The notes under the pieces: generated by a model
What the model was told of the DNA's origin: nothing
The model's database searches: none
Seen by the model: only the letters and a program-made list of their open reading frames with translations
From: Diacronema lutheri
Lineage: Eukaryota; Haptophyta; Pavlovophyceae; Pavlovales; Pavlovaceae
Assembly: GCA_019448385.1 (NCBI GenBank)
Contig: JAGTXO010000043.1
Coordinates: forward strand, 166,501 to 230,500
Direction: 5' to 3'
Length of the DNA: 64,000 nt
In this document: positions 1-64,000 of the stretch, one piece after another
Position numbering within the stretch: position 1 is the stretch's first letter
Layout of the letters: every line of letters begins with the position of its first letter
Made by a program: the position numbers and the translations under genes

Positions 1-3000
1 CGCGCGCGCGCGCGCGCTCGGTGCGGCGGTGAAGCTCGGCAGGCTCGCAACGGCGATCGCGAGCGCGTTGCCGTCCGTGCGCGCGCGCTCGTCGCGCAGT
101 TCGCGCAGCTCGTCCGCCCACGTGCGCACGGCCGTGTGCGCGCCGCGGCCGACGGCGGCGGCACCGTGCTCGCCGGTTGAGCCATCGGACGCGTCACCCT
201 CAGACGCCTCCTCGTCTGAGCCGCCCGCCTCCTCGCCACCGCCCTCCTCGACGATAATCCCGCCCGCGAGCGCGAGCGGGCGCCGTTTTGCGCGGCGCGC
301 GACCGGTGCCGCCGCGCCGTCGGCCGCGTCGCCAGCGGACGCGACGGCCACGTCGGCGCCGATGACGCCGCAGTCGCGCAGCAGCACGCGCACGCGCTCG
401 AGGCCACGCAGCCGCAGGAGCAGCCGCTCGACGCGCGTGCGCCTCGCCTTCTCCTCGGCCGCCTCCGCCTCGGCAGCGCCGCCCTCGCTGGCGTCGCCGT
501 CGTCGTCGTCTTCGTCGTCGTCGTCGTCGTCGATGTCGTTGTCGTCGTCGTTGTCGCTTTCGCCATTGCGCGCATCCGAGCCGCGAGCGCTGGCCGCGGC
601 GGGCGCAGCGTGCTCGTGCTCGTCGATGTCGCCGTCGGCGCCGGCCGAGAGCGCGGCCGCCGCCTCGGCGCGCGCGACGCGCACGTCGAGTGCGAGCAGC
701 GCGGCCGCGTCCAAGACGGGCGCTTCGCCAAGCGAGCGCGGCGCGGCGGGCGCGCCCGCATCGATCACGGCGCGCGCATTCCAACGGCGCACCGCCGCGG
801 CCTGCGCGCGCACGATCATCTCGCCCGCAGACTCAGCGGCTCGCTCGCGCGCGCGCCTGCGCTCGGCGGCGCGCGCGCGGGTCGGCAGGGTGGCGACCGC
901 GTCGGCGCCGGCCGCGTCGACGGCGGCGTCGGCGAGCCAGACGCTCCGCGGCAGCAGCACCGCGCCCGACTGGTCGACGCTGGCAAGCAAAACGGGCACG
1001 TGGTGCGGCGCACGTGCGAGCGAGCCGAGTCGCCGGCGCGCGCCTCGCACGCCGCCGTCATCAGCGGTCGGCGGCTCGCGCTTGGCGACGCGCGCCGCGT
1101 TGGCGCGCGCCACCTCAACCATGGTGGCCTGCTCCTCGCGCGCCGCGGCCGCGCGCACGGACGGCGGCACGCGCGCGCGCAGGCCGAGCGCGCGCAGCCG
1201 CGCGCGCGTCTCGCGCGCCGCGCGCGCGATCGCCGAGACGGAAGCGAGCGCGGCCTCGAGCTCCGCGGTGCGCGACGCGTCATGCGACTTGAGGCGGTGC
1301 AGCGCCGGGCCGAGGACGCGCCAGATCGCGCCGAGCTCGGACGGGCTCGGCGTGGGCGCGGGCGCGGGCGCGGGCGCGGCACCTGCCGTCGCCTTTGCCG
1401 CCCGCGCGACGCCGCCGCCGTCGTCGGCGCGCGCCGCGCCGTCCGCTTCGCCGTCGCGCGCCGCGCGCAGCGCACCCGCCACGGCAGCGACCGCGCGCGC
1501 GAGCGCGCGCGCGCGCGACGTACTCGGCGGCGGCACGTCGAGGCCAGCCGCGCGCATCGAGCGCAAAAAGGCAAAGCCGACGGCAAACGCGCGCGCCTCC
1601 GCGCGCGAGCTGGGCGGCACGACGAACGCGCGCCCGCCGCCCGCGCCGTCGGCGGCGCCGACGCCCATAGAGCGGTTCGGCGGCGCGCCCGTCGACGTGG
1701 GATGCGCGCCTGCCGCCGAGGCGAGCACGCGCCCGTCGATGGACGAGCGACGGCTGAGCGCGCCCGCGCCGACCGAGCTGCGCCGCGAGCCCGCGAGCGA
1801 GGCGGGGCGCGAGCCGGCCAGCACGAGCGGCGCGTCATCCACCGACGGGCGCGTGCCCGCCGAGCTCGCGCGGCGCGACGCGCGGCGCGGCGAGATGAGC
1901 CCGGCCATGGCGGACGACGCGGCGCACGAGACGAAGGAGGGCGAGGTGGCGGTCAGCTCTGCCGCGGCATGCACGGCGGCCGCAGCGGCCGCGCTGCCCA
2001 CGAGCGACGAACGTCGGCGCGCGGGCGCCGCCGCGCCGGCCCCGAGTGCACCTTTGAAGGGCACAGCTGCGGCTGGGCGCGCGTCCGACCAGGCGGCACT
2101 CGTCGAGCTGCGGCGATGGCGCCCGCCGCCGCTCGCGGTGGGCGCGGCGTCAACGCTCGCGCGCAGCGTGCGCGCACCGCCGAGCGCGCCGCCGGCTCCG
2201 CCGTCGCTCGCGTCGCCGGCGCGCGCGCCGAGCGACGCGCGCGCGCGCCGGCGGCCGCCGGGTGGGCGAATGGCGCGCGCGGGCGCGGGCGGCGCGGGCG
2301 GCGGGACGAGAGCATCGGGCGTGTCGAGCGGCACGGTGGCGATGAGGGCGAAGAGCGTAGGGAAGGCGCTCGCCGCATCGGCCGCCTCGTCCTCGCCAAG
2401 CCGCAGCAGCACGCGCAGGTTTGCGAGCAGCCGCCGCTCCGCCTCCGCCGCCCATCGCCGCTTGGCCGCGGCCGCGGTGAGCGTCGACGTCGCGCCACCG
2501 CCGCCGCGCGCGCCGCCGCCCGTCGCGGCCGCGCGCGCGCGCGCGCGCGCCTGCGCGCCCACGCTCTCGCCGCGCGCCGCGGCGGCCTTTGCGCGCCTGC
2601 GCGCGCGGTTGCGCTCGGCGGCGAGCGCGAGGTCGTGCCTGTGCGCAAACTGGCGCGTGATCTGCGCCTCGACATGCTCCGCCTCGGCTGCGGTCAGCAC
2701 GAGGCCGACCGCCGTGCTGCGCAGCTCGGCGGCCGCGCCCCACGCGCCGCCGCCGCCGACCGCCGCCGCGGCCGACGCGGACGCGTCGCGCAGCGCGCGC
2801 AGCCGGCCGAGCCGCTGCAGGAGCGAGAGGAGCGGCGCAGGCGGCTGGCTCACAAGGAGCGCAACCGGCGCATCGGTCACCATCGCGCGCACCGCCGCGG
2901 CGCGCAGTGTAACGAGCCACGCGGCCGAGTGCGGCGCATCGTACGCGTCCCGGTCGCGCCCGTCGGACGCGCCGCTCGCTACCGCCGCGCCGCCCCGCCG

Positions 3001-6000
3001 CGCGGCCGGCGCGCGGCGCGGCGGCGTCGTCGGCAACTTGGGCGCGCCGCGGCTTGCGCGGCCGAGCGCCGCCGCCGCCGCCGCCGCGTCGACGGCCGCG
3101 TCGTGCAGCGCGCCGAGCGCTCCGTCGAGCTCGAGCAGTGGGCAGCCGCACAGCGCCGCGCACGCGCGCGCGAGCGATCGACGGCCCGCGCCGGCGCGCG
3201 ACGCGACGAGCGCCGCCCATGCGCCGGGCAACGCGACCGCGCGGCGCACGGCGACGAGCGCAAAGAGGAGCGACGGCTCGCCGACCGAGAGCGGCGAGGC
3301 GGCGAGCGGCGATGGCGGCACGCCCGCCGCACCGCCGCCGTCGCCGTCGTCGCCGTCCGCGCCGTCCGCGAGGCGCGCGGCAAGCAGCTCGCCGAGCGCG
3401 AGCGCGTATTCTCGCGTGCTCACCGGCGCGAGCGGCGGCAGCGAGAGGGGCTCGAGCGTCGGCGGCAGCGGCGGTGACGGCTCGTGCGCGGCGCTCGGCG
3501 GCGCGCCACCTCCGGCCGCCGAGCCGGGCGCGACCGGCGGCGCAAGGCCGAGCGCCGCGCCGCGCTCGGCGGCGTAGAGCTCGTCGTCCGACTCGTCGGA
3601 CGATGGCGCAGCGCCGCCGTTCGCGCGTGACGCGCGCGCGTCGTCCGCGCCGCCCGCCGCGAGCGACGACGCGGCGGGCAGCGGCGCCTCGTGCGGCGCG
3701 CGCGCGCGGGCGCGCCAGAGCGGCGGCGCGTGGACGATGCCGGCGGATGCGGCCGCGGCCGCGTCTGCGCCGGCGTGCAGCTCTGCATGCAGCACGCCCG
3801 TCGCGGTGGCAAGCGAGGGCGCGTGCGCGCCGCCGCCGCCACGGCCGCCGCCGCCGACGTGCGCCACGGACGCGCCGCCGCCGTCCAGCTCCGTGTCGGA
3901 CGCGACAGCAGCGTCGGCTGGCAGCGCCTGCGCGCTCACAATCGCGCGCCGGATGGCGAGCGCGCCGTCGTACGCGCGGTCGAGCGAGGTGGGCGGCGCC
4001 GCGGCGGGCACCCACACGCGCTCGACGACGCGCGCGACGAGCGCCGCAACGCTCGTCGCCTCCACGCTCGTTGCGTCGCGTGCCTCGTCCGGCGCGACGC
4101 GCGCGCGCGGCGCGCGCGCGTACGGCGCAAACGCCGCGGTCGCCTCGCTCGCCCAGAGGAGCGCGAGCGAGACTGGGGCCGTCAGATCGGCGACGGGGAG
4201 CTGCGTGCTTCCGCCCGGGCCGGCGTCAGCGCCGCCCGCGCCGCGCTGTCGCGCGTCGACGCCGGTCGCCGGAGCGGAGGAGGCGGCCGACGGCGGCGCG
4301 TACGCGAGGTCGTCCGGCTCGGCGCCCGAATCGACGCCGGGCCCGACGCGCGCGCCGAGCGCGACGGCGGGGAGCACGCGGAGCAGCCGGACCGCGTCGT
4401 GCGCGCTCGGCTGCCGCGCGAGCGCGAGCGCGCCGTCGCACGCCGCGGCGCGCGCGCGCGCGGACAGCTCGGCGATCAGCCCGACCGTCGCGTCCGCCCA
4501 CGCGCGCGCGAGCTGGCCGCCGAGCACGGCGGTGTCGAGCTCGCCGTCGACATCGATCGCGGCGACCAGCGCGCGCGTGTGCGGCACGGCGCGCTCGGCG
4601 AGGATCGAGTGCAGCGCCGACGCGTCGAGCGCGCGCGCGAAGACGGGCGCGAGCCGGCGCGCGAACCGGCAATCGCTCAGCGCCGCCCATGCGCCGCGGC
4701 CGCCGCTCCCGCCGCCGCCCGTCGGCGACGCGGTCGCGATGATGCGCAGCGCAGGCGCGAGCGGTACGAGCGGCAGCGGCGTGTCGCGCCGGTTGCCCGC
4801 GTGCGCGCCGTCGAGCAGCGCGCGCACCGCCTCGAGCGCCGGCGGCGGCGCGCCGCCCGGCCGGCCGCCGGCCGCTCCGCCTCGGCCGCCGAGCATCGCG
4901 GCGGCCGCGTTACGCGGCGCGTCGGCGGGCGCGTGCGCGAGGTGCACGTCGTCGATCATGACGAGCAGCCGACGCGCGGCGGCGACCGAGCGCTGCGCGC
5001 CGCTGCCGCCACCGCCGCTGCCGCCGCCGCCGCCCAGCGCGGCCGCTCCATCGTTTGGCGACCGCACGGCGCGCGCGCCAAACGCGCGCAGCCGCGCAAG
5101 GACGCCCGCCGCGCGCGTCGTGCCGTCCACGTCGAGGAGGCACGCGCGCGTGCCGCTCTCGCCGAGCGCGCCGGGCAGGCTGCGCGCCGCGCCGCCGCCG
5201 CCGCCCGCCGCGCCGTGCGCGCCGCCGACCGCGAGCGGCGCGCGCCCAAAGAGCGCCGCGCGCACCGCCTCCGACTTGCCGCACGCGCCCTGCCCCCACA
5301 CGAGCGCGTGCGCGCGGCCCGCGCGCGCGAGCGCGAGCACGTGCGCGCGCACCGCGTCGGTCTGCGGCGTGTCCACCCACAGGAACGTGCCATCGCCGAG
5401 CAGCGCGCCGCCCGCCATCGGCTCGGCGCCCGCCGCTGCGGCCGCGCGCCGGCCGACCGTGAGCGCGCTCGCGCGCAGTGCGGCCGCCGAGTCCGGCGCG
5501 TGCGCCGCCGGCCCCAGACCGGCCGGGTGGGTGTCGTGCGTCGGCGCGCGCGGCAGCGCGGCCGCGGCCGCGGCCGCGTGCGGAAAGAGCGCGGGCACGA
5601 GCGCTCGGGAGCGTGGCTCGTACTCGTAGTCGAAGACGGACAGGAAGGCGGCCGAGTCGCGCTCGTCGAGCGCGCCGTCGGACACGCCGACGCCGCCGGC
5701 GGCGCGTGACGCGCGCGCGTGCGCGTCGGCGATGTGGTACCACGGCGCGCGCTCCGCTTCGGCGGGCAGCGGCAGGCACGACAGGTGCGCGCGGCACCAC
5801 GCGTCAAAGGCGCCGCGGCCGCGCGCGCCGTCGGCGAGCACGCCGCCGAGCGCGCGCACGAGCGCGAGGGCAAAGTGGACGGGGAACGCGGCGCGCAGCG
5901 TCTCGGTCGAGAGCGGCGAGATGGCGTCGCCGTCGAGCGCCGCGCCGAGCAGAGCGACGAAGCCCTCGGTGAGCGCGCGCGCGCCCGTGCGCAGCGGCCG

Positions 6001-9000
6001 GTCCACGTCCGCGCCGAGCACGAAGCGCAGCGCGGGCAGCCAATGCGACCGGACGAGCGCGAGGCAGAGCGGCGCGAGCATCTCTGACGAGGGGAGCGCG
6101 CCGCGGCCGGCGGTGGGGCTGTCCGACGCGGCGGCTGCCGCGGCGGAGCGCGCGCGCGCCGCACTGCGCGCAGCGGCGGCGGCGCCGCCGCCGCCGCCGC
6201 CGCCGCGCTCGCCGTCCGCGCGCGCGCCCATTCGCCGCGCGTGCGCATCGGCCGTCGCGGCGACGCGCGCGGTGGCCGCGGCGGCCGCCTCCGCCGTGTC
6301 CGCCGCGCCCGACCAGGCGGGCAGCAGCCCGAGCAGCGCATGCACGAGTGCGCTCGCGCCGCCGCACTCGTCCTCGCCCACGTCGAGCAGCGCGACGCCG
6401 GGCGCGAGGAGCAGGGCGGGCGACGCGTGGGCGAGCGTCACGGTCTCGATGATCAGGCGGCCGCGCGCTGTCGGTGGCGCGCGCGCGCCGACACGAGCGC
6501 TCGCACGGCCGTGCGGCGCGCCCGCGTTGAGGAGAAGGCGTTCGGCCCATCCGCCCGACGCGCCCGCGCCGAGCGCCGCCGTGTCCAGCACGGGCCAGAT
6601 TGTGATGGTTGAGTTCGAGGCGGCGGCGGCGGCGGCGGCGGCGGTCGTCGTGCCGTCGGGCGCGGCGCCGGCTGCGCCGCTCGCCGCCATCCCGCTTGCG
6701 CCCCAACCGTCACCGCCGGCGCCCGCAGTGCCAACGTCGGTCGCGGCGAGAAGTGGGCCGACGCCCAGCCGCGGAGCATCGCACGCCAGCCCACCGCCGC
6801 CGAGCTGCAGGCCAGCGGCCTCCACCTCCGCGTCTGCGGCGCGTTCGGCCGACTCCGCGTCGTCGCACGCGTCGAGGCACACGAAGCGTGGCACGTGCGA
6901 CGGCTCGGCGGCGGCATCCGCGCCAGCGCGCACGCCACGGCCCGCGGCCGCCGCGCCACCGCTGCCGCCGCCGCCACCGCCGCCGACCAATCCGCCGCCG
7001 TGCGGCGCGCGCAGCCGGGACAGCCCTCCGAGGAGGAGGCGAACAAGCGCAGACTTGCCGGCGCCGCTCGGCCCGCACACGACGAGCACGCGCGCGCCGT
7101 CGCGGCTGAGCGCGTCCCAGCGCGCGTCCTCGCGGACCGCCGCCGCGTCAGCCTCCGCTGCCGCCGCCGCGGCCGCCGCGGCTGCCGCGAGCGCGCGCGC
7201 GTGCGCGCGCGCGGGCGCGCGCAGCAGGCCACCCATCAGCACGGGCGCAAGCGCGCCGAGGCGCGTGAGCGGGCGGCCGGTCGGCGCGGCGGCACCGGCA
7301 GACGGCGGCTGGGCGCGCGCCGCGGGCGGAGCCGCCGCCGCGGCCGCCGAGCGGACGCCGCCGCGGGCGAGCGCCACGGCGATGGCGGCCGCATCGCGCG
7401 CGCGCTCGGTCGCCTCGCGCGCGTCGAGCATGGCGCGCAGCAGCTCGTCGCCGCCATGCTTGCCGAAGGCGGCGGCGAGCAAGTGCGTCGCCTTGGCGAG
7501 CTGCGCGGGCGCGCACGCCCATCCGCGCGACGCGCTCTCCTCGCACAGCGCCGCCCCAAACGCGCCGAGCGCCGCCTCGCGCCGCGCCGCGCGGGCGAGC
7601 GCGTCGCGCGCGTCGGCCGCGCCTCGCCGCTCGTGCGCCGCCGCCGTCGCGTCGCGCTCCGCCTCAGCGCCGGCGGTGTCGCGCGCGCGCCGCGAGCGCA
7701 GTGCGCCGGCAAAGACGCCGGCGGCGGTCGAGCCGTCCGTGCGCTGCCCGAAGGATCGCGGCGCGCCAGACGCGTCGGCGAGAGGCCCGTCCGCGCCATC
7801 CGCGGCAGCAGCCGCCACGTCGCCCAAGCCGCCCACCACGTCGTCGGCCTCGCCGTCGCCGTCGCCCTCGTCGCCGTCGTCGCCCTCCCCCTCGGCCTCA
7901 TCCACGCGCGCGGCGCCGCCGTCGGCTCGGCCGCCGCCGTCGGCGCCGTCAGGGCTGCCGCCGCCTCCGCCGCGCGCGAGCGCGGCCGCGAGCGCGCCCT
8001 CGAGCGACGCGGCGGCAGTTGCGGCGCTCGGGCCGCGCGCGGGCGCAAAGGCGCGGCGCACGCGCAGAGTGGCTCGGCTTGCCGCGGCCACCGCGGCCAG
8101 TCCTGGCGCGTGCGCGTCGAGCGCGCCGGTCGCGCCCGCGCCGCGCGCTCCGCCGTCGCTGGCGGCCGCAACGCCGCCAAGCAGCGGCACTGCAGCCTCT
8201 GCGAGCGCTGCCGCGTAGCCAGCGACGAGGAGGGCCGCAGCGTGCAGCGCGAGCAGCGGCGGCAGCCGCGGCTCCGCGTCGCGCGCGGCGTCGGCCCGCT
8301 CGAGCGCGGCGCTGCGCGACGATTCGGCCGCGCGCGCGAGTTCGCGCATCCGCGGCCCGCCCGCGCCTCCGGCGGCGCCGCCCGTCCCGCCCTCGCTCCC
8401 GCCCGGCGAAATTGCTCCGCCGTAGGCAGCGTGCGCGCCGCTCGCGCCGCGCGAGCCCGTCCGCGCGTGCGCGAGCACGGAGCGCAGCGTGCCGCCGCCG
8501 TCCTCGCCGCACGCCGCACCGCCCCCGCCCGACTCGCCGCCGCAGCTCAACGAGCCCCGCACCGAGTCGCGGCTCGGCGCGCCGCGTGCGGACAGCGCGA
8601 AGCTGCCGCTGCGCGAGCACGCGAAGGAGCCCGCCGAGCACGCAAAGGAGCCGCCGCCCTGGCCGCCGCCGACCGCGCTGCCCGCCGCGCGCCGCTTCGC
8701 GCCGAGCATGTCCGCAATGTCCGCGAGGAGCGCCCCGTCCGCCGCCGCCATCGCATCGGGCGTGAGCTCGAAGCGCGCCACGCCGGCGCCAGCGCGCGCG
8801 CCACCGCTGCCCTCGCCGCGCGCGAGCGCGCGCGCTGCTTCCTCGTGCCGGTCTGCCGCGGCGCGCAGCATCCGGCGCAGCGCGTGCACGCTCGACGAAG
8901 GCAGGCTCACGCCGAGCGAGCGCGCGGCCGAGACGATGCCCGTCACGGACACGAGCGGGCCGCCCGCCGAGCTCACGCGCGCCGTCGCGAGCGCCCGAGC

Positions 9001-9523
9001 GGCGGCGATCGCCGCCTCGTCGTCGTCGTCGTCCACGCCGGCGGCTGCGGCCGCGTCAGCGCCATCGTCTACGCCGGGCTCACCCGCGCTCGCCTCGTGC
9101 GCGCCCGCTCGCGCGCCCGCCTCCGCCTCCGCCCCCGCCTGCACCTGTGCCCCCGCCTCCGCCGCGTCGCTCTCCGCCTCGGCCGCCGCGCGCAGCACCT
9201 CGCTCTCCGCCGCCGCGCGCTCAACCGCCGCGTGCGCCGCGAGCGCGCTCGCGGTGTGCGTGGCAAGGAGCAGCGAGAGGATCATGCCCGCGCCAGAGCG
9301 CGAGCGCGTGAGGCTCGCCTCCGCCTCGGTCTCGAGCGTCGCGGCTGCCGCTGCGCGCACAGCCGCGCGCGCGCCGTCCGCGCCGTCCGCGCCGTCCGAC
9401 GGCGCGCACGCCGTGCCCGATGCGAGCGCGCGTGTCGGCCGTGCCGCGCACAGCAGCGCAACCGTGCGCGCCATCGCCGCCTCGTCCTCGCTGGCCTCCG
9501 CCAGCGCGAGCGTTGCGCGCGCG

Positions 9524-9562
<39 letters not shown>

Positions 9563-12500
9563 GCCGCTGCGCCGTCCTCGCCGGCGAAGGCGGCGGCGGC
9601 CGCGCTGCTCACCTCGAGCGCGCGGCGCGCCTCGGCGGCCGCGGCGGCGCGGCGCCGCGCCATGGCGACCGCCAGCGCGCCGTCGGCGAGGGCCATCGCG
9701 CGGGCGACCGCGCGCGCGACGTCCGCGCCGCCATGCGCACCGCCGCCGTCGCGGCCGCCGTGCGCCTCGCCCGCGGCGTCGCCATCGGCCACCGCGCCGG
9801 CGGCGAGGCTGGCAAGCTCGCGCACAAGTGCGAGCAGCAGCCCGCCGTCGGCGTCGGCGTCGCTGCCATCGCCGCCGCTGGCTGGCGCAGCGCTCCACGC
9901 GCCCGCGCTCGCCGCGGGCGCGACGATCGGCGCGAGTACGTAGAAGAGCGCGAGCGCGAGGTGCGCGTGGCTGGTGAGCGCGGCGGCCTCGCCGCCGAAC
10001 AGCGTGCCGCCGCCGCTGCCGCCGCCGCCACCGCCACCGCCACCGCCGCCCGCGAGCGCGCGCGCCGCGTCACGCGCGCTCGTCGCGGCGCGTACCGCGC
10101 GCGCGAGCACGGTCGTCGGTGCAAGCGCGCGGAGCAGCGCGCCGCGCGCTGCGCCGCCGCCGCCCCAGTCGGCGGCGCCGAGGGCGCGCACGCCGCGTAG
10201 CGCGGCGGCGAGCGCCTCGGCCCACACGGCGCACCGCCGCGCCGAGCCCCAGCCGCGCGCGTGCAGCTCGGCGGCGCAGACCGCCGCCGCGTCGGGCGCG
10301 GCGAGCGCGACCGGCCTCACGAGAGACGCGAGCTGCGCGGGCAGCGGCGGCGCGTGCGGCGCGCGCCCGCCCCAGCCGTCGTCGGCCGCCGCCGCGTCGA
10401 TGGCGGCCACCGACGTACCCGCGCCGCGCGCGCGCGCGCCGCGCTGCACGCCGCCAACGCCGCCGCTGCCGAGGAGGTGGAGGGGGGCGTCGACGCTGAG
10501 CGTGAAGACGCCGCACCGCCGGCCGGCGCGGCGCGAGATTGCAGCCGCGGCGTGCGCATCGGCGGCGGCGGCGTCGGCGGCGAGCGCGGCGGAAGCGGCA
10601 GCGGCGGCGGTCGACGCGGGCTTGCGCCCGAGCCCCGATGCGCTCGCCGCAAAGACGCCCGTGCTGTCCGCCGCCGCCTCGAGTGCGCGCAGCATCTGCG
10701 CGTCAGCGCGCGCGTCCGCCGCGGCGCCGTCGGCGTGCGCGCCGCTGTCGGCGGCGGCGGCGAGCGCGCCCTGCACAGCGCGCAGCGCGCGCGTGAGGCC
10801 GACGAGGCCGCCGCCCGCGCCGAGCGCCACGCTGCCCGTCAGCGCGCCGCCCGCCGTGCCCTCGAGGCGCGGCGGCCGGCCGCCGCTGCACGCGATTGCG
10901 GCTGCGCGCGCCGCGGCGCCCGCCACGCCGTCGCTGCCGCCGCCGCCGAGCGCGCGCAGCGCAGCGAGGCCAGAGGGCGTCAGGTGGCCCCAGCCGCCGC
11001 ACAGCCCCGTGCTCGCCACGGCGAATGCCCACCGCTCCAGCGCGATCGCCGCCTCACCCGCGCGCGCGCCCGCGACCACGCTGGCCGCGGCGCGCTCCCG
11101 CGCGTCCTCGCCCGCGCCGCGCGTCGGCTGCGCGCGCGGCGCGGGCACGGGCGCGTGCAGCCAGAGCCGACCGCAGAGCGCAGCGAGCTGCGACGCTACC
11201 TCCGCCTTGCCCGCGCCCGACGGCCCGCAGAGGAGCGCCGCGCCGCCGCCGCGCGCCTGATCGGCTGCGGCGCGTATGAGCGCAAGCTGCGCGCTCGCCG
11301 ACGCCGGCACGTGCGCGCACGGCAGCTGGCCGCACGCGACGAGCTCAAAGCCGACGCGCAGGCGGTGCCCGAGGACGGCCAGCTCGTACGTTGGCAGCTC
11401 GGCGCGCCATGCGCGCGCGCGCGAGCGCGCACGCGCCGCTGCGTGCCACGCGCTGTCTCGCCGCGCCGGCGCCGGCGAGGGCGAGGGGGAGGGCGAAAGC
11501 GAGGGCGAGGGCGAGGGCGAGGGCGAGGGCGAGTGTGAACGCGAGGGCGTGCCCGGCGGCAGGGCGACTGCGAGCGCGTCGCCCGCCGCACCGGCCGGCA
11601 CGTCCGTCGCACCGCTCGCGCTCGTCGCGTCGCCCGTCGGCGCGCCCGCGGCGGGCGCGGGCTCGGGTGCCGCGCCGGCCGCGCCGGCCGCGCTGGCCGC
11701 GCGACCGCCGCCGAGCGCGTTGGACGCGTTGGACGCGTCGGACGCATCGGACGCATCGGACGCATCGGACGCGTCGGACGCGTCGTCGTCCGACCAGCCG
11801 CTGCACTCGCGCGCGCGCTCGCCGCCGCCGCTGCCGCCCCCGTCGCCGCCGCCGCCGCGCAGCCTCGCCTGCACCGCCGCCTCCGCCTCGGCGGGCTCGG
11901 CCCACCCGTGCCGCAACAGCAGGCCGACCGACAGGGCCGCGCGCGCATCGCCGTGCGACGGCGCAGCGGCGCGCGGCCGCACACCGCCGGCTGCGCCGGC
12001 CGCGCCGGCCGCGGCGAGCTGCGCGGCGCGCGCGCCAATCGCCGCCTCGGCGGCATCCACCTCGATCCACTGCAGCGTCTCGTCGCAGAAGGCGCGGCCG
12101 GCGCTCACGAGCGCGGCGAGCGCGGCGCGCGCGGCACGCGGCTGCGGACGGCGCGCCGCGTGCGAGGCGTGCGCGTCTATGATCGCTGCGAGCTTGGCGC
12201 AGAACGCGCGCAGCGCCGGCGCCGCCGTGTCCGCACCCGTGTTGCCGCCCGCACCGCCGCCGCCCGCACCGCCGCCGCCCGCACCCGCCGGCGGCGCCGG
12301 CGGAAATGCGTCCGCGACAGCCGCGGCGAGCAGCGCGTCGCGCTGGTGCGACCATACGATGCGCAGCGCGCACACGAGCGCCGCGCCGTAGCAGCCGCGC
12401 GGCACGGCCCACGGTTCCACCGCGCCGCCCTTGGCCGGCACGGCCGCCTCGCGCGCGCCCGCGCCTCGCGCGCGCGTGCCGTCCGGCTCGGCGTGCGCGA

Positions 12501-15500
12501 GGCGCCAGCCGCCGTCAGGCAACGGCTGCCACGCGGCGTACGCCTGCGCCAGCTGCTCGGGCATGGGGCAGTAGGGCGTGCCGCTGTTCGCGCCGCGCGC
12601 CGCCGCCGTGCCGCCAAGCGGCCCCGCCTCCGACGCCCACACGCTCGGCTCGTCGAGGCACACGGGCAGGGCGAGCGACCGGCTGGGCGGCGGCATCGCG
12701 CGCGCCGGCAGCGCGCGCGCGAGCTCGGCGGCCGCGTCGGCGTCCCGCGCGCCCGCTGCCGAGCAGCGACCGGCCGGCGGCGCGGCGCAGCCGTCAGGTA
12801 CGGCGCTGCCGCCCGCGTGCGCGGCCACCCGCGAACTGGCTGCGGCGCCCGCGCGCGCGGCGCTGGCGTCAGCACGAGCGTCGCCGCGACCGTCGCGCGC
12901 GCACGCGCCGGCCGCCGTGTACGCGCGCGCCGCGCCGCGCGCGGCGAGCGCGGCGGAGTGCTCGCTCGCCGCGGCCCACGCGTCGAACGCGGCGAGGCGC
13001 CACGAGATCTCCGAAGCGACGGAGCACAGGACCGTGCGCTCGAGCTCGCGCACCCATGCCGCGGGCGGCGCGCTGCCCACGCGCACGCGCACGCCGCCGA
13101 CGGGCGTGCCGTACGCCGCGCCGACGGAGGCCGAGTCGGCCGCAGCGACGGGCGCAGCCGAGCGCGGCACATAGCGCGGCACGAGCCGTAGTGCCTCACC
13201 AGAGCCGAGCAGCACGCCCGCGAGGCGCAGCGGCGGCGCGCGCTCGCCCGGCGCGGCGGCGTGCGCGCGGCGCGCCGCCCGCGCAGCCGCGGCGGCCGTG
13301 GCGTCGGTTGGCGCGCGCTCGGGCGCGAGCAGAAGACAGAGCGGGCCGGCGACGGCCGCGCGCGCGCCGGTGCCCGCGAAGAGCGTCGTGAGCGGCTCGG
13401 CGAGCAGCGCGGAAGCGGCCGGAGCGAGCACGCACCGCTCGCGCGCCCACGCGCCCTCCTCCGCCTTCGACGCGCCCTGCGCCTCCGTCTGCCGCTCCGC
13501 GCCCTCGGCACGCGCGTGCGGCGCGCCGTCGGCGGCAGACGCGGCGGACGCGAGCTCGGCGCGCGCGCGCAACGAGAGCGGCGGCACGCGCGCCGACGTC
13601 GCCGCGGCCGCAGCGGCGAGAGCGATGCCGCAGCCGCCGCCCGCGGCGGGCGCGCGGCCCGTGCGCTCGGCCGCACGCGGCGGCGAGACCTCGGCCGCGG
13701 GCGCGGCCGCGGCTGCGACGGCACGCTCGGCACGCTGCGCGCCCGCGACAGCCAGCGGCAGCGGCGCGACGGGCGCCGGCGCGAGCATCGGCGTCGTCGC
13801 GAGGGCGCACAGCGCGAGCAGCGCGCCGTCGCCCAGCGCGTACGCGCGGCCGAGCGAGCCGCGCCAGCCGCCGCCCGCGCGCGCGCACGCGTCGCTGAAG
13901 GCGGGGTGGCGGAGGAGCGCGAGCGCGTGCGCCTGCACCGAGCCGAGCAGCGCGTCGAGCGCGTACCGCCGATCGCCGCTCCCGCCGCCGCCCGCCGCCG
14001 CGGCGCCGTCGATGGCGCCCGCCGCCGGCGGCTCGTGCGAGGTGGCGAGGCCATTGTGCGCCGGCGAGCGCGCGAGCGCGAGCGCGGCGAGCACAGCTCG
14101 CGCCTCGGCCTCGACAACACGGCAGCGGCGCCACAGCCGGCGCAGCGGCACGTGCGGCGTGCCGCCCTCGCCGCGCGCGCCGCCGCGCGCGACGGCCGCG
14201 TCGAGGCGCGCGCGCCGCTCGCCGCTGAGCGAGGCCGCTGTGATCATGAGGCCGTGGAGCCGCTCCCGCGCGGCCTGCAGCCTCGCGGCCTGGCGCAGCG
14301 CGCCCGCCGCATCGGCGGAGAGCGCCGCGAGCGTGCGCAGACGCGTGATCAGCTCGGCAGGCGAGAGCGCGCCGCCATCGTCCGCACCGGCGGACGCACC
14401 CTCGGCCGCCGAGCCGCGCTCGGCGGAGATCGCCACCTCGCACACCGCGCGCGCGCTCTCGAGCAGCGCCTCGGCCGCGGCCGTGTCGCCCACGCCGATC
14501 GTGACCGCCCACGCGCTCGATGTGCCGCCGCCGACGCCGTCGGCGCCGCCGACGCTGCCGTCCAGTCTGCCGCCCGCGCCCGCCCGCCCACCGTCGATGA
14601 GCACGAGGAGCGCCCGCCGCTCGGCGCCCGCAGCGCCGGCGGGCGCGGCGCCGACGCGCTCGAGCGCACGCGCGATGGTGGGCAGACATCGGCGCAGCGA
14701 GAAGTAGACGCTCTCGCCGCCGCCCTCTTCAGGCATCGGCGCGAAGCCGTCGAGCGCGCGCTCCGCGCCACCGGCCGCGTCGGGCGCGCGCGCGCCCGCG
14801 TGCGCGGGGATGTGCGGCGCGTGGTCAAACTCGAGGGCGACACCGCGCGCGCTCGCCGCGGCGGCGGCTGCGGAGTAGCTCAGCTCGCCGCCCTTGATCG
14901 CCGCCAGCGCCGCGCCGTCGCCCTCGCCGCGCGCGCGCGCGCGCCGCGCGCGCGCCGCGCCGGCGGCCGCGTCCGCGTCCGCGCCGGCGCCGGCGCCGAG
15001 CAGCTCGACGGCGGTCGCAAAGAGGGCGGAGCGGAGCGCGTCGGCCTCGCGCGTGTCAAGCGCGCGCGCGGCGAGCGGCTCGACGCGCGCCGCCTCGACG
15101 GCCGACGCGCACGCACGCGCCGCGCGCGCGCCGCTCGCGTCGCGCCAGGGGCCAAGCGCAGGCGCGGCGGACGCGACGACCGGAAGCGCTGCGCGCGCGG
15201 CGCGCAGCATCGCGTCGACGTGCTGGAGCGAGCGGACGAGAGCGTGCGTGCGTCTCGCCTGCGCGTGCACCGCCGCAATCTCCGCCGTGAAGTGGCCAAT
15301 GCCGTGCCGCAGCAGCTCGCTCAGCCTCATGCCGTCGTCAAACGCGTCGGCGCCAGCCGCACCCCCCCGCGCGCGCTCGCGCGCGCCGTCGATCGCACCG
15401 CCGGTACGGCGCGCGACGGCGGCGAGCAACGCCTTCCAGTGCAGCGGGCCCATGCACTCCGCCGTGAGCAGCGAGATGGGCACCATCGGCCCGCGTCGGA

Positions 15501-18500
15501 AGCGCTGGACATTTCCGATCGTGTCCGACAGCACCGAGCGCAGCAGGCCGCGCCGCTCGCGCCGGCGCGACACGGCGGCGCCAGCGGCGCGCGCGGACAG
15601 CGGTGCAAGGACAGGTGGCGGGCCGTCGCGCGTGCCGTCCGCCTCGCCGCCCGCCGTGCCCGCCAGCGCGCGCGCGCCGCCGCCGTCCGCGCGAGAGGCG
15701 GTGCCGAGCAGGTCGTCACCATCGTCGCTACAGCCGCTGCCATCGTCGTCGTCTTCGCCACTGCCCTCGCCGCTTCCGACGCCATGCTCGCTCGACGCGC
15801 CGTCCGCGCGCGTGCCGCCATCGCCGCTGCTTGCATCGCCATCGCCGCCCGCGCTCTTGTCGTCGTCGTCCTCGTCCGCGTCCGCGTCCGTGCCGCCGAG
15901 ATCGTCGTCGTCCAGGTCGGCGCCGGCGGCGCCAGCGTGGGGCGCGGCGGGCTGCGCCACCCACTCGCCTCCCGGCGCGAGCTCCGCCTCGATGTCCGCC
16001 TCCACCGCCGCGTCCGCGGCCGCGTCGTCCGCGCGGACGGCGCGCAGCACGGCCTCGACGTCCGCCGCCGCCTCGTCCGCCTCCCACGCGCCGCCGCGCA
16101 GCCGCTCGGCAAGGCTCGGGCGCGCGCTGCCGAGCCAAAGCAGCACGCTCGACCCAACGCCGTCGCCGCCGCCGACCGCGCGCGCGCCGTCGCCGCCGCC
16201 GCCGCCGCCGCCGGCGGCTGCCGCGTCGGCCAGGCGCGCGGCGAGCGCAGCCTCGGCCGCCTCGGCGCTGGCGCACGCGCGCTGCAGCGCGCGCAGACGC
16301 GCGCCGAAGCGCGCGGCGAGGTCGACGACGGGCAGTTGGCGCTGGATCGCGCCGAGCGACTCTGCCCACAGCAGCGACTGCAGCGCGCGCCACTCGCGCA
16401 CGACCTGCCACGCGTGCACGGCGAGCGACGCAAGGCGCGCGGCGAGGGCGAGCGGCACGTGCGCGTCCGCGCGCACGCCGAGCGTCGCCTGGTAGCGGCA
16501 GAGGCGCGGCGCGCGCACGCGCAGCAGGCCAAGCGCCGCGTCGCGCACCGCCTCCGCCTCGGCGAGGGCCGCGTCCGCGTCAGCGTCCGCTCGCGCGAGC
16601 GTCGGCGCGCGCAGCCGGCGGGTGAGCGCGCGCGCCTCGGCGGCCACGGCCGCGGTCGCGGTCGCGAGCGCGCGCGCGTACTCGGGGTGCAGCGCGCGCG
16701 TCTCGGCCGCCGCCGCCGCCTGCAGCGCGGCGAGCTGCGCGAGGAGCGACGCGAGGAGCCCGCGTGGCGGCGAGGGCGCGCCGCCGTCGACCGGCGCGTC
16801 CGACCGCTCGATGGGGCGCGGCAGGAGCGGTTGGCCTCCAAACTCGAGGATGAGGCCTTCGGCACCGTCCATGTCAAGCCACGCGCGCCGCGCCGCCGCC
16901 ACCTCGCCGTCGACGCGCGCGAGCCGCTGCAGCCACGCGACGTACGAGGCGAGGTCGTGCGCGCTCGCACCCATGTGCCGCAGCGTCGCGTGCACGGCCT
17001 CGAGCAGCGATTGAGCGACAGGCGCGAGCGCCGCGCCGAGCTGGCCAATGCGCGCCGCGCACGCGGGCGGGAAGCGCGGCGCGTCGAACGCGCGTGCGCC
17101 CGGCGCGCCGAGCGCGCCGAGCGCAACGCCGCCGCCGCTCGCCGCCGCCGCCGCGTGCTCGGCGGTAAACGCGGCCACGTCGGCGCGCGAGAGGCGCGAG
17201 GCCGGCGCAAGGCTGAGCTGCACCAGACCCACGCGCGCGTGCGGCGGAAGCGCGGACGGCGCGAGGTGCGCCTCCCACAGCGCAAGCGCCTCGAGCTCCG
17301 AGCGCATCTCGCGAAGCAGCCGCGCCCAGCGCGGGTCGCCAAAGGGCGGCAGCCGGCCGTACCGGCCGGCAACGCGCGCGCGCGGCGCGAGCACGGGCGC
17401 GGGCGCGCACGCGGCGCCCGCGCTGGCGCCCAAGGCGTCAGTACCGGTGGCGCTGCCGCCGCCGCGCTCGGCGCGCCCGTCCGGCGGCGCGGCGGGCGCG
17501 TCGACACTCGTGCCGCCCAGCCGCGGCCGAGGCACGATGGCCGCGACGACCGCCGCGCGCTGCGCGAGCAGCGGGCCGACGACCGCATCGGCCGCGGCGC
17601 GCGAGCGCTCGGCCGTGTCGGCGAGCGCGGCGCAAAAGTCGGACCACGGGAAGAGGTCCGTGCCCAGCGTCGCCTCGAGCACCTCCGCCGAGCGCCGCGC
17701 GCGTAGCCGGCCGCCGCCCGACCCCCAGCCGTCCGACGAGACGGCATCGAGGCGAAGCGCGCGCGCGTCGGTGCCGCTCGGCGCGGCGCGCGCGCCGGGC
17801 GGCGCGCGCGCGCCGCCGGCGCCAGCGCCAGCGGAGCCGGACTTCCGCCGCGGCTTGGGCGCGCTGCGCGCGCGGTGGGCCGAGCGCACAACGCGCGCGC
17901 GCGTCGCGCCGGCGCCTGCGCTGCCCGCGCGCTCGGCGGCGGCGGTCGCCGGCGCTGCACGCGCGCCCGCGCGCGACGCCGAGCGCGCGCGCGCGCCGCT
18001 CGGGCCCAGCGCGTCGGCGACGAACACGCCGGCGCGCGCGAGCGCCGGGAGGGTGCGCAGCGTCGCCTGCGCGACGGCGACCGCGTCGGCGTGCGCGGCC
18101 GCGCTAGGGGCGAGCGCTTTGCGCAGCTCGCGCGCCGCGGCGCTGGGCAGAGGAAGCGCGGACGGCGCGGCCGCCGAGATGCCCGTCACGTTCACCGGTG
18201 CCGCGCCCGCGAGCTCGGCCGCCGCGCTCGCGAGCGCCGCCGCCGCCGCCGCGGCGAGGGGCCCGCTGCCGAGCGCGGGCGGCGCGGCCGCACGCGCGCT
18301 CGCCTCGCCGGTCAGCTGCGCGGCGACGAGCCCGGCCGCGCTCGCCGCCGCGCGCACGCCATCCGCGCCGCCGGCGCTGCCAAGCGCGTTGCCCGCATTG
18401 CCACCGTCCGCGCCGCCGCCGCGCTTCATGCGCGCGGGTGGGTCGCGCGCGAGAAGGCGCGCGACGGGCGTGAAGTGCGCGAAGGCGCAGGGCGGTTGCA

Positions 18501-20595
18501 GGGCGACGACCGCCGCGCGCGCGCACGCCGTGTGCATCGCCGCGAGCGTGCTCGCGGACGGGACGAGCTGCAGCTCGGCGTCGTGCTCGGCGTCGTGCTC
18601 GGCGTCGTTCGCGCCGCCAAAGCGCGCGCGCGCCGCCTCCGCCGCGGCGGCGGACGCCGCGGCGCCGGCACCGCTCGCGTCGCCATCGCCCCGTCCTCTT
18701 CCTTGGCCACCGTCGTCTGCGCCGACGGGGTCGTCGTCGCTCGGCAGGAGGCGGTGGCGGAGGGTGACGAGAACGGGCATAAGCGGCGGCGCGGGCCAGC
18801 GCTCGTGCAGCGCGCTCAGCGCGCCGCCCACCGCGCTGAGCGCGTCCTGCCGGCCCGCCGCGCTGTGCGCGCCGCCGCCGAGCGCGCCCGCCGCGCCGCG
18901 CGACGACGCCGCACCGGGCGCGGCGGTCGCGTCGGCGCGGCAGCCCTCCGGCGTGGCGGTGTCCGGGCCGCCCGCCTTGCTCTCCGCCGCCGCCGCGGCC
19001 ATTGTGGGCGCGGGCCGCGTGAGGAGCAGCGCGCGCGCGGCCGCCGGCTCGGGTACCGCCGCGCGCACAGCGGCGGCCGCCGTGCGCAGCAGCGCGGCGG
19101 ACGCGTCGACGGCGGCCTCAACAAAGAAGAGATGGATGAGGCGCGCGGCGCGCGTGAGCAGCGCGCGCCGCCACTCGTGCACGTGCTCGAGCGAGCCCGC
19201 CTCGCCCGGCGAGACGGTCAGACCGTCACCATCGACGCGCGGCGCAGCGGCGTCGAGGTGCGCGACGAGGAAAGTCGCCTCGAAAGCGCGCGCGGCGCCG
19301 TCGGTGCGCCTGCGCACACGATCCATGAGCATGCGCGTGTGCGCGCGCGTTGCGAGCTCGAGCGCCGGCAGCTCGCAGAAGCTGCCGCCGCCGCCGCCCG
19401 AGTCGTGCAGCGCGCGCAGCGCGAGCGCTGCCGCGTCCGCCATGGGCGACGTCGCGTCGTCGGCGGCGCGCGCGAGCGAAGCGTGCGTGGGCAGGAGCGC
19501 GAGCTCGCCGCGCGCCGCATCGTCGTGCAGCGCGTGCGCCGCCTCGCGGCTCGCGCAGACGAGCGCGCGCACGCAGCCGACGGTGAGGAGCAACGCGTTG
19601 GCGCCCAGCCACGCGCGCGCGCGCTCGAAGCGCGCGGAGCGCACGAGGGCGCGCCACGCGCTCAGCCGCGCGCGCAGCGAGTGGAGGCGAGGGTTGGCGA
19701 TGCGCGAGACCACGTTGGCCGAGTCGATCAGCTCCACCCACTCCGCCAGCGAGTAGACGCTGCCCGTGTGCGATGCGCCGTGAGGCGCGCGGCGGCCGCC
19801 GCCGATGCCGCCGCCGTCGCCGTCGCCGCCGCCGCCGCTGCGTCCGTGCCCGTGCCCGCGCCCCGCGCCGCCAGGACCAGCCGAGCTGCCGTGGCGCGCG
19901 CCGTCACCGCCGCCGCCATCGCCGTCGCCGTCGCCATCGCCACAGCCACCGGTGCCGCCGCGCGACTGGCGGGCACTGCCGGTCGCGCGCAGCCGCTCGC
20001 CGAGCACGACTCCGCGCGCGCCGACGACGGCAAACTCGTCGCCCCACACGATGGCGCCGCTCGCCGCCGCGACCGCCGCGCGCGCGCAGGCGCAGCCGCC
20101 CGGCGCCACGCCACCCGCGAGCGCCGCGCCACCCGTGCCGAGCGCGGCGGCGCACGGCGCAAGATAGCCGCCGCCAACGTGCATGCACGACGCGAACGCC
20201 GCATCCGACAGCCCGCCACGCGCGCCGCCGCCACCGCCACCACCGCCGCCGTGCGCGCCGCAGTTGGTCGGCACGGCCCTGCTGCCGCTCGCCGCGTGTG
20301 CGCCGCCTCCAACCTCGGGAAAGACGCACACGCGCTCGGGGAACGGGGCGAAGAGCGCGCACGCGGGCACGGTGCGCTTCGCGGCGATGAAACCAAGCGA
20401 CGCGCTGCTCAGCGCCTCCGCGCGCTGATGCGAGCTGGCCGGTGCGCCGTGCTGTGGCGAGATGGCGCCCCCGCCTCCGCACCCGGTGGCGCCGCCGTCC
20501 CTCGCGCGAGGCGCGCGCCGGCCCGCGCTCGGCGGTGGTGCACCAGGCGCGAGCGCGTCGGCCGCGTGCGCGTCACTGCCGCCGCCGCCGTCCGG

Positions 20596-20626
<31 letters not shown>

Positions 20627-21495
20627 GCACGCGCGTACAGCGTCGCGCTCGGCGCGCGCATGCCGTGCGTTGTAAGGGACGGCGGCGCGAGGGGCGGCGG
20701 CACGAGCGTGCCGGATGTCGGCCGGCGCTGGCGGGCAACCATCTCGGAGAACCACGGCGACGAGTCGCTGGCGCGGCGCCCAGGCGCGCATGCAACGGCG
20801 CTCATCTCGCCACCCTCGCACGCGCCGGCGCCGCCACCCACGCCCGCGCCTCCCACGGCCGCCGCGCCGCTCTCGGCGGCGCCGGCGGCGCGCTCATCGC
20901 CCGCGCCGCTGTCGGCGCCGTCGGTGGCGCGCGCTGCGGCGCTGCCGGCCGCCGTGCCGTGGCTGATGGCGTGCGCGGGCGCGCGCGCCGGCGTGGCGCA
21001 GCTGCTCGTCGGCGCGGAGCACGCGGCGTCCTGCGCGGTGAGGAGCATGTCGTCCGTGCTAGCGACGGGCACAAAGTCGGAGCGGCGCGGGCGGCGCGGC
21101 GGCAGCTGGAGCATCTTGGCCAGCGCGTCGGCTGACGCGTCACGCCCCGGCTCGTACGTCGGTACGCCCGGCGCCGCGCGGCCCACCGACCGCGCGCGCG
21201 CGAGGTCGGGACCAATGCTCGCGCCGCGCGCCTCGCGCGCGCGAGAGACTGGACGCGCACCACGCACAGCCGCGCCAGCGCCGTCGGCTGGCGCCGCGGC
21301 GTCGCCGCCGGCGCCGCCGGGCGCGCCGGGCACGGCCGACGCGGCGGACGAATGCGCGCGCGCGCCACGCAGAGGCGGCCCCCCGATGCCGGCGGCGATC
21401 GGCGCAGGCAGCGTGAAGAGACCATCCGTCGGCTCGGCGAGCGACAGGGTGCGCTCGACGCGCTTCAAGTGCACGCCAGCGCTCGGTTCTGTCAT
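1..21495 (-). CDS. Giant divergent dynein heavy chain, N-terminal 7,165 codons (3' end off window)
   Basis: Starts at ATG 21495 (MTEPSAGVHLKRVER). The frame stays open without a stop to base 1, so it is intronless here and continues off the left edge. The N-terminus is Ala/Gly-rich and low complexity. A linker-like (DHC_N2) stretch lies at 2017-2080 (MGPLHWKALLA, then LSELLRHGIGHFTAEIA). AAA1: P-loop GPSGAGKAE (3424-3432) and a dynein-type LFRPVAM/PDY segment read as RPVALAAPD (3727-3735). AAA2: P-loop GPSGAGKS (4808-4815) and IIETVTLAHASPALL from 5014, matching the family ASPATVSRCGM region. AAA3: GQGACGKSE (5401-5409), Walker B VMIDDV (DD 5515-5516) and DCRFARRL near 5610. AAA4: degenerate SRAGAGRRSL near 6098-6107, against the usual GVGGSGKQSL. 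Typical dynein heavy chains are about 4,000-4,600 residues with AAA1 near 1,850, so this one is greatly expanded. It would act as a microtubule minus-end motor, probably axonemal. The dynein assignment is firm; the subtype is unknown. Confidence 0.8.
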
Positions 21496-21766
21496 CGCTC
21501 AAACGCTCCTTGAGCACACTCCCGCCATCGTTTGGCCGTTTCTCATCGCACTGACTGGCTTTGGCTCATTGGCTGGCGCCCAACAGCGTGGCCGACTGGC
21601 CGCGCCGATCTTGAGGCGACGGTCGCAGGCCGCCTTGAACCCAAAGCCACCTCGTGCGTGTGTCAGTGTCGCGCGCCGACTTCGAGGCTCATCACCGGCG
21701 ACGAGGCGAGCCGTGTCCGTGTCAGCTCTCCAGGACAGCCGATGCCGTGCAGTTGACCGGCTCGCC
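21496..21766. promoter_or_regulatory. Spacer upstream of the giant dynein gene
   Basis: These 271 bases separate the dynein ATG from the 3' end of the next minus-strand gene. They are visibly less GC-biased than either coding flank and hold no supportable gene. They should contain the dynein 5' UTR and promoter and the upstream gene's 3' UTR. No specific motif was recognised. Confidence 0.4.
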
Positions 21767-22607
21767 TCAGCTGCTCGCCTTGGCCGATGCGATCGCCTGC
21801 TCGAGCGTTTGCCGCTTGAGCGCCTCAAGCTCGTTCTCCGAGCGCAGCCGCGCGATCCGCTCCTTCTGCAGCCGCCATTGCAGCTCCTCGATCTTGCCCT
21901 CAGCGACGGAAACGCGGTCGCTCGATCGGATTGAGACGGACGGTGCGGCGGTGCGACCCGTGCGCGCTGCGCAGGGTGGACGCGCGCCGTTGGAAGCCGT
22001 CGCCGGGGCGCGGTCGAACGCGGTCAGAGCCGCGGCGCGCGCGCTCACGCGTCACGCGCTCGGCGCGCGTGTGGCTGTGCGAGGGCCCGCGCGCGCACTT
22101 GACCGGCCATCGTCGCCGCCGCCGCCGTATCTGCTCGAACGGTATTGCGTACTCTCGCGCTCCGAGGCCGCACGCGAGCTGCGCCCGTCCGAGCGCGCCG
22201 CCGATCGCGCGTCGGAGCCCGCGCTCGAGCGCGCGTCGTCGTTGCGCGCATAGCCGCCGCGCGTCTCCGCGTCGCGCAGGATGGGGCCGCCGGGCTCCGA
22301 GTAGCCGTGCGCGCCGAGGCTGCGTTGTGAGCGCGCCTCGTCGATCGCGTCGAGCCGGAAGTTCTCCTTGGCGATCCGCTCCTTCCAGAAGGCCGCGCCC
22401 TGCGCACGCGGCAGCGCGACACGGCAGGCGGCGGCGCGGCGCGCGTCATCTCGGCATGCCACGGTGTGCGTGCGCCGCGGCGCGGACGCGCGGGGCGAAC
22501 GGATGCGCAGGTTTGAAGCGCACGTGCCGCTCTTGTTGCCGGCAAGGCCGGGCGCGCGCGGCTCGTGCGGTGCGGCGCCTCACGTTCACCGTGTGCAGGC
22601 GCGACAT
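21767..22607 (-). CDS. Small coiled-coil protein, three exons, function unknown
   Basis: Read backwards: exon 1 from ATG 22607 (MSRLHTVN...), exon 2 22399-22099 and exon 3 21966-21767 (TGA). The second intron (22098-21967) is well supported: donor A|GTGCGC in phase 1 and acceptor CTGCGCAG restore one frame. The exon 1 end is ambiguous; donors after MSRLHTVN or after RQQERH both give phase 0. Exon 2 encodes AAFWKERIAKENFRLDAID, then a Ser/Arg/Asp-rich stretch. Exon 3 ends in a predicted coiled coil (KIEELQWRLQKERIARLR, then ENELEALKRQTLEQAI). No family was recognised. It starts 30 bp from COG7 on the other strand, so the two probably share a promoter. Confidence 0.6.
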
Positions 22608-22637
22608 TGAAACGGCCAACCTGCTCCCCCGTCTCTC
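22608..22637. promoter_or_regulatory. 30-bp divergent start-codon spacer (coiled-coil gene / COG7)
   Basis: The two opposing ATGs (22607 on minus, 22638 on plus) are only 30 bp apart. Promoter elements must therefore be extremely compact, overlap the opposite gene, or lie inside its first exon or intron. The spacer is moderately pyrimidine-rich on the plus strand. Confidence 0.45.
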
Positions 22638-25461
22638 ATGGCGGCGGACATTCAGGGCTTGAGCCGATTGGGGACGTGCGCATGGATCAACGCGCAGGTG
22701 CGCGGCATCGCGTCGGCGGCCGGGTCGCAACCGGTGGATGTGCAGCTATTTACCACGCTGCGCAAGCTCGAGCTCCTCGCCGAGGACACCGAGGCCGAGA
22801 TGCAGGCGACGTCGGTCGCGCTCGTGCGCGTGATGCCGCGCGCGGTCGTCGACCTCGCCACGCTGCAGGACGCAACAGCCGAGCTACGCGATGTGACATT
22901 GGGGCTGGTGGACGAGCTTCAAGCGCTCGAGATGCAGTCTACCGCCTCGCTCGGCCTCCTCGTCGAGGTGCGCGCCGCGCGGCGCGGCGCGGCGCTGCGC
23001 TTTCCGCGACCGTCGTTCACGCGTGTCGCGCTCTGCGACGCGCCGCGCCGCGTGCTCTGCGACGCGTACGCGCAGGCTGAGCACGTGAAGCGGCGGATGC
23101 TCGCCGTCGCGCAGACGCTCGAGCAGGCGCAGCAGCTCGCGTCCACGCTACAGGCGGCCGAGGGCGCCCTCGCGCGCGGCGAGCTGTCCGCCGCGTCCGC
23201 GCAGCTCGGCCGCACCGCGGCCGGCCTCGCGGCGCTCGAGCGGGTGCCGCGCTTCCGCGACGCGCGCGCGCAAGTGAGCGCGCTCACGTCGGCCCTTGTC
23301 GAGCAGCTCGAGCCCCGGCTCGTCGCCGCGCTCCACGAGCGCGACGTGCGCGGCGCGAGCGACGCGGCGGGCGCGCTGCGCCAACTCGGCGAGCACGGAG
23401 CCGTTGGCGCGCTTTTCGTGCAGACGAGGCAGGGCCCGCTGTACGAGCTGTGGAACGCGCAGCCGCGCGCGCCGCCCACCGCCTTCGCCGATTGGCTGCC
23501 CACCTTCCACGCCGCCCTCGCCGACGCCGCGCGCGCCGAGGTCGAGTTTGCGGCTGCGGCCGGCCTCGCGCGCCGCCGGACGCTCGTCGCGACGCTCCTC
23601 GCGCAGACGCTCGCCGCGCTCGGTGGACAGTGCGCCGAGCGCCTCATCGAGCTGGGCGGCGGTGGTGGCGGTGCGGCCGACGCAAGCGCCGTCGACGACG
23701 TTGTCGACGGCGAGCGCGCACGCGCGTGGTTATACGTGCGCCTCGACATGAGCGCGCGCGCGTGGGCGGACGCGCTCAGCGCGCAGCTGCGCGGCAGCGC
23801 GGTGGACGAGGTACGCGCGGCCGCGCGGCGCGGCGCGGCGGCGGCGCGCGGGTCGTGTCGTGTCTCGAGCGCGTGGCGACGTTGAGCCGTTGCACTCCGC
23901 GCGGGTCGTGTCTCGAGCGCGCGCGCGCGCCTGGCCGCGCCGTGCTCGCCACCTGCCTGACCGCGACCACGCCTGCGCCCGACCGTGCCCACCGCCGCCG
24001 CCGCCGCCGTCGCCGCCACCGGCCGCGCGCCAGCCGCCGACCGATGGCCCTGCGTCGGCCGAGGCCACCGCGTGGGCTGAGGCCGACGCGGCGCTGCGCG
24101 CGGCATGCGTCGCGCCGTTCGTGCGCGCGCGCGGCGCGTACGGCGCGATGGAGCGCGCGCAGCTCGCCGCCGGCCTGCGCGCCTCGTGCAAGCTGAACAC
24201 GGCGGGCGCGGCGGGCGCGATCGTTGGCGCGCTCGCGAGCGCGCTGCCCGCCGCCGCTGACGTGCTCAGCGGGGCGCCGCGTCGGTGCGCGGCGCTGTGC
24301 ACGGGGGTCGACCCTGCGCAGCCCGGTACGGTGGCCGGCGCGGCGCGCGACGCGCTGCCGCATGCCGAGCAGCTCGCGCTGAACGCTCAGCTGCGCGACG
24401 CGCTCGACGCGGCCGTCGCCGGCCTGCACGCTCAGCTGCGCGCGGTTCTCGTGCGGCTGCGCGCCACGCTGCAGCTGCCGGTCTCGTCTGCGCCCTCGGA
24501 GGGCACGGCCGGCGGCGCGGCGCACGCGTGGGCGCACCTCGCCGAAGCAATGCGCGCGCTCACGGCGCTCGGCGCGCACGTCGAGCGGGTGCGCGCGATC
24601 TCCACCGCCACGGCGTCCACCCGCGACGGCGGCGCCGACGGCGCGAACGTCGCGCGGCGCGGCGGTGCGCTGCGACGCGCCGAGGAGGGCGCCGCCGCCG
24701 CGCTCGCCGAGGCTCGCGCGCTCGCGCTCGACTGCGCGTTTGCGCCCATCGGCGCGCAACTTGAGGCGCTGCCGCAGCTCGGCGTGTGGGCGTCCGCCGG
24801 TGAGGTCAGTGCTTTCTCGCCTCCACCCGGCGCGTACGCGACGGCGATCGGGGAGCACCTGCTGCTGCTGCCCCACGCGCTCGAGGCGCACGTGCACGCG
24901 GCCGCCGCGACGCGCCTCGCGCTCTGCGCCGCGGCCGTCAGCACGGGCGGCGGCGACGGCGGCGGCGACGGCGCCCACGCGGGCGCCGATTTTGAATTCG
25001 TCTTTGCGTGGCTCCGCCTCGTCAGCGATCGGACGGTCGCCGAGCTGCTCGCGCGCGCGGCGAGCGTGAGGGCGCTCACGCGCGCGGGCGCGCAGCAGCT
25101 CGGCGCGGACGTGGGCTACCTCACAATGGCCATGTCCTCCGGACTCGGCCTCGAGCCGGACTCGCGGCTCGTTGCGCTCGAGGGCGCGCTGCTCGCGGAG
25201 GCGGACGGCAAGCCGGCGCTCGCCGCGCTCGCCGCGTCGATCGACGGCTCGTCGACGCACGCGACGGCCGGCGCGACGAGCGCACGCGACGGCGTTGAGG
25301 CGGCCGAGCGCGCGCTGCCCGCTGCCGTGCTCGCCGCGCTGGTCGCGGCGCGCGCGGCCGGCGGCGGCGTGGGTGGCGCGCGGGGCGGCACGGGTGCGGG
25401 CGACGCATGCGGCGGCGGAGGCGCTGCCGCGACGGCGGGCTCGAGCGCGTTTGCGATCTGA
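22638..25461 (+). CDS. COG7: Conserved oligomeric Golgi complex subunit 7
   Basis: COG7 belongs to lobe B of the COG tethering complex, which guides retrograde vesicles within the Golgi. Exon 1 is 22638-22967, exon 2 is 23076-23810 and exon 3 starts near 24034 (a site at 24064 is also in phase) and ends 25461. Intron 1 (22968-23075, GTGCGC...CGCAG) is 108 nt and stays open, so naive translation hides it. Family features: N-terminal WINAQVRGIA; the helical stretch ending in LLVE followed after splicing by AEHVKRRMLAVAQ; QTRQGPLYELW; LLAQTLAALGG; and near the C-terminus FSPPPGAYATAIGEHLL, matching the conserved FxPxxYIxxIGxxLL region. The product is about 830 residues against roughly 770 in animals, the excess being Ala-rich. 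The middle intron boundary is the weakest part. Confidence 0.85.
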
Positions 25462-25792
25462 AGCGCGCAGCCCCGATCGCCGCGCCCGCAAATGCGCTTA
25501 GCTTTGCGGTGGATGGTCGTTTCGCCCTCATTCTGGCGCGCGCCTTGGCTGCCCTGCCCTGAGCAGAAAACGGCGTGTTGGCCTCTTCCGGTCACACAAG
25601 TGTCAGGCTCTCACTGGCGGCCGAGCATCACAAGCAGGTCATGGCGCGCGGGTGGGGCACGTTCACGAGAAATTTGGCAGTCCGGGTGCTGCTGGCGCAT
25701 GGGCGGCGGCGAGCGTGGCCGCGCTGCGCGGCCGTCGCCAGCGCTGCGTGCGCGCTCCGGCCGCGGCACGGGACGCTCGCGGCGCGCGTCCT
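25462..25792. other. Convergent intergenic spacer
   Basis: These 331 bases lie between the COG7 stop and the stop of the minus-strand YeeE/YedE gene. They should hold both 3' UTRs. No gene, RNA or repeat was seen. Confidence 0.5.
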
Positions 25793-26842
25793 TCACTGCG
25801 TGCTCTCCTTGATGGCGGGCGCCGGCACCTTCTTGATCCACGTGTTGAGCGTGGACGAGTCCGCCGTGATGAAGCCGGCAAACATGGCTGCGAGAAAGAC
25901 GAGCGGCGGGCCGTACGGCGAGCCGACGAGGACGAGCGCCGAGCCGGGGCTCAGCCCAGACAGCCCGTAGCCCGCGCCGAACACGGCGCCGCCGAGCACC
26001 AGCTTGCGGTCGACGGCGGTCTCGGTTGGGACCTCGAGCGTCAGCCCGCGCAGCACGGGGCGGCGCACCCAGCCGTTGAGCACGGCGAGGTGGTTGAACG
26101 GCACGAGCACGGCAAGCGCGCCAGCTGCCGCGCACGCGAGCGTCGGGTTCCACGCGCGGCGGGACAAGTCGAGGAACTGCGCGACGCGCGCCGGCGACGT
26201 GCCGCCCGCGAGCGCAAGGCCGCAGCCGAAGAGGGAGCCGTCGAGCGGCGAGAGCGCGCTTAGCGCGCTCGCGCCCTCGAGCACGCCGCCGCGCGAGAGC
26301 GCGACGACGGCCACGTAGCCCGCGCAGTGCGCGCCGAGCAGCTGCGCGGCGAGCGTGAGCGCGTCGGAGGCCTTGGGGAAGGGCGCGTGCTGCATGCGCA
26401 CCGCGTCCGCCGAGCGCGTGGCGGTCGCGACGATGCAGCCCGCGACGAGGGCGACGAGCGTGAAGAAGGCCGAGCGCGGCGAGAAGCGCGCGTTGCCCGA
26501 GATGCCGTGGCCCGCCGTGCAGCCGTGCGCGAGCGCCGAGCCGAGACCGACCGCGAAGCCGCCCACCGCCTCGCGCCACGGCGCGAGCTCCATCGGGCTG
26601 ATGCTCGCAGGGTAGAGCTGCGCCATCGTCACGCCCGAGGCGAAGAGGCCGAGCAGGAAGAGCCAGCGGTGGAGCTCGGAGCCGCGGCCGCGCACAAGGC
26701 CGTCGGCCGTGCCGCTCACGCCGAGGGGCTGGCCGGAGAGCGCGGTATGCGCGATGCCCGCCGCGCCCATCACCGCGCCGCCAACGGCGGCGTGCGCGGG
26801 GAAGAAGCTGTGCACGTGCAGCGAGAGGAAGGACGCGGGCAT
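25793..26842 (-). CDS. YeeE/YedE family sulfur-compound (thiosulfate) transporter
   Basis: An intronless frame gives a hydrophobic 349-residue protein from ATG 26842 (MPASFLSLHVHSFF). The frame is open further upstream, but this ATG sits where the family begins. Two diagnostic repeats are present: HGCTAGHGISGNARFSPRS, matching the GCTSGHGICG...RSx motif with its conserved Cys, and GAGYGLSGLSPGSAL, matching GxGWGLxGxCPGPAL but with Ser in place of the second Cys. About nine membrane segments are apparent. Bacterial members import thiosulfate (TsuA) or other reduced sulfur and have scattered homologues in algae. Substrate and membrane are inferred. A sulfotransferase lies about 7 kb away on the same strand, but no functional link is shown. 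Confidence 0.8.
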   Translation of the reverse strand: MPASFLSLHVHSFFPAHAAVGGAVMGAAGIAHTALSGQPLGVSGTADGLVRGRGSELHRWLFLLGLFASGVTMAQLYPASISPMELAPWREAVGGFAVGLGSALAHGCTAGHGISGNARFSPRSAFFTLVALVAGCIVATATRSADAVRMQHAPFPKASDALTLAAQLLGAHCAGYVAVVALSRGGVLEGASALSALSPLDGSLFGCGLALAGGTSPARVAQFLDLSRRAWNPTLACAAAGALAVLVPFNHLAVLNGWVRRPVLRGLTLEVPTETAVDRKLVLGGAVFGAGYGLSGLSPGSALVLVGSPYGPPLVFLAAMFAGFITADSSTLNTWIKKVPAPAIKESTQ

Positions 26843-26997
26843 GTCGAAGCGCGTGGCGGACGACGGCGTTCCGTCCGTCCTTTGCCGCCAAAATCCCCTG
26901 CTGCAAACTCGCGCCCTCTCTGTCACTGTCGTGCACATGTCCGTGTCAGACTCATCATGGGCCAGTCACCGTTGGTGCGCACGAGCCGTGCCGCGGC

Positions 26998-29900
26998 TCA
27001 TCGCAACGACGCAGGGAGTCGACTCGGCAGCCCGCTGCTCGCGCCGAGCAGCACGGCCGCCTGCTGCGCCGCGCCGGCCGAGCGCGCCACGGACCCGCGC
27101 GCTGAGCCGGGCGCGCGCGCGGCGCGCGCGCGCGCGGCCGCCGCCGCCGTGTTCGCCGCGACGGTGCCGGGCAGCGGCTCCAGCTGCTGATGCGCAGGCA
27201 TGCTCGCGTGCGCGCCGCGCACCCCGCCCAGCGCGGGCGTGCCGACGGGCGGCGGGATGGGCTGGGTGCCCCACCCCATCCCAACCGCGCTCGTGTACGG
27301 GCGGGCGACGACCGCCGCCGAGTGCGCGGAGAGCGCGCGGCCGTTGTCGACGAAGAGCGTCTCGTCGGCAATGTCCACTGCGCGCACGCGCGCGCGGCGC
27401 GCACGGGCAGGCAACGGCGCGCGCAGGCGGCGGCGGCTCACACGGCGCGAGCCGCGCGCCGGGCGGTTGGGGCGGGCAGGCCGCGCGCGCCCGGCCGCAC
27501 GTGTGGAGTAAACGTGCTCTGCCTCCGCGCGCAGCGTGTGCGGATCGTCGGTGAAGATGAGCGCCTGCGCCCAGTCCTGCGCTCGACGCGCGCGCGGCGC
27601 GCGAGCACAAGACGTGGCCCGCGCGAGCGGCGCGGTGGGCGCGCGCGTTATCCGCGCACGCGGCGCATCGCGCATCGCGCGCGCGTCGAGCGCAGGACTG
27701 GGCACAGGACTGGGCTCATCTTCACCGACGACTCGCACACGGCGCATCGCCCATCGCCCATCGCCCATCGCGCGCGCACCTCGTCGCCGTCCACCCCGCC
27801 CGCCGCGCGCTCGGGCGCGCGCCTCGCGTAGCCTGCGAAGAGCAACGTCTCGTCGAGCAGCACCTCGAGCTGCTTGGCGCCCCTGCTCGGCGTCTTGCCG
27901 TAATTCCACACCTTGAGCATGGCGAGGGCGCGCGGCGTTGGGCCGAGGTCGATGCGCACGCTCACCCCCTCGCCGGCCGTCCATGGCGCGAGCCACATGT
28001 GCCGGTCGTCGCGCGTGGTGTGCGCGCCGTCGACGAGCTTGTCCACCGTACGCGGGTCGTCGCGCATGCCGGGCAACACGTTGATGGACGCGGGCTCGGC
28101 CGTAACGGCCGACGGCGGCAACCGCAGCCGCACCGGCCGGCCGGCCGCACGACGCCGCGCGCCGCGCGCGCCGGCGTGCGCGCCATCGGCGGCGGCAGTG
28201 GCGGCCGTTACGGCGGCAGTGGCGGCCGTTACTGCGCCGCCGCCGCCTGTGCGATCGTCGCCTCCGTCTGCCCGCACGCCGTGCGCATGCTGCTCGTCAC
28301 CGTGTGCATCATCAGCGGGCAGCACCCACACCTCCAGCCCGTTGAGCCCAATGTAGTGGCGGTCCCCCCACGTGGACTGCAGCCGCAGCTCGAGCACGCG
28401 CCCGACCGGGTGGCGCGGCAGCACGTAGTCGCTCCGCACGGCGCCATCGCCATCGCCGTCGCCATCGCTGCCGAGCGCGCCCAAGCCGTCCACGTTGGCG
28501 TCGGCATGCTCGGCGTTCGGTGCGGCCAGCTCGCCGTTCGCGCCCGCGCCGCCGGCGCTGACCACGTCTTCGAGGACAGCGCGGTGCACGCCAAGCGCAA
28601 AGCCGCCGCGCATGCCCGCCGCGCCGGGCGCGGGCGGCGTGGGCGGCGGCTGGCGCTGGCCAACGGTCGTCTGCGGGCGCGCGGTGGTAAAGAGCTCGGC
28701 GGGCACCTGCGAGGCGCTTGGCCTCAACGGCTCGGCCGCGCCCGGCGGCGTGCGCGGCGGCGGCCCGTCGGCGCCGGGCGCGCTGCGCCGGCCGCTGGCC
28801 GTGCGCGGCCGCTCGTCCGCCGAGCCCTCGCCCGACGGCTCGCCGTGCGCGATCAGCGCAAGATGCGCGGCCTGCTGCGCGGTGGGGTCGTTCGCCTCAA
28901 CGGCGGCAAGGATGTTCTCGTCCGTCGTGAAGAGGATCACCTCGGCGGCGGCAGTGGCGTCCTGCGCGTTGCCCGGCGCCTTGTTCACCTCGCCCGCGAA
29001 GATGAGCGCACCGTCCAGCCTCAGCTCGAGCGCGCGCGCCCCTCTGAACGAGTGCGTGCGCGACTTGTTGTAGTTCCACACTCGCACCATCGCGAGCGTC
29101 ACGGGCCGTTCGAGTCGCAGCTCGATGACGTGCGCGCAGCCGGGCGTGTACGGCGCCAGCCACATGTGCATATCGTCAGCTGTCCGGTTGTGCCCGTCAA
29201 ACACGTTTCGGCACACGCGCGGGTCCGCGCCGCTCAGCCCGCCGGCGGCGCGCGCGTCCATGCCCGCGCCGCCGCCATGCTCGGCGCGCACGGCGGCGAG
29301 CTCCACCTCGGACGGGGCGATGAGCGATCCGTCGTCGGAGAAGAGGTCGAGGCCGGTGAGGCCGACGTAGTGCGGGTCGCCCCACGTGCCCAGCACGCGC
29401 ACGCGCAGCACGCGCCCACTCGGCAGGACGGCGGGCGCGCCGGCGGGCGCGGGCGGCAGCGGCACGGGCGGCGGCGCGCTGGACCCGTGCGCGGGCGCGT
29501 GAGCCGGCGCGTAGCCCGGAGGGAGCGGAGGCTGCGCGAGCCGAAGCGCGCCGTGCGCCGAGGTTGGAGGCGCGAGCTGCGGGGGCGACGGCGGCGTGCC
29601 GCGCCACTCGGCCGCCACGAACTGCTCGGCGCTCGGTCCACACGCCGCCGCCGCGACGTCAACGGCGAGCGGGCGAACGGACGCGGCCGCGCCGTCAAGT
29701 GCGAGCGCGTCGGCGCTCGCGCCGCGCACGCCAGCGCATCCCGTGGGCGCATCGCGCGGCGTGCCGCCGGCGCCCTGCCCGGCTGGCCTGCGTACCGCCG
29801 TCGCGGCCGCGGTACTACGCGTGAACTCCTCGAGCGAATCCCAGACAGGCGCGACGCCGCGGCCCGTGCCGCCGTCGAGCGCGCCTGCGCACGCGCCGCG

Positions 29901-30329
29901 CGCGGCGTCGCACGCCGCGGTGCAGCTGCCCACCGTCGTTGAGCTGGGGCGCGGCGGGATCGCCGGCGAGAGCGCGTCCGAGCCGGCGGAGACGCCCGCG
30001 TGCCCCGCCGACCGGCACTCGTGCCGCGCGCCGGCCGGCGGCGCGGGCTGCTGGTACGGCCGCTCGCGCGCACGGCCTCGCGCGCCGGGCGTCGTGCCCG
30101 CAGCGACCGCTGTACCGGCCGCCACACCGTCCATCCGATCGGCCGACGGCGAGCGCGGCGGTGAGGGCGCGCCCTGGCTGCAGTCTGCGTACCGGGCGCG
30201 CGCGTGGCGCGGCGCGCGCGGCGCGCGGCGGCCGCTCGTGAGCGATGGCCGTGCGGCCCATGGCAGCGGACGCGGACGCGAAGAGCGCGCACCGCTCTCG
30301 CGCAGCCAGACGGGCCGGCTCGGCTCCAT
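26998..30329 (-). CDS. KATNIP: Katanin-interacting protein (KATNIP/KIAA0556)-like ciliary protein
   Basis: ATG 30329 (MEPSRPVWLRESGARSS) is chosen over an upstream in-frame GTG. Exon 1 is 30329-27780 and exon 2 is 27576-26998, giving about 1,042 residues (human about 1,600). Two DUF4457-type modules are clear. The first, near residue 310, has GTWGDPHYVGLTGLDLF, then HNRTADDMHMWLAPYTPG and MVRVWNYNKSRTHSFRGARA. The second, near 650, has STWGDRHYIGLNGLEVW, then TRDDRHMWLAPW and MLKVWNYGKTPSRGAKQLEV. The strand after splicing (LFAGY...ALIFTDDP) mirrors ILFTTDEN of the first module, which supports the junction. KATNIP binds microtubules and katanin at the ciliary base. A second acceptor 12 nt downstream is also in phase. 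The intron carries an inverted repeat, listed separately. Confidence 0.85.
27536..27740. repeat. Imperfect inverted repeat spanning the KATNIP intron acceptor
   Basis: Arms at 27536-27597 and 27673-27740 are near-perfect reverse complements around a 75-nt loop. The left arm contains the first 41 bases of exon 2 and the 3' splice site. The right arm lies inside the intron and carries an inverted copy of the same exon start plus a short internal duplication. In the pre-mRNA the acceptor would sit inside a long stem. Confidence 0.85.
27743..27775. repeat. Short GCCCATC tandem repeat in the KATNIP intron
   Basis: A simple array of the heptamer CGCCCAT lies just inside the 5' end of the KATNIP intron, next to the donor GTGCGC on the minus strand. 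Confidence 0.6.
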
Positions 30330-30454
30330 CCGCGCCGGGCCAAAAGCGTCGCACGCTTTCTCAGTGCGCCATCGCCCGCCCCGCCCTCTGAGACAGGCAG
30401 AGGTGGTGGCGGTTTCGCACACGGCCGCCACGAGCGCGGCAGGGTGCCCGGCCG
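30330..30454. promoter_or_regulatory. 125-bp divergent promoter, KATNIP / FAM194-like gene
   Basis: This region lies between opposing ATGs 30329 (-) and 30455 (+). It includes a C-rich box (CGCCCGCCCCGCCC) and a CAGAGGTGGTGGCGG stretch. Co-expression of two putative ciliary genes from it is an inference. Confidence 0.5.
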
Positions 30455-32929
30455 ATGCCAGGCAAGCTGGGACTGAAGAGCGACACGTCGCTGCTTAGCG
30501 CGAAGAACACGCGCACTCCGCTCGGCCCCGACTCGGCCGGCCGCTCGCACGTTCCATACGTAGCCAACGACTCGAAGGCGACTCCGGTGGGCGCGTTCCA
30601 CTACTACGCGTCGGGCAGGCTCGCGCTCTTCGAGAATCGAATGTACGCGGGCAAGTACTACTGGCTGTACGCGGACAACGAGCGGAACACGGTGCTCTGC
30701 CAATTCGACCCGCTCGGCCAGGGCCACGCGTGCTTCCCCAACGGCAAGCTGCGGCTGACGAGCACAAAGGCGGGCGGCACGCACATCGACGAGGCCGGCT
30801 CGGTCCTCACGTCGTGGACGGACGCCAAGCCGCTGCGCGGCGAGGGCGTGTCCTTCGCGCTCAACGGCGCCGCAACATTTTCGTTCCGCACGCGGTACAA
30901 CATCCAGCTCAAGCTGACGCTCGGCGGGCGCGCATTTGAATTTGAGCTCGGCGAGCAGCTCGCGCACGCTGCGACCAACTACGCACTCAGCAAGGTGCGC
31001 GCGCGCGAGCAGGAGGCGGGTGCTCGGGGTGGGGGAGGCGGAGGCAGGGACCTGGGCCGAGGACGAGACTGGGCCTGCGCAGGGCAGGCCCAGGCGTCTG
31101 GGCCTGCCCTGCCCTGCGCAGCGCGCGGCGCACGCGGCGCGCCGCATCGCCAGCGCAAGGCTCCACGCCGACGGCAGCGCGCACACGCGTGCAACGATGC
31201 CCAATCTCGCGCCGCGCGCCCTTTGTTTCCTTCGTCTTTTCCTTCGTCTTTCCCTTCGCCACCCCCTTCGTCTTTCCCTTCGTCTTTCCCTTCGTCTTTT
31301 GGTTCCCATAAGGTGGGCACGCACTCCCTCGGCCCCGAGCGCGGCAAGGCGATCCTCGACCTGTCCGCTCTCAACCGCTCGACGGGCAAGGCGACGGACG
31401 TCTCGCTCGGCAAGAAGACGCGCCTGACCGAGGCCGACCTGACCATCGCCGCGCTCCACCCGATCCTGCGCGACGCGGACGAGGTGCGCCTGCGCGTGCA
31501 AGGTGCGCGCCCTCTGCGCGCTGCGACGCGGCGCGCATGCCGCCCCCACGCCGCACGGCTGAGCGGCCGCCCCCACGCCGCACGGCTGAGCGGCCGCCCC
31601 CACGCCGCACGGCTGAGCGGCCGCCCCCACGCCGCACGGCTGAGCGGCCGCCTCCACGCCGCATGGCTGAGCGGCCGCCTCCACGCCGCACGGCTGAGCG
31701 GCCGCCCCCATGCCGCACGGCTGAGCGGCCGCCCCCACGCCGCATGGCTGAGCGGCCGCCTCCACGCCGCATGGCTGAGCGGCCGCCTCCACGCCGCACG
31801 GCTGAGCGGCCGCCCCCATGCCGCACGGCTGAGCGGCCGCCCCCACGCCGCATGGCTGAGCGGCCGCCGCACGGTTATTTCCCGCAGCCAATGGCCCTCG
31901 CCGCGTGGCAGCGCATTCCGCCCCCCTCATTCGTTCCGCCCCTCTCATTCGTTCCGTCCCGCTTTGCCTTGTCCCTCCCCCACACACGGGGTGCGTGTGT
32001 GTCGCAGGCATGCTCGCGCAGCCATGGATTGATGCCTCCCTCCTCCCCTCGCGCTCATTCGGACCCGCCACCGACCCGCGCACTTTTGAAACGTCAATGG
32101 ACGACGCGCGCTGGGCGGCGTTCCTCGGCAAGACGCCCGCGTCGGACTATGCGCCGCTGCCCGTCAGTGCCGTCCTGCGCAGCGCGTCCGGCCGCTACCG
32201 GACCGGCGCGGGCGCAAAATCGGCGCGCGTCAGGCTGCGCCTCATCGACGCGGCCTCGTACGACGAGTTTGTGGGCAGGGGCGTCGCGCACGACGCGCTG
32301 CTCGTCGTCTGCTGCCTCGCCGCGTGGCTGCCGCAGTCCAACCGCGCCGAGCAGTGGCTCGAGGCGCTCAACGGTGAGCTCGCCGCCGAGCGCGCCGCGG
32401 CGCCCTCCGGCCGCGCGGACGGCGGCGGCGGCGGCGGCGGTGGCGTTCCCTTTGTGCTCGCAAAGTTCGATATGTCACAGTCACGCCTTCTCAAGGAGCG
32501 TCACAACATCCACACAATACCCATGTACCTCATGTACTACAATGGCCGCCTGGCCTACGCGTCCAATGTGCTCAACGGTTATGGCGCATCGGCTGAGGAC
32601 TTGCGCGCGCAGGTCTGTGCCCTGCGCCCGAATGCACGCGGGTGGGAGGGGCTCGGCGGCCGGGGGAAGGGGGGGGGGGGGGGGGCGCTTTGCACACCGG
32701 CGCAGGCGGGCGTGCGCGCGCGCGCGCGTGCGCTCGCACAGCCCCCCCCTCCCCCCCCCTTGTCTCACCCAGCCTGCTGCGACTGTGCGCGCGGATGCGC
32801 GCGCGCTCGCAGGTTGCGGAGACGAGAGCGCAGGCGCAGGCAGGCAATTTCCTGCCCGACGGCTTCCGGTTTGGCAAGACGGACAATGCGCTCATGGAGG
32901 ACATGCGTGCCACGCTCAAGGGCAGATGA
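30455..32929 (+). CDS. FAM194/ERICH6-like domain protein with thioredoxin-like C-terminal half
   Basis: There are four exons: 30455-30994, 31313-31502, 32008-32612 and 32813-32929. Junctions AAG|GTGCGC, CAAG|GTGCGC and CAG|GTCTGT keep one frame, giving about 483 residues. Residues 45-170 (FHYYASGRLALFENRM, then LCQFDPLGQGHACFPNGKLR) resemble the FAM194 domain: a Y-P-S-G-x-I-A-like start and a FDxxGxGxxxxPxG motif. Exon 3 encodes VPFVLAKFDMSQSRLLKE, then IHTIPMYLMYYNGRLAYAS, a pattern like a thioredoxin fold's 'xxVDxxxxxxLxxxYxIxxxPTxxxFxxG' without the CxxC. FAM194 proteins are poorly known and often found in ciliated lineages. Intron 2 carries a 27-bp minisatellite and intron 3 a long G tract. 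The architecture is clear; the function is not. Confidence 0.65.
31537..31866. repeat. 27-bp minisatellite, about 12 copies, in an intron
   Basis: The unit is GCCGCCCCCACGCCGCACGG followed by CTGAGCG. Variants differ by C/T and A/G changes. Because the unit is a multiple of three it yields false open frames on both strands (Arg/Pro-rich on plus). It lies wholly within the intron at 31503-32007. Confidence 0.95.
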
Positions 32930-32960
32930 GCCAATTTCCGACATTAACTGAGAGGGAAGA

Positions 32961-32985
32961 GGGGGGGGGGGGGGGGGGGGGGGGG
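32961..32985. repeat. 25-base G homopolymer
   Basis: An uninterrupted G run lies between the FAM194-like stop codon (32929) and the 3' end of the sulfotransferase gene (33055). Exact length in such tracts is prone to sequencing error. Confidence 0.85.
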
Positions 32986-33054
32986 AGGCTCGCTGCACGG
33001 ATCGCCGATCGCGAGCGGGCGCGTGCACCACGTAGCAGACACGTGGCAGGCGAC

Positions 33055-34253
33055 TCACTTGCCCGGCGGCGGCGCCTCGCCCGTCGCCAGCCAGTGCGCG
33101 CCCTCGGGCGTGAGCTTGTCGCGCACGGTCTCCTCGTACCTGCGCACCTGCTCGGGCGTGAGCGCCTCCTTCCACCGGCCATTTGTGCCCCGGTGGAAGA
33201 AGGCGGCCGCGCCAGTGCTCGCGCCGTCGGGCGCCTTCCAGAGGGCGCCGCCGGCCGGCGCGACCTTCTCGCCATGCGCGCGCATGTACTCGAAGGTGCA
33301 GTGGCGCACGCGCTCGTCAAAATCGGCCTTGTCCAGCTGCTCGACCGGCACGCCCAAGAATGCTGCGATCCGCGCCATCTCGCCGGGCAGGTCAGCCTTG
33401 AGATTTGCAAAGTGCACAAAGAGGATGTTGTCGAGGTGGCGGAATTCCCACCAGCTCGCAAAGTTGTACAGCAGCGACCACCACGGCCAGCCGTCGGACT
33501 CCCACGGGTGCGCCTCCCAGCCCTCGCCCAGCCACCGGTCGAAGAGCTGCGCGGGCGTCGTCTGCGGGTCAAAACGCGGGAGGGGCGGGCCAACGCGGCC
33601 GGGCCGATCGTTCAGCGTCTTGTACCAATCGTCGTTGCCCGTCGCGTAATGGTTGTACAAGGACATGAACGCGTCGCGCCCGTCGCGCCCAACCTGGTGG
33701 TGGTGGTGGAAACGGAAAGGAAGGGAGTGGGGAGGCGGGTAGGGGTGGGCGACGCGTGAGGGCGATCGGTTCTTGACGGGCGTGCCGGGCGCAAGCGCGC
33801 AGCGCAGCGGTGCGCGCAACGACGCACGTAGATGTATTTCGCCTGCGGGTAGTAGGGCATCGCGGTCGCCGGCAGGTGCGTCTTGATGAACCTACGGTGT
33901 GTCTGCGCGTCGAGCATCGCCAGCGTCTCCTCGCGCGGCATGCCGCCAAAATCAAGCCAGGGCGAGCACTCGGCCACGTTTGGGCCCTCACCCTCCTTGA
34001 ATAGCAGCTCGGACACAATCTGCTGCATCCACGTCGTGCCGCTCTTGTACGCGGTGGCGATGATGATGTCGCCGTCGCGCACCTTGAAGTCGTCCCATAT
34101 CGTCGAGTCGAAGTGGTGGCTCTTGTAGACGCGGCAGCGGCGCGGGATCATCGCGCGGCGGCGCAAGTGCGCGATGAGCCCGACCGCGCGCGCCAAGAAA
34201 AACCCTACGAGCACAGTGCCGATGAAGACGAGAGCCTCCTCGAACGAGGCCAT
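33055..34253 (-). CDS. Membrane-anchored sulfotransferase (PAPS-dependent)
   Basis: Exon 1 is 34253-33828 and exon 2 is 33693-33055, joined in phase 0 (TAC|GTGCGT ... CCACCAG|GTT); 354 residues. ATG 34253 gives a short cytosolic tail followed by a hydrophobic segment (ALVFIGTVLVGFFLARAVGL, residues 7-26), typical of a type II Golgi or ER anchor. Another in-frame ATG at 34319 would add 22 residues. The 5'-phosphosulfate loop YKSGTTW (69-75) and the 3'-phosphate-binding segment RDGRDAFMSLYNH (145-157, conserved Arg and Ser) are intact. A late RGTNGRWKEALTPEQ fits the family RKGxxGdWK motif. This is a cytosolic-type sulfotransferase fold (Sulfotransfer_1) moved to a membrane, so glycan, sterol or small-molecule acceptors are possible. 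The acceptor cannot be read from sequence. Confidence 0.85.
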
Positions 34254-34361
34254 GATCACACTAATAAGTAGGCTTGGCAAAAGAACGCGAGCGCGATGGA
34301 CGGAGGAGCTTATCGACAATGATGCGCACGGCGGCGACTGGGCGGTTCCGGGGTCGCAGGC

Positions 34362-34460
34362 TTAGATGCGCTCGAGAACACGATCTACCACAAGACAGTC
34401 CTCCAGGCGCTCCAGCGCTTCGACGAGACCGGGATCATTGGCATTCCTTGGCCGGCGCCG
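34362..34460 (+). pseudogene. Possible relic of a Tc1-like transposase helix-turn-helix
   Basis: One frame reads LENTIYHKTVLQALQRFDET followed by GIIGIP. This fits the second helix of Tc1/IS630-type N-terminal domains (TVxRxLxRFxETG). It resembles RATIERYEATGIVDS in the transposon at 42.5 kb. No start codon, catalytic triad or flanking repeats are visible, so this is at best a fragment. Confidence 0.3.
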
Positions 34461-34902
34461 CGCGTGCGGACGGTCGGCGCCGACGGGATCATTCTCGACG
34501 CGGCAACAGCCGCACTCGCTTTCTCGCGAGCACACTCACTCTGTAATCGTTGCGGCCAAGCTCGGGTTACAGGTGGTGCAGCAGAGGCGATTGTCGGCGG
34601 CCGCCTTGTCGAGCGGCGCGGTGCCCACTGGCGCTCCCGCCGGCGCGCGCGCCCACCGGCGCGCCCGCTGGCCGGCGCGCTGCGCCCGCCTGCGCACCCA
34701 CCGGCAAGCCGGTCGGCGTGCCCGGCTGCGCGGCGAACGCATTGGCGGCCAGCGACCCGGTGGGCCGTGCAGACGGCATCGTTTTGGCCTGCACATTCAC
34801 AGCGGGTGGCGGTTCGGGGGACGCGCGGCAGCGCATAGGTGCGCCCTTTGGAAACTTGAAAGTTCATTTTACTCAAGTTCTAAGTATCTTCGGCTTTTTT
34901 AA

Positions 34903-34916
34903 AAACAGCGCTGTTT
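34903..34916. promoter_or_regulatory. 14-bp perfect palindrome before the start codon
   Basis: AAACAGCGCTGTTT is a perfect palindrome ending four bases before ATG 34921. It is embedded in an AT-rich patch unusual for this window. It could be a dimeric factor site, or chance. Confidence 0.4.
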
Positions 34917-34920
34917 CACA

Positions 34921-35778
34921 ATGTCGAAGCCGGTCTCGCGCTCGCTGCTATCCATCGGTCCGATTGACGAGACGGACATTGGCGCGCGGCTGCTCGCCGC
35001 GCGGCACGCGCGCATGCGAGTAGAAAACGATCGCGAGGCGCTGCGCAACCGCATTGCCGCGCTCAAGCTGGCGCAGTCGCACGCCGCCGCGGTCACCGCG
35101 CAAAACCACGCGCGGAACGACGAGCTGCTCAAGGGGCGCGCCGAGGCGACGCAGGTGCGCGCGCAGCTCAGCGAGCTGCGCGAGGCGTCGCTGCCGTCCA
35201 ATCCACGCTTCCGCAGCATGGTTTCTGCATCGCGCGTCGAGCAGCGCGACGCGATCAAGCAGGCGCGCGCCGAGCGGCTTGCCGAGCGGCGCGCGGGCGC
35301 GCGTGCGGTGCACGCCGAGCGCTCGGCGACGGAGCGAGCGCGAGCGGAGCTGGAGGAAGAGCGGGCTCGTGCCGTGCGCAGCGCGCACGAGCGCGTCCTC
35401 GCTGATCGCGAGCGTAGCGCGCGCAGCCGCGTGGCGTCGCTCGAGGGACGCCGGCGGGACGCGCGCTTAGCGCTCGACCGGCTCCGGGCACAGACGGTGT
35501 GGGACCAGGGCGGCGAGGCGCAGCTGGCGGAGGCGCGCGAGCGCAAAGCGCTCGCGCGCGAAGAGGCAGATCTCCTTGTGCGCCTCGCGCGCACGCACGA
35601 GGCCGCCATCGAGGCGAGCATGCAGCTCGACAAGCTCGCCGCCCCGCGCGGCACGCGCGCGCCAGAGCGGCAGGAGCCGTTGGGTGGCGCGCTGCGGCCC
35701 ATGGCGCAAGCGAGCGCGCGCCAATGCGAGCTGCTCGAGCTCGCCGATGGCGCGAACGAGCCCGCGCGGCTGCGTTGA
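34921..35778 (+). CDS. Arg/Ala/Glu-rich coiled-coil protein, function unknown
   Basis: An intronless 285-residue frame begins at ATG 34921 (MSKPVSRSLLSIGPIDETD). After the first 20 residues it is almost entirely charged heptad-like sequence, for example ARMRVENDREALRNRIAALK, then RAEATQVRAQLSELREASL and RARAELEEERARAVRSAHE. One proline-containing break (LPSNPRFRSM) lies near residue 95. This predicts a long, mostly continuous coiled coil. No signal peptide or membrane segment is visible. The lower coding bias before the ATG and the clean start support a real gene. It could be a structural ciliary or cytoskeletal protein like others in this window, but no family was recognised. Confidence 0.7.
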   Translation: MSKPVSRSLLSIGPIDETDIGARLLAARHARMRVENDREALRNRIAALKLAQSHAAAVTAQNHARNDELLKGRAEATQVRAQLSELREASLPSNPRFRSMVSASRVEQRDAIKQARAERLAERRAGARAVHAERSATERARAELEEERARAVRSAHERVLADRERSARSRVASLEGRRRDARLALDRLRAQTVWDQGGEAQLAEARERKALAREEADLLVRLARTHEAAIEASMQLDKLAAPRGTRAPERQEPLGGALRPMAQASARQCELLELADGANEPARLR

Positions 35779-36031
35779 CCGGCCTTTTCGTGGATTCGTT
35801 CTGCTGAAGCTCGCAGATTTCAACGGCCAATGGGCTTTTTTTCCTCTTTCAAGAGTCATCATTCGTCGTGCGCGCGCAGCCAGCGCCGAGCTTGGCCATC
35901 GCGCATGAGTCAGCCGCCGCAGCCTGCGCAGCCGCCGTCCGGCTGCTTGCGCGAGGCGGTCGCGGCAAGCCATGCACAGCTCTGCCATCGCGGCACTCGG
36001 GGAGCTCAAACTCGCACGTTCACACAGTGCT

Positions 36032-36602
36032 TTAGCCAGGCATGTTGTACGCGTTCTTCGCGTCGTCGTCGAGCATCTTCCACATTTCGCTCAGCTTGGA
36101 GCGCACGTCGGCTGCGCTCATGTTCGGGTCCTGGTCCTTGACTGAATCGCGGTGCAGCGCTGCGAACCTGCGCGAGGTTGGCAGCGGGGAGGCCAAGAGA
36201 AGGTGAGGCGAATTGCAGCCGACGCGCTTAGGTGCGCAGGCACGAGCCTCGCGCATGAGCCTGCGACGAACCTGTTGAACTTGTTCCATGGTCGAGACTT
36301 GCCCGGAGCGCGCCTGGGCTTCTTCTGCGCGGTCTGGCCGTGCCAATCGCCAGCCAGGGTGTGGTGTCGCGAGCAGGAGCATGGGCGGTTGCCGCGCGGC
36401 GAATGGAAGGGTCAGCGCCATGCTGCGCAGCGTGGCGAATGGAAGGGTCAGCGCAACGGGCCGTGCGGACGGCAGCACCCGCGCGCCCGGCAGCACCCGC
36501 GCGCCGCTCCTCCCCGTCGCACGCGCTGTGCGCGTCCCGTACAGTGGACGTGGGCGGCGCCGCACTCTCGTGGTGCATTTTGACGGAGGACGACTTCCCC
36601 AT
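36032..36602 (-). CDS. Small HMG-box protein (about 82 residues), three exons
   Basis: Exons are 36602-36543 (MGKSSSVKMHHESAAPPTST), 36324-36272 and 36167-36032 (TAA). Splicing AG|GTTCGT ... CGCAG|GTTC joins PWNKFNRF to AALHRDSVKDQDPNMSAADV, followed by RSKLSEMWKMLDDDAKNAYN. This matches an HMG box: basic KKPRRAP lead, helix 1 with Phe, the VKxxNP turn, and helix 2-3 with MWKxLxxxxK.AY. The splice phases agree throughout, which supports the model. The protein is essentially one HMG domain with a short Ser-rich tail, so it would bend DNA non-specifically. The first exon is the least certain because its intron holds repeats and has a GTACGG donor. Confidence 0.6.
36398..36454. repeat. 21-bp direct repeat in an HMG-gene intron
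   Basis: GGCGAATGGAAGGGTCAGCG plus one C occurs at 36398-36418 and again at 36434-36454. Just beyond, near 36471-36505, the string GGCAGCACCCGCGCGCC is also repeated. Both fall in the first intron of the HMG-box gene. Confidence 0.75.
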
Positions 36603-36808
36603 CCTGTGCGGCTGGCTTGTCGAGTGCGCGTCGAGCGAGCTGTGGCGAGACGTCGGCTTCCGTCCACAGGGCGGATGTCCGAAGCGGCTCCCGCCCTTTT
36701 TAGTTTTTTTCACCCCACCCCGCCCCTTTCCAAAAAGTCGCCACCGTTTCTCGCAAGGGAGCCAGTCGTTGGGTGCTCGCGGGCGCGGAGCTCGCAGCCC
36801 CGCACGGG
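36603..36808. promoter_or_regulatory. Divergent promoter, HMG-box gene / NME7
   Basis: These 206 bp separate opposing ATGs. A T-rich run (CCCTTTTTTAGTTTTTTTCA) near 36695-36712 stands out against the GC-rich background and may be a nucleosome-free element. Confidence 0.45.
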
Positions 36809-37828
36809 ATGTCGATCGAGCAGCGATACACGTTCTTCACGCAATGGTATGACTCTACGGCGGCGTTGACGCGTGTCTACCAGCTCGTCTACTACACCGA
36901 CCACACCATCGAGATCTTCGACATGAAGAACCGGCGGACGTTCCTCAAGCGGATGAAGCACCCGGAGATCGCGCTCCGCGACCTTTTCGTGGGCAACACG
37001 GTGACGATCCACGCGCGGCAGCTCAAGGTGACCGAGTACGGCGACAGCTTTACCGCCGGACGCTTTGCCGAGTCGTCCGAGACCTCGGTCGCCCTCCTCA
37101 AGCCGGCGGCGCTCGGCGAGCTGCCCGCGCTCCTCAAGACGTTTGCGCACTCGGGCCTCATCGTCGCGCAGGTGCGGATGTGCGAGATTCCGGCAGCGTG
37201 CCCGGGGTATACGCCATCGCATGCAGGCTATGCCGTCGCCCTGCTGCTCAAGGCCGCGGACGCGGTCCATACCGTCGGCCAGATTGCCGGCGCGTCGCGC
37301 GGCGCGCTCACGTCGAGCGCAAGCGTCGACGAGGCGCTCGCCGCGGCGGACATGCTTTTCGGCGAGCGCAAGCCGGCGGTGACGCCGCCGGTGTGCCAGG
37401 ACTCGACGCTGCTGCTCGTCCGGCCGCACGCGCTCAAGGCCGGCCTCCTCGGCCACGTGCTCGACCACGTGATGAGCGGCGGCTTTGTGCTGCGCACGCT
37501 CTCAACGTTCACAATCTCGCTGCCCAACGCGGAGGAGTTCCTCGAGGTGTACAAGGGGGTGATCCCGGAGTACCGTGAGTATGTCGACGAGCTCACGTCG
37601 GGCGTCTGCTTCGCCGCCGAGGTGACGTACGCGCCCGCGCCCGCCGAGTCGGTGCCGCGGCTGCGCGAGCTGGCGGGCGCGTCCGACCCCGAGGTGGCGC
37701 GCCTGCTGCACAAGCAGTCAATCCGCGCGCTCTACTCGACGTCCAAAGTCAAGAACTGCGTGCACTGCACCGACTTGCCTGAGGACGGGCCGCTCGAGGT
37801 TAAGTACTGGTTCTCGATCCTCGGCTGA
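36809..37828 (+). CDS. NME7: Nucleoside diphosphate kinase 7 homologue (ciliary)
   Basis: An intronless 339-residue protein. ATG 36809 (MSIEQRYTFFTQWYDSTAAL) is preferred over an in-frame one at 36773 because it matches the family start (ERFVFIAEWYD). The DM10 domain covers about 1-88: YYTDHTIEIFDMKNRRTFLK, then LFVGNTVTIHARQLKVTEYG. The first NDK module begins SVALLKPAALGELPALLK but loses most NDK signatures afterwards. The second is well kept: LLLVRPHALKAGLLGHVLD, then FLEVYKGVIPEY, and the catalytic-His segment NCVHCTDLPEDG near the C-terminus. NME7 is a luminal protein of axonemal microtubules and part of the gamma-tubulin ring complex. Its presence supports a flagellated organism. Confidence 0.92.
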   Translation: MSIEQRYTFFTQWYDSTAALTRVYQLVYYTDHTIEIFDMKNRRTFLKRMKHPEIALRDLFVGNTVTIHARQLKVTEYGDSFTAGRFAESSETSVALLKPAALGELPALLKTFAHSGLIVAQVRMCEIPAACPGYTPSHAGYAVALLLKAADAVHTVGQIAGASRGALTSSASVDEALAAADMLFGERKPAVTPPVCQDSTLLLVRPHALKAGLLGHVLDHVMSGGFVLRTLSTFTISLPNAEEFLEVYKGVIPEYREYVDELTSGVCFAAEVTYAPAPAESVPRLRELAGASDPEVARLLHKQSIRALYSTSKVKNCVHCTDLPEDGPLEVKYWFSILG

Positions 37829-37947
37829 CAGCGGCCGACCGGAGGGGCGGCAGCGTGCGCCACGAGGCGCGCGCGCCCAACTTCGCGCGCGCTGAGCACC
37901 GGGCACGCGAGGCTGGTGCGAATTCAAGTGCACACATCAGCAGATTC

Positions 37948-38906
37948 TTAGACGAACGTGCGCCGGCCGAGCGGTGCGGAGACAAACGCGTTCGAGCTGT
38001 ACGCCTCCGCCCAGCCGCGCGCCTGGAAGCTTGCGCGCTGCTCGTCCTCGCTCAGCCCGGTGATGCTGCAGTAGATGCGCTTGCATGTGGCCGTCTGAAA
38101 CGCCGCGTCGAGCGCGTCGATCTGCTTCTCCACGTGCTGCACGCCACCGAGGCAACGGCCAACGTTGATGAGGAGGCCCTCGAGGCGCTCGTCAGTGAAG
38201 CGCTTCTCGCGGAGCAGCAGCCGGACCGCGAAGAGGCGGAGCGCGTTCTCGCCGAACAGGTCAACCGGCGGCGCGCCTGCCGGCCGCGGCGCGTGCTGCG
38301 CTGGCAGCCGTTGAGCCGCGGCCGCTGGCGCGGCCGCTGGCGCGGCCGCTGGCGCGGCCTCCGCCTGCCCGTCGCCTCCGGCGGGCGCGGGCGCGGCGGG
38401 GTGCGTCGCGGAGAAGGGGTAGGAGCAGAGCACGTCGACAGCGTCGAGCGGCTGCGGCGGATGGACGCCCCTCGCGAGCACATCCGCCAGCTCCTCGTAC
38501 AGCGACAGGTCGTACGCGGCGTGCCCGCCCAAGGCGAGAGCTCCGCGCAGCACCTCGAGCATCGAGGCGCGCGGCTCGCCGAGCTCGCGGCTCGCGCGGT
38601 TGAGGCCGAGACGCGCGCCGAGCGACGGCGGGTTGTGCGCGCCATGCGGCGCGTCTGCCGCCGGCGCGGCCGCGACAGCAGCAGCGGCCGCGGCGCGCGC
38701 GGCGTGCGCGGCCGCGACGGCGGCAAGGAGGGCTGTGCTTGCGCGCTCTGGCCTCAACTCGTGCGGCGGCGCGGCGGGCTGAGGCGTGGTGCTCGCGGGC
38801 GTCGCGGGCGGCTGGTCGCTATGCGAGGGCGCGGCTTGCACGCGCGCGCCACCGGCGGCGGCTGGCGTGCTGTTCGCAGTCGCGGCGGGCGCGGGCGCGG
38901 GCGCGT

Positions 38907-38951
<45 letters not shown>

Positions 38952-41900
38952 TGGGCGTGGCTGGCGGCGGCGGGCCGACGGCCGCGCCTGCGGCCGACCT
39001 CGCCACCAATTCCGTTCGAGCCTGCACCGAGACGGTCGAGGCGGGCTTGGCGGGCCTGGTGGTGCCGAGCGCGGCGGCCGCCTTCACAGTGGCGGAGGGC
39101 CTGGCGCCTGCCGTCGCGCTCGACCTAACGGGCGCGGCGGCCTGCCGTGCGTGCTCGCCACCAGAGCCGCTCGGAGTGGCGACCGGTGCACCAGGCGCAG
39201 CTCCAACCTTGGCGGCGGCCTTGGCGCGCGCGCCCGCCGCGGGTGTGACGGCGACGACGGTGGCGGCGGAAGCGACATTCGCGGGCCTGGCCGAAGGCGC
39301 CGCCTTGGGTGCTGCGCACGCGCCGGTCGGCTTGGACGTCGCGCTGGCGTTTGCCGCCGGCACGCCGCCGGTTCGCCTCGCGGCGCCGGCTGCGGCCTTT
39401 GCGCCGGCCGCGAACGTGTCGCGCGCGGCCGGAGGCAGCGCGCCAATCCCACCGGACCTGCCGGACGGCAGCGCGGGTGCGGCGCCAGCTGTGCCGCCAC
39501 CCTTGCCCGCGCCTGCCTTTGCGCCGCCAGCCACGGCCGCGGCCCCGGCGGCCGCGGCGGCCGCGCGCTGTGCCGCGACAAACGCCGGCCGCGTCGAGCG
39601 CACAGGCGCGCACGGCGTGCCCTCGAGCTCAAGCGCGCGCACAAAGGCGCGGCGCGCGGCGCGCAACATCGACGCGCCGTCCGGCAGCTCGAGCGGCGAG
39701 GTGCTCGTCTCCGCAGCGCCCTCGCCGCCACCCGCTGCGCGCTCATCGTCGCCGTCCGGCCCGGCGGGCGCAGCGCTCGTGCAGGCGGCGTCCCCATTCA
39801 GATCAAGGTCCCACGCGCCGAGCAGCGCCTCGCCAAGCGCGACCTGCGCCGCCGCCGACGCGGGCTCGAGCTCGGCGCGCAAGCGCGCCGCGTGCACGCG
39901 CACGCGCGCGGCCATCGCCGCGCGCTCGCGCCCGGCGCCCACGCCACGCAGCCCGCCGCCGCCGCTGCGCTCGTCTGCCGGGTCGGCGAGGTCGACGAGC
40001 AGCGCGGTGCACAGCTCCGACGCCGCCGCCTCCTCGCCCACCCGCGCCAAGCACTGCGCCCAGAGCAAGCGCAGCCGCGCGCCCTCAACGAGCAGCCGCG
40101 CGCGCAGCTCGGCGGGCGCGTGACCGCGCCGAACGGGCCCGAGCGCGCAGAGCAGGAGACGCGCGCACCACTCGCCAAGCGCGCACGCCTCGCACGCACC
40201 GTCGAGCTGCGCGCCGGCCGCGCGCGCGTGCGCGAGCAGACGCGCCGCGCGCGCCATGTCCGCGTTGAGCGGCGAGCAGCCGCCGTCGGCCAGCCATGGC
40301 GGCGGCTCGCGAGGCGCCGGCGGCGGGTGCCCGCACACGGCGGCGGGGGCGACGCCGTCGGCGCGCGCGAACGCGAGGCCGAGCGCGCGCTCTGCTGCCG
40401 ACTCGGCGCCTGGCAGCGGTTGCGTCCATCGCGCGTCGCCGCATGGACGCATGGACGGCATTGCGCTCCTCGAGGCCCGTCCATGCGGTTGCGTCCATTG
40501 CGTCCATGCGGCCATATCGCGCGTCGCCGCCGCGTCGCGCGCCGCATCCAGCGCGGCGCGCAGCCGCGGCTCGGCGTCGGCGGCGGCGTGGCCGGCCTCG
40601 AGGAGCGCAATGCCGAAACAGAGGCTCGCGCCATCGAATGACGGAGCGGGCGGTGCGCGCGCGCGCCGCGCGGAGCTGAGCGTGGCGGCGGCCGCCGGCG
40701 CGCCCGCCTCCGCCAGCGCGTACGACGGCCGCACGGGCGCGCGCCACGGCGCGTCGGGCGCGAGCAGCTCGCACGCCGCGGCGAGCGGCCCAATCGCGTC
40801 CGCGCTGCGCCCGAGCGCGAGCAGAGCGCGGCCCTTCGCGACGAGCGCGCGCGGCGCGTGCCGCGCGTCGTCCGAGACGGCGAGGGCCGCGTCCGCACAC
40901 GACAGCGCCTCGACCGCGAGCGCGTCGAGCTCGGCCTCCGAGCCCGCGGCCGCGCCCGTCGGCGGCGCAGCCGCGCCCGACGCGCCGGTGGGCGGCTGCG
41001 GCCTCAACCGCCGCATCTGCCACTCGTGCAGCCGCGCCAGCTCGTCGGCCTCGGACGCGGCGGCCGCTCCGCCGTGGGCGCGCACGTCGTTGCGCTTCTT
41101 CTCGAGAGCGCGCAGCGCTTCGGCCGGGTCGTCGAGCTTGGCGGCGGGCACGCCTGCGGCGGCCGCGCGCGGACGCGCGGACGGTGAGCGCGCGCGGACG
41201 CGCGCGGCCGTGCGGTGGCCGCGTCGCGCGCACGCCGCCTCACCGTGCGACTGCATGATGGCGCGGATCTCGTCGGCCTCCATCGCGCTGTCCGCGCCGT
41301 CCGCGCCCGCGCCGCCCGCGCGCGCCGGCCGGAGCGGAACGCCGAGCGCGAGGCCGGCGTGCGCCCGCGCCTCGAGACAGAGCTCTGCGACGAGAACCCG
41401 ACAACGCACAGCGAGAGGCGAGCCGTCGGGCTCCTTGCGCAGCGCGGTGGCGAGGCGGGAGCGCGCGCGCGAGAGGCACCAGCTCGCGGGCTCGGCACTC
41501 GCCGCCATCGTCGTGCGCACGTGGGCGCGGTCGGGCCGCGTCGGCGCGAGGCGCGGCCACGCGGCCTCTGCGTAGCACGCCGCCTCGACGAGCGCGCTGA
41601 GCGCGGCCGTGGCGGTGAACAGCGCGTCGCCCGGCTTGAGCGGGCGGCCACCTGGGCCGGTGACCTCGCTCGACACCTGCAGCGCCTCGTCGAGCGCGCC
41701 GTCGAGCAGCTGCGCGCGCGCGAGGTCAAACTTTTGGCTGATCGGCGAGTTGAACGCTTTGAGCGCACCGTCGAGCGCCGCGCGCCTCGCGGGCTCGGGC
41801 GCGGACGGCTTGGCGTGCAGAGCCTCGGCGAGGCCAACGGCGGCGCGTATGCTCTTCTTCACCGCGCGCTCCGCGCCGTTTGCCTCCTCGAACGCGCTCA

Positions 41901-42165
41901 CCGCCGCGTCGGCGTCGCCCGCCTCGAGCAGCAGCTCGCCAAGCACGCACCGCGCGTCCGACCGGTCGGGCGGCAAAGCGGCCGCGGCGCGGCGCGCGTG
42001 TGCGAGCGCAAGTGGAAACGCGCCGAGCTGAGCGAGCTCCTCCGCGCGCGCGAGGTTTTCCTCCGGTGAGAGCGCGGAGGCTTGAGCGACGCTGCGCATC
42101 ATCGCCGACGCGGCGGCCATCGTCGTCGTTTCAGGTTCTCCGCCCAACGTTGCGTAAGTACCCAT
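37948..42165 (-). CDS. Large TPR-like, alanine-rich protein, function unknown
   Basis: Exon 1 is 42165-41244 and exon 2 is 41153-37948. Intron 41243-41154 (CACG|GTGAGG ... CCGCAG) is 90 nt and open, and removing it restores MQSHGVPAAKLDDPAEALR. About 1,375 residues. ATG 42165 lies only 6 bp from a transposon end; ATG 42120 (MAAASAMMRSVAQAS) is an alternative start. The N-terminal 120 residues look like TPR helices (AEELAQLGAFPLALAHARRA, then CVLGELLLEAGDADAAVSAF). Further helical repeats follow to about 800, then an Ala/Pro-rich disordered stretch. A conserved-looking C-terminal block follows (YDLSLYEELADVLARG, then FGENALRLFAVRLLLREKRF). A palindromic patch rich in TGGACGCA words (about 40430-40520) adds an odd Trp/Gln-containing segment. 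The family is not recognised. Confidence 0.6.
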
Positions 42166-42170
42166 ATGGA

Positions 42171-42610
42171 TACTGCCCGTTGGGTCTGAGTTCGCGGACG
42201 AAGGAATAGGAGAGACCCGCGCGCGAAAAAGCGAAAATGGCCGCGAGAGGTGCGCGCGCGCGTCGCGTCGGCCCCGCGGGAGGTGGCGCGGTGCGTGTCG
42301 CGCTATGCGTGTCGCCGCTGCGCGTGGGGGTTCCTGACATACCCGGGAACCCCGCTCTCATAACCGCGACACGTGCAGGCGGCGCGGCCGCAGCGCCGCG
42401 AGCGGCGTCATCATCGGCGTCGGTCGCGGGCACCGGCTCTCGGTCGAGGTCATGAAGATCATCCTGTGGCGGCTATTTTCTCGGCAGGAGCGCGGTGAGG
42501 ATCGCGGATGACCTCCACACATCCACCGACACGCTCACGGAGTCGATCGTCCGCGCCACCATCGAGCGGTACGAGGCCACCGGCATCGTCGATTCCCAGC
42601 CGAACAAGCC
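42171..42610. repeat. Left terminal inverted repeat of the transposon (with TA)
   Basis: Reverse complement of 44491-44930. Identity stops at 42611/44490. The arm's inner part includes the first coding segment of the transposase, so that segment exists twice in opposite orientation. Confidence 0.9.
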
Positions 42611-42837
42611 GTGCGCGAAGCTCATGAGCGAGCTCGACCAGGAGCTGATGCTCGCGATCATGGCGGAGCAACCGTGACTTCACTTAAGCGAGATTGCGGC
42701 CGAGCTGCAGGCCGTCACGCTCAAGGCGTTCACGCGCGAGTACATTCACTACAACCTCTGCGCCGCCGGCCTCTAGCTCAAGAAGATGCAGCGCGTCCAA
42801 GCGGCCCGCGACGAAGAAGAACACCTCGGGCATGCTG
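42495..42837 (+). pseudogene. Degenerate Tc1/IS630-type transposase, N-terminal part
   Basis: The frame from 42495 reads RIADDLHTSTDTLTESIVRA, then TIERYEATGIVDSQPNKP, a helix-turn-helix typical of Tc1/IS630 transposases. It hits a stop at 42675. In a shifted frame just after, LSEIAAELQAV and YIHYNLCAAGL appear, then a stop at 42776 and LKKMQRVQAARDEEE, matching the family 'EIxxxL...Y.hyxLxxxGlxxKkmxrxAxERdE'. The DDE/D catalytic region is absent, replaced by sequence read on the other strand. Confidence 0.65.
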
Positions 42838-42876
42838 AGGAACAGCTGCGCGCGCTCGACGCTGCTGTTGATGTGC

Positions 42877-44593
42877 TCAGCAGCCTTGATTCACGCCTGC
42901 GCGGTCGCATCCCAGCCAACTTTGCACAACTCGAGCGCCTGCGCGACCTGCTGCGCGAGCGCCACGCTCTGAGCGGCCGGCATAGTGGGAGCAATGGACT
43001 GCGGCGCCGGCACGGGCGCGGAGTAGGCATCGAACGCGCCGGCCCAGCCGCCCGACGCCACGAGGCCGCCGCCACCGACCTTGCCAGGGTGCTTGGGCGG
43101 GGGCGTCACCTCGACGACAAGGTAAAGAATGCAGATGTCCAAGTCCTGCTGCGCGCCGCTCGGCGCGTAAAACCTGCGCGCCACGTCGGCATCGTCGGTG
43201 ATCAGCGTCAGGCGGACGAACACTGCGGGCGCGCCGACCTCTCGCTGATGCCGATCCGGTAGAGCCGAAGGGAGTGAGGCGGCTGCGGCAGGTTGCCGTG
43301 AGTCGAGTCGTGCGTCGAGCGTAGGAGCGCGGTGAGCACGTCGCGGCTCTCGACCAGCGCGTAAAAGCCGTCGGCTGCTTGTAGACCAACGAGAGCGCGT
43401 AGCGGCGCGGAAGCGCTTGCTTCGTCATCCTCACCGTCTTCGCCGGTCGAGCGCGATTAGCGGCGCGACGCGTCTCGCGCGCCGGGCCGGCGCGCCGACA
43501 CATCGCTCGTCTCCGCCGTGCGCTCCTCAAGCTGCGCGGCTTTGATCTCCGCCGCCTTTGCGGCCGCCTCGTCCTTGTTGGCGCGCGTCTCAGCCGACCG
43601 GGCCTGCGCTTGCGCCTTCTCCCCGAGCGCAGGCGCAAAGTGCACCTTGTTCTCCTCTGCGTGCGCGCGGCCTCCGACTTGGCGAGCTCCGCGGCCTCCG
43701 CGCTATACTGAAGAGGAGCTTGGCCCTTTTTAAAGCTTGCACGCGAGTGATCGCATCGTTGTCCCCCGAGTTGGCGCCCAGCTTGACGCACAATGGCTCG
43801 CCCGGCTTGAGGGCATCAACGTAGAGGGCATCAACGTACGCGTCAAAGGACACGAGGTACACGCGCAGCGTCTCCAAAGGCTTCCCCTCCTCCTCGGAGT
43901 CGTCCGCCACGACTTGAGCGAATCCTGCGCGGGCACCGCCGCAAGCCCACGCGCCGGCTCGTGCTCGTCCGGCTCGTGCTCGTCCGGCTCGGCCGCCGGC
44001 AGCGCGCTCGAGCTACCGGCCTTCGCGCCGGCCCCGCCGCCGGCGAGGGCGCGCACTGGAGCCGCTTTCTCGGGCGGCTTCGTTGCGCCAGCGCTGGGCT
44101 TGCGAGACGAGCGCTGCGGCAGCGCGCCAATTGTTGTAGGCGAGTACATGGTAACCCTCGGCACGCGGGGTCGCGCGCCAGCCGGCGCCGAGGTCTCGCG
44201 CGCGCGATTGGCCTCGTCTTGGTCGGCCTTGCGCTTCGCTCGCGTCATCTTGTCGGCTATCGCCTTGTCCAACGGACCGGCGCGCGCGACCTTGACGCGA
44301 CCAACGCCAGCGCGCGCGCCGGCGTCCGCGTCCAAGCGGAGGGCCGCGAGCGCGCCTGCGCCGGCCGGCGGGCCGGGCGCGGCGGATGTCGCAGCTGCGG
44401 CGGCGGGGTCCTGGCCATCTTGGGAACCCGGGGCCGGCACGGCGACACCGTCCGCGACGCCGCCGTCCGCTGCCGGCTCACCGAGCGTGTGGCTTGTTCG
44501 GCTGGGAATCGACGATGCCGGTGGCCTCGTACCGCTCGATGGTGGCGCGGACGATCGACTCCGTGAGCGTGTCGGTGGATGTGTGGAGGTCAT
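42877..44593 (-). pseudogene. Decayed second reading frame inside the transposon (possible cargo)
   Basis: On the minus strand, protein-like pieces follow each other in changing frames: ALPQRSSRKPSAGATKPPEK; DDSEEEGKPLETLRVYLVSF; VKLGANSGDNDAITRVQALK; HFAPALGEKAQAQARSAETR; LQAADGFYALVESRDVLTAL; and VFVRLTLITDDADVARRFYA. A TAA at about 43457 and frame changes near 43905, 43700 and 43235 break it. A 12-bp tandem duplication makes YVDALYVDAL. It is either a transposon-encoded accessory protein or a captured host gene. No family was recognised. Confidence 0.5.
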
Positions 44594-44930
44594 CCGCGAT
44601 CCTCACCGCGCTCCTGCCGAGAAAATAGCCGCCACAGGATGATCTTCATGACCTCGACCGAGAGCCGGTGCCCGCGACCGACGCCGATGATGACGCCGCT
44701 CGCGGCGCTGCGGCCGCGCCGCCTGCACGTGTCGCGGTTATGAGAGCGGGGTTCCCGGGTATGTCAGGAACCCCCACGCGCAGCGGCGACACGCATAGCG
44801 CGACACGCACCGCGCCACCTCCCGCGGGGCCGACGCGACGCGCGCGCGCACCTCTCGCGGCCATTTTCGCTTTTTCGCGCGCGGGTCTCTCCTATTCCTT
44901 CGTCCGCGAACTCAGACCCAACGGGCAGTA
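44491..44930. repeat. Right terminal inverted repeat of the transposon (with TA)
   Basis: Reverse complement of 42171-42610, ending ...CAACGGGCAG then TA at 44929-44930. The start codon of the next gene (44975) is 44 bp further on. Confidence 0.9.
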
Positions 44931-44974
44931 CTCATCATACGGCCGTTCTCCGCATTCGCTCGGCGAAGATCAGA

Positions 44975-47921
44975 ATGCAGCGCATGTCAACGGTGTGCCG
45001 ACGATCGCCGTGGCGAGGCGCGCTCACCGCGCGGCTCGCCGCGCCGCTCGTGCGCGCGCCACGCCTCGCCGCGTGCGCGCGGCCGCATCTTGCCGCCTTC
45101 CACGCCACGCCGCGCGTGCGCGACACGTGGCTGCCGTGGGACCCCAACAAGAAGAGCAACGCGCACGTTGAGCTGCACGAGCTCATCGAGCTGTGGTCAC
45201 GCGACAAGTTCTACGCAACGGGCGCGGGGCTGACGCTGGGGCTTGGCGTCGTCGCCGTGCTCTACGGCCCCTTCTCTTTTGCCGCGGCAGCCACCGCGCT
45301 TCCCGTTGGGCTGTGGTGGTACGTCGGTCTCTCGGACATCCACCAATCGCGCCACACGATCATGCGCAACTTCCCGGTGCGCGCAGAGCGTGGGCTCTGG
45401 GCGCGCGCGCGCGCGCGCGCGATGGCGCGGAACGCGCCTTTGCACCGACCGACTTCTCTCGTGCCCCCCGCCCGACGAACCACCGCGCAGGTGCTCGGCC
45501 GGCTGCGCTACTTGCTCGAGTCGATCCGGCCGGAGATCCGCCAATACTTCATCGAGACGGACAACGAGCACAACCCGATCTCGCGCGCCAAGCGCACGAT
45601 TGTGTACCAGCGCGCAAAGGGCGCGCGCGACTCTCTCCCATTCGGCACGCGTGAGGACGTCTACGCGACGGGTCACGAGTGGGCCAATCATTCGCTTTAC
45701 CCAAAGGTTGCGCTGCAGCCCCTCCCTGCCCGAATGCCCTCCTCTCTCCCCTCGCCCCTCTGCCCCCTCCGCCCTTTCCCCTCTGCTCTATTGCAGAGGA
45801 CCAGCACACGCCCGACGGGAGCACAGACGCCGCTGACGGTCTCTCTCTCCCCCCCCCCCCCCACCCCCCCCCCCGTCGTGCGCGCCGCGCTTTGCTGTGC
45901 AGGTTGCGCCGCTCGACAAGGCGCGCGTGCGCTTCGGCGGGCCGGACTGCAAGCAGCCGTACGACGGGTCGATCCTCAACATCTCGGCGATGAGCTACGG
46001 CGCCATCTCGGACAATGCGGTGCTCGCGCTCAACAAGGCGGCGCGGATGGGTTCCTTCTCGCACAACACGGGGGAGGGAGGTGAGACACGCCCGCTGCCC
46101 TTGCCCTCCGCGCCACCCGGCCGCCATCGTGCGCGCGGGTGGAGCGCCAAACGGTGCGCTGCGGTGCGCGCGCGCGCGCCCGCGACGGTGGCAAGGTGTG
46201 TCCGCTTCGCACAAGGAGCACGGTGGCGACCTTGTGTGGAACATTGGCACGGGCTACTTTGGCTGCAGGCGGCCGGGTGGCGGCTTTGACGCCGCGCGCT
46301 TCCGCGAGACGGCCGCAACCCCGTCGATCAAGATGATCGAGCTCAAGCTGTCGCAGGGCGCCAAGCCGGCGCACGGCGGCATCCTGCCCGCGAGCAAGGT
46401 GACGCCCGCCATCGCCGAGGCGCGCGGCGTGAATCTGGGCGAGGACTGCAACTCGCCACCGTCGCACTCTGCCTTCTCGTGCCCGCACACCATGATGGAG
46501 TTCATCGCAAAGGTGCGCGCGGCAGCGGCGGTGGCAGCGGCGGCGGCAGCGGCGCGTGCCGAGCAGCCGACCGTGAGCGCGCGCCCGCCGTGCGGCACCC
46601 GTGCGGCTCGCCCCGTGCCGTCACGCCCCCTCGCCCCGTGCCGTCACGCCCCCTCGCCCTGTGCCGTCACGCCCCCTCGCCCTGTGCCGTCACGCCCCCT
46701 CGCCCTGTGCCGTCACGACCCCTCGCCCTGTGCCGTCACGCCCCCTCGCTCGCGCGCGCGTGTGTGCGCCGCAGCTGCGCGAGCTGTCGGGCGGCAAGCC
46801 GATCGGCTTCAAGCTGTGCGTGGGCAGGCCCGACGAGCTGCTCTCGCTCGCGCACGCGATGGTGGACACGCGGATCTACCCCGACTTCATCACCGTCGAT
46901 GGCGCCGAGGGCGGGACGGGCGCAGCTCCGGTGGAGTTTTCAAATTCGATCGGTAGCGGCACACGATGGGTGCCCCTTGCCTTTGACTCGCCTTTGGCGC
47001 ACACTGCCTCTTGACCGCACTGGCGCATTCCGCGCATGGCCCCGTGCGCGCGCGCGATCCGCCGTGCGTTGCAGGCATGCCGCTCGTCGAGGGCCTGCGG
47101 CTGACGCATAACGCGCTGCTCGGCACGGGTGTACGCAAGCACGTCAAGCTGATCGCTTCAGGCCGCGTCTTCAGTGGGATGGGCATCGTGCGCAAGATCG
47201 CCCTTGGTGCGCGCGCGAGCACGCGCCGTGCGCCTTATCGCGTGAGCGCCGCGCGCATTCGACGCATGTGCACCGCCCGCGCTGCCTTCGCGTTCGCGCG
47301 CTGCCGCTGAGGCGAGCTGCGCCGTGCGCGCGGTGCGCCCACGCCGACGCGCGCGCTGCGGCCGCTCGGCGGCGCGGAGCGAAGGAGCGGACGCGGTGAA
47401 TGCGGCCCGCGCTTTCATGTTTGCCCTCGGCTGCATTCAAAGCCTCAAGTGCAACACGAACAAGTGCCCCACTGGCGTCACGTCGCAGGACCCTGAGCTC
47501 ATGGCAGGCCTCGTCGTCGGCGATAAGGCGGAGCGCGTGCTGCGCTACCACCAGAAGACGGTGCACGCTGCGCTCGAGATCATCGGCGCGATCGGGCTCG
47601 AATCGCCATCAGAGATCGAGGCCAAGCACATCTTTCGGCGCGTCAGCTCGACCAAGGTGCTGAGCTACGAACAGCAGTACCCCGCAATCGAGGTGCGCAC
47701 CGTACGGGCAATGTGCGAGCGGAGCGGAGGTCGGACTCGCGCTGAGCTCAGCGGGCCCGCCGCGCGCGCCACCCCTCGCCCCGTACGCACCCCACCCGCA
47801 GGAGGGCTGCCTGCTGCCCGGCAGGAGCAACAACAGCCCAGCCTTGCAGCGGTGGTACTCGACATGGGGCCTGCACCTGCAGGCACACAAGGATCACAAC
47901 GCGCGCTTCACGGTGCGGTAG
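44975..47921 (+). CDS. FMN-binding glutamate-synthase-family protein, organelle-targeted
   Basis: Eight exons: 44975-45376, 45491-45706, 45903-46080, 46196-46512, 46775-46952, 47075-47206, 47385-47692 and 47802-47921; 616 residues. All phases agree. The N-terminus is Arg/Ala-rich without acidic residues (MQRMSTVCRRSPWRGALTAR), typical of a mitochondrial or plastid transit peptide. A membrane hairpin follows (FYATGAGLTLGLGVVAVLYG). The GltB-like barrel has NISAMSYGAISDNAVLALNK, HNTGEGG, GDLVWNIGTGYFGCR, FITVDGAEGGTGAAP, and the 3Fe-4S ligands CIQSLKCNTNKCPTG. It is the single-domain bacterial type, not full Fd-GOGAT: no glutamine amidotransferase domain is present, so the ammonia source and true reaction are uncertain. 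Intron 4 holds a 23-bp minisatellite and intron 2 a C tract. Confidence 0.88.
46606..46750. repeat. 23-bp minisatellite, about six copies, in an intron
   Basis: The unit is CGCCCCCTCGCCCTGTGCCG followed by TCA, with few substitutions. It lies in intron 46513-46774 and ends just before the 3' splice site, where its pyrimidine-rich strand may serve as the polypyrimidine tract. Confidence 0.9.
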
Positions 47922-47968
47922 ACGTAGACAAGGGCGCGGTTGTGCTGTGGGCGCTGCCCTGCGCGAAC

Positions 47969-50900
47969 TTAGAGCAGGCCGCGGATGCGTGCAGCCGGCC
48001 GTTTGATCGACTGCTCCCACAGCACGTTGTCGGCGAGCGGGTTGGCAAGCTCGCCGCCACGGTCGGACGCGCTGTCATCGGTCTGGCCATCGACGCCCAC
48101 ATCAACGTCCAACCAGTGCTTGAGGTCCGCCGGCGTGGGCGGCGCAAGCTTCACGCCGGACGGCGTAGCAGCGCCGCCCTCGCGCCCCTCAGCGAGCGCC
48201 GGCAGCGCGACGTATGCGACGGCTGAGGGCGCCAGTGGCCGCGAGAAGCGCGACGCCGCGTGTGGCAGCGCGTCCGACGCGCCATCGCACCGCGCGCGTC
48301 GCAAGGCGTGCTCCTTGGCCAAGGCGTCGTAGCGCTCGGCGCAGTGCTTGGGATGAACGCCCAGGTAGGGCCCCACCCAGTCCCAGTGGTGCGATTCGCG
48401 AAGCACGGCGCCAAGCAGTGCAAGGTCGAGCTCGGGCGTCCAATCAGGAGGGTCGCCAACGGGCGCGCCCTCGGCAGTGGGCAAGCTGCCCGCTGCATCC
48501 GGCTCGCGGCGCACGAGCACGTGCCCGGCGTGCTCTGCCGCCGCCGCGCCCGCGACGCAGCGCTCGCACACGTCAAAGTCGCCGCACGAGGCGCACTGCG
48601 TCCACGGCTCGGTCGCCGCGAGGAGCTGATGACAGACGTCGCATGTCGTGAGGAGGCTGATCGAGCGCTCCTCCAACACGCACGCCGTGCCGTCCGCGTC
48701 GCGCCAGTAGAGCGCGCGGCTCGCCGCGATGTCCCTCAGCAGCTCCGACTCGGCGTCCTCCATCTCCGCGTCCTTGCCACGCGAGAGAGTCGTGCAGCTC
48801 GCGGGCAGCTCAAAGTCGCGCGCTGTGCTCGGCAGGTGGCCAAGCGCGAACGCGATCGACGGCCGCGTGCGGCGCGCGCTGGAGACCACCCTGCCCGCCA
48901 TGCTCACGGCCGGCGAGCCCCGCACTGCGTCGGCGGCTTCTCCGGCACGCGCCCGTTTGGCGCTGCGGCAGCTCGGATCGGCACGCACGCTCGCCGCTGC
49001 GGCTGGCGCCGTGCCACCGGCCGCCGCGGCGAGCGTCGAGCTGCGCGCGCGAAGCGAGGCCACGCGAGAAGCGCTTGGCGCCCGCGGCTCGCTCAGCGCT
49101 CCGTCGACTGGTGCGCTGCCGCACGTCATCGGTGGCGATGCAAAGTCCGAGCCACCCACCGCCGCGGCGAGCTCGGCGTGCGCCTCCGCCTCGCGGCCGA
49201 TCGCGGACGGTACCCTGACGTGCGCGGGCGCGCAGGCGACTGGCGTCGAGAGCGGCGCACCCGGCGAGAGCTCGAGAAGCGCGTTCGCCGCGTCCATCAG
49301 CCCACCCGCTGCCATGGCGCGTGCGCCCTCGGGCGCCTGTGGGCGCGTGCGGCATGCGTCGCGCGCGCGCGCATCCGATGCGAGCGGTGCGAGCGGAGCC
49401 GCTGCCGACTCTGAAAGCGGGTCCTTTGAAAGCTGCAGCAGCAGTCCGGATGCGCGTCCACCGCCGCTGCTGAGGGCACCGGGCGCCGGTGGCAGCAGCA
49501 GCAGCGAAGAGGCAACGGGCGCACCAGTCGCGTGCGCGCCGTCGAGCAAAGCCGGGGCTCCGACGCTTGCCGTGGCCTCCTTCTCGCCCGTTGCAACTCG
49601 CTGCCGCGTGGCAACCGCACCGGTGACTTTCATGCCGTCGACGAGCAGGTGCGTACCCGTGCGCTTTGCACCAAGCACGACGCCCTCTGCCGGCGGATCG
49701 TCGACCGTTGCGCCGCCCGGCGGCGATGCGCGCGGCGGGGACGCGCCGAGCGGCGCGCTCGTTGGCGATGTGCGCGTCGTTGCCGGCTCGCAGCGCGTCA
49801 GCGCGTCAGACATGGGCGGCTGAGCCGTGCGATCGCAACTGGGCGCAAGGTGCCAAGCGCTCTCGTGCGTGGCGACCGGCGGCTCGCCGCGCGGCGCACC
49901 CAACGGAGGCGGCAGCAGCAGAGCGGCCGCGGCTGGCGGCTGGCAGCAGAGGCGCGGCGGGCAATGCGCGGCGTGCGCGCGCGTGGCCGCAGGAAGTGCG
50001 CAGCGCGCCTCAGGCGCCGCGCTGTGGAGGCCGTCGATCGCTGCAGGCGGGTCGTACTCGTCCGGGCGCACATCGCCGTACTCGTCCGGGCGCACATCGC
50101 ACACGCCAGGCGCACAGACGAGCGGGGGAGAGGGAAGCACGCCATCGCCCATCACGGTTGACAGCAGCAGCTCTCCCAGCGTCGCGCCCTCATCCGCGCT
50201 GTCGGTTGCCGGGTACGCCCAAGCGAGCGTAGCCATCTGCGCCGGCGGAGCGGCCATGCGCGCAGTGTCACGCTCGGATGCCGGCGGCGCGAGAGCAGGC
50301 GCGCCGACGGCCATCATCGCTGCGCACAGCTCGAGCGAATCCGCCGCGGGCGCCTGCCCATCGCGGCCTCGCGCGCACAGAGCCGCCGGCGGCTGCAGCT
50401 GCAGCGGCGGCGGCAGCGGCGGCGTGAGATGCGGCGGCGGCACGCGAAATGGCTCGTGCGGCGGCGACGGCACACGAGCGTGAGACGGCTCGTGCGACGG
50501 CGCGCTCGCGCGCGCGCCCGCGTCCGTCGCCGACTCGGGCGTGAGCGCTGCTTCGGGCGGCGGGAAGTTGAGCGGCCGACCGAGGGTGATAGCCCATGCA
50601 TCGTACGCGCGCGCCGCCTGCTCGGCCGTGTCGAAGGTGCCGAGGTGCTTGTCAATCTGGCGGCCATGCTTGCCGCGTGCAGCATACCGTTTGCTCTTCT
50701 CACGCCGCACGCCAAAGAAGGGGCGCTTCGAAGAGCGGGCGGCGGACGGCGGGACAACGCGCGCGTGCGCCGCATGCGGCGCGTGCGACGGCGAATGCGC
50801 TGCTGCTGCTGGCGCTGCTGCTGCTGGCGCGGCGGCTGCCGGCGCCAAGGCGGGCACCGTCCGGTCGGGCACCGTCCGGTCGGGCACCGTCCGGTTGGCG

Positions 50901-51766
50901 GCATGGGCGAGGGTGGTGCGCACGCCGCTTGCACCTCGGTCGCTGTCGTGGCCACCCGCCTCTCGCGCGCCCACGCGTACGGGTGGGGGCGATTCAGCGC
51001 GCAGCACTGCTGCAGAGGCGCATGCGTTACGCGCTGCGGGCAGAGGCGCGTCCGCAGGCGCCGCGATGGGCAGAGCGCCGGGCGGCAAGCTGTGATGAGC
51101 GTCGACGAGCGTCGCAGCATGAACACACTGGCCATCGCCGCAGCCGCCGCCGCTTGCCGCGTGCTCTGCCGCGCCGACGGCCATCGGCGCAACGGCGTGC
51201 AGTGGAGGCGTGCATGTGCTCAGGAGCGCGCCGTCGGCCAGGTGCGCGGACGCAGGCGGCGCGAGGGCGGAGGGTGCGTGCGGCGGGCTGCGCTTGGCGT
51301 TGTCGACCGCAGTGACTGGCTTGGTCTCAATTGCTTCGCCGCCGTCGCCATTCGCCCCGCGCTCTGCCGCGCCGACGGGCCGCAGCGCGATTGCTAGAGG
51401 TGCGGGCGGCGGCGGCGGAAAATTGCGCCTCAGCTCCGGGTGCTTGTCCGCAAACGCGTCGTAGGCGCGCGCGGCCTCGAGTGCGGTGTCAAACGTGCCA
51501 AGGCCAACGTCCACGCCCTTGTGCTTGACGCGCGCGCGGAAGCGCACGCCCGAGTACTTCGTCATGCACTGCTGGACGCCGATGAACTTGCGCGGCAACG
51601 CCTCGGGCGTGTTCGGCGATGGCGCTTGGCCCGCGCCGCTGACGGGCGCGGGTGGCAAATGCGCCGGCTGCGCGCGCACGCTGGGCGATGGCAGCACGTG
51701 GCCCGAGGCGCTCAGCTCTGCCCGTGGCGCGCTCGAGCCAAGCGAGCCTCCCGACGTTCGCGGCAT
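47969..51766 (-). CDS. Transcription regulator with two AP2/ERF domains, ZZ zinc finger and SANT/Myb domain
   Basis: An intronless 1,265-residue protein from ATG 51766 (MPRTSGGSLGSSAPRAEL). AP2-1 spans about 61-117 (KYSGVRFRARVKHKGVDVGL, then GTFDTALEAARAYDAFA) and AP2-2 about 347-402 (FFGVRREKSKRYAARGKHG, then HLGTFDTAEQAARAYDAWA). A long Ala/Pro/Ser-rich linker follows, with a small NRTVPDRTVPDRTVP repeat. Near 1040-1085 is a ZZ finger: CDVCHQLL, QCASCGDFDVCERC, and HAGHVL. Near 1105-1155 is a SANT/Myb fold: DWTPELDLALLGAVLRES, then WDWVGPYLGVHPKHCAERY. ZZ plus SANT is the signature of ADA2-type coactivator subunits, but the ADA2 order is kept here behind plant-type AP2 DNA-binding domains. 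It probably binds GC-rich DNA and links to acetyltransferase complexes (inference). It is divergent from the MFS gene. Confidence 0.85.
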   Translation of the reverse strand: MPRTSGGSLGSSAPRAELSASGHVLPSPSVRAQPAHLPPAPVSGAGQAPSPNTPEALPRKFIGVQQCMTKYSGVRFRARVKHKGVDVGLGTFDTALEAARAYDAFADKHPELRRNFPPPPPAPLAIALRPVGAAERGANGDGGEAIETKPVTAVDNAKRSPPHAPSALAPPASAHLADGALLSTCTPPLHAVAPMAVGAAEHAASGGGCGDGQCVHAATLVDAHHSLPPGALPIAAPADAPLPAARNACASAAVLRAESPPPVRVGAREAGGHDSDRGASGVRTTLAHAANRTVPDRTVPDRTVPALAPAAAAPAAAAPAAAAHSPSHAPHAAHARVVPPSAARSSKRPFFGVRREKSKRYAARGKHGRQIDKHLGTFDTAEQAARAYDAWAITLGRPLNFPPPEAALTPESATDAGARASAPSHEPSHARVPSPPHEPFRVPPPHLTPPLPPPLQLQPPAALCARGRDGQAPAADSLELCAAMMAVGAPALAPPASERDTARMAAPPAQMATLAWAYPATDSADEGATLGELLLSTVMGDGVLPSPPLVCAPGVCDVRPDEYGDVRPDEYDPPAAIDGLHSAAPEARCALPAATRAHAAHCPPRLCCQPPAAAALLLPPPLGAPRGEPPVATHESAWHLAPSCDRTAQPPMSDALTRCEPATTRTSPTSAPLGASPPRASPPGGATVDDPPAEGVVLGAKRTGTHLLVDGMKVTGAVATRQRVATGEKEATASVGAPALLDGAHATGAPVASSLLLLPPAPGALSSGGGRASGLLLQLSKDPLSESAAAPLAPLASDARARDACRTRPQAPEGARAMAAGGLMDAANALLELSPGAPLSTPVACAPAHVRVPSAIGREAEAHAELAAAVGGSDFASPPMTCGSAPVDGALSEPRAPSASRVASLRARSSTLAAAAGGTAPAAAASVRADPSCRSAKRARAGEAADAVRGSPAVSMAGRVVSSARRTRPSIAFALGHLPSTARDFELPASCTTLSRGKDAEMEDAESELLRDIAASRALYWRDADGTACVLEERSISLLTTCDVCHQLLAATEPWTQCASCGDFDVCERCVAGAAAAEHAGHVLVRREPDAAGSLPTAEGAPVGDPPDWTPELDLALLGAVLRESHHWDWVGPYLGVHPKHCAERYDALAKEHALRRARCDGASDALPHAASRFSRPLAPSAVAYVALPALAEGREGGAATPSGVKLAPPTPADLKHWLDVDVGVDGQTDDSASDRGGELANPLADNVLWEQSIKRPAARIRGLL

Positions 51767-51933
51767 GCGGCGAAGCGGACGTCCTTTTTCTGTCGGGGGA
51801 GACGCCCTTTTTCGGTGTCGCGGAACAAGACTTAGTCAAAAGTTTACTGTGTCGTACAGTACAATCATGCAGCTCTGCCAGCACTTTTGCAGCTTTCAGT
51901 TTTGTCGTACAGTACGGTACGACAGGAGGAATC
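51767..51933. promoter_or_regulatory. Divergent promoter with paired TCGTACAGTAC elements
   Basis: The 11-mer TCGTACAGTAC occurs at 51852-51862 and 51905-51915, 53 bp apart. The second copy is extended into an inverted pair, GTCGTAC (51904-51910) and GTACGAC (51917-51923), around six bases. The region is much less GC-rich than its surroundings and separates the AP2 regulator from the MFS gene. Confidence 0.55.
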
Positions 51934-53313
51934 ATGGGCCACGCAGCGTCGATGCCGCGCGACGTGCAGGTCATCTGCGCGTACAGCTTCCTGTTCCACG
52001 CAGGCTGGTGCGCATGGGAGCGTAGCGTGATGCCTGTGTGGATCGCCGTCAATTCGCGCGACGAGGTCGTCGGCTACGTCCAATCAGTGCAGGGCGTCAT
52101 CGCGGTCGCAGTCGCGCCGCTCATCGGGATCGGGATGGACCGCGCGCGGTCGCTGCGGCCGTACGCGATGCTGGCGGTGAGTTCGTGCGTGTGCGCGCTG
52201 CTGGGCATGGCGTTTTGCGTGCGCACCACCGAGACCGGCTGGCCGCTCTACGCCGCCAATGCCGCGTGGGCTGTCGCGCTCACCGCGCAGGGCGTGCTGA
52301 CCGACACGACGATCGCGGCCACGTCGCGCTCGGGCGAGGAGCGCGCGTGGGCGTACGCGCTCAAGGCGACGTGCTGGCGGGCGGGCGCGGTCGCCGGCCA
52401 GTTGATGAACGCGCTCGTCTTCCTCGCGCTCGGCGACGAATGGAGCGCGCGCGCGATGAGCGTCGCGCTGTACTCTGGGCTTGTGGCGTGCGGCTCGACG
52501 TGCCTTCTCCTCCTCCTCACCTTCGAGCAGCCGACGCTCGAGGCGGGCGAGGAGGGCGCGGCGACGGCGGCGGCGAGCGAGCGGCTGCTCAAGCCGCCGG
52601 CGAAGCCCGAGCCGAGCGGCGATGCGCCCGCCGCCGCCGAGCCGCGCGCGCGCGCCGCGGCAGTGCGTGCGTGCAGCTGTCGTTGGCTGCACGAGCTCTC
52701 GCCTCAGTGGGTCATTCTGTGCGCGGTGATCCTGCGCGTGCTGGGCAAAGGAATGGCGATGCGTTTCAACCCCGCGTTCCTCGCCGAGCGCCACGGCCTC
52801 TCGCCCCTCGCCCTCACCGCCGCCGTCGGCGTCGCGCAGCTGATCTCGACCGCCGCGCCGCTCACGCTCGCGCGCGCGGCCGACGTGTGCGGCGCCGCGC
52901 CCGTGATCGTCGCGGCGCGGCTGCTCGAGCCGATCGCGTTCGTCGTCTTCGCGCTCTCGACATCGAGCGCGCTCGCAACCGCCGCGCTCGTCGCGCTGCT
53001 CGGCGTGCCAATTGGCAGCAAGAGCCTTGAGAAAGCGTTGCTCATGGGTGCGGTGCGCAAGAGCAGCCGCGCGCGGTGGAACGCGCTCGAGTCGATCAAC
53101 CGCGGCACGTGGGCGGGGAGCGCGGCGCTCGGCGGGCTGCTGCTCGCGCATGGCGGGTACACGGCGCTCTACCTCACCGCCGCTGCGATCATCCTCCTCT
53201 CCGTCGCGGTCATGTCGGCGCTCATCGGCCGGCGGGCGCCCGGCGGCAGCGATGCCGCCGCGCGCCCAGCGACTACAGTTTCCAGCGGGGGCACATTGGC
53301 AGGCCGAGTTTGA
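51934..53313 (+). CDS. Major facilitator superfamily transporter
   Basis: An intronless 459-residue polytopic protein. ATG 51934 (MGHAASMPRDVQVICAYSFL) is chosen; the frame is open earlier but that stretch overlaps the AP2 gene's 5' end. About eleven to twelve membrane segments form two halves around a charged, Glu/Pro/Ala-rich loop (residues about 205-245). After the second segment comes GIGMDRARSLRPYAML, the MFS loop 2-3 motif (GxxxDRxxxR-like). The second half has RAADVCGAAPVIVAARLLEP at the equivalent place. Near the C-terminus SRARWNALESINRGTWAGSA resembles the 'RgkvnaLesin' segment of an uncharacterised algal MFS group. The substrate is unknown. Confidence 0.8.
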   Translation: MGHAASMPRDVQVICAYSFLFHAGWCAWERSVMPVWIAVNSRDEVVGYVQSVQGVIAVAVAPLIGIGMDRARSLRPYAMLAVSSCVCALLGMAFCVRTTETGWPLYAANAAWAVALTAQGVLTDTTIAATSRSGEERAWAYALKATCWRAGAVAGQLMNALVFLALGDEWSARAMSVALYSGLVACGSTCLLLLLTFEQPTLEAGEEGAATAAASERLLKPPAKPEPSGDAPAAAEPRARAAAVRACSCRWLHELSPQWVILCAVILRVLGKGMAMRFNPAFLAERHGLSPLALTAAVGVAQLISTAAPLTLARAADVCGAAPVIVAARLLEPIAFVVFALSTSSALATAALVALLGVPIGSKSLEKALLMGAVRKSSRARWNALESINRGTWAGSAALGGLLLAHGGYTALYLTAAAIILLSVAVMSALIGRRAPGGSDAAARPATTVSSGGTLAGRV

Positions 53314-53392
53314 GGCATTGATCTCAGGCTCGATTTCGGAGGGGGAGCAGCGGAGGCGAACTGCGCGCAGTCTCACATACCAAAAAAACCAA

Positions 53393-53443
53393 CCAAACGC
53401 CAAGGCTCACACCACGCCAATGGCCAAACGCCAAGGCTCACAC
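53393..53443. repeat. 20-bp direct repeat across a gene's stop codon
   Basis: CCAAACGCCAAGGCTCACAC occurs at 53393-53412 and at 53424-53443. The second copy contains the stop codon (53438-53440) of the minus-strand TIR-like gene. The first lies in its 3' flank, as if the gene's 3' terminus had been tandemly duplicated. Confidence 0.8.
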
Positions 53444-55980
53444 GCCAATGCCGATGGCCGAGCACCTCGCGTCTGCGCCCGCGCGCAGCGCGTCGGGCGC
53501 CGCCTGCGCGTCCTGCCGAGGCTGCACGTCCGGCTTGGGCGCGACCATCGTGCCGCGTGAGCTTGCTGTCGAGAGGCCGCGCGTGCGCGCCCACTGCTCC
53601 TCGCCCTGGCGCAGCGCGGCGAGCAGCGCGGCGTTGAAACCGTCCGTGCCGCCGGCATAAGCATCGATGACGCCGAGGAGCAGCTGCTGGTCGCTCGCAA
53701 ACGCGCACTTGCAGTTGCGCGCGTCGAAGACGTGCGCGCCCTTGTCGCCGACGCGCGCGGCCGCCGGCGGCTCGGGCGCGACCGTCGTCGCCTTTGACGC
53801 CACCCGCGGCGACCAACTGCCGGCCTGCGCGCCGCCGCCGCCCGTGCAGAGCGCGGGCGCGTTCCCAAAGCTGATCACGTCCATGCGCTCCGGCGAGCCG
53901 CCCATCGCGATGTACACGAAGAGCTGTGCAGGGGCGGTGCGTTCGGCGTGCGCGCGCGCGGCGCAGCTGCGCTGAGCGGCGCGCGCGCACGCCGCGCGAA
54001 AGGGGGCGTACCCTCCGCGCGCGCGGCGCTTGTGTGGCGCGCGCAGACACGCAGTGCACCGCGGGAAGTGCGCCCCGTGCGACGCACCTCGACGACACAC
54101 CACAGGCGCGTGTGCAAGCTTGGCCCGCGCAGGACAACGAGCCGCTGGCAGCCGGCTATGTACACGGGCAGGCACGTGATCGACGTGCCGATGTCGGATC
54201 GGTCGATGCTGCGCGCGGCCGCACGCGCGAGGCGAGCGCACGCAGGCGTGAGTGGGGGCGACCAATGATAGAGGCGTGAGTGGGGGCGACCGAGGGTAGA
54301 GGCGTGAGTGGGGGCGACCGAAGCGTGAGTGGGGACGACCAAGGGTAGAGGCGTGAGTGGGGGCGACCAAGGGTAGAGGCGTGAGTGGGGGCGACCAAGG
54401 GTAGAGGCGTGAGTGGGGGCGACCAAGGGTAGAGGCGTGAGTGGGGGCGACCGAGCGGCCGCGGTGCTCGCCGACGCGGCGGGCGCGCGCGCGGTGCGGA
54501 GCGGCCGCGCGCGCGTGCCGCGCCACCCGTCCACCCTGCCCTGCTTGCGCGCTCACGCCGCGGCCGGCGCGAGCGCGCGCGCGCTCCACCCGCTCTTACC
54601 AGCAGGCGTCGATCCAGAGCACCGGGTCGCGGCCGCGCTTTGCTCGGAAATGGTGGATCCATTCCTGCAGCGCCTCCCATTTTGCGTTTATGTCGTCGTG
54701 CCACGAGTGCGAGACGAACGCGTCAATCTCGCCGAGCAGTCGGAGTGGAGGCTGCGCGTGGCCGTGCGTGTGCCGCCCCTGCGCGCGCGCCTCGAGCGAG
54801 GCATGGTTGCCAAGCTTGTGCGACGCGATCTCGCTCGCGGCCACGCCGCGGAAGGTGGACTCGGCCGAGTTGAGGAGCGAGGCGGAACGCGTGCGGCTGC
54901 CGACGAAGAGCGCCGAGATGGCCGCCGCCGACGACACCTCCGCGCCAAGCTTTGCGATACGCGCCTGCACGAGCGCGCGCGGCCGCGATGCGAGCGGCAG
55001 TAACCCAAGGACGAGATGCACGGCCGCGGGCGAAAAGGCGAGGACGACGCGGCGCAAGTCGACGAGGCCGATCGGCGTGTCGTACGCGCGCATCCACATC
55101 GCCTCGACCGCATGGTTCATCCCGCCGGTGAGCGCCGCCGTGAGCGAGCCGACCGCAAAGACCGTGCGCGACGCGGCGATCAGCTCGCTCGCGCTCGTGC
55201 GCGCGCGCGCTTCGTGCGCGGAGAAGACGATGTTGAGGAGGTGTACGGCGACGCTCGCGGTGTAGAGGCCCAGTTGAAAACACGCGAAGCCGCACACCGC
55301 CGGCCCCGCCGCCGCGCACCGCCCGTCGTGCGCTGTCGCGAACGCGAGCGGCAGCAGGACCCGCGGGCCGAGCTCGCGCGCGATCGACGTGACCTCGAGC
55401 ACGACCATCGTGAAGAGGACGAAAAGAGCGGAGCGCGGGCGCGTCGCCGGCACGGCGAGGAGCTGCAGGTATGCCACGCTCAACAGCAGCACCAGGATCG
55501 GCGGCGTCACCTCCGCGTGGACGCGCGACGAGACGATGACGGTGCGCACGACGTCCGGCAGGCCGGGCAGGCAGCAGCACGGCGCGTGCATGCAGACCTG
55601 TGCGAGGATGAGCCCAGTGAGCACGACGATGATCAGCGCAAGCTCGGCGTGCATGAGCACCGACAGCGGCCGCTGGATCAGCATCTGCCGCCGCTTGCCC
55701 TGCGGCGCGCGGCGCGACGCGGCGCGGGTCGACAATGAGGTGAGGGGATCGGCGCGCCGTGCCGGTCGCGCGAGCGTGGTGCGCGAGCGCGGCGCGGTGG
55801 GGCGAGGCGCACCGCCGCCTTCGCCATCAACAATTGCGATTCGATCTCCGAGCGTTGCGTGTTGTACGGCGCGAGCAGGTGGTCAGGCCTGAGCATGACT
55901 ACCGTGTAGCTTTGGCCCCCCACGGCTCTCGGCCTCGCGCCGGGATGAATGGAAGCCGATTTCTGTCCCTTTTCTACCAT
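53438..55980 (-). CDS. Multispanning membrane protein with C-terminal TIR-like (FVSHSW) domain
   Basis: Four exons: 55980-55813 (MVEKGQKSASIHPGARP), 55699-54600, 54208-54088 and 53923-53438; phases agree and the product is about 624 residues. Roughly six membrane helices follow the first exon, e.g. LALIIVVLTGLILAQVC, PPILVLLLSVAYLQLLAV and VLFTMVVLEVTSIA. The cytosolic domain starts IDAFVSHSWHDDINAKWEAL. After splicing it continues LWIDACCIDRSDIGTSITCL, then PVYIAGCQRLVVLRG, HTRLWCVVELFVYIAMGG. This FVSHSW...W.D..CIDQ...LP..L..C...RLWC pattern is a TIR-like fold frequent in algae and oomycetes, with unknown biochemistry. The TG|GTAAGA donor removes an apparent stop after DACW. The last exon's end is low complexity. 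Confidence 0.75.
54246..54456. repeat. 28-bp minisatellite, about eight copies, in an intron
   Basis: The unit is GGCGTGAGTGGGGGCGACCA followed by AGGGTAGA, with one truncated copy near 54320. It occupies the intron between exons 2 and 3 of the TIR-like gene (54209-54599). Confidence 0.92.
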
Positions 55981-56030
55981 TTGGTTTTAAGGATCCATCG
56001 CAAAATGCCGAAATACTTGTCGGCCTCATG

Positions 56031-56063
56031 ATCAAAGCGACTGGTCAGGTGAGTCGCTTTGAT
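56031..56063. promoter_or_regulatory. Perfect 12-bp inverted repeat upstream of the TIR-like gene
   Basis: ATCAAAGCGACT (56031-56042) and AGTCGCTTTGAT (56052-56063) pair around nine bases. A partial third copy, AAAGCGACTTGTGATT, follows near 56153. The hairpin lies between the CCT5 stop and the TIR-like start, so it is either an upstream control element or in the CCT5 3' UTR. Confidence 0.55.
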
Positions 56064-56189
56064 TGAGTGCCGGATGCGCAGGAGCGAGTAGCCACCGACC
56101 TCGGCGACCCCTGCGCCTCAAGGCCACGCAGCGAGGCGCGGCCTTCCCCTGCAAAGCGACTTGTGATTCGGCGCGGTGCGTGCCGCCGC

Positions 56190-58551
56190 TCATTGCATGC
56201 CCGGCTGGATGACGTCGTCGATCTTGAGGATCATGCGCACGACCTGCGTCGCGAGCGAGAGCTGCTGCTGCTTGCCGATCAGCGTCTCGAAAACGCCCTG
56301 CGCCTTCATGTCGCGCGTGCCGCGGTTCATGCAGTCGATGCCAAGGTAAGGCTTGCCCTCGGCGATCTGCGCCGCCTTGGCCGCCGACAGCTCCTCGATC
56401 GGGTTGAGCCCCGAGTTCTCGGCGAGCGCCATCGGCACCATCTCGAGCGCGTCCGCGAACGCGCGCATCGCGATCTGAAGGAAAGGGGAAGGGGAAGGGG
56501 AAGGGGAAGGGGAGGGGGGGGCGGGAGCCGGGGGCGGTGAGAGGGCAGGGTTGCGGGCGAGCGCGCTCACCGCGCGACGCTCGGGGAGGCGAGCGCGTCG
56601 CGTCGCACCTGCTCGATGGTGCCTACGCGGTCTGAGGCGGCCTGCACGGCGAGGGAGCAGGCGATCTCAGCTGAGCCACCGCCATAGATGATGCGGTTGT
56701 CACGAATCAGGTTGCGCACGACGCAGATGGCGTCGTGCAACGAGCGCTTGGCCTCGTCGATGATCATGCGATTGCCGCCGCGCACAAAGATGGTCACCGC
56801 GCGCGAGTTTGGGCAGCCCTCGATCACGAGCATGCGGTCCTTGGTCGTGCCAAAGGAGACCTCCTTCACGATGCCCGCCGTGCCCAGCTTCTCGGGCGTC
56901 AGCTCAGAAAAGCGGGGAACGATCCGCCCGCCTGCCCGGTGGCAAGGCGCGAGGCGCGGCGCGACGCGCGCGTCAGCGCCGGCCGGCGCGGTGCGGGCAG
57001 CTCTCGGTGGGCTCTCGGTGGGCTCTGGGTGGGCTCTGGGTGGGCTCTGGGTGGGCCACGCCCGAGCGCGCACCGGTGGCGATTGCGATCAGCTCAAGCT
57101 CGACGCCGCCCACCCAGCGCACGGCGGGCAGCTTGTGCTGCATGAGGAGGTGATTCGCCTCGTCGTCGAAGCCCCACTGGCAGATGACCAGGTTTGCGCC
57201 CGATGCTTTCACCTTGTGCACCATGTCGAGGAAGTACTGCCGCTCCGTCTCCAGCAGCTCGCGGTACGTCTCCACGTCCTGCGGCGACACGCGCGCGGTG
57301 GCCGCGCGCGTCGGCCGCGCGGGCGGCGCACGGGCGCGCGCAGCCGCGCCGCCGGCGGCGCGCGACACGGCGGAGCAGCACCGGCCGTGCCGCGTGGGCG
57401 CGCGTTGCGCTCCACGCGTGGCACGGCGCCTGCCGTGCGCGCTGCTTCCCGCACCAAAGGGGAGCGGCCGCCACGGACCCCCTCCCCCCCCCCCCCCCTC
57501 CCCCCCCACCCACCCACCCGTCTGGCGCTCCACCGCGCACACCGCCGCGCGCGGCCTCGCGCGCCGACAGACGCGCGCGCGCGCGCGCGCGCGGCCGTGC
57601 GCGTGGCGCGTCACCTCGACCTCGAGCTTGTGTTTCGTCTTCGGCTTGGGCGGCTCGAAGGGGCAGGTGAGGATGCACATCTTGGCGTCGACGATCTCCT
57701 TGGCCATCTGCTGGTGGCTCATCTCCTTGTCGATGACGATGCCGCGCACGAGCGCCGTGTCCTCCAGCTTGCCGCCCACCTTGCCGTCCACCTTGATCAA
57801 GTCGAGGTTGACGTCCTTGCGCTCGAGGTCGGCGACGGCCATCACCGCGTCGACGGCGATCTGCGCCATCGGCCGATGCACGCGATTGACGATCTTGGAG
57901 GAGAGTGTCGTCATCGCGGTCTGCACGAGGGGCTCAACGTCGCCCACCGAGTACTCGAACGAGTCGGACGCGCTCGCCAGCATCTCCGTCGCGATCGTGC
58001 ACGCGCGCTCAAAGCCGTCAGCGATGCGCATCGGGTGGATGCCGCGGTCGAGCAACGTCTCGGCCTGCTCGAGGAGGGCGCCAGCGAGGACGACGACTCC
58101 GGTCGTCCCGTCGCCGATCTCGTTGTCCTGCGAGCGCGACAGGTCGACGAGCAGCTTTGCGATCTGGTGCCCGACGTGCATCTGCTCGAGGATGGTCGCG
58201 CCGTCGTTCGAGATGGTCACGTCGCCGTCGGGCGACGAGAGCATCTTGTCCATGCCCTTCGGGCCCAACGAGGTGCGCAGCACGTTGCACACGCTCTTTG
58301 CCGCCTGCGCGCGCGCGTCGCCACGCGTGCAACCCTCAGCGCTCCGCGCGCGCGCCGCGCGCCGCGCCCGCGCCGCCGCGCCAACCGCCGGCCGAGGCGC
58401 GCGCGCGCGCTCGCTCGCGCTCGCGATGGCGGGCGCACGGCCGCACCTGGATGTTGGCCTTCTGTGCGTCGAGCCCCTTCAGCCGCTGCTCCTGCTGCCC
58501 CTCGCGCATGATGATGAACGGCCGCCCATACTCGTCGAAGACGAGGCTCAT
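56190..58551 (-). CDS. CCT5: TCP-1 ring chaperonin subunit epsilon
   Basis: Five exons: 58551-58447, 58304-57615, 57278-57074, 56931-56609 and 56474-56190; 535 residues, matching the family's about 541. CCT folds actin and tubulin in the cytosol, using ATP in a two-ring, eight-subunit cage. The start [20 protein letters not shown] fits epsilon ([10 protein letters not shown]). ATP-site motifs are intact: [19 protein letters not shown], and [15 protein letters not shown] with the catalytic Asp. Epsilon-specific text includes [19 protein letters not shown] and [33 protein letters not shown] spans the third intron. Donors are GTGCGG, GTGACG, GTGCGC and GTGCGA. Intron 57279-57614 contains a long C tract. 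Confidence 0.97.
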
Positions 58552-58717
58552 GCTCGCGGGTGGGGGCCGCGCTCACGGCGGTTGTGAGGGCGCGCGCGCC
58601 TCCGAGCGAGAGCCAGTTTTGACGGGGTCGGAAAGTCAGTGAGATGGCAGGGCCTTCAGTGCCTTCAGTGTGGGGACGGAAGCCGGACAAGACAGCCAGT
58701 GCGGATTGCGGGCCGCC
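58552..58717. promoter_or_regulatory. Spacer between the Tpr-like gene end and the CCT5 start
   Basis: 166 bp on the 5' side of CCT5. It includes TTTTGACGGGGTCGGAAAGT and a repeated CCTTCAGTG word. It should hold the CCT5 promoter and 5' UTR. No other gene was seen. Confidence 0.4.
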
Positions 58718-61700
58718 TCAGCTGCTCGCGCCGGCGCCGGCGTCCTCGGCGCCCACCTGCCCCGCAGCGCCCTCGCGCGCCACCGGCTGCTCACCCGCTG
58801 ACCGGCTGGCCCCAACGTTGTGCTGCTGCCGCAGCAACTTGCTGTGCTCCGCCTTCCAGAACGCCGCCGCCTTGCGCAGCTTTGCGAGCAGCTCATTCGC
58901 GCTGCCCAGCTGCTGCTCGAGTGTCGCGAGCTGCTCGAGTGTCGCGACTCGCGCGGCGCTCGCGCCCGCCGTCGCGGCGGCCTCCGCCGCAGCGTCGGGC
59001 CGTTCCGGCGCGCCGCCCGGCGCGGCGGGCGGCGGCGCGGCCGGCAGCGGCGCGGCGGGCGGCGGCGCGGCCGGCAGCGGCGCGGTGCTGCCGCCACACG
59101 CCGCCGCGAGCTGCTGCACACGCGCCTGCAGCCGCCGCGAGATCTCGAGCGACTTTGCGAGCCGCGCGCGCTCGGCCGCGAGCGTCGCCTGCTCGGCCGC
59201 GAGCGTCGTGTTGCTCGCGAGCAGCTGCGCGCTCAGCTCGGCCACGCGCTGCTCGGCGCTCGCCGCCACGGCCTCCGCTCCTTCGGCACGCGCGCGCGCC
59301 GCCGCCTCGCGCGCAGCCGCTTCGTCAATCGCCGCCGGGCTCACGTGCAGCTGCCCCGCGCGCGCCGCCGCCGCCGCCTCGTCCGCGTCGCCGAGCGCGG
59401 CCGCGAGCGCCAAGCTGTTAACCAAGCTGTTCATGTGGCGCTGTGCGCGCTCGGCCTCAAGCGTGTCGACGCGCGCCTCGGCAGCGAGCGCGGCGCACGT
59501 CGTGATTGCCTCGAGCTGCCTCGACTCGTCGAGCAGCGCGCACGCGCGCGCCGCCTCGCTCGAGCGCTCTGCGAGTTGCGCGGCGAGTGCGTCCGAGCGC
59601 GACAGCTGCTCAGCCACGCGCGCCATAGCCGAGGTGCGCTCCGCCACCGCATCGGCACTCGGCGCGCCGGCAAAGGGCGCGGCGCGAGCGGCGGCCGCGT
59701 CCGCCGTCGCCGCCTCGAGCTGCGAGCTCAGCGCAACGTGCTGCTTCTTCCAGTGCTGCGCCGCCTCTCGCAACTTGGCCGCCTTCTCGCGCTGCTGCGC
59801 CAGCTCGGCGCGCAGCACCGCGACCTCGGCCGCGGCTGCGCCCAACTCGGCTGCAGCTGCGCTCGGCGTGGCCGCGCCGTCGGCTGCGGCGGGCGCTGGC
59901 GCTGGCGTGCGCGCGGCCATTGCCGCGAAGAGCGCGGCGCGCGCCTCGTCGAGCGCAGCCGCGAGCTCGTCGGCGCGCGCGCGCTGCGCCTCGGTCTCCG
60001 CTCGCGCGCGCTCGGCGCTCGCCTCGGCGGCGGCTGCGCGCTCGTCAGCTACGAGCAGCTCGGCGGCGATCGCCGCGGCCTGCGCGCGCGCGCCGCTCAG
60101 CTCGGCGTGCGCGGCGGCCGAGGCGGAGTCGCGCTCTTGCTCGGCAGGCGCGTTGACGGGGGCGCTCGCCTCCACCTCGGCGCACTGCGCTCCGGCCGCG
60201 CCCCTCCGGCCGCGTTGGCCGCCAGCCGCCTGCGCTTCGGCGAGCTGCGCGTGGGTCCGCGCGAGCAGTTCCTTCGCGGATGCGAATTGCGACTTCCAAT
60301 GCGCCGCGGCCTTGCGCAGCTTGTCGAGCTGTGCAGGCAGCGCCGCGCCGCCCTCGCCGCCATCGCCGCCGTCCGCGTGCGCGCCGCGCATTGACGGCAG
60401 CGATGGCGGCGACGGGTGCAGGCCCTGCTCGGCAAGGGCAACGCGGTGCGCGGCGACCTCCACGGCGAGCTGCGCGAGCGCGGACGCGTGCTGCGCGGCC
60501 GCGTCCGCCATTGTTGGCTTCGCCGCCACGCCATCGTCACCGCTCGTGCCGCCCGCCGCCGCCCGGCCGCCGCCAATCCGTGCGGCGCCCCGCGCGCGGC
60601 CGCGGCCGCGGCCGGCGCTCGGCATTGCGCTCGAACCCGCCGCGTGTGCGATCGCCGACGCCGCCGCGTCCGCGCGCAGCCGCGCCTCGGCGACGTGCGC
60701 GCGGCGCTCGGCTGCGGCCGCCGTGTCGCGCAACGAGGCGAGTGTGCCATCACGCGCGAGCCACGCGTCGCGCGCGATGGATTCGAGCCAGCCGAGCGCG
60801 CCGGTGGCCGCGCGCTCGCGCTCGCCCTGCGCGCCACCCGCCGTCGGCGGCCAGCGCGCCGCCACGGCCGCGGCGGGCGCGAGCGCATGCGCCACGCCGT
60901 CGGCGGCGCGCGCCTCGGCGTGCGCGCGCGCGAGCGCGGAGCTCACACAGCCGAGCGGCGCGGCGCGCGCGGCGGGTGCAAACTGCATCGCGATGCCGTC
61001 GAGCTGCACGCCCGACAGCGCCGCGCGGAAGAGCGCCGCGTAGCAGTCTCGCGCGTGCGCCGCATCGCCGAGCGCCGCGCGCGCGCTGTGCTCGGCCGCG
61101 CGCAGCTCGGCGCACGCCTCCTGCGCGGCGCAGAGCGCGGCGCGCGCGTCCGCCTCGCGCGCCTGCGCGTCCGCCACGTCGGCCGCGTTGAGTGCCAGCG
61201 ACTCCGCCGACGCTGCCGCCGATTCGGCCGCTGCCGCGTCGGCCGCGCCGCGCGTGGCCGCGGCGGCCGCACCACAGCCACCACCACCACCGCCGTCGTC
61301 GTCGCGCGCGCGGCCGCCCTCCGCCGCTGCCGCGCGCGCGGCGGCAGCGTCGGCGCGCGCGGCGGTGGCGGCGCGCTCCGCGGCGGCCTGCGCGCGCAGC
61401 GCCGCGCCGAGCCGCGTGCCGAGCGCGTCGGCGCGCGCGCGCGCATCGAGCATCTGGTTGCGCGTCTGCGCCGTGCGCGCGCCGTGGCTCTCGAGGCGCG
61501 CGACAATCTCCTCAAGCGAGCTCTCGGCGTCAAGCGCACGCGCGGCGGCGGCAGCGCGCGCGTCGTCGGCGAGGGCGTAGCGCGCGTACAACTCGGTGAA
61601 GCTCAGCTCGCCCACGCGCTCGAGCGCAAGGCGGCGCCGCTTGTGCATCGGCCCATCGGCTGAGCCGGGAGCGTCGGCGCCGTCCGCCGCGCGCGCCGAC

Positions 61701-61808
61701 GGCTCGCCGTTCGAGGGCGCGAGGGGCGAGCCGGCGGCGGAGCGGACACCAAAGAGCGGCGTCGACGCCACGACGGGCGTGCCAGCAGCCTCGACGAGCG
61801 CCACACTC

Positions 61809-61839
<31 letters not shown>

Positions 61840-62224
61840 GCGCGCCGCGCGGCGCGCGCTCGGCGTCGGCGAGGCGCAGCTTGACTGAGTGCAGCTCCTC
61901 GCGCGCGGACTGCTGGCCGGCCCTCTCCGAGCGGATGGCGGCCTGCGCACGCTCGAGTAGCCCGCGCAGCGCGCCCACCTCGACGCGCAGCGCGGACGCC
62001 TCCCTCCGCGCTGCGCTCGCGCCGCTCTCGGCCAGCCGGCTCGCGAGCGCCGCGTCCGCGTCGTGCAGGTCGGCGCCGAGCGTGGCCGTGGCCACCTCGG
62101 CACGCAGCTCGCCGTCGGCGCAGCGCAGCCGCGCCGGCGCACTGGCCGCGCTCGACGCGCGCGCGGCCGTGCGCGCGAGCTCGCTCTCGACGCGCGAGAG
62201 GAGCGAGACGGTCTCGGCGAGCAT
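58718..62224 (-). CDS. Long coiled-coil protein, Tpr/Mlp/NUA-like nuclear-basket candidate
   Basis: An intronless 1,168-residue protein from ATG 62224 (MLAETVSLLSRVESELARTA). It is helical and charged nearly throughout, with Gly/Ala-rich interruptions. Near residue 200 ELSFTELYARYALADDARAA, then LEEIVARLESHGARTAQTR, resemble the Tpr/Mlp N-terminal 'SxTELYxKYxEA...LxxIxxxIExxxP...QR' region. A motif KLRKAAxxWKxQ recurs at least three times: LRKAAAHWKSQFASAKELL, LREAAQHWKKQHVALSS and LRKAAAFWKAEHSKLL. This pattern is reminiscent of Tpr-family 'KxxxxxKxQ' repeats. Human TPR is about 2,360 residues, so this would be short and lack the acidic tail. Other coiled-coil families remain possible. Its start is 38 bp from the amidase-like gene. 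Confidence 0.5.
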
Positions 62225-62262
62225 CGCGTCGTGAAGAAGATGAGAGGGGGTCGGTGACCAGG
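62225..62262. promoter_or_regulatory. 38-bp divergent start-codon spacer (Tpr-like / amidase-like)
   Basis: Opposing ATGs at 62224 (-) and 62263 (+) leave only 38 bp (GTGAAGAAGATGAGAGGGGG and 18 more). An in-frame GTG at 62254 is not used here as a start in this eukaryotic context. Confidence 0.5.
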
Positions 62263-63816
62263 ATGGCGCCGACGTCGCGCGTGGGGCGCGTCCGCGTGTT
62301 GCACCACTGCCTCTCGGCGCCCATGCAGCCGCGAGAAGTGCCCGGCGCGGCGAAGGGGCCGCTCGGCGGGCTGCGCTTCGTCGCGCAGGCCAACATCGAC
62401 GCGGCCGGCGTGCGCACGGGCAACGGCTCGCCCGCGTGGGCGATGAGCCACCAGCCGAGCCGGCGGAGCGCGCCGTGCGTCGGCGCGCTGCTGCGCGCGG
62501 GCGCGCTGCTCATGGGCATGGCGCACATGGATGAGCTCGGCCTCTCGCTCGCGGGCATGAACGCGCACTACGGCGCGCTCGACAACCCGGCCGCGCCCGG
62601 TCGCGCGCCCGGCGGCGCCGCGTCCGGCCCCGCCGTCGCCGTCGCGTCGGGCGCCGCGGCGCTCGCGCTCGCGACGGACGCGCGCGGCTCGGTGCGCATA
62701 CCCGCCTCGCACTGCGGGCTGTACGGCTTGCGCACGACGCACGGCCGCATCCCGCTCGACGGCGTCTGCCCGCTCGCGCCATCGCTCGACGCGTTCGGCC
62801 TCCTCGCCGCCGACGCCGACGTCGCGCTCGCGGGCGCGCGCGCGCTGCTGCACGCGCCGCGCGCCGACGCCGAGCCGGACGAGGGCGGCGGTGAGGGCGC
62901 GCCGCGCGAGCCGCCACCGCCGACGCGTGTCGTCGTCCTCTTCGCTGACGACGCGATGCGCCTCTTCTCCTCCGCCGAGCAGACGGACCTCGAGCCCGGC
63001 GCGGCGGCTGAGCTCGACGCGCGTTTCCGCGAGAGCGCGATGCGCGCGGCGGCCGAGCTCGGCGCGCACGGCGGCGAGGGTGGCGAGCGCGAAGCGGGCG
63101 AAGCGAGCGTGCGCTGCATCGATGTGGGCGCGCACCTGCTCGACGCCGTCGGCGCGCCGCTCGCCGCATTTGTGCCCCCCACGCCCCCTGCCGGCAACGC
63201 GTCCCCGGGCTGTGCGCTGCCGGCCGACTCGCCGGGCCTGCGCGCGGCCGGCGCGCTGCTGGAGAGCGTCTGGGCGGAGGAGGTGAGCGAGGCGCTGAGC
63301 GACTGGCTGCACGCGTACGAGGAGATCGCCGGCTGTCCGCCCGCGCTCGGCGAGGGCACGGCCGAACTCCTCGCGCGCGCGGCGAGCGCTGCGCGGTTGC
63401 CCGACGGCGGCCGTGGCGTGCGCGCCGCGCTCAGCAGCGCACTTGACACGCTTCTCGCGTCGCACGAGGAGCCGACGGCGGATGGTGCGGCCGTCGAAGG
63501 CGCGCGTGTGCTCGCGCTTCTCTGCATGCCCGCCGCGCCATCCGTTGCGCCCGCTGCCGACGGAGCGCTCGAGCGCGGCGAGTGTGGTGAGGAGTACGTG
63601 GCGCGGGGCGCAGCGCTCAGCGCACTCGCCTCGCTCGCCGGCTGCCCGCAGCTCGTGGTGCCCACCGGCACGGCGCGGCTCGCCGGCGGCGCGTCGCTTC
63701 CGCTCGCCGTCTCATTCGTCGCGCGGCGCGGGCGTGACGAGCAGCTTGTGTGCGCGGCCGCACGCGCGGCGCGGGCGCGGGCGCGTGTCGAGCTGGGCGG
63801 CGCCGCGCGCGCGTGA
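62263..63816 (+). CDS. Amidase-signature protein of the AMI1/Toc64 type, probably catalytically inactive
   Basis: An intronless 517-residue protein from ATG 62263 (MAPTSRVGRVRVLHHCLS). It follows plant AMI1/Toc64 closely: GLRFVAQANIDAAGVRTGNG, MGMAHMDELGLSLAGMNAHY, then NPAAPGRAPGGAASGPAVAV and ARGSVRIPASHCGLYGLRTT. Active amidases use a Lys / cis-Ser / Ser triad. Here the Lys of FAVKDNID is Gln (FVAQANID). The GGSSSGS loop with the cis-Ser is GGAASGP. Only the nucleophile-position Ser of GSVR remains. Toc64 likewise carries an inactivated amidase domain, but it has an N-terminal anchor and a C-terminal TPR, neither of which is seen here. Residues about 205-370 are an Ala/Glu-rich insertion. 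The role (scaffold, binding protein, or degenerate AMI1) is open. Confidence 0.8.
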   Translation: MAPTSRVGRVRVLHHCLSAPMQPREVPGAAKGPLGGLRFVAQANIDAAGVRTGNGSPAWAMSHQPSRRSAPCVGALLRAGALLMGMAHMDELGLSLAGMNAHYGALDNPAAPGRAPGGAASGPAVAVASGAAALALATDARGSVRIPASHCGLYGLRTTHGRIPLDGVCPLAPSLDAFGLLAADADVALAGARALLHAPRADAEPDEGGGEGAPREPPPPTRVVVLFADDAMRLFSSAEQTDLEPGAAAELDARFRESAMRAAAELGAHGGEGGEREAGEASVRCIDVGAHLLDAVGAPLAAFVPPTPPAGNASPGCALPADSPGLRAAGALLESVWAEEVSEALSDWLHAYEEIAGCPPALGEGTAELLARAASAARLPDGGRGVRAALSSALDTLLASHEEPTADGAAVEGARVLALLCMPAAPSVAPAADGALERGECGEEYVARGAALSALASLAGCPQLVVPTGTARLAGGASLPLAVSFVARRGRDEQLVCAAARAARARARVELGGAARA

Positions 63817-63961
63817 CGTGGGGGAGTGAGTGAGCGGCTGTGCGGGCTAAGCTCGTCAGCGACCGGGAGCGGGGGTTGAAAACACGCCGGGCGGCGCGCC
63901 AGGCGAGCGCGGCACGCCGGTCGACGGACGGACTTGGTGGAGCAGAAGTTGTACCCCCATA

Positions 63962-63990
63962 GGGGGGGGGGGGGGGGGGGGGGGGGGGGG
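63962..63990. repeat. 29-base G homopolymer near the window edge
   Basis: It follows GTTGTACCCCCATA in the 3' flank of the amidase-like gene. No gene is visible from 63817 to the window end. Length is uncertain, as for any such tract. Confidence 0.8.
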
Positions 63991-64000
63991 TCTTGCGATT

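Follow-up and report, generated by a model that had tools for sequence, protein, structure and literature searches.

The window analysed here, 64,000 nucleotides of Diacronema lutheri contig JAGTXO010000043.1 (C39:166501-230500), carries at its left edge a minus-strand reading frame that was described preliminarily as a dynein heavy chain of at least 7,165 codons, without an intron so far and possibly approaching 9,000 residues. The label C39 is used below for the contig and for this frame. Could such a frame be a single real gene, does it descend from a dynein heavy chain, and could its product still act as a motor?

An open frame of 10,502 codons

When the contig was read 40 kb to the left of the window, the frame was found to run from the ATG at window position 21495(-) to a TAG at C39:156489-156487. 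It comprises 10,502 codons; a TGA stands in frame two codons 5' of the ATG. The unbroken frame reported from the window alone was thus borne out, and the protein exceeds the predicted 9,000 residues. An internal stop had been named beforehand as evidence against the frame; none occurs in the 10,502 codons, and the frame sequence contains no N bases. To our knowledge, this would be the longest dynein heavy chain described.

GC content over the window part of the frame is 0.76-0.83 (2-kb steps), and the 64-kb window holds 102 open frames of at least 250 codons. Since long open frames are common in such a GC-rich stretch, the frame was put to a chance test. Its own positional composition predicts 59 stops and its base composition 84, against zero observed; the five alternative frames over the same stretch contain 70, 75, 24, 22 and 81. 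GC at codon positions 1/2/3 is 0.835/0.691/0.910 overall, and the same ranking, with position 3 above position 1 and position 1 above position 2, recurs in 34/34 of the consecutive 300-codon blocks that fit within the frame. Among sixty-codon windows (step 20), GC3 falls below GC2 in just 4 of 523, which translate to peptide rich in alanine, glycine, arginine and serine. The frame is judged real, not a product of chance, because of this codon-position pattern and the absence of stops where 59-84 are expected.

No sizeable in-frame intron was evident in the genomic sequence, either in the sixty-codon scan or in the 300-codon blocks; the even coding periodicity suggests that the earlier remark on introns probably holds along the whole frame. 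3' of it lies another reading frame, by eye that of an ankyrin-repeat protein. C39 appears to end with its gene, since this different downstream frame encodes an ankyrin-repeat-like product. It could be regarded as a complete and apparently intron-free gene. The D. lutheri NIVA-4/92 assembly was produced from PacBio reads at ~315-fold coverage, was Illumina-polished and has 73.25% GC (PMC8379373).

Dynein ancestry from linker to C-terminal domain

Similarity of C39 to dyneins is at the edge of detection. Pfam was run on tiles of 253-556 residues and on larger pieces, the latter giving sub-threshold matches only. The tiles returned, in dynein order, DHC_N2 (residues 2007-2098, E 0.19, or 0.42 in the larger piece, below the curated cut-off), AAA_6 (3717-3756, E 2.1e-5, 24.1 bits vs a cut-off of 25.2) and Dynein_AAA_lid (5162-5253, E 0.018), together with generic P-loop models at ~4800-4825; a dynein model was listed for none of the remaining tiles. 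No Pfam dynein model reached its curated cut-off in tiles or larger pieces, no family was listed for residues 1-3165 as a larger piece, and the Pfam Dynein_C model was not listed in the tiles. In the range for which a Pfam check was proposed in the preliminary description (residues 3300-6200), AAA_6 and Dynein_AAA_lid are matched in order, both below curated cut-offs.

Other searches were of less use. Phmmer against PDB with three pieces (residues 1951-10498) listed no dynein at E 10, BLASTP against four other giant frames of the genome found nothing at 1e-4, and the single-sequence search lists were dominated by glycine-, alanine- and acidic-rich stretches. A canonical full-length dynein profile gave one match (3.9 bits at 3718-3756), which was gone after masking. 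With an iterated full-length profile, swamped by low-complexity columns, the full C39 sequence scored lower than its shuffled copies; the best matches were in order, 15.9 bits at 3717-3756 followed by 0.5-0.6 at 5322-5416 and 6076-6129.

Midasin (Rea1) resembles the C39 product in being one very long chain of AAA+ modules. The midasin of this genome is frame C93 (Pfam AAA_5 2.3e-100, midasin AAA lid domains over cut-offs), and it shares the composition of C39. The whole-length chain score against the dynein profile did not separate the two (z 8.2 for C93, 6.0 for C39), so block profiles were adopted in its place. Dynein heavy chains of this genome supplied the 45 blocks: two ordinary chains, seven AAA1 loci and three long paralogues (C48a, and the first part only of C48b and C5). 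C39 was scanned with them, and 60 local shuffles, reversed C39 and C93 served as controls.

Nineteen of the 45 blocks beat all 60 shuffles in C39, where less than one is expected by chance. Fifteen of these stand in dynein order; the four that do not are 1140, 1460 and, at C39 residues 578-629, the overlapping pair 3140/3220 (4.6 bits at most). Nine of the 45 have no match in C39. Twelve blocks exceed 5 bits. None of these was equalled in any of the 60 shuffles, and they keep the dynein order from the linker to the C-terminal domain; three are overlapping neighbours of the remaining nine. Shuffle maxima are 1.1 for the linker block (2037-2100, 12.5 bits), 6.9 for the second of the AAA1 blocks (3362-3444, 20.8 bits; 3717-3760, 27.6 bits), -0.3 and 2.2 for the second and third AAA2 blocks (4765-4830, 6.0 bits; 5009-5087, 6.6; 5125-5238, 11.0), 3.0 for AAA4 (6080-6121, 7.2 bits) and 4.7 for the C-terminal domain (10066-10119, 10.5 bits); the AAA3 block (5374-5418) scores 7.5 bits. 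AAA1 to AAA4 thus follow each other in one chain (blocks at 3362, 3717, 4765, 5009, 5125, 5374 and 6080), which agrees with the four modules described earlier within residues 3300-6200. A separate Dynein_C profile matched residues 10065-10120, ~380 residues before the stop (10.3 bits, E 1.5e-5 in a one-sequence search, best of 50 shuffles -0.7). The features are collected in Table 1.

Table 1. Features of the C39 frame within the window (positions are those of the 64,000-nucleotide stretch).
Feature	Position	Strand	Residue(s)	Basis or remark
Window part of the frame	1..21495	(-)	1-7165 of 10,502	goes on to TAG at C39:156489-156487
N-terminal tail	15646..21495	(-)	1-1950	no detectable similarity to gamma-type dynein tail
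Linker (DHC_N2) remnant	15196..15477	(-)	2007-2100	Pfam E 0.19 and block 12.5 bits
AAA1	10096..11412	(-)	3362-3800	block profile and MAFFT alignment
AAA1 Walker A GPSGAGKA	11203..11226	(-)		canonical GPAGTGKT; Lys kept, Thr lost
AAA1 Walker B position AAIALERWAF	11023..11052	(-)	3482-3491	canonical WACFDEFNR; Asp-Glu replaced by Glu-Arg
AAA1 C-terminal part LPAQLASLVRPVALAAPD	10216..10347	(-)	3717-3760	sensor-II Arg kept; AAA_6 E 2.1e-5, block 27.6 bits
AAA2 Walker A GPSGAGKS	7051..7074	(-)	4808	Pfam generic P-loop and block
AAA2 segment aligned with ASPATVSR region	6235..6471	(-)	5009-5087	block 6.6 bits
AAA2 lid	5737..6123	(-)	5125-5253	Dynein_AAA_lid E 0.018 and block 11.0 bits
AAA3 Walker A GQGACGKS	5272..5295	(-)	5401	block profile
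AAA3 Walker B RLLVMIDD	4948..4971	(-)		kept; assigned by eye
AAA4 P-loop RAGAGRRS	3175..3198	(-)	6100	block 6080-6121, 7.2 bits

P-loop blocks alone do not say dynein, because C93 scores above C39 there (AAA2 13.1 v 6.0, AAA3 19.8 v 7.5, AAA4 12.0 v 7.2), and the AAA3 and AAA4 assignments of C39 rest on such blocks, which midasin matches as well. The difference lies elsewhere: at six non-P-loop blocks (linker, AAA1-end, AAA2, Dynein_C), where C39 reaches 6.6-27.6 bits, C93 has no match above 3.0. No midasin lid or VWA model was listed in the Pfam tiles of C39 residues 1793-10498, nor any family in residues 1-3165. The profile matches, collinear from linker to C-terminal domain, support the view that C39 is a dynein heavy chain by descent, as first proposed; midasin, the identity set against it, belongs to a different frame.

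The stalk, AAA5, AAA6 and C-terminus had been expected beyond the window. The C-terminal domain was found before the stop; the other three are too diverged to be demonstrated. Over residues 6121-10066, from AAA4 to the C-terminal domain, C39 did not stand out from its shuffles (z 0.8 and 1.4); C5, run as a positive control, reached z 2.3 and 3.5 there. Profile tests gave z 0.44 and 0.95 for AAA5 and AAA6 and z 1.7 and 1.8 for the stalk with its microtubule-binding tip; the AAA5/AAA6 search left a weak match at ~7273-7292 and another at 7645-7661, the latter mapped differently in two scans. Possible motifs of AAA5, AAA6 and the stalk were noticed by eye, but no claim is built on them. In the tail, 0/12 blocks of the gamma-type dynein tail scored above all 60 shuffles, in a protein too diverged for this to exclude the gamma class.

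Loss of the AAA1 catalytic motifs

The intact AAA1 set of Walker A, Walker B and sensor I was not found in C39. In the MAFFT alignment and in a reading beside other dyneins, Walker A is GPSGAGKAE instead of GPAGTGKTE (threonine to alanine), and Walker B is ALERWAF instead of CFDEFNR (DE to ER). At sensor I, the asparagine of ITMNPG has no counterpart, with either CGVFTLSV (our own reading) or the stretch chosen by MAFFT placed under it. The arginine of sensor II is kept, in LVRPVALAAPD. Two AlphaFold models of C39 were poor (pLDDT 36.8 and 41.6), and Foldseek with the C39 model gave no match at E 0.001 or better; in a low-confidence model, a strand at AAIALE (3482-3487), just before R3488, and another at VFTL agree with our reading of Walker B and sensor I. 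From these alignments the AAA1 site looks dead. A working motor should not be assumed for C39, since the AAA1 catalytic motifs are lost, a point missed in the preliminary description; in known dyneins, AAA1 hydrolysis provides the power (PMC8754002).

The other sites are better preserved. AAA2 keeps Walker A (GPSGAGKS), AAA3 keeps both Walker A (GQGACGKS) and Walker B (LLVMIDD), and AAA4 reads RAGAGRRS. Lysine makes up only 43 of the 10,502 residues (0.4%), yet it is present in Walker A of AAA1, AAA2 and AAA3, which argues for constraint on C39.

Decay of AAA1 is found in other dyneins of this genome. DHC_N2 matches occur at 24 places (our own grouping of 30 pieces), C39 not being among them, and AAA1 was read in 12 of the 24, mostly the best-scoring, so that the sample is not a fair one. 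It is intact, with CFDEFNR or CLDEFNR, in nine (L001-L006, L008, C82p and C82m) and lacks the full motif set in three, C48a, C48b and C5, so that four are decayed with C39. In C48a the decay is partial: LDEL is kept at Walker B, while the Walker A threonine and sensor I are lost. C48b has GRG at Walker A and LLRGAHA at Walker B; C5 has GKC and VLKHIDA. From stop to stop, these frames measure 5,580 (C48a), 6,843 (C48b) and 7,109 codons (C5) vs 10,502 in C39. The ends of the C48a and C48b frames read like introns.

In the MAFFT alignment, C39 AAA1 is 31-35% identical to C48a, C48b and C5 vs 20-24% to four canonical dyneins, and C39 pairs with C5 in a tree of AAA1 (support 87/86), on branches of more than 4 changes per column and with biased composition; shared composition inflates both this identity and this support. 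The tails of C48a and C48b, like that of the intact C82p, match outer-arm gamma/DNAH5 chains best. C39 itself is left without a dynein class, because its tail has no match, and a flagellar role is suggested by analogy.

Possible role and alternative explanations

The proposed explanation builds on the frame, on descent from dynein, visible from the linker to the C-terminal domain, and on the AAA1 motif loss in the alignment. C39 would have arisen by duplication of a dynein heavy chain; ATP hydrolysis at AAA1 would then have been lost, as the missing motifs suggest, and the length could have roughly doubled through GC-rich, low-complexity in-frame insertions between and within domains. The spacing between the P-loops of AAA1 and AAA2 is 1,384 residues in C39 vs 282 in C82p, an entropy mask covers 5,154/10,502 residues, and tandem repeats account for 2,638 of the 31,506 bases of the frame. 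The product would be a dynein-shaped head without an AAA1-driven power stroke, whose AAA2 and AAA3, judging by their motifs, may still bind nucleotide. By analogy, its place could be in the dynein arms of the flagellum, with a structural or regulatory part alongside active heads. This reading of C39 as an inflated pseudo-motor is given a probability of about 0.56.

The closest known system is the outer-arm gamma heavy chain/DNAH5 (e.g., PDB 7kzm_C). C39 shares with it the succession of linker, AAA1-AAA4 and C-terminal domain, and it is this class that the tails of C48a, C48b and C82p match best. It differs in its length (10,502 residues vs 4,485 in 7kzm_C), in the lost AAA1 motifs and in the unrecognisable tail.

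The main alternative is that C39 is a ghost gene, i.e., a duplicated dynein losing its function whose frame is kept open only since truncated products would be harmful. The ATP sites of human DNHD1 are degenerate, and we know of no giant expansion of that gene, in which it differs from C39. The likeness is that of a dynein-related orphan heavy chain gene with such a reading: DNHD1, which is grouped separately from the 15 heavy chain genes of humans, has been called a ghost gene, and it has been suggested that its frame stays open because truncated products would be harmful (PMC8754002). The extreme drift of C39, the loss of its AAA1 motifs and its undetectable tail are consistent with this. 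Midasin C93 bears on it in two ways. Its frame shows the same alanine/glycine/arginine drift (K 0.4%, A 28.6%), so that this drift is not peculiar to decayed dyneins and, for alanine and glycine, does not by itself mean decay. However, C93 is easily recognised at that composition; the core of C39 has therefore drifted further, and composition is no excuse for its divergence. Because C93 keeps strongly recognisable domains where C39 does not, the ghost-gene explanation was given more weight and the pseudo-motor less. It is nevertheless considered unlikely: scarce as lysine is, each of AAA1, AAA2 and AAA3 retains it in Walker A, AAA3 also retains its Walker B, the C-terminal domain is still recognisable, and no stop has entered the 10,502 codons.

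A motor that works unconventionally, hydrolysing ATP at AAA3 or AAA2 instead of AAA1, could be imagined from the motifs that these modules keep; it is improbable, since AAA1 hydrolysis powers known dyneins (PMC8754002) and the microtubule-binding stalk was not demonstrated in C39 (z 1.7 and 1.8). An artefact, either an assembly error or several exons with in-frame introns read as one frame, might be suspected because matches to other dynein genes of the genome are split into exon-like pieces. The even periodicity along the whole frame, with 4/523 odd windows, and the deep, polished PacBio assembly (PMC8379373) make this highly improbable. Midasin or another giant AAA+ protein could claim the chain score and several P-loop blocks, at which C93 exceeds C39, but C93 lacks the matches that C39 has at the linker, AAA1-end, AAA2 and C-terminal blocks, and the midasin lid domains lie in C93; we attach almost no probability to it.

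If the pseudo-motor reading is true, a dynein of more than twice the usual size has lost its power site and kept its frame, and dynein heads would be retained for something besides force. C39 also illustrates the degree of inflation that a protein may reach under strong GC pressure with its frame still open. A wider and more tentative proposal, to which we give somewhat less than an even chance, is that inflated pseudo-dyneins form a set in pavlovophyte algae, here the four genes C39, C5, C48b and C48a, in which AAA1 catalysis was lost stepwise and other nucleotide sites were kept. As parts of the flagellar or haptonemal apparatus, such heads might sense nucleotide without driving movement. 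With paralogues decayed to different degrees in one genome, it can be asked which ring parts remain necessary once the motor is gone. In the literature within reach, which left out most subscription papers, no paper turned up that treats the C39 gene or haptophyte dynein heavy chains with a dead AAA1. The word 'dynein' is absent from the main text of the D. lutheri genome paper (PMC8379373); another outer-arm chain of this species, KAG8462790, is discussed in PMC12338079.

Decayed dyneins and the midasin control

AAA1 decay is graded among the three other long dynein heavy chains of this genome (named by contig), being mild in C48a and strong in C48b and C5. The midasin control frame on contig C93 comprises 7,509 codons; nine stretches of it match AAA_5, and midasin AAA lid domains score above the cut-off. 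Its composition is alanine/glycine-rich (lysine 0.4%).

Features of the window and of other contigs
Feature	Position	Strand	Basis
C48a, long dynein heavy chain	C48:295513-312255		AAA1 site decayed
C48b, long dynein heavy chain	C48:412586-433117		AAA1 site decayed
C5, long dynein heavy chain	C5:452010-473339		AAA1 site decayed
Midasin	C93:75768-98297 (loci L026-L028)	+	AAA_5, midasin AAA lid domains
Acidic run NDDDNDIDDDDDDEDDDDG	window 496-552	-	residues 6982-7000 of dynein frame
Short coiled-coil-like frame	window ~21767-21930	-	by eye
COG7 (Golgi complex) match	window 22638-23885	+	E 8.1e-22
Glutamate synthase piece	window 46015-46956	+	Glu_synthase E 5.2e-16
1,265-residue frame, AP2 DNA-binding domain	window 47969-51766	-	AP2 E 2.6e-9

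Acidic run and neighbouring genes

The acidic run, located after AAA4 and before the presumed AAA5 of the window's dynein frame, would occupy the position expected for the stalk. The coiled-coil-like frame, on the same strand as the dynein frame, ends ~270 bases upstream of the dynein ATG; the COG7 match lies on the opposite strand. The glutamate synthase piece is probably a single exon. A ZZ finger in the AP2-bearing frame was sub-threshold.
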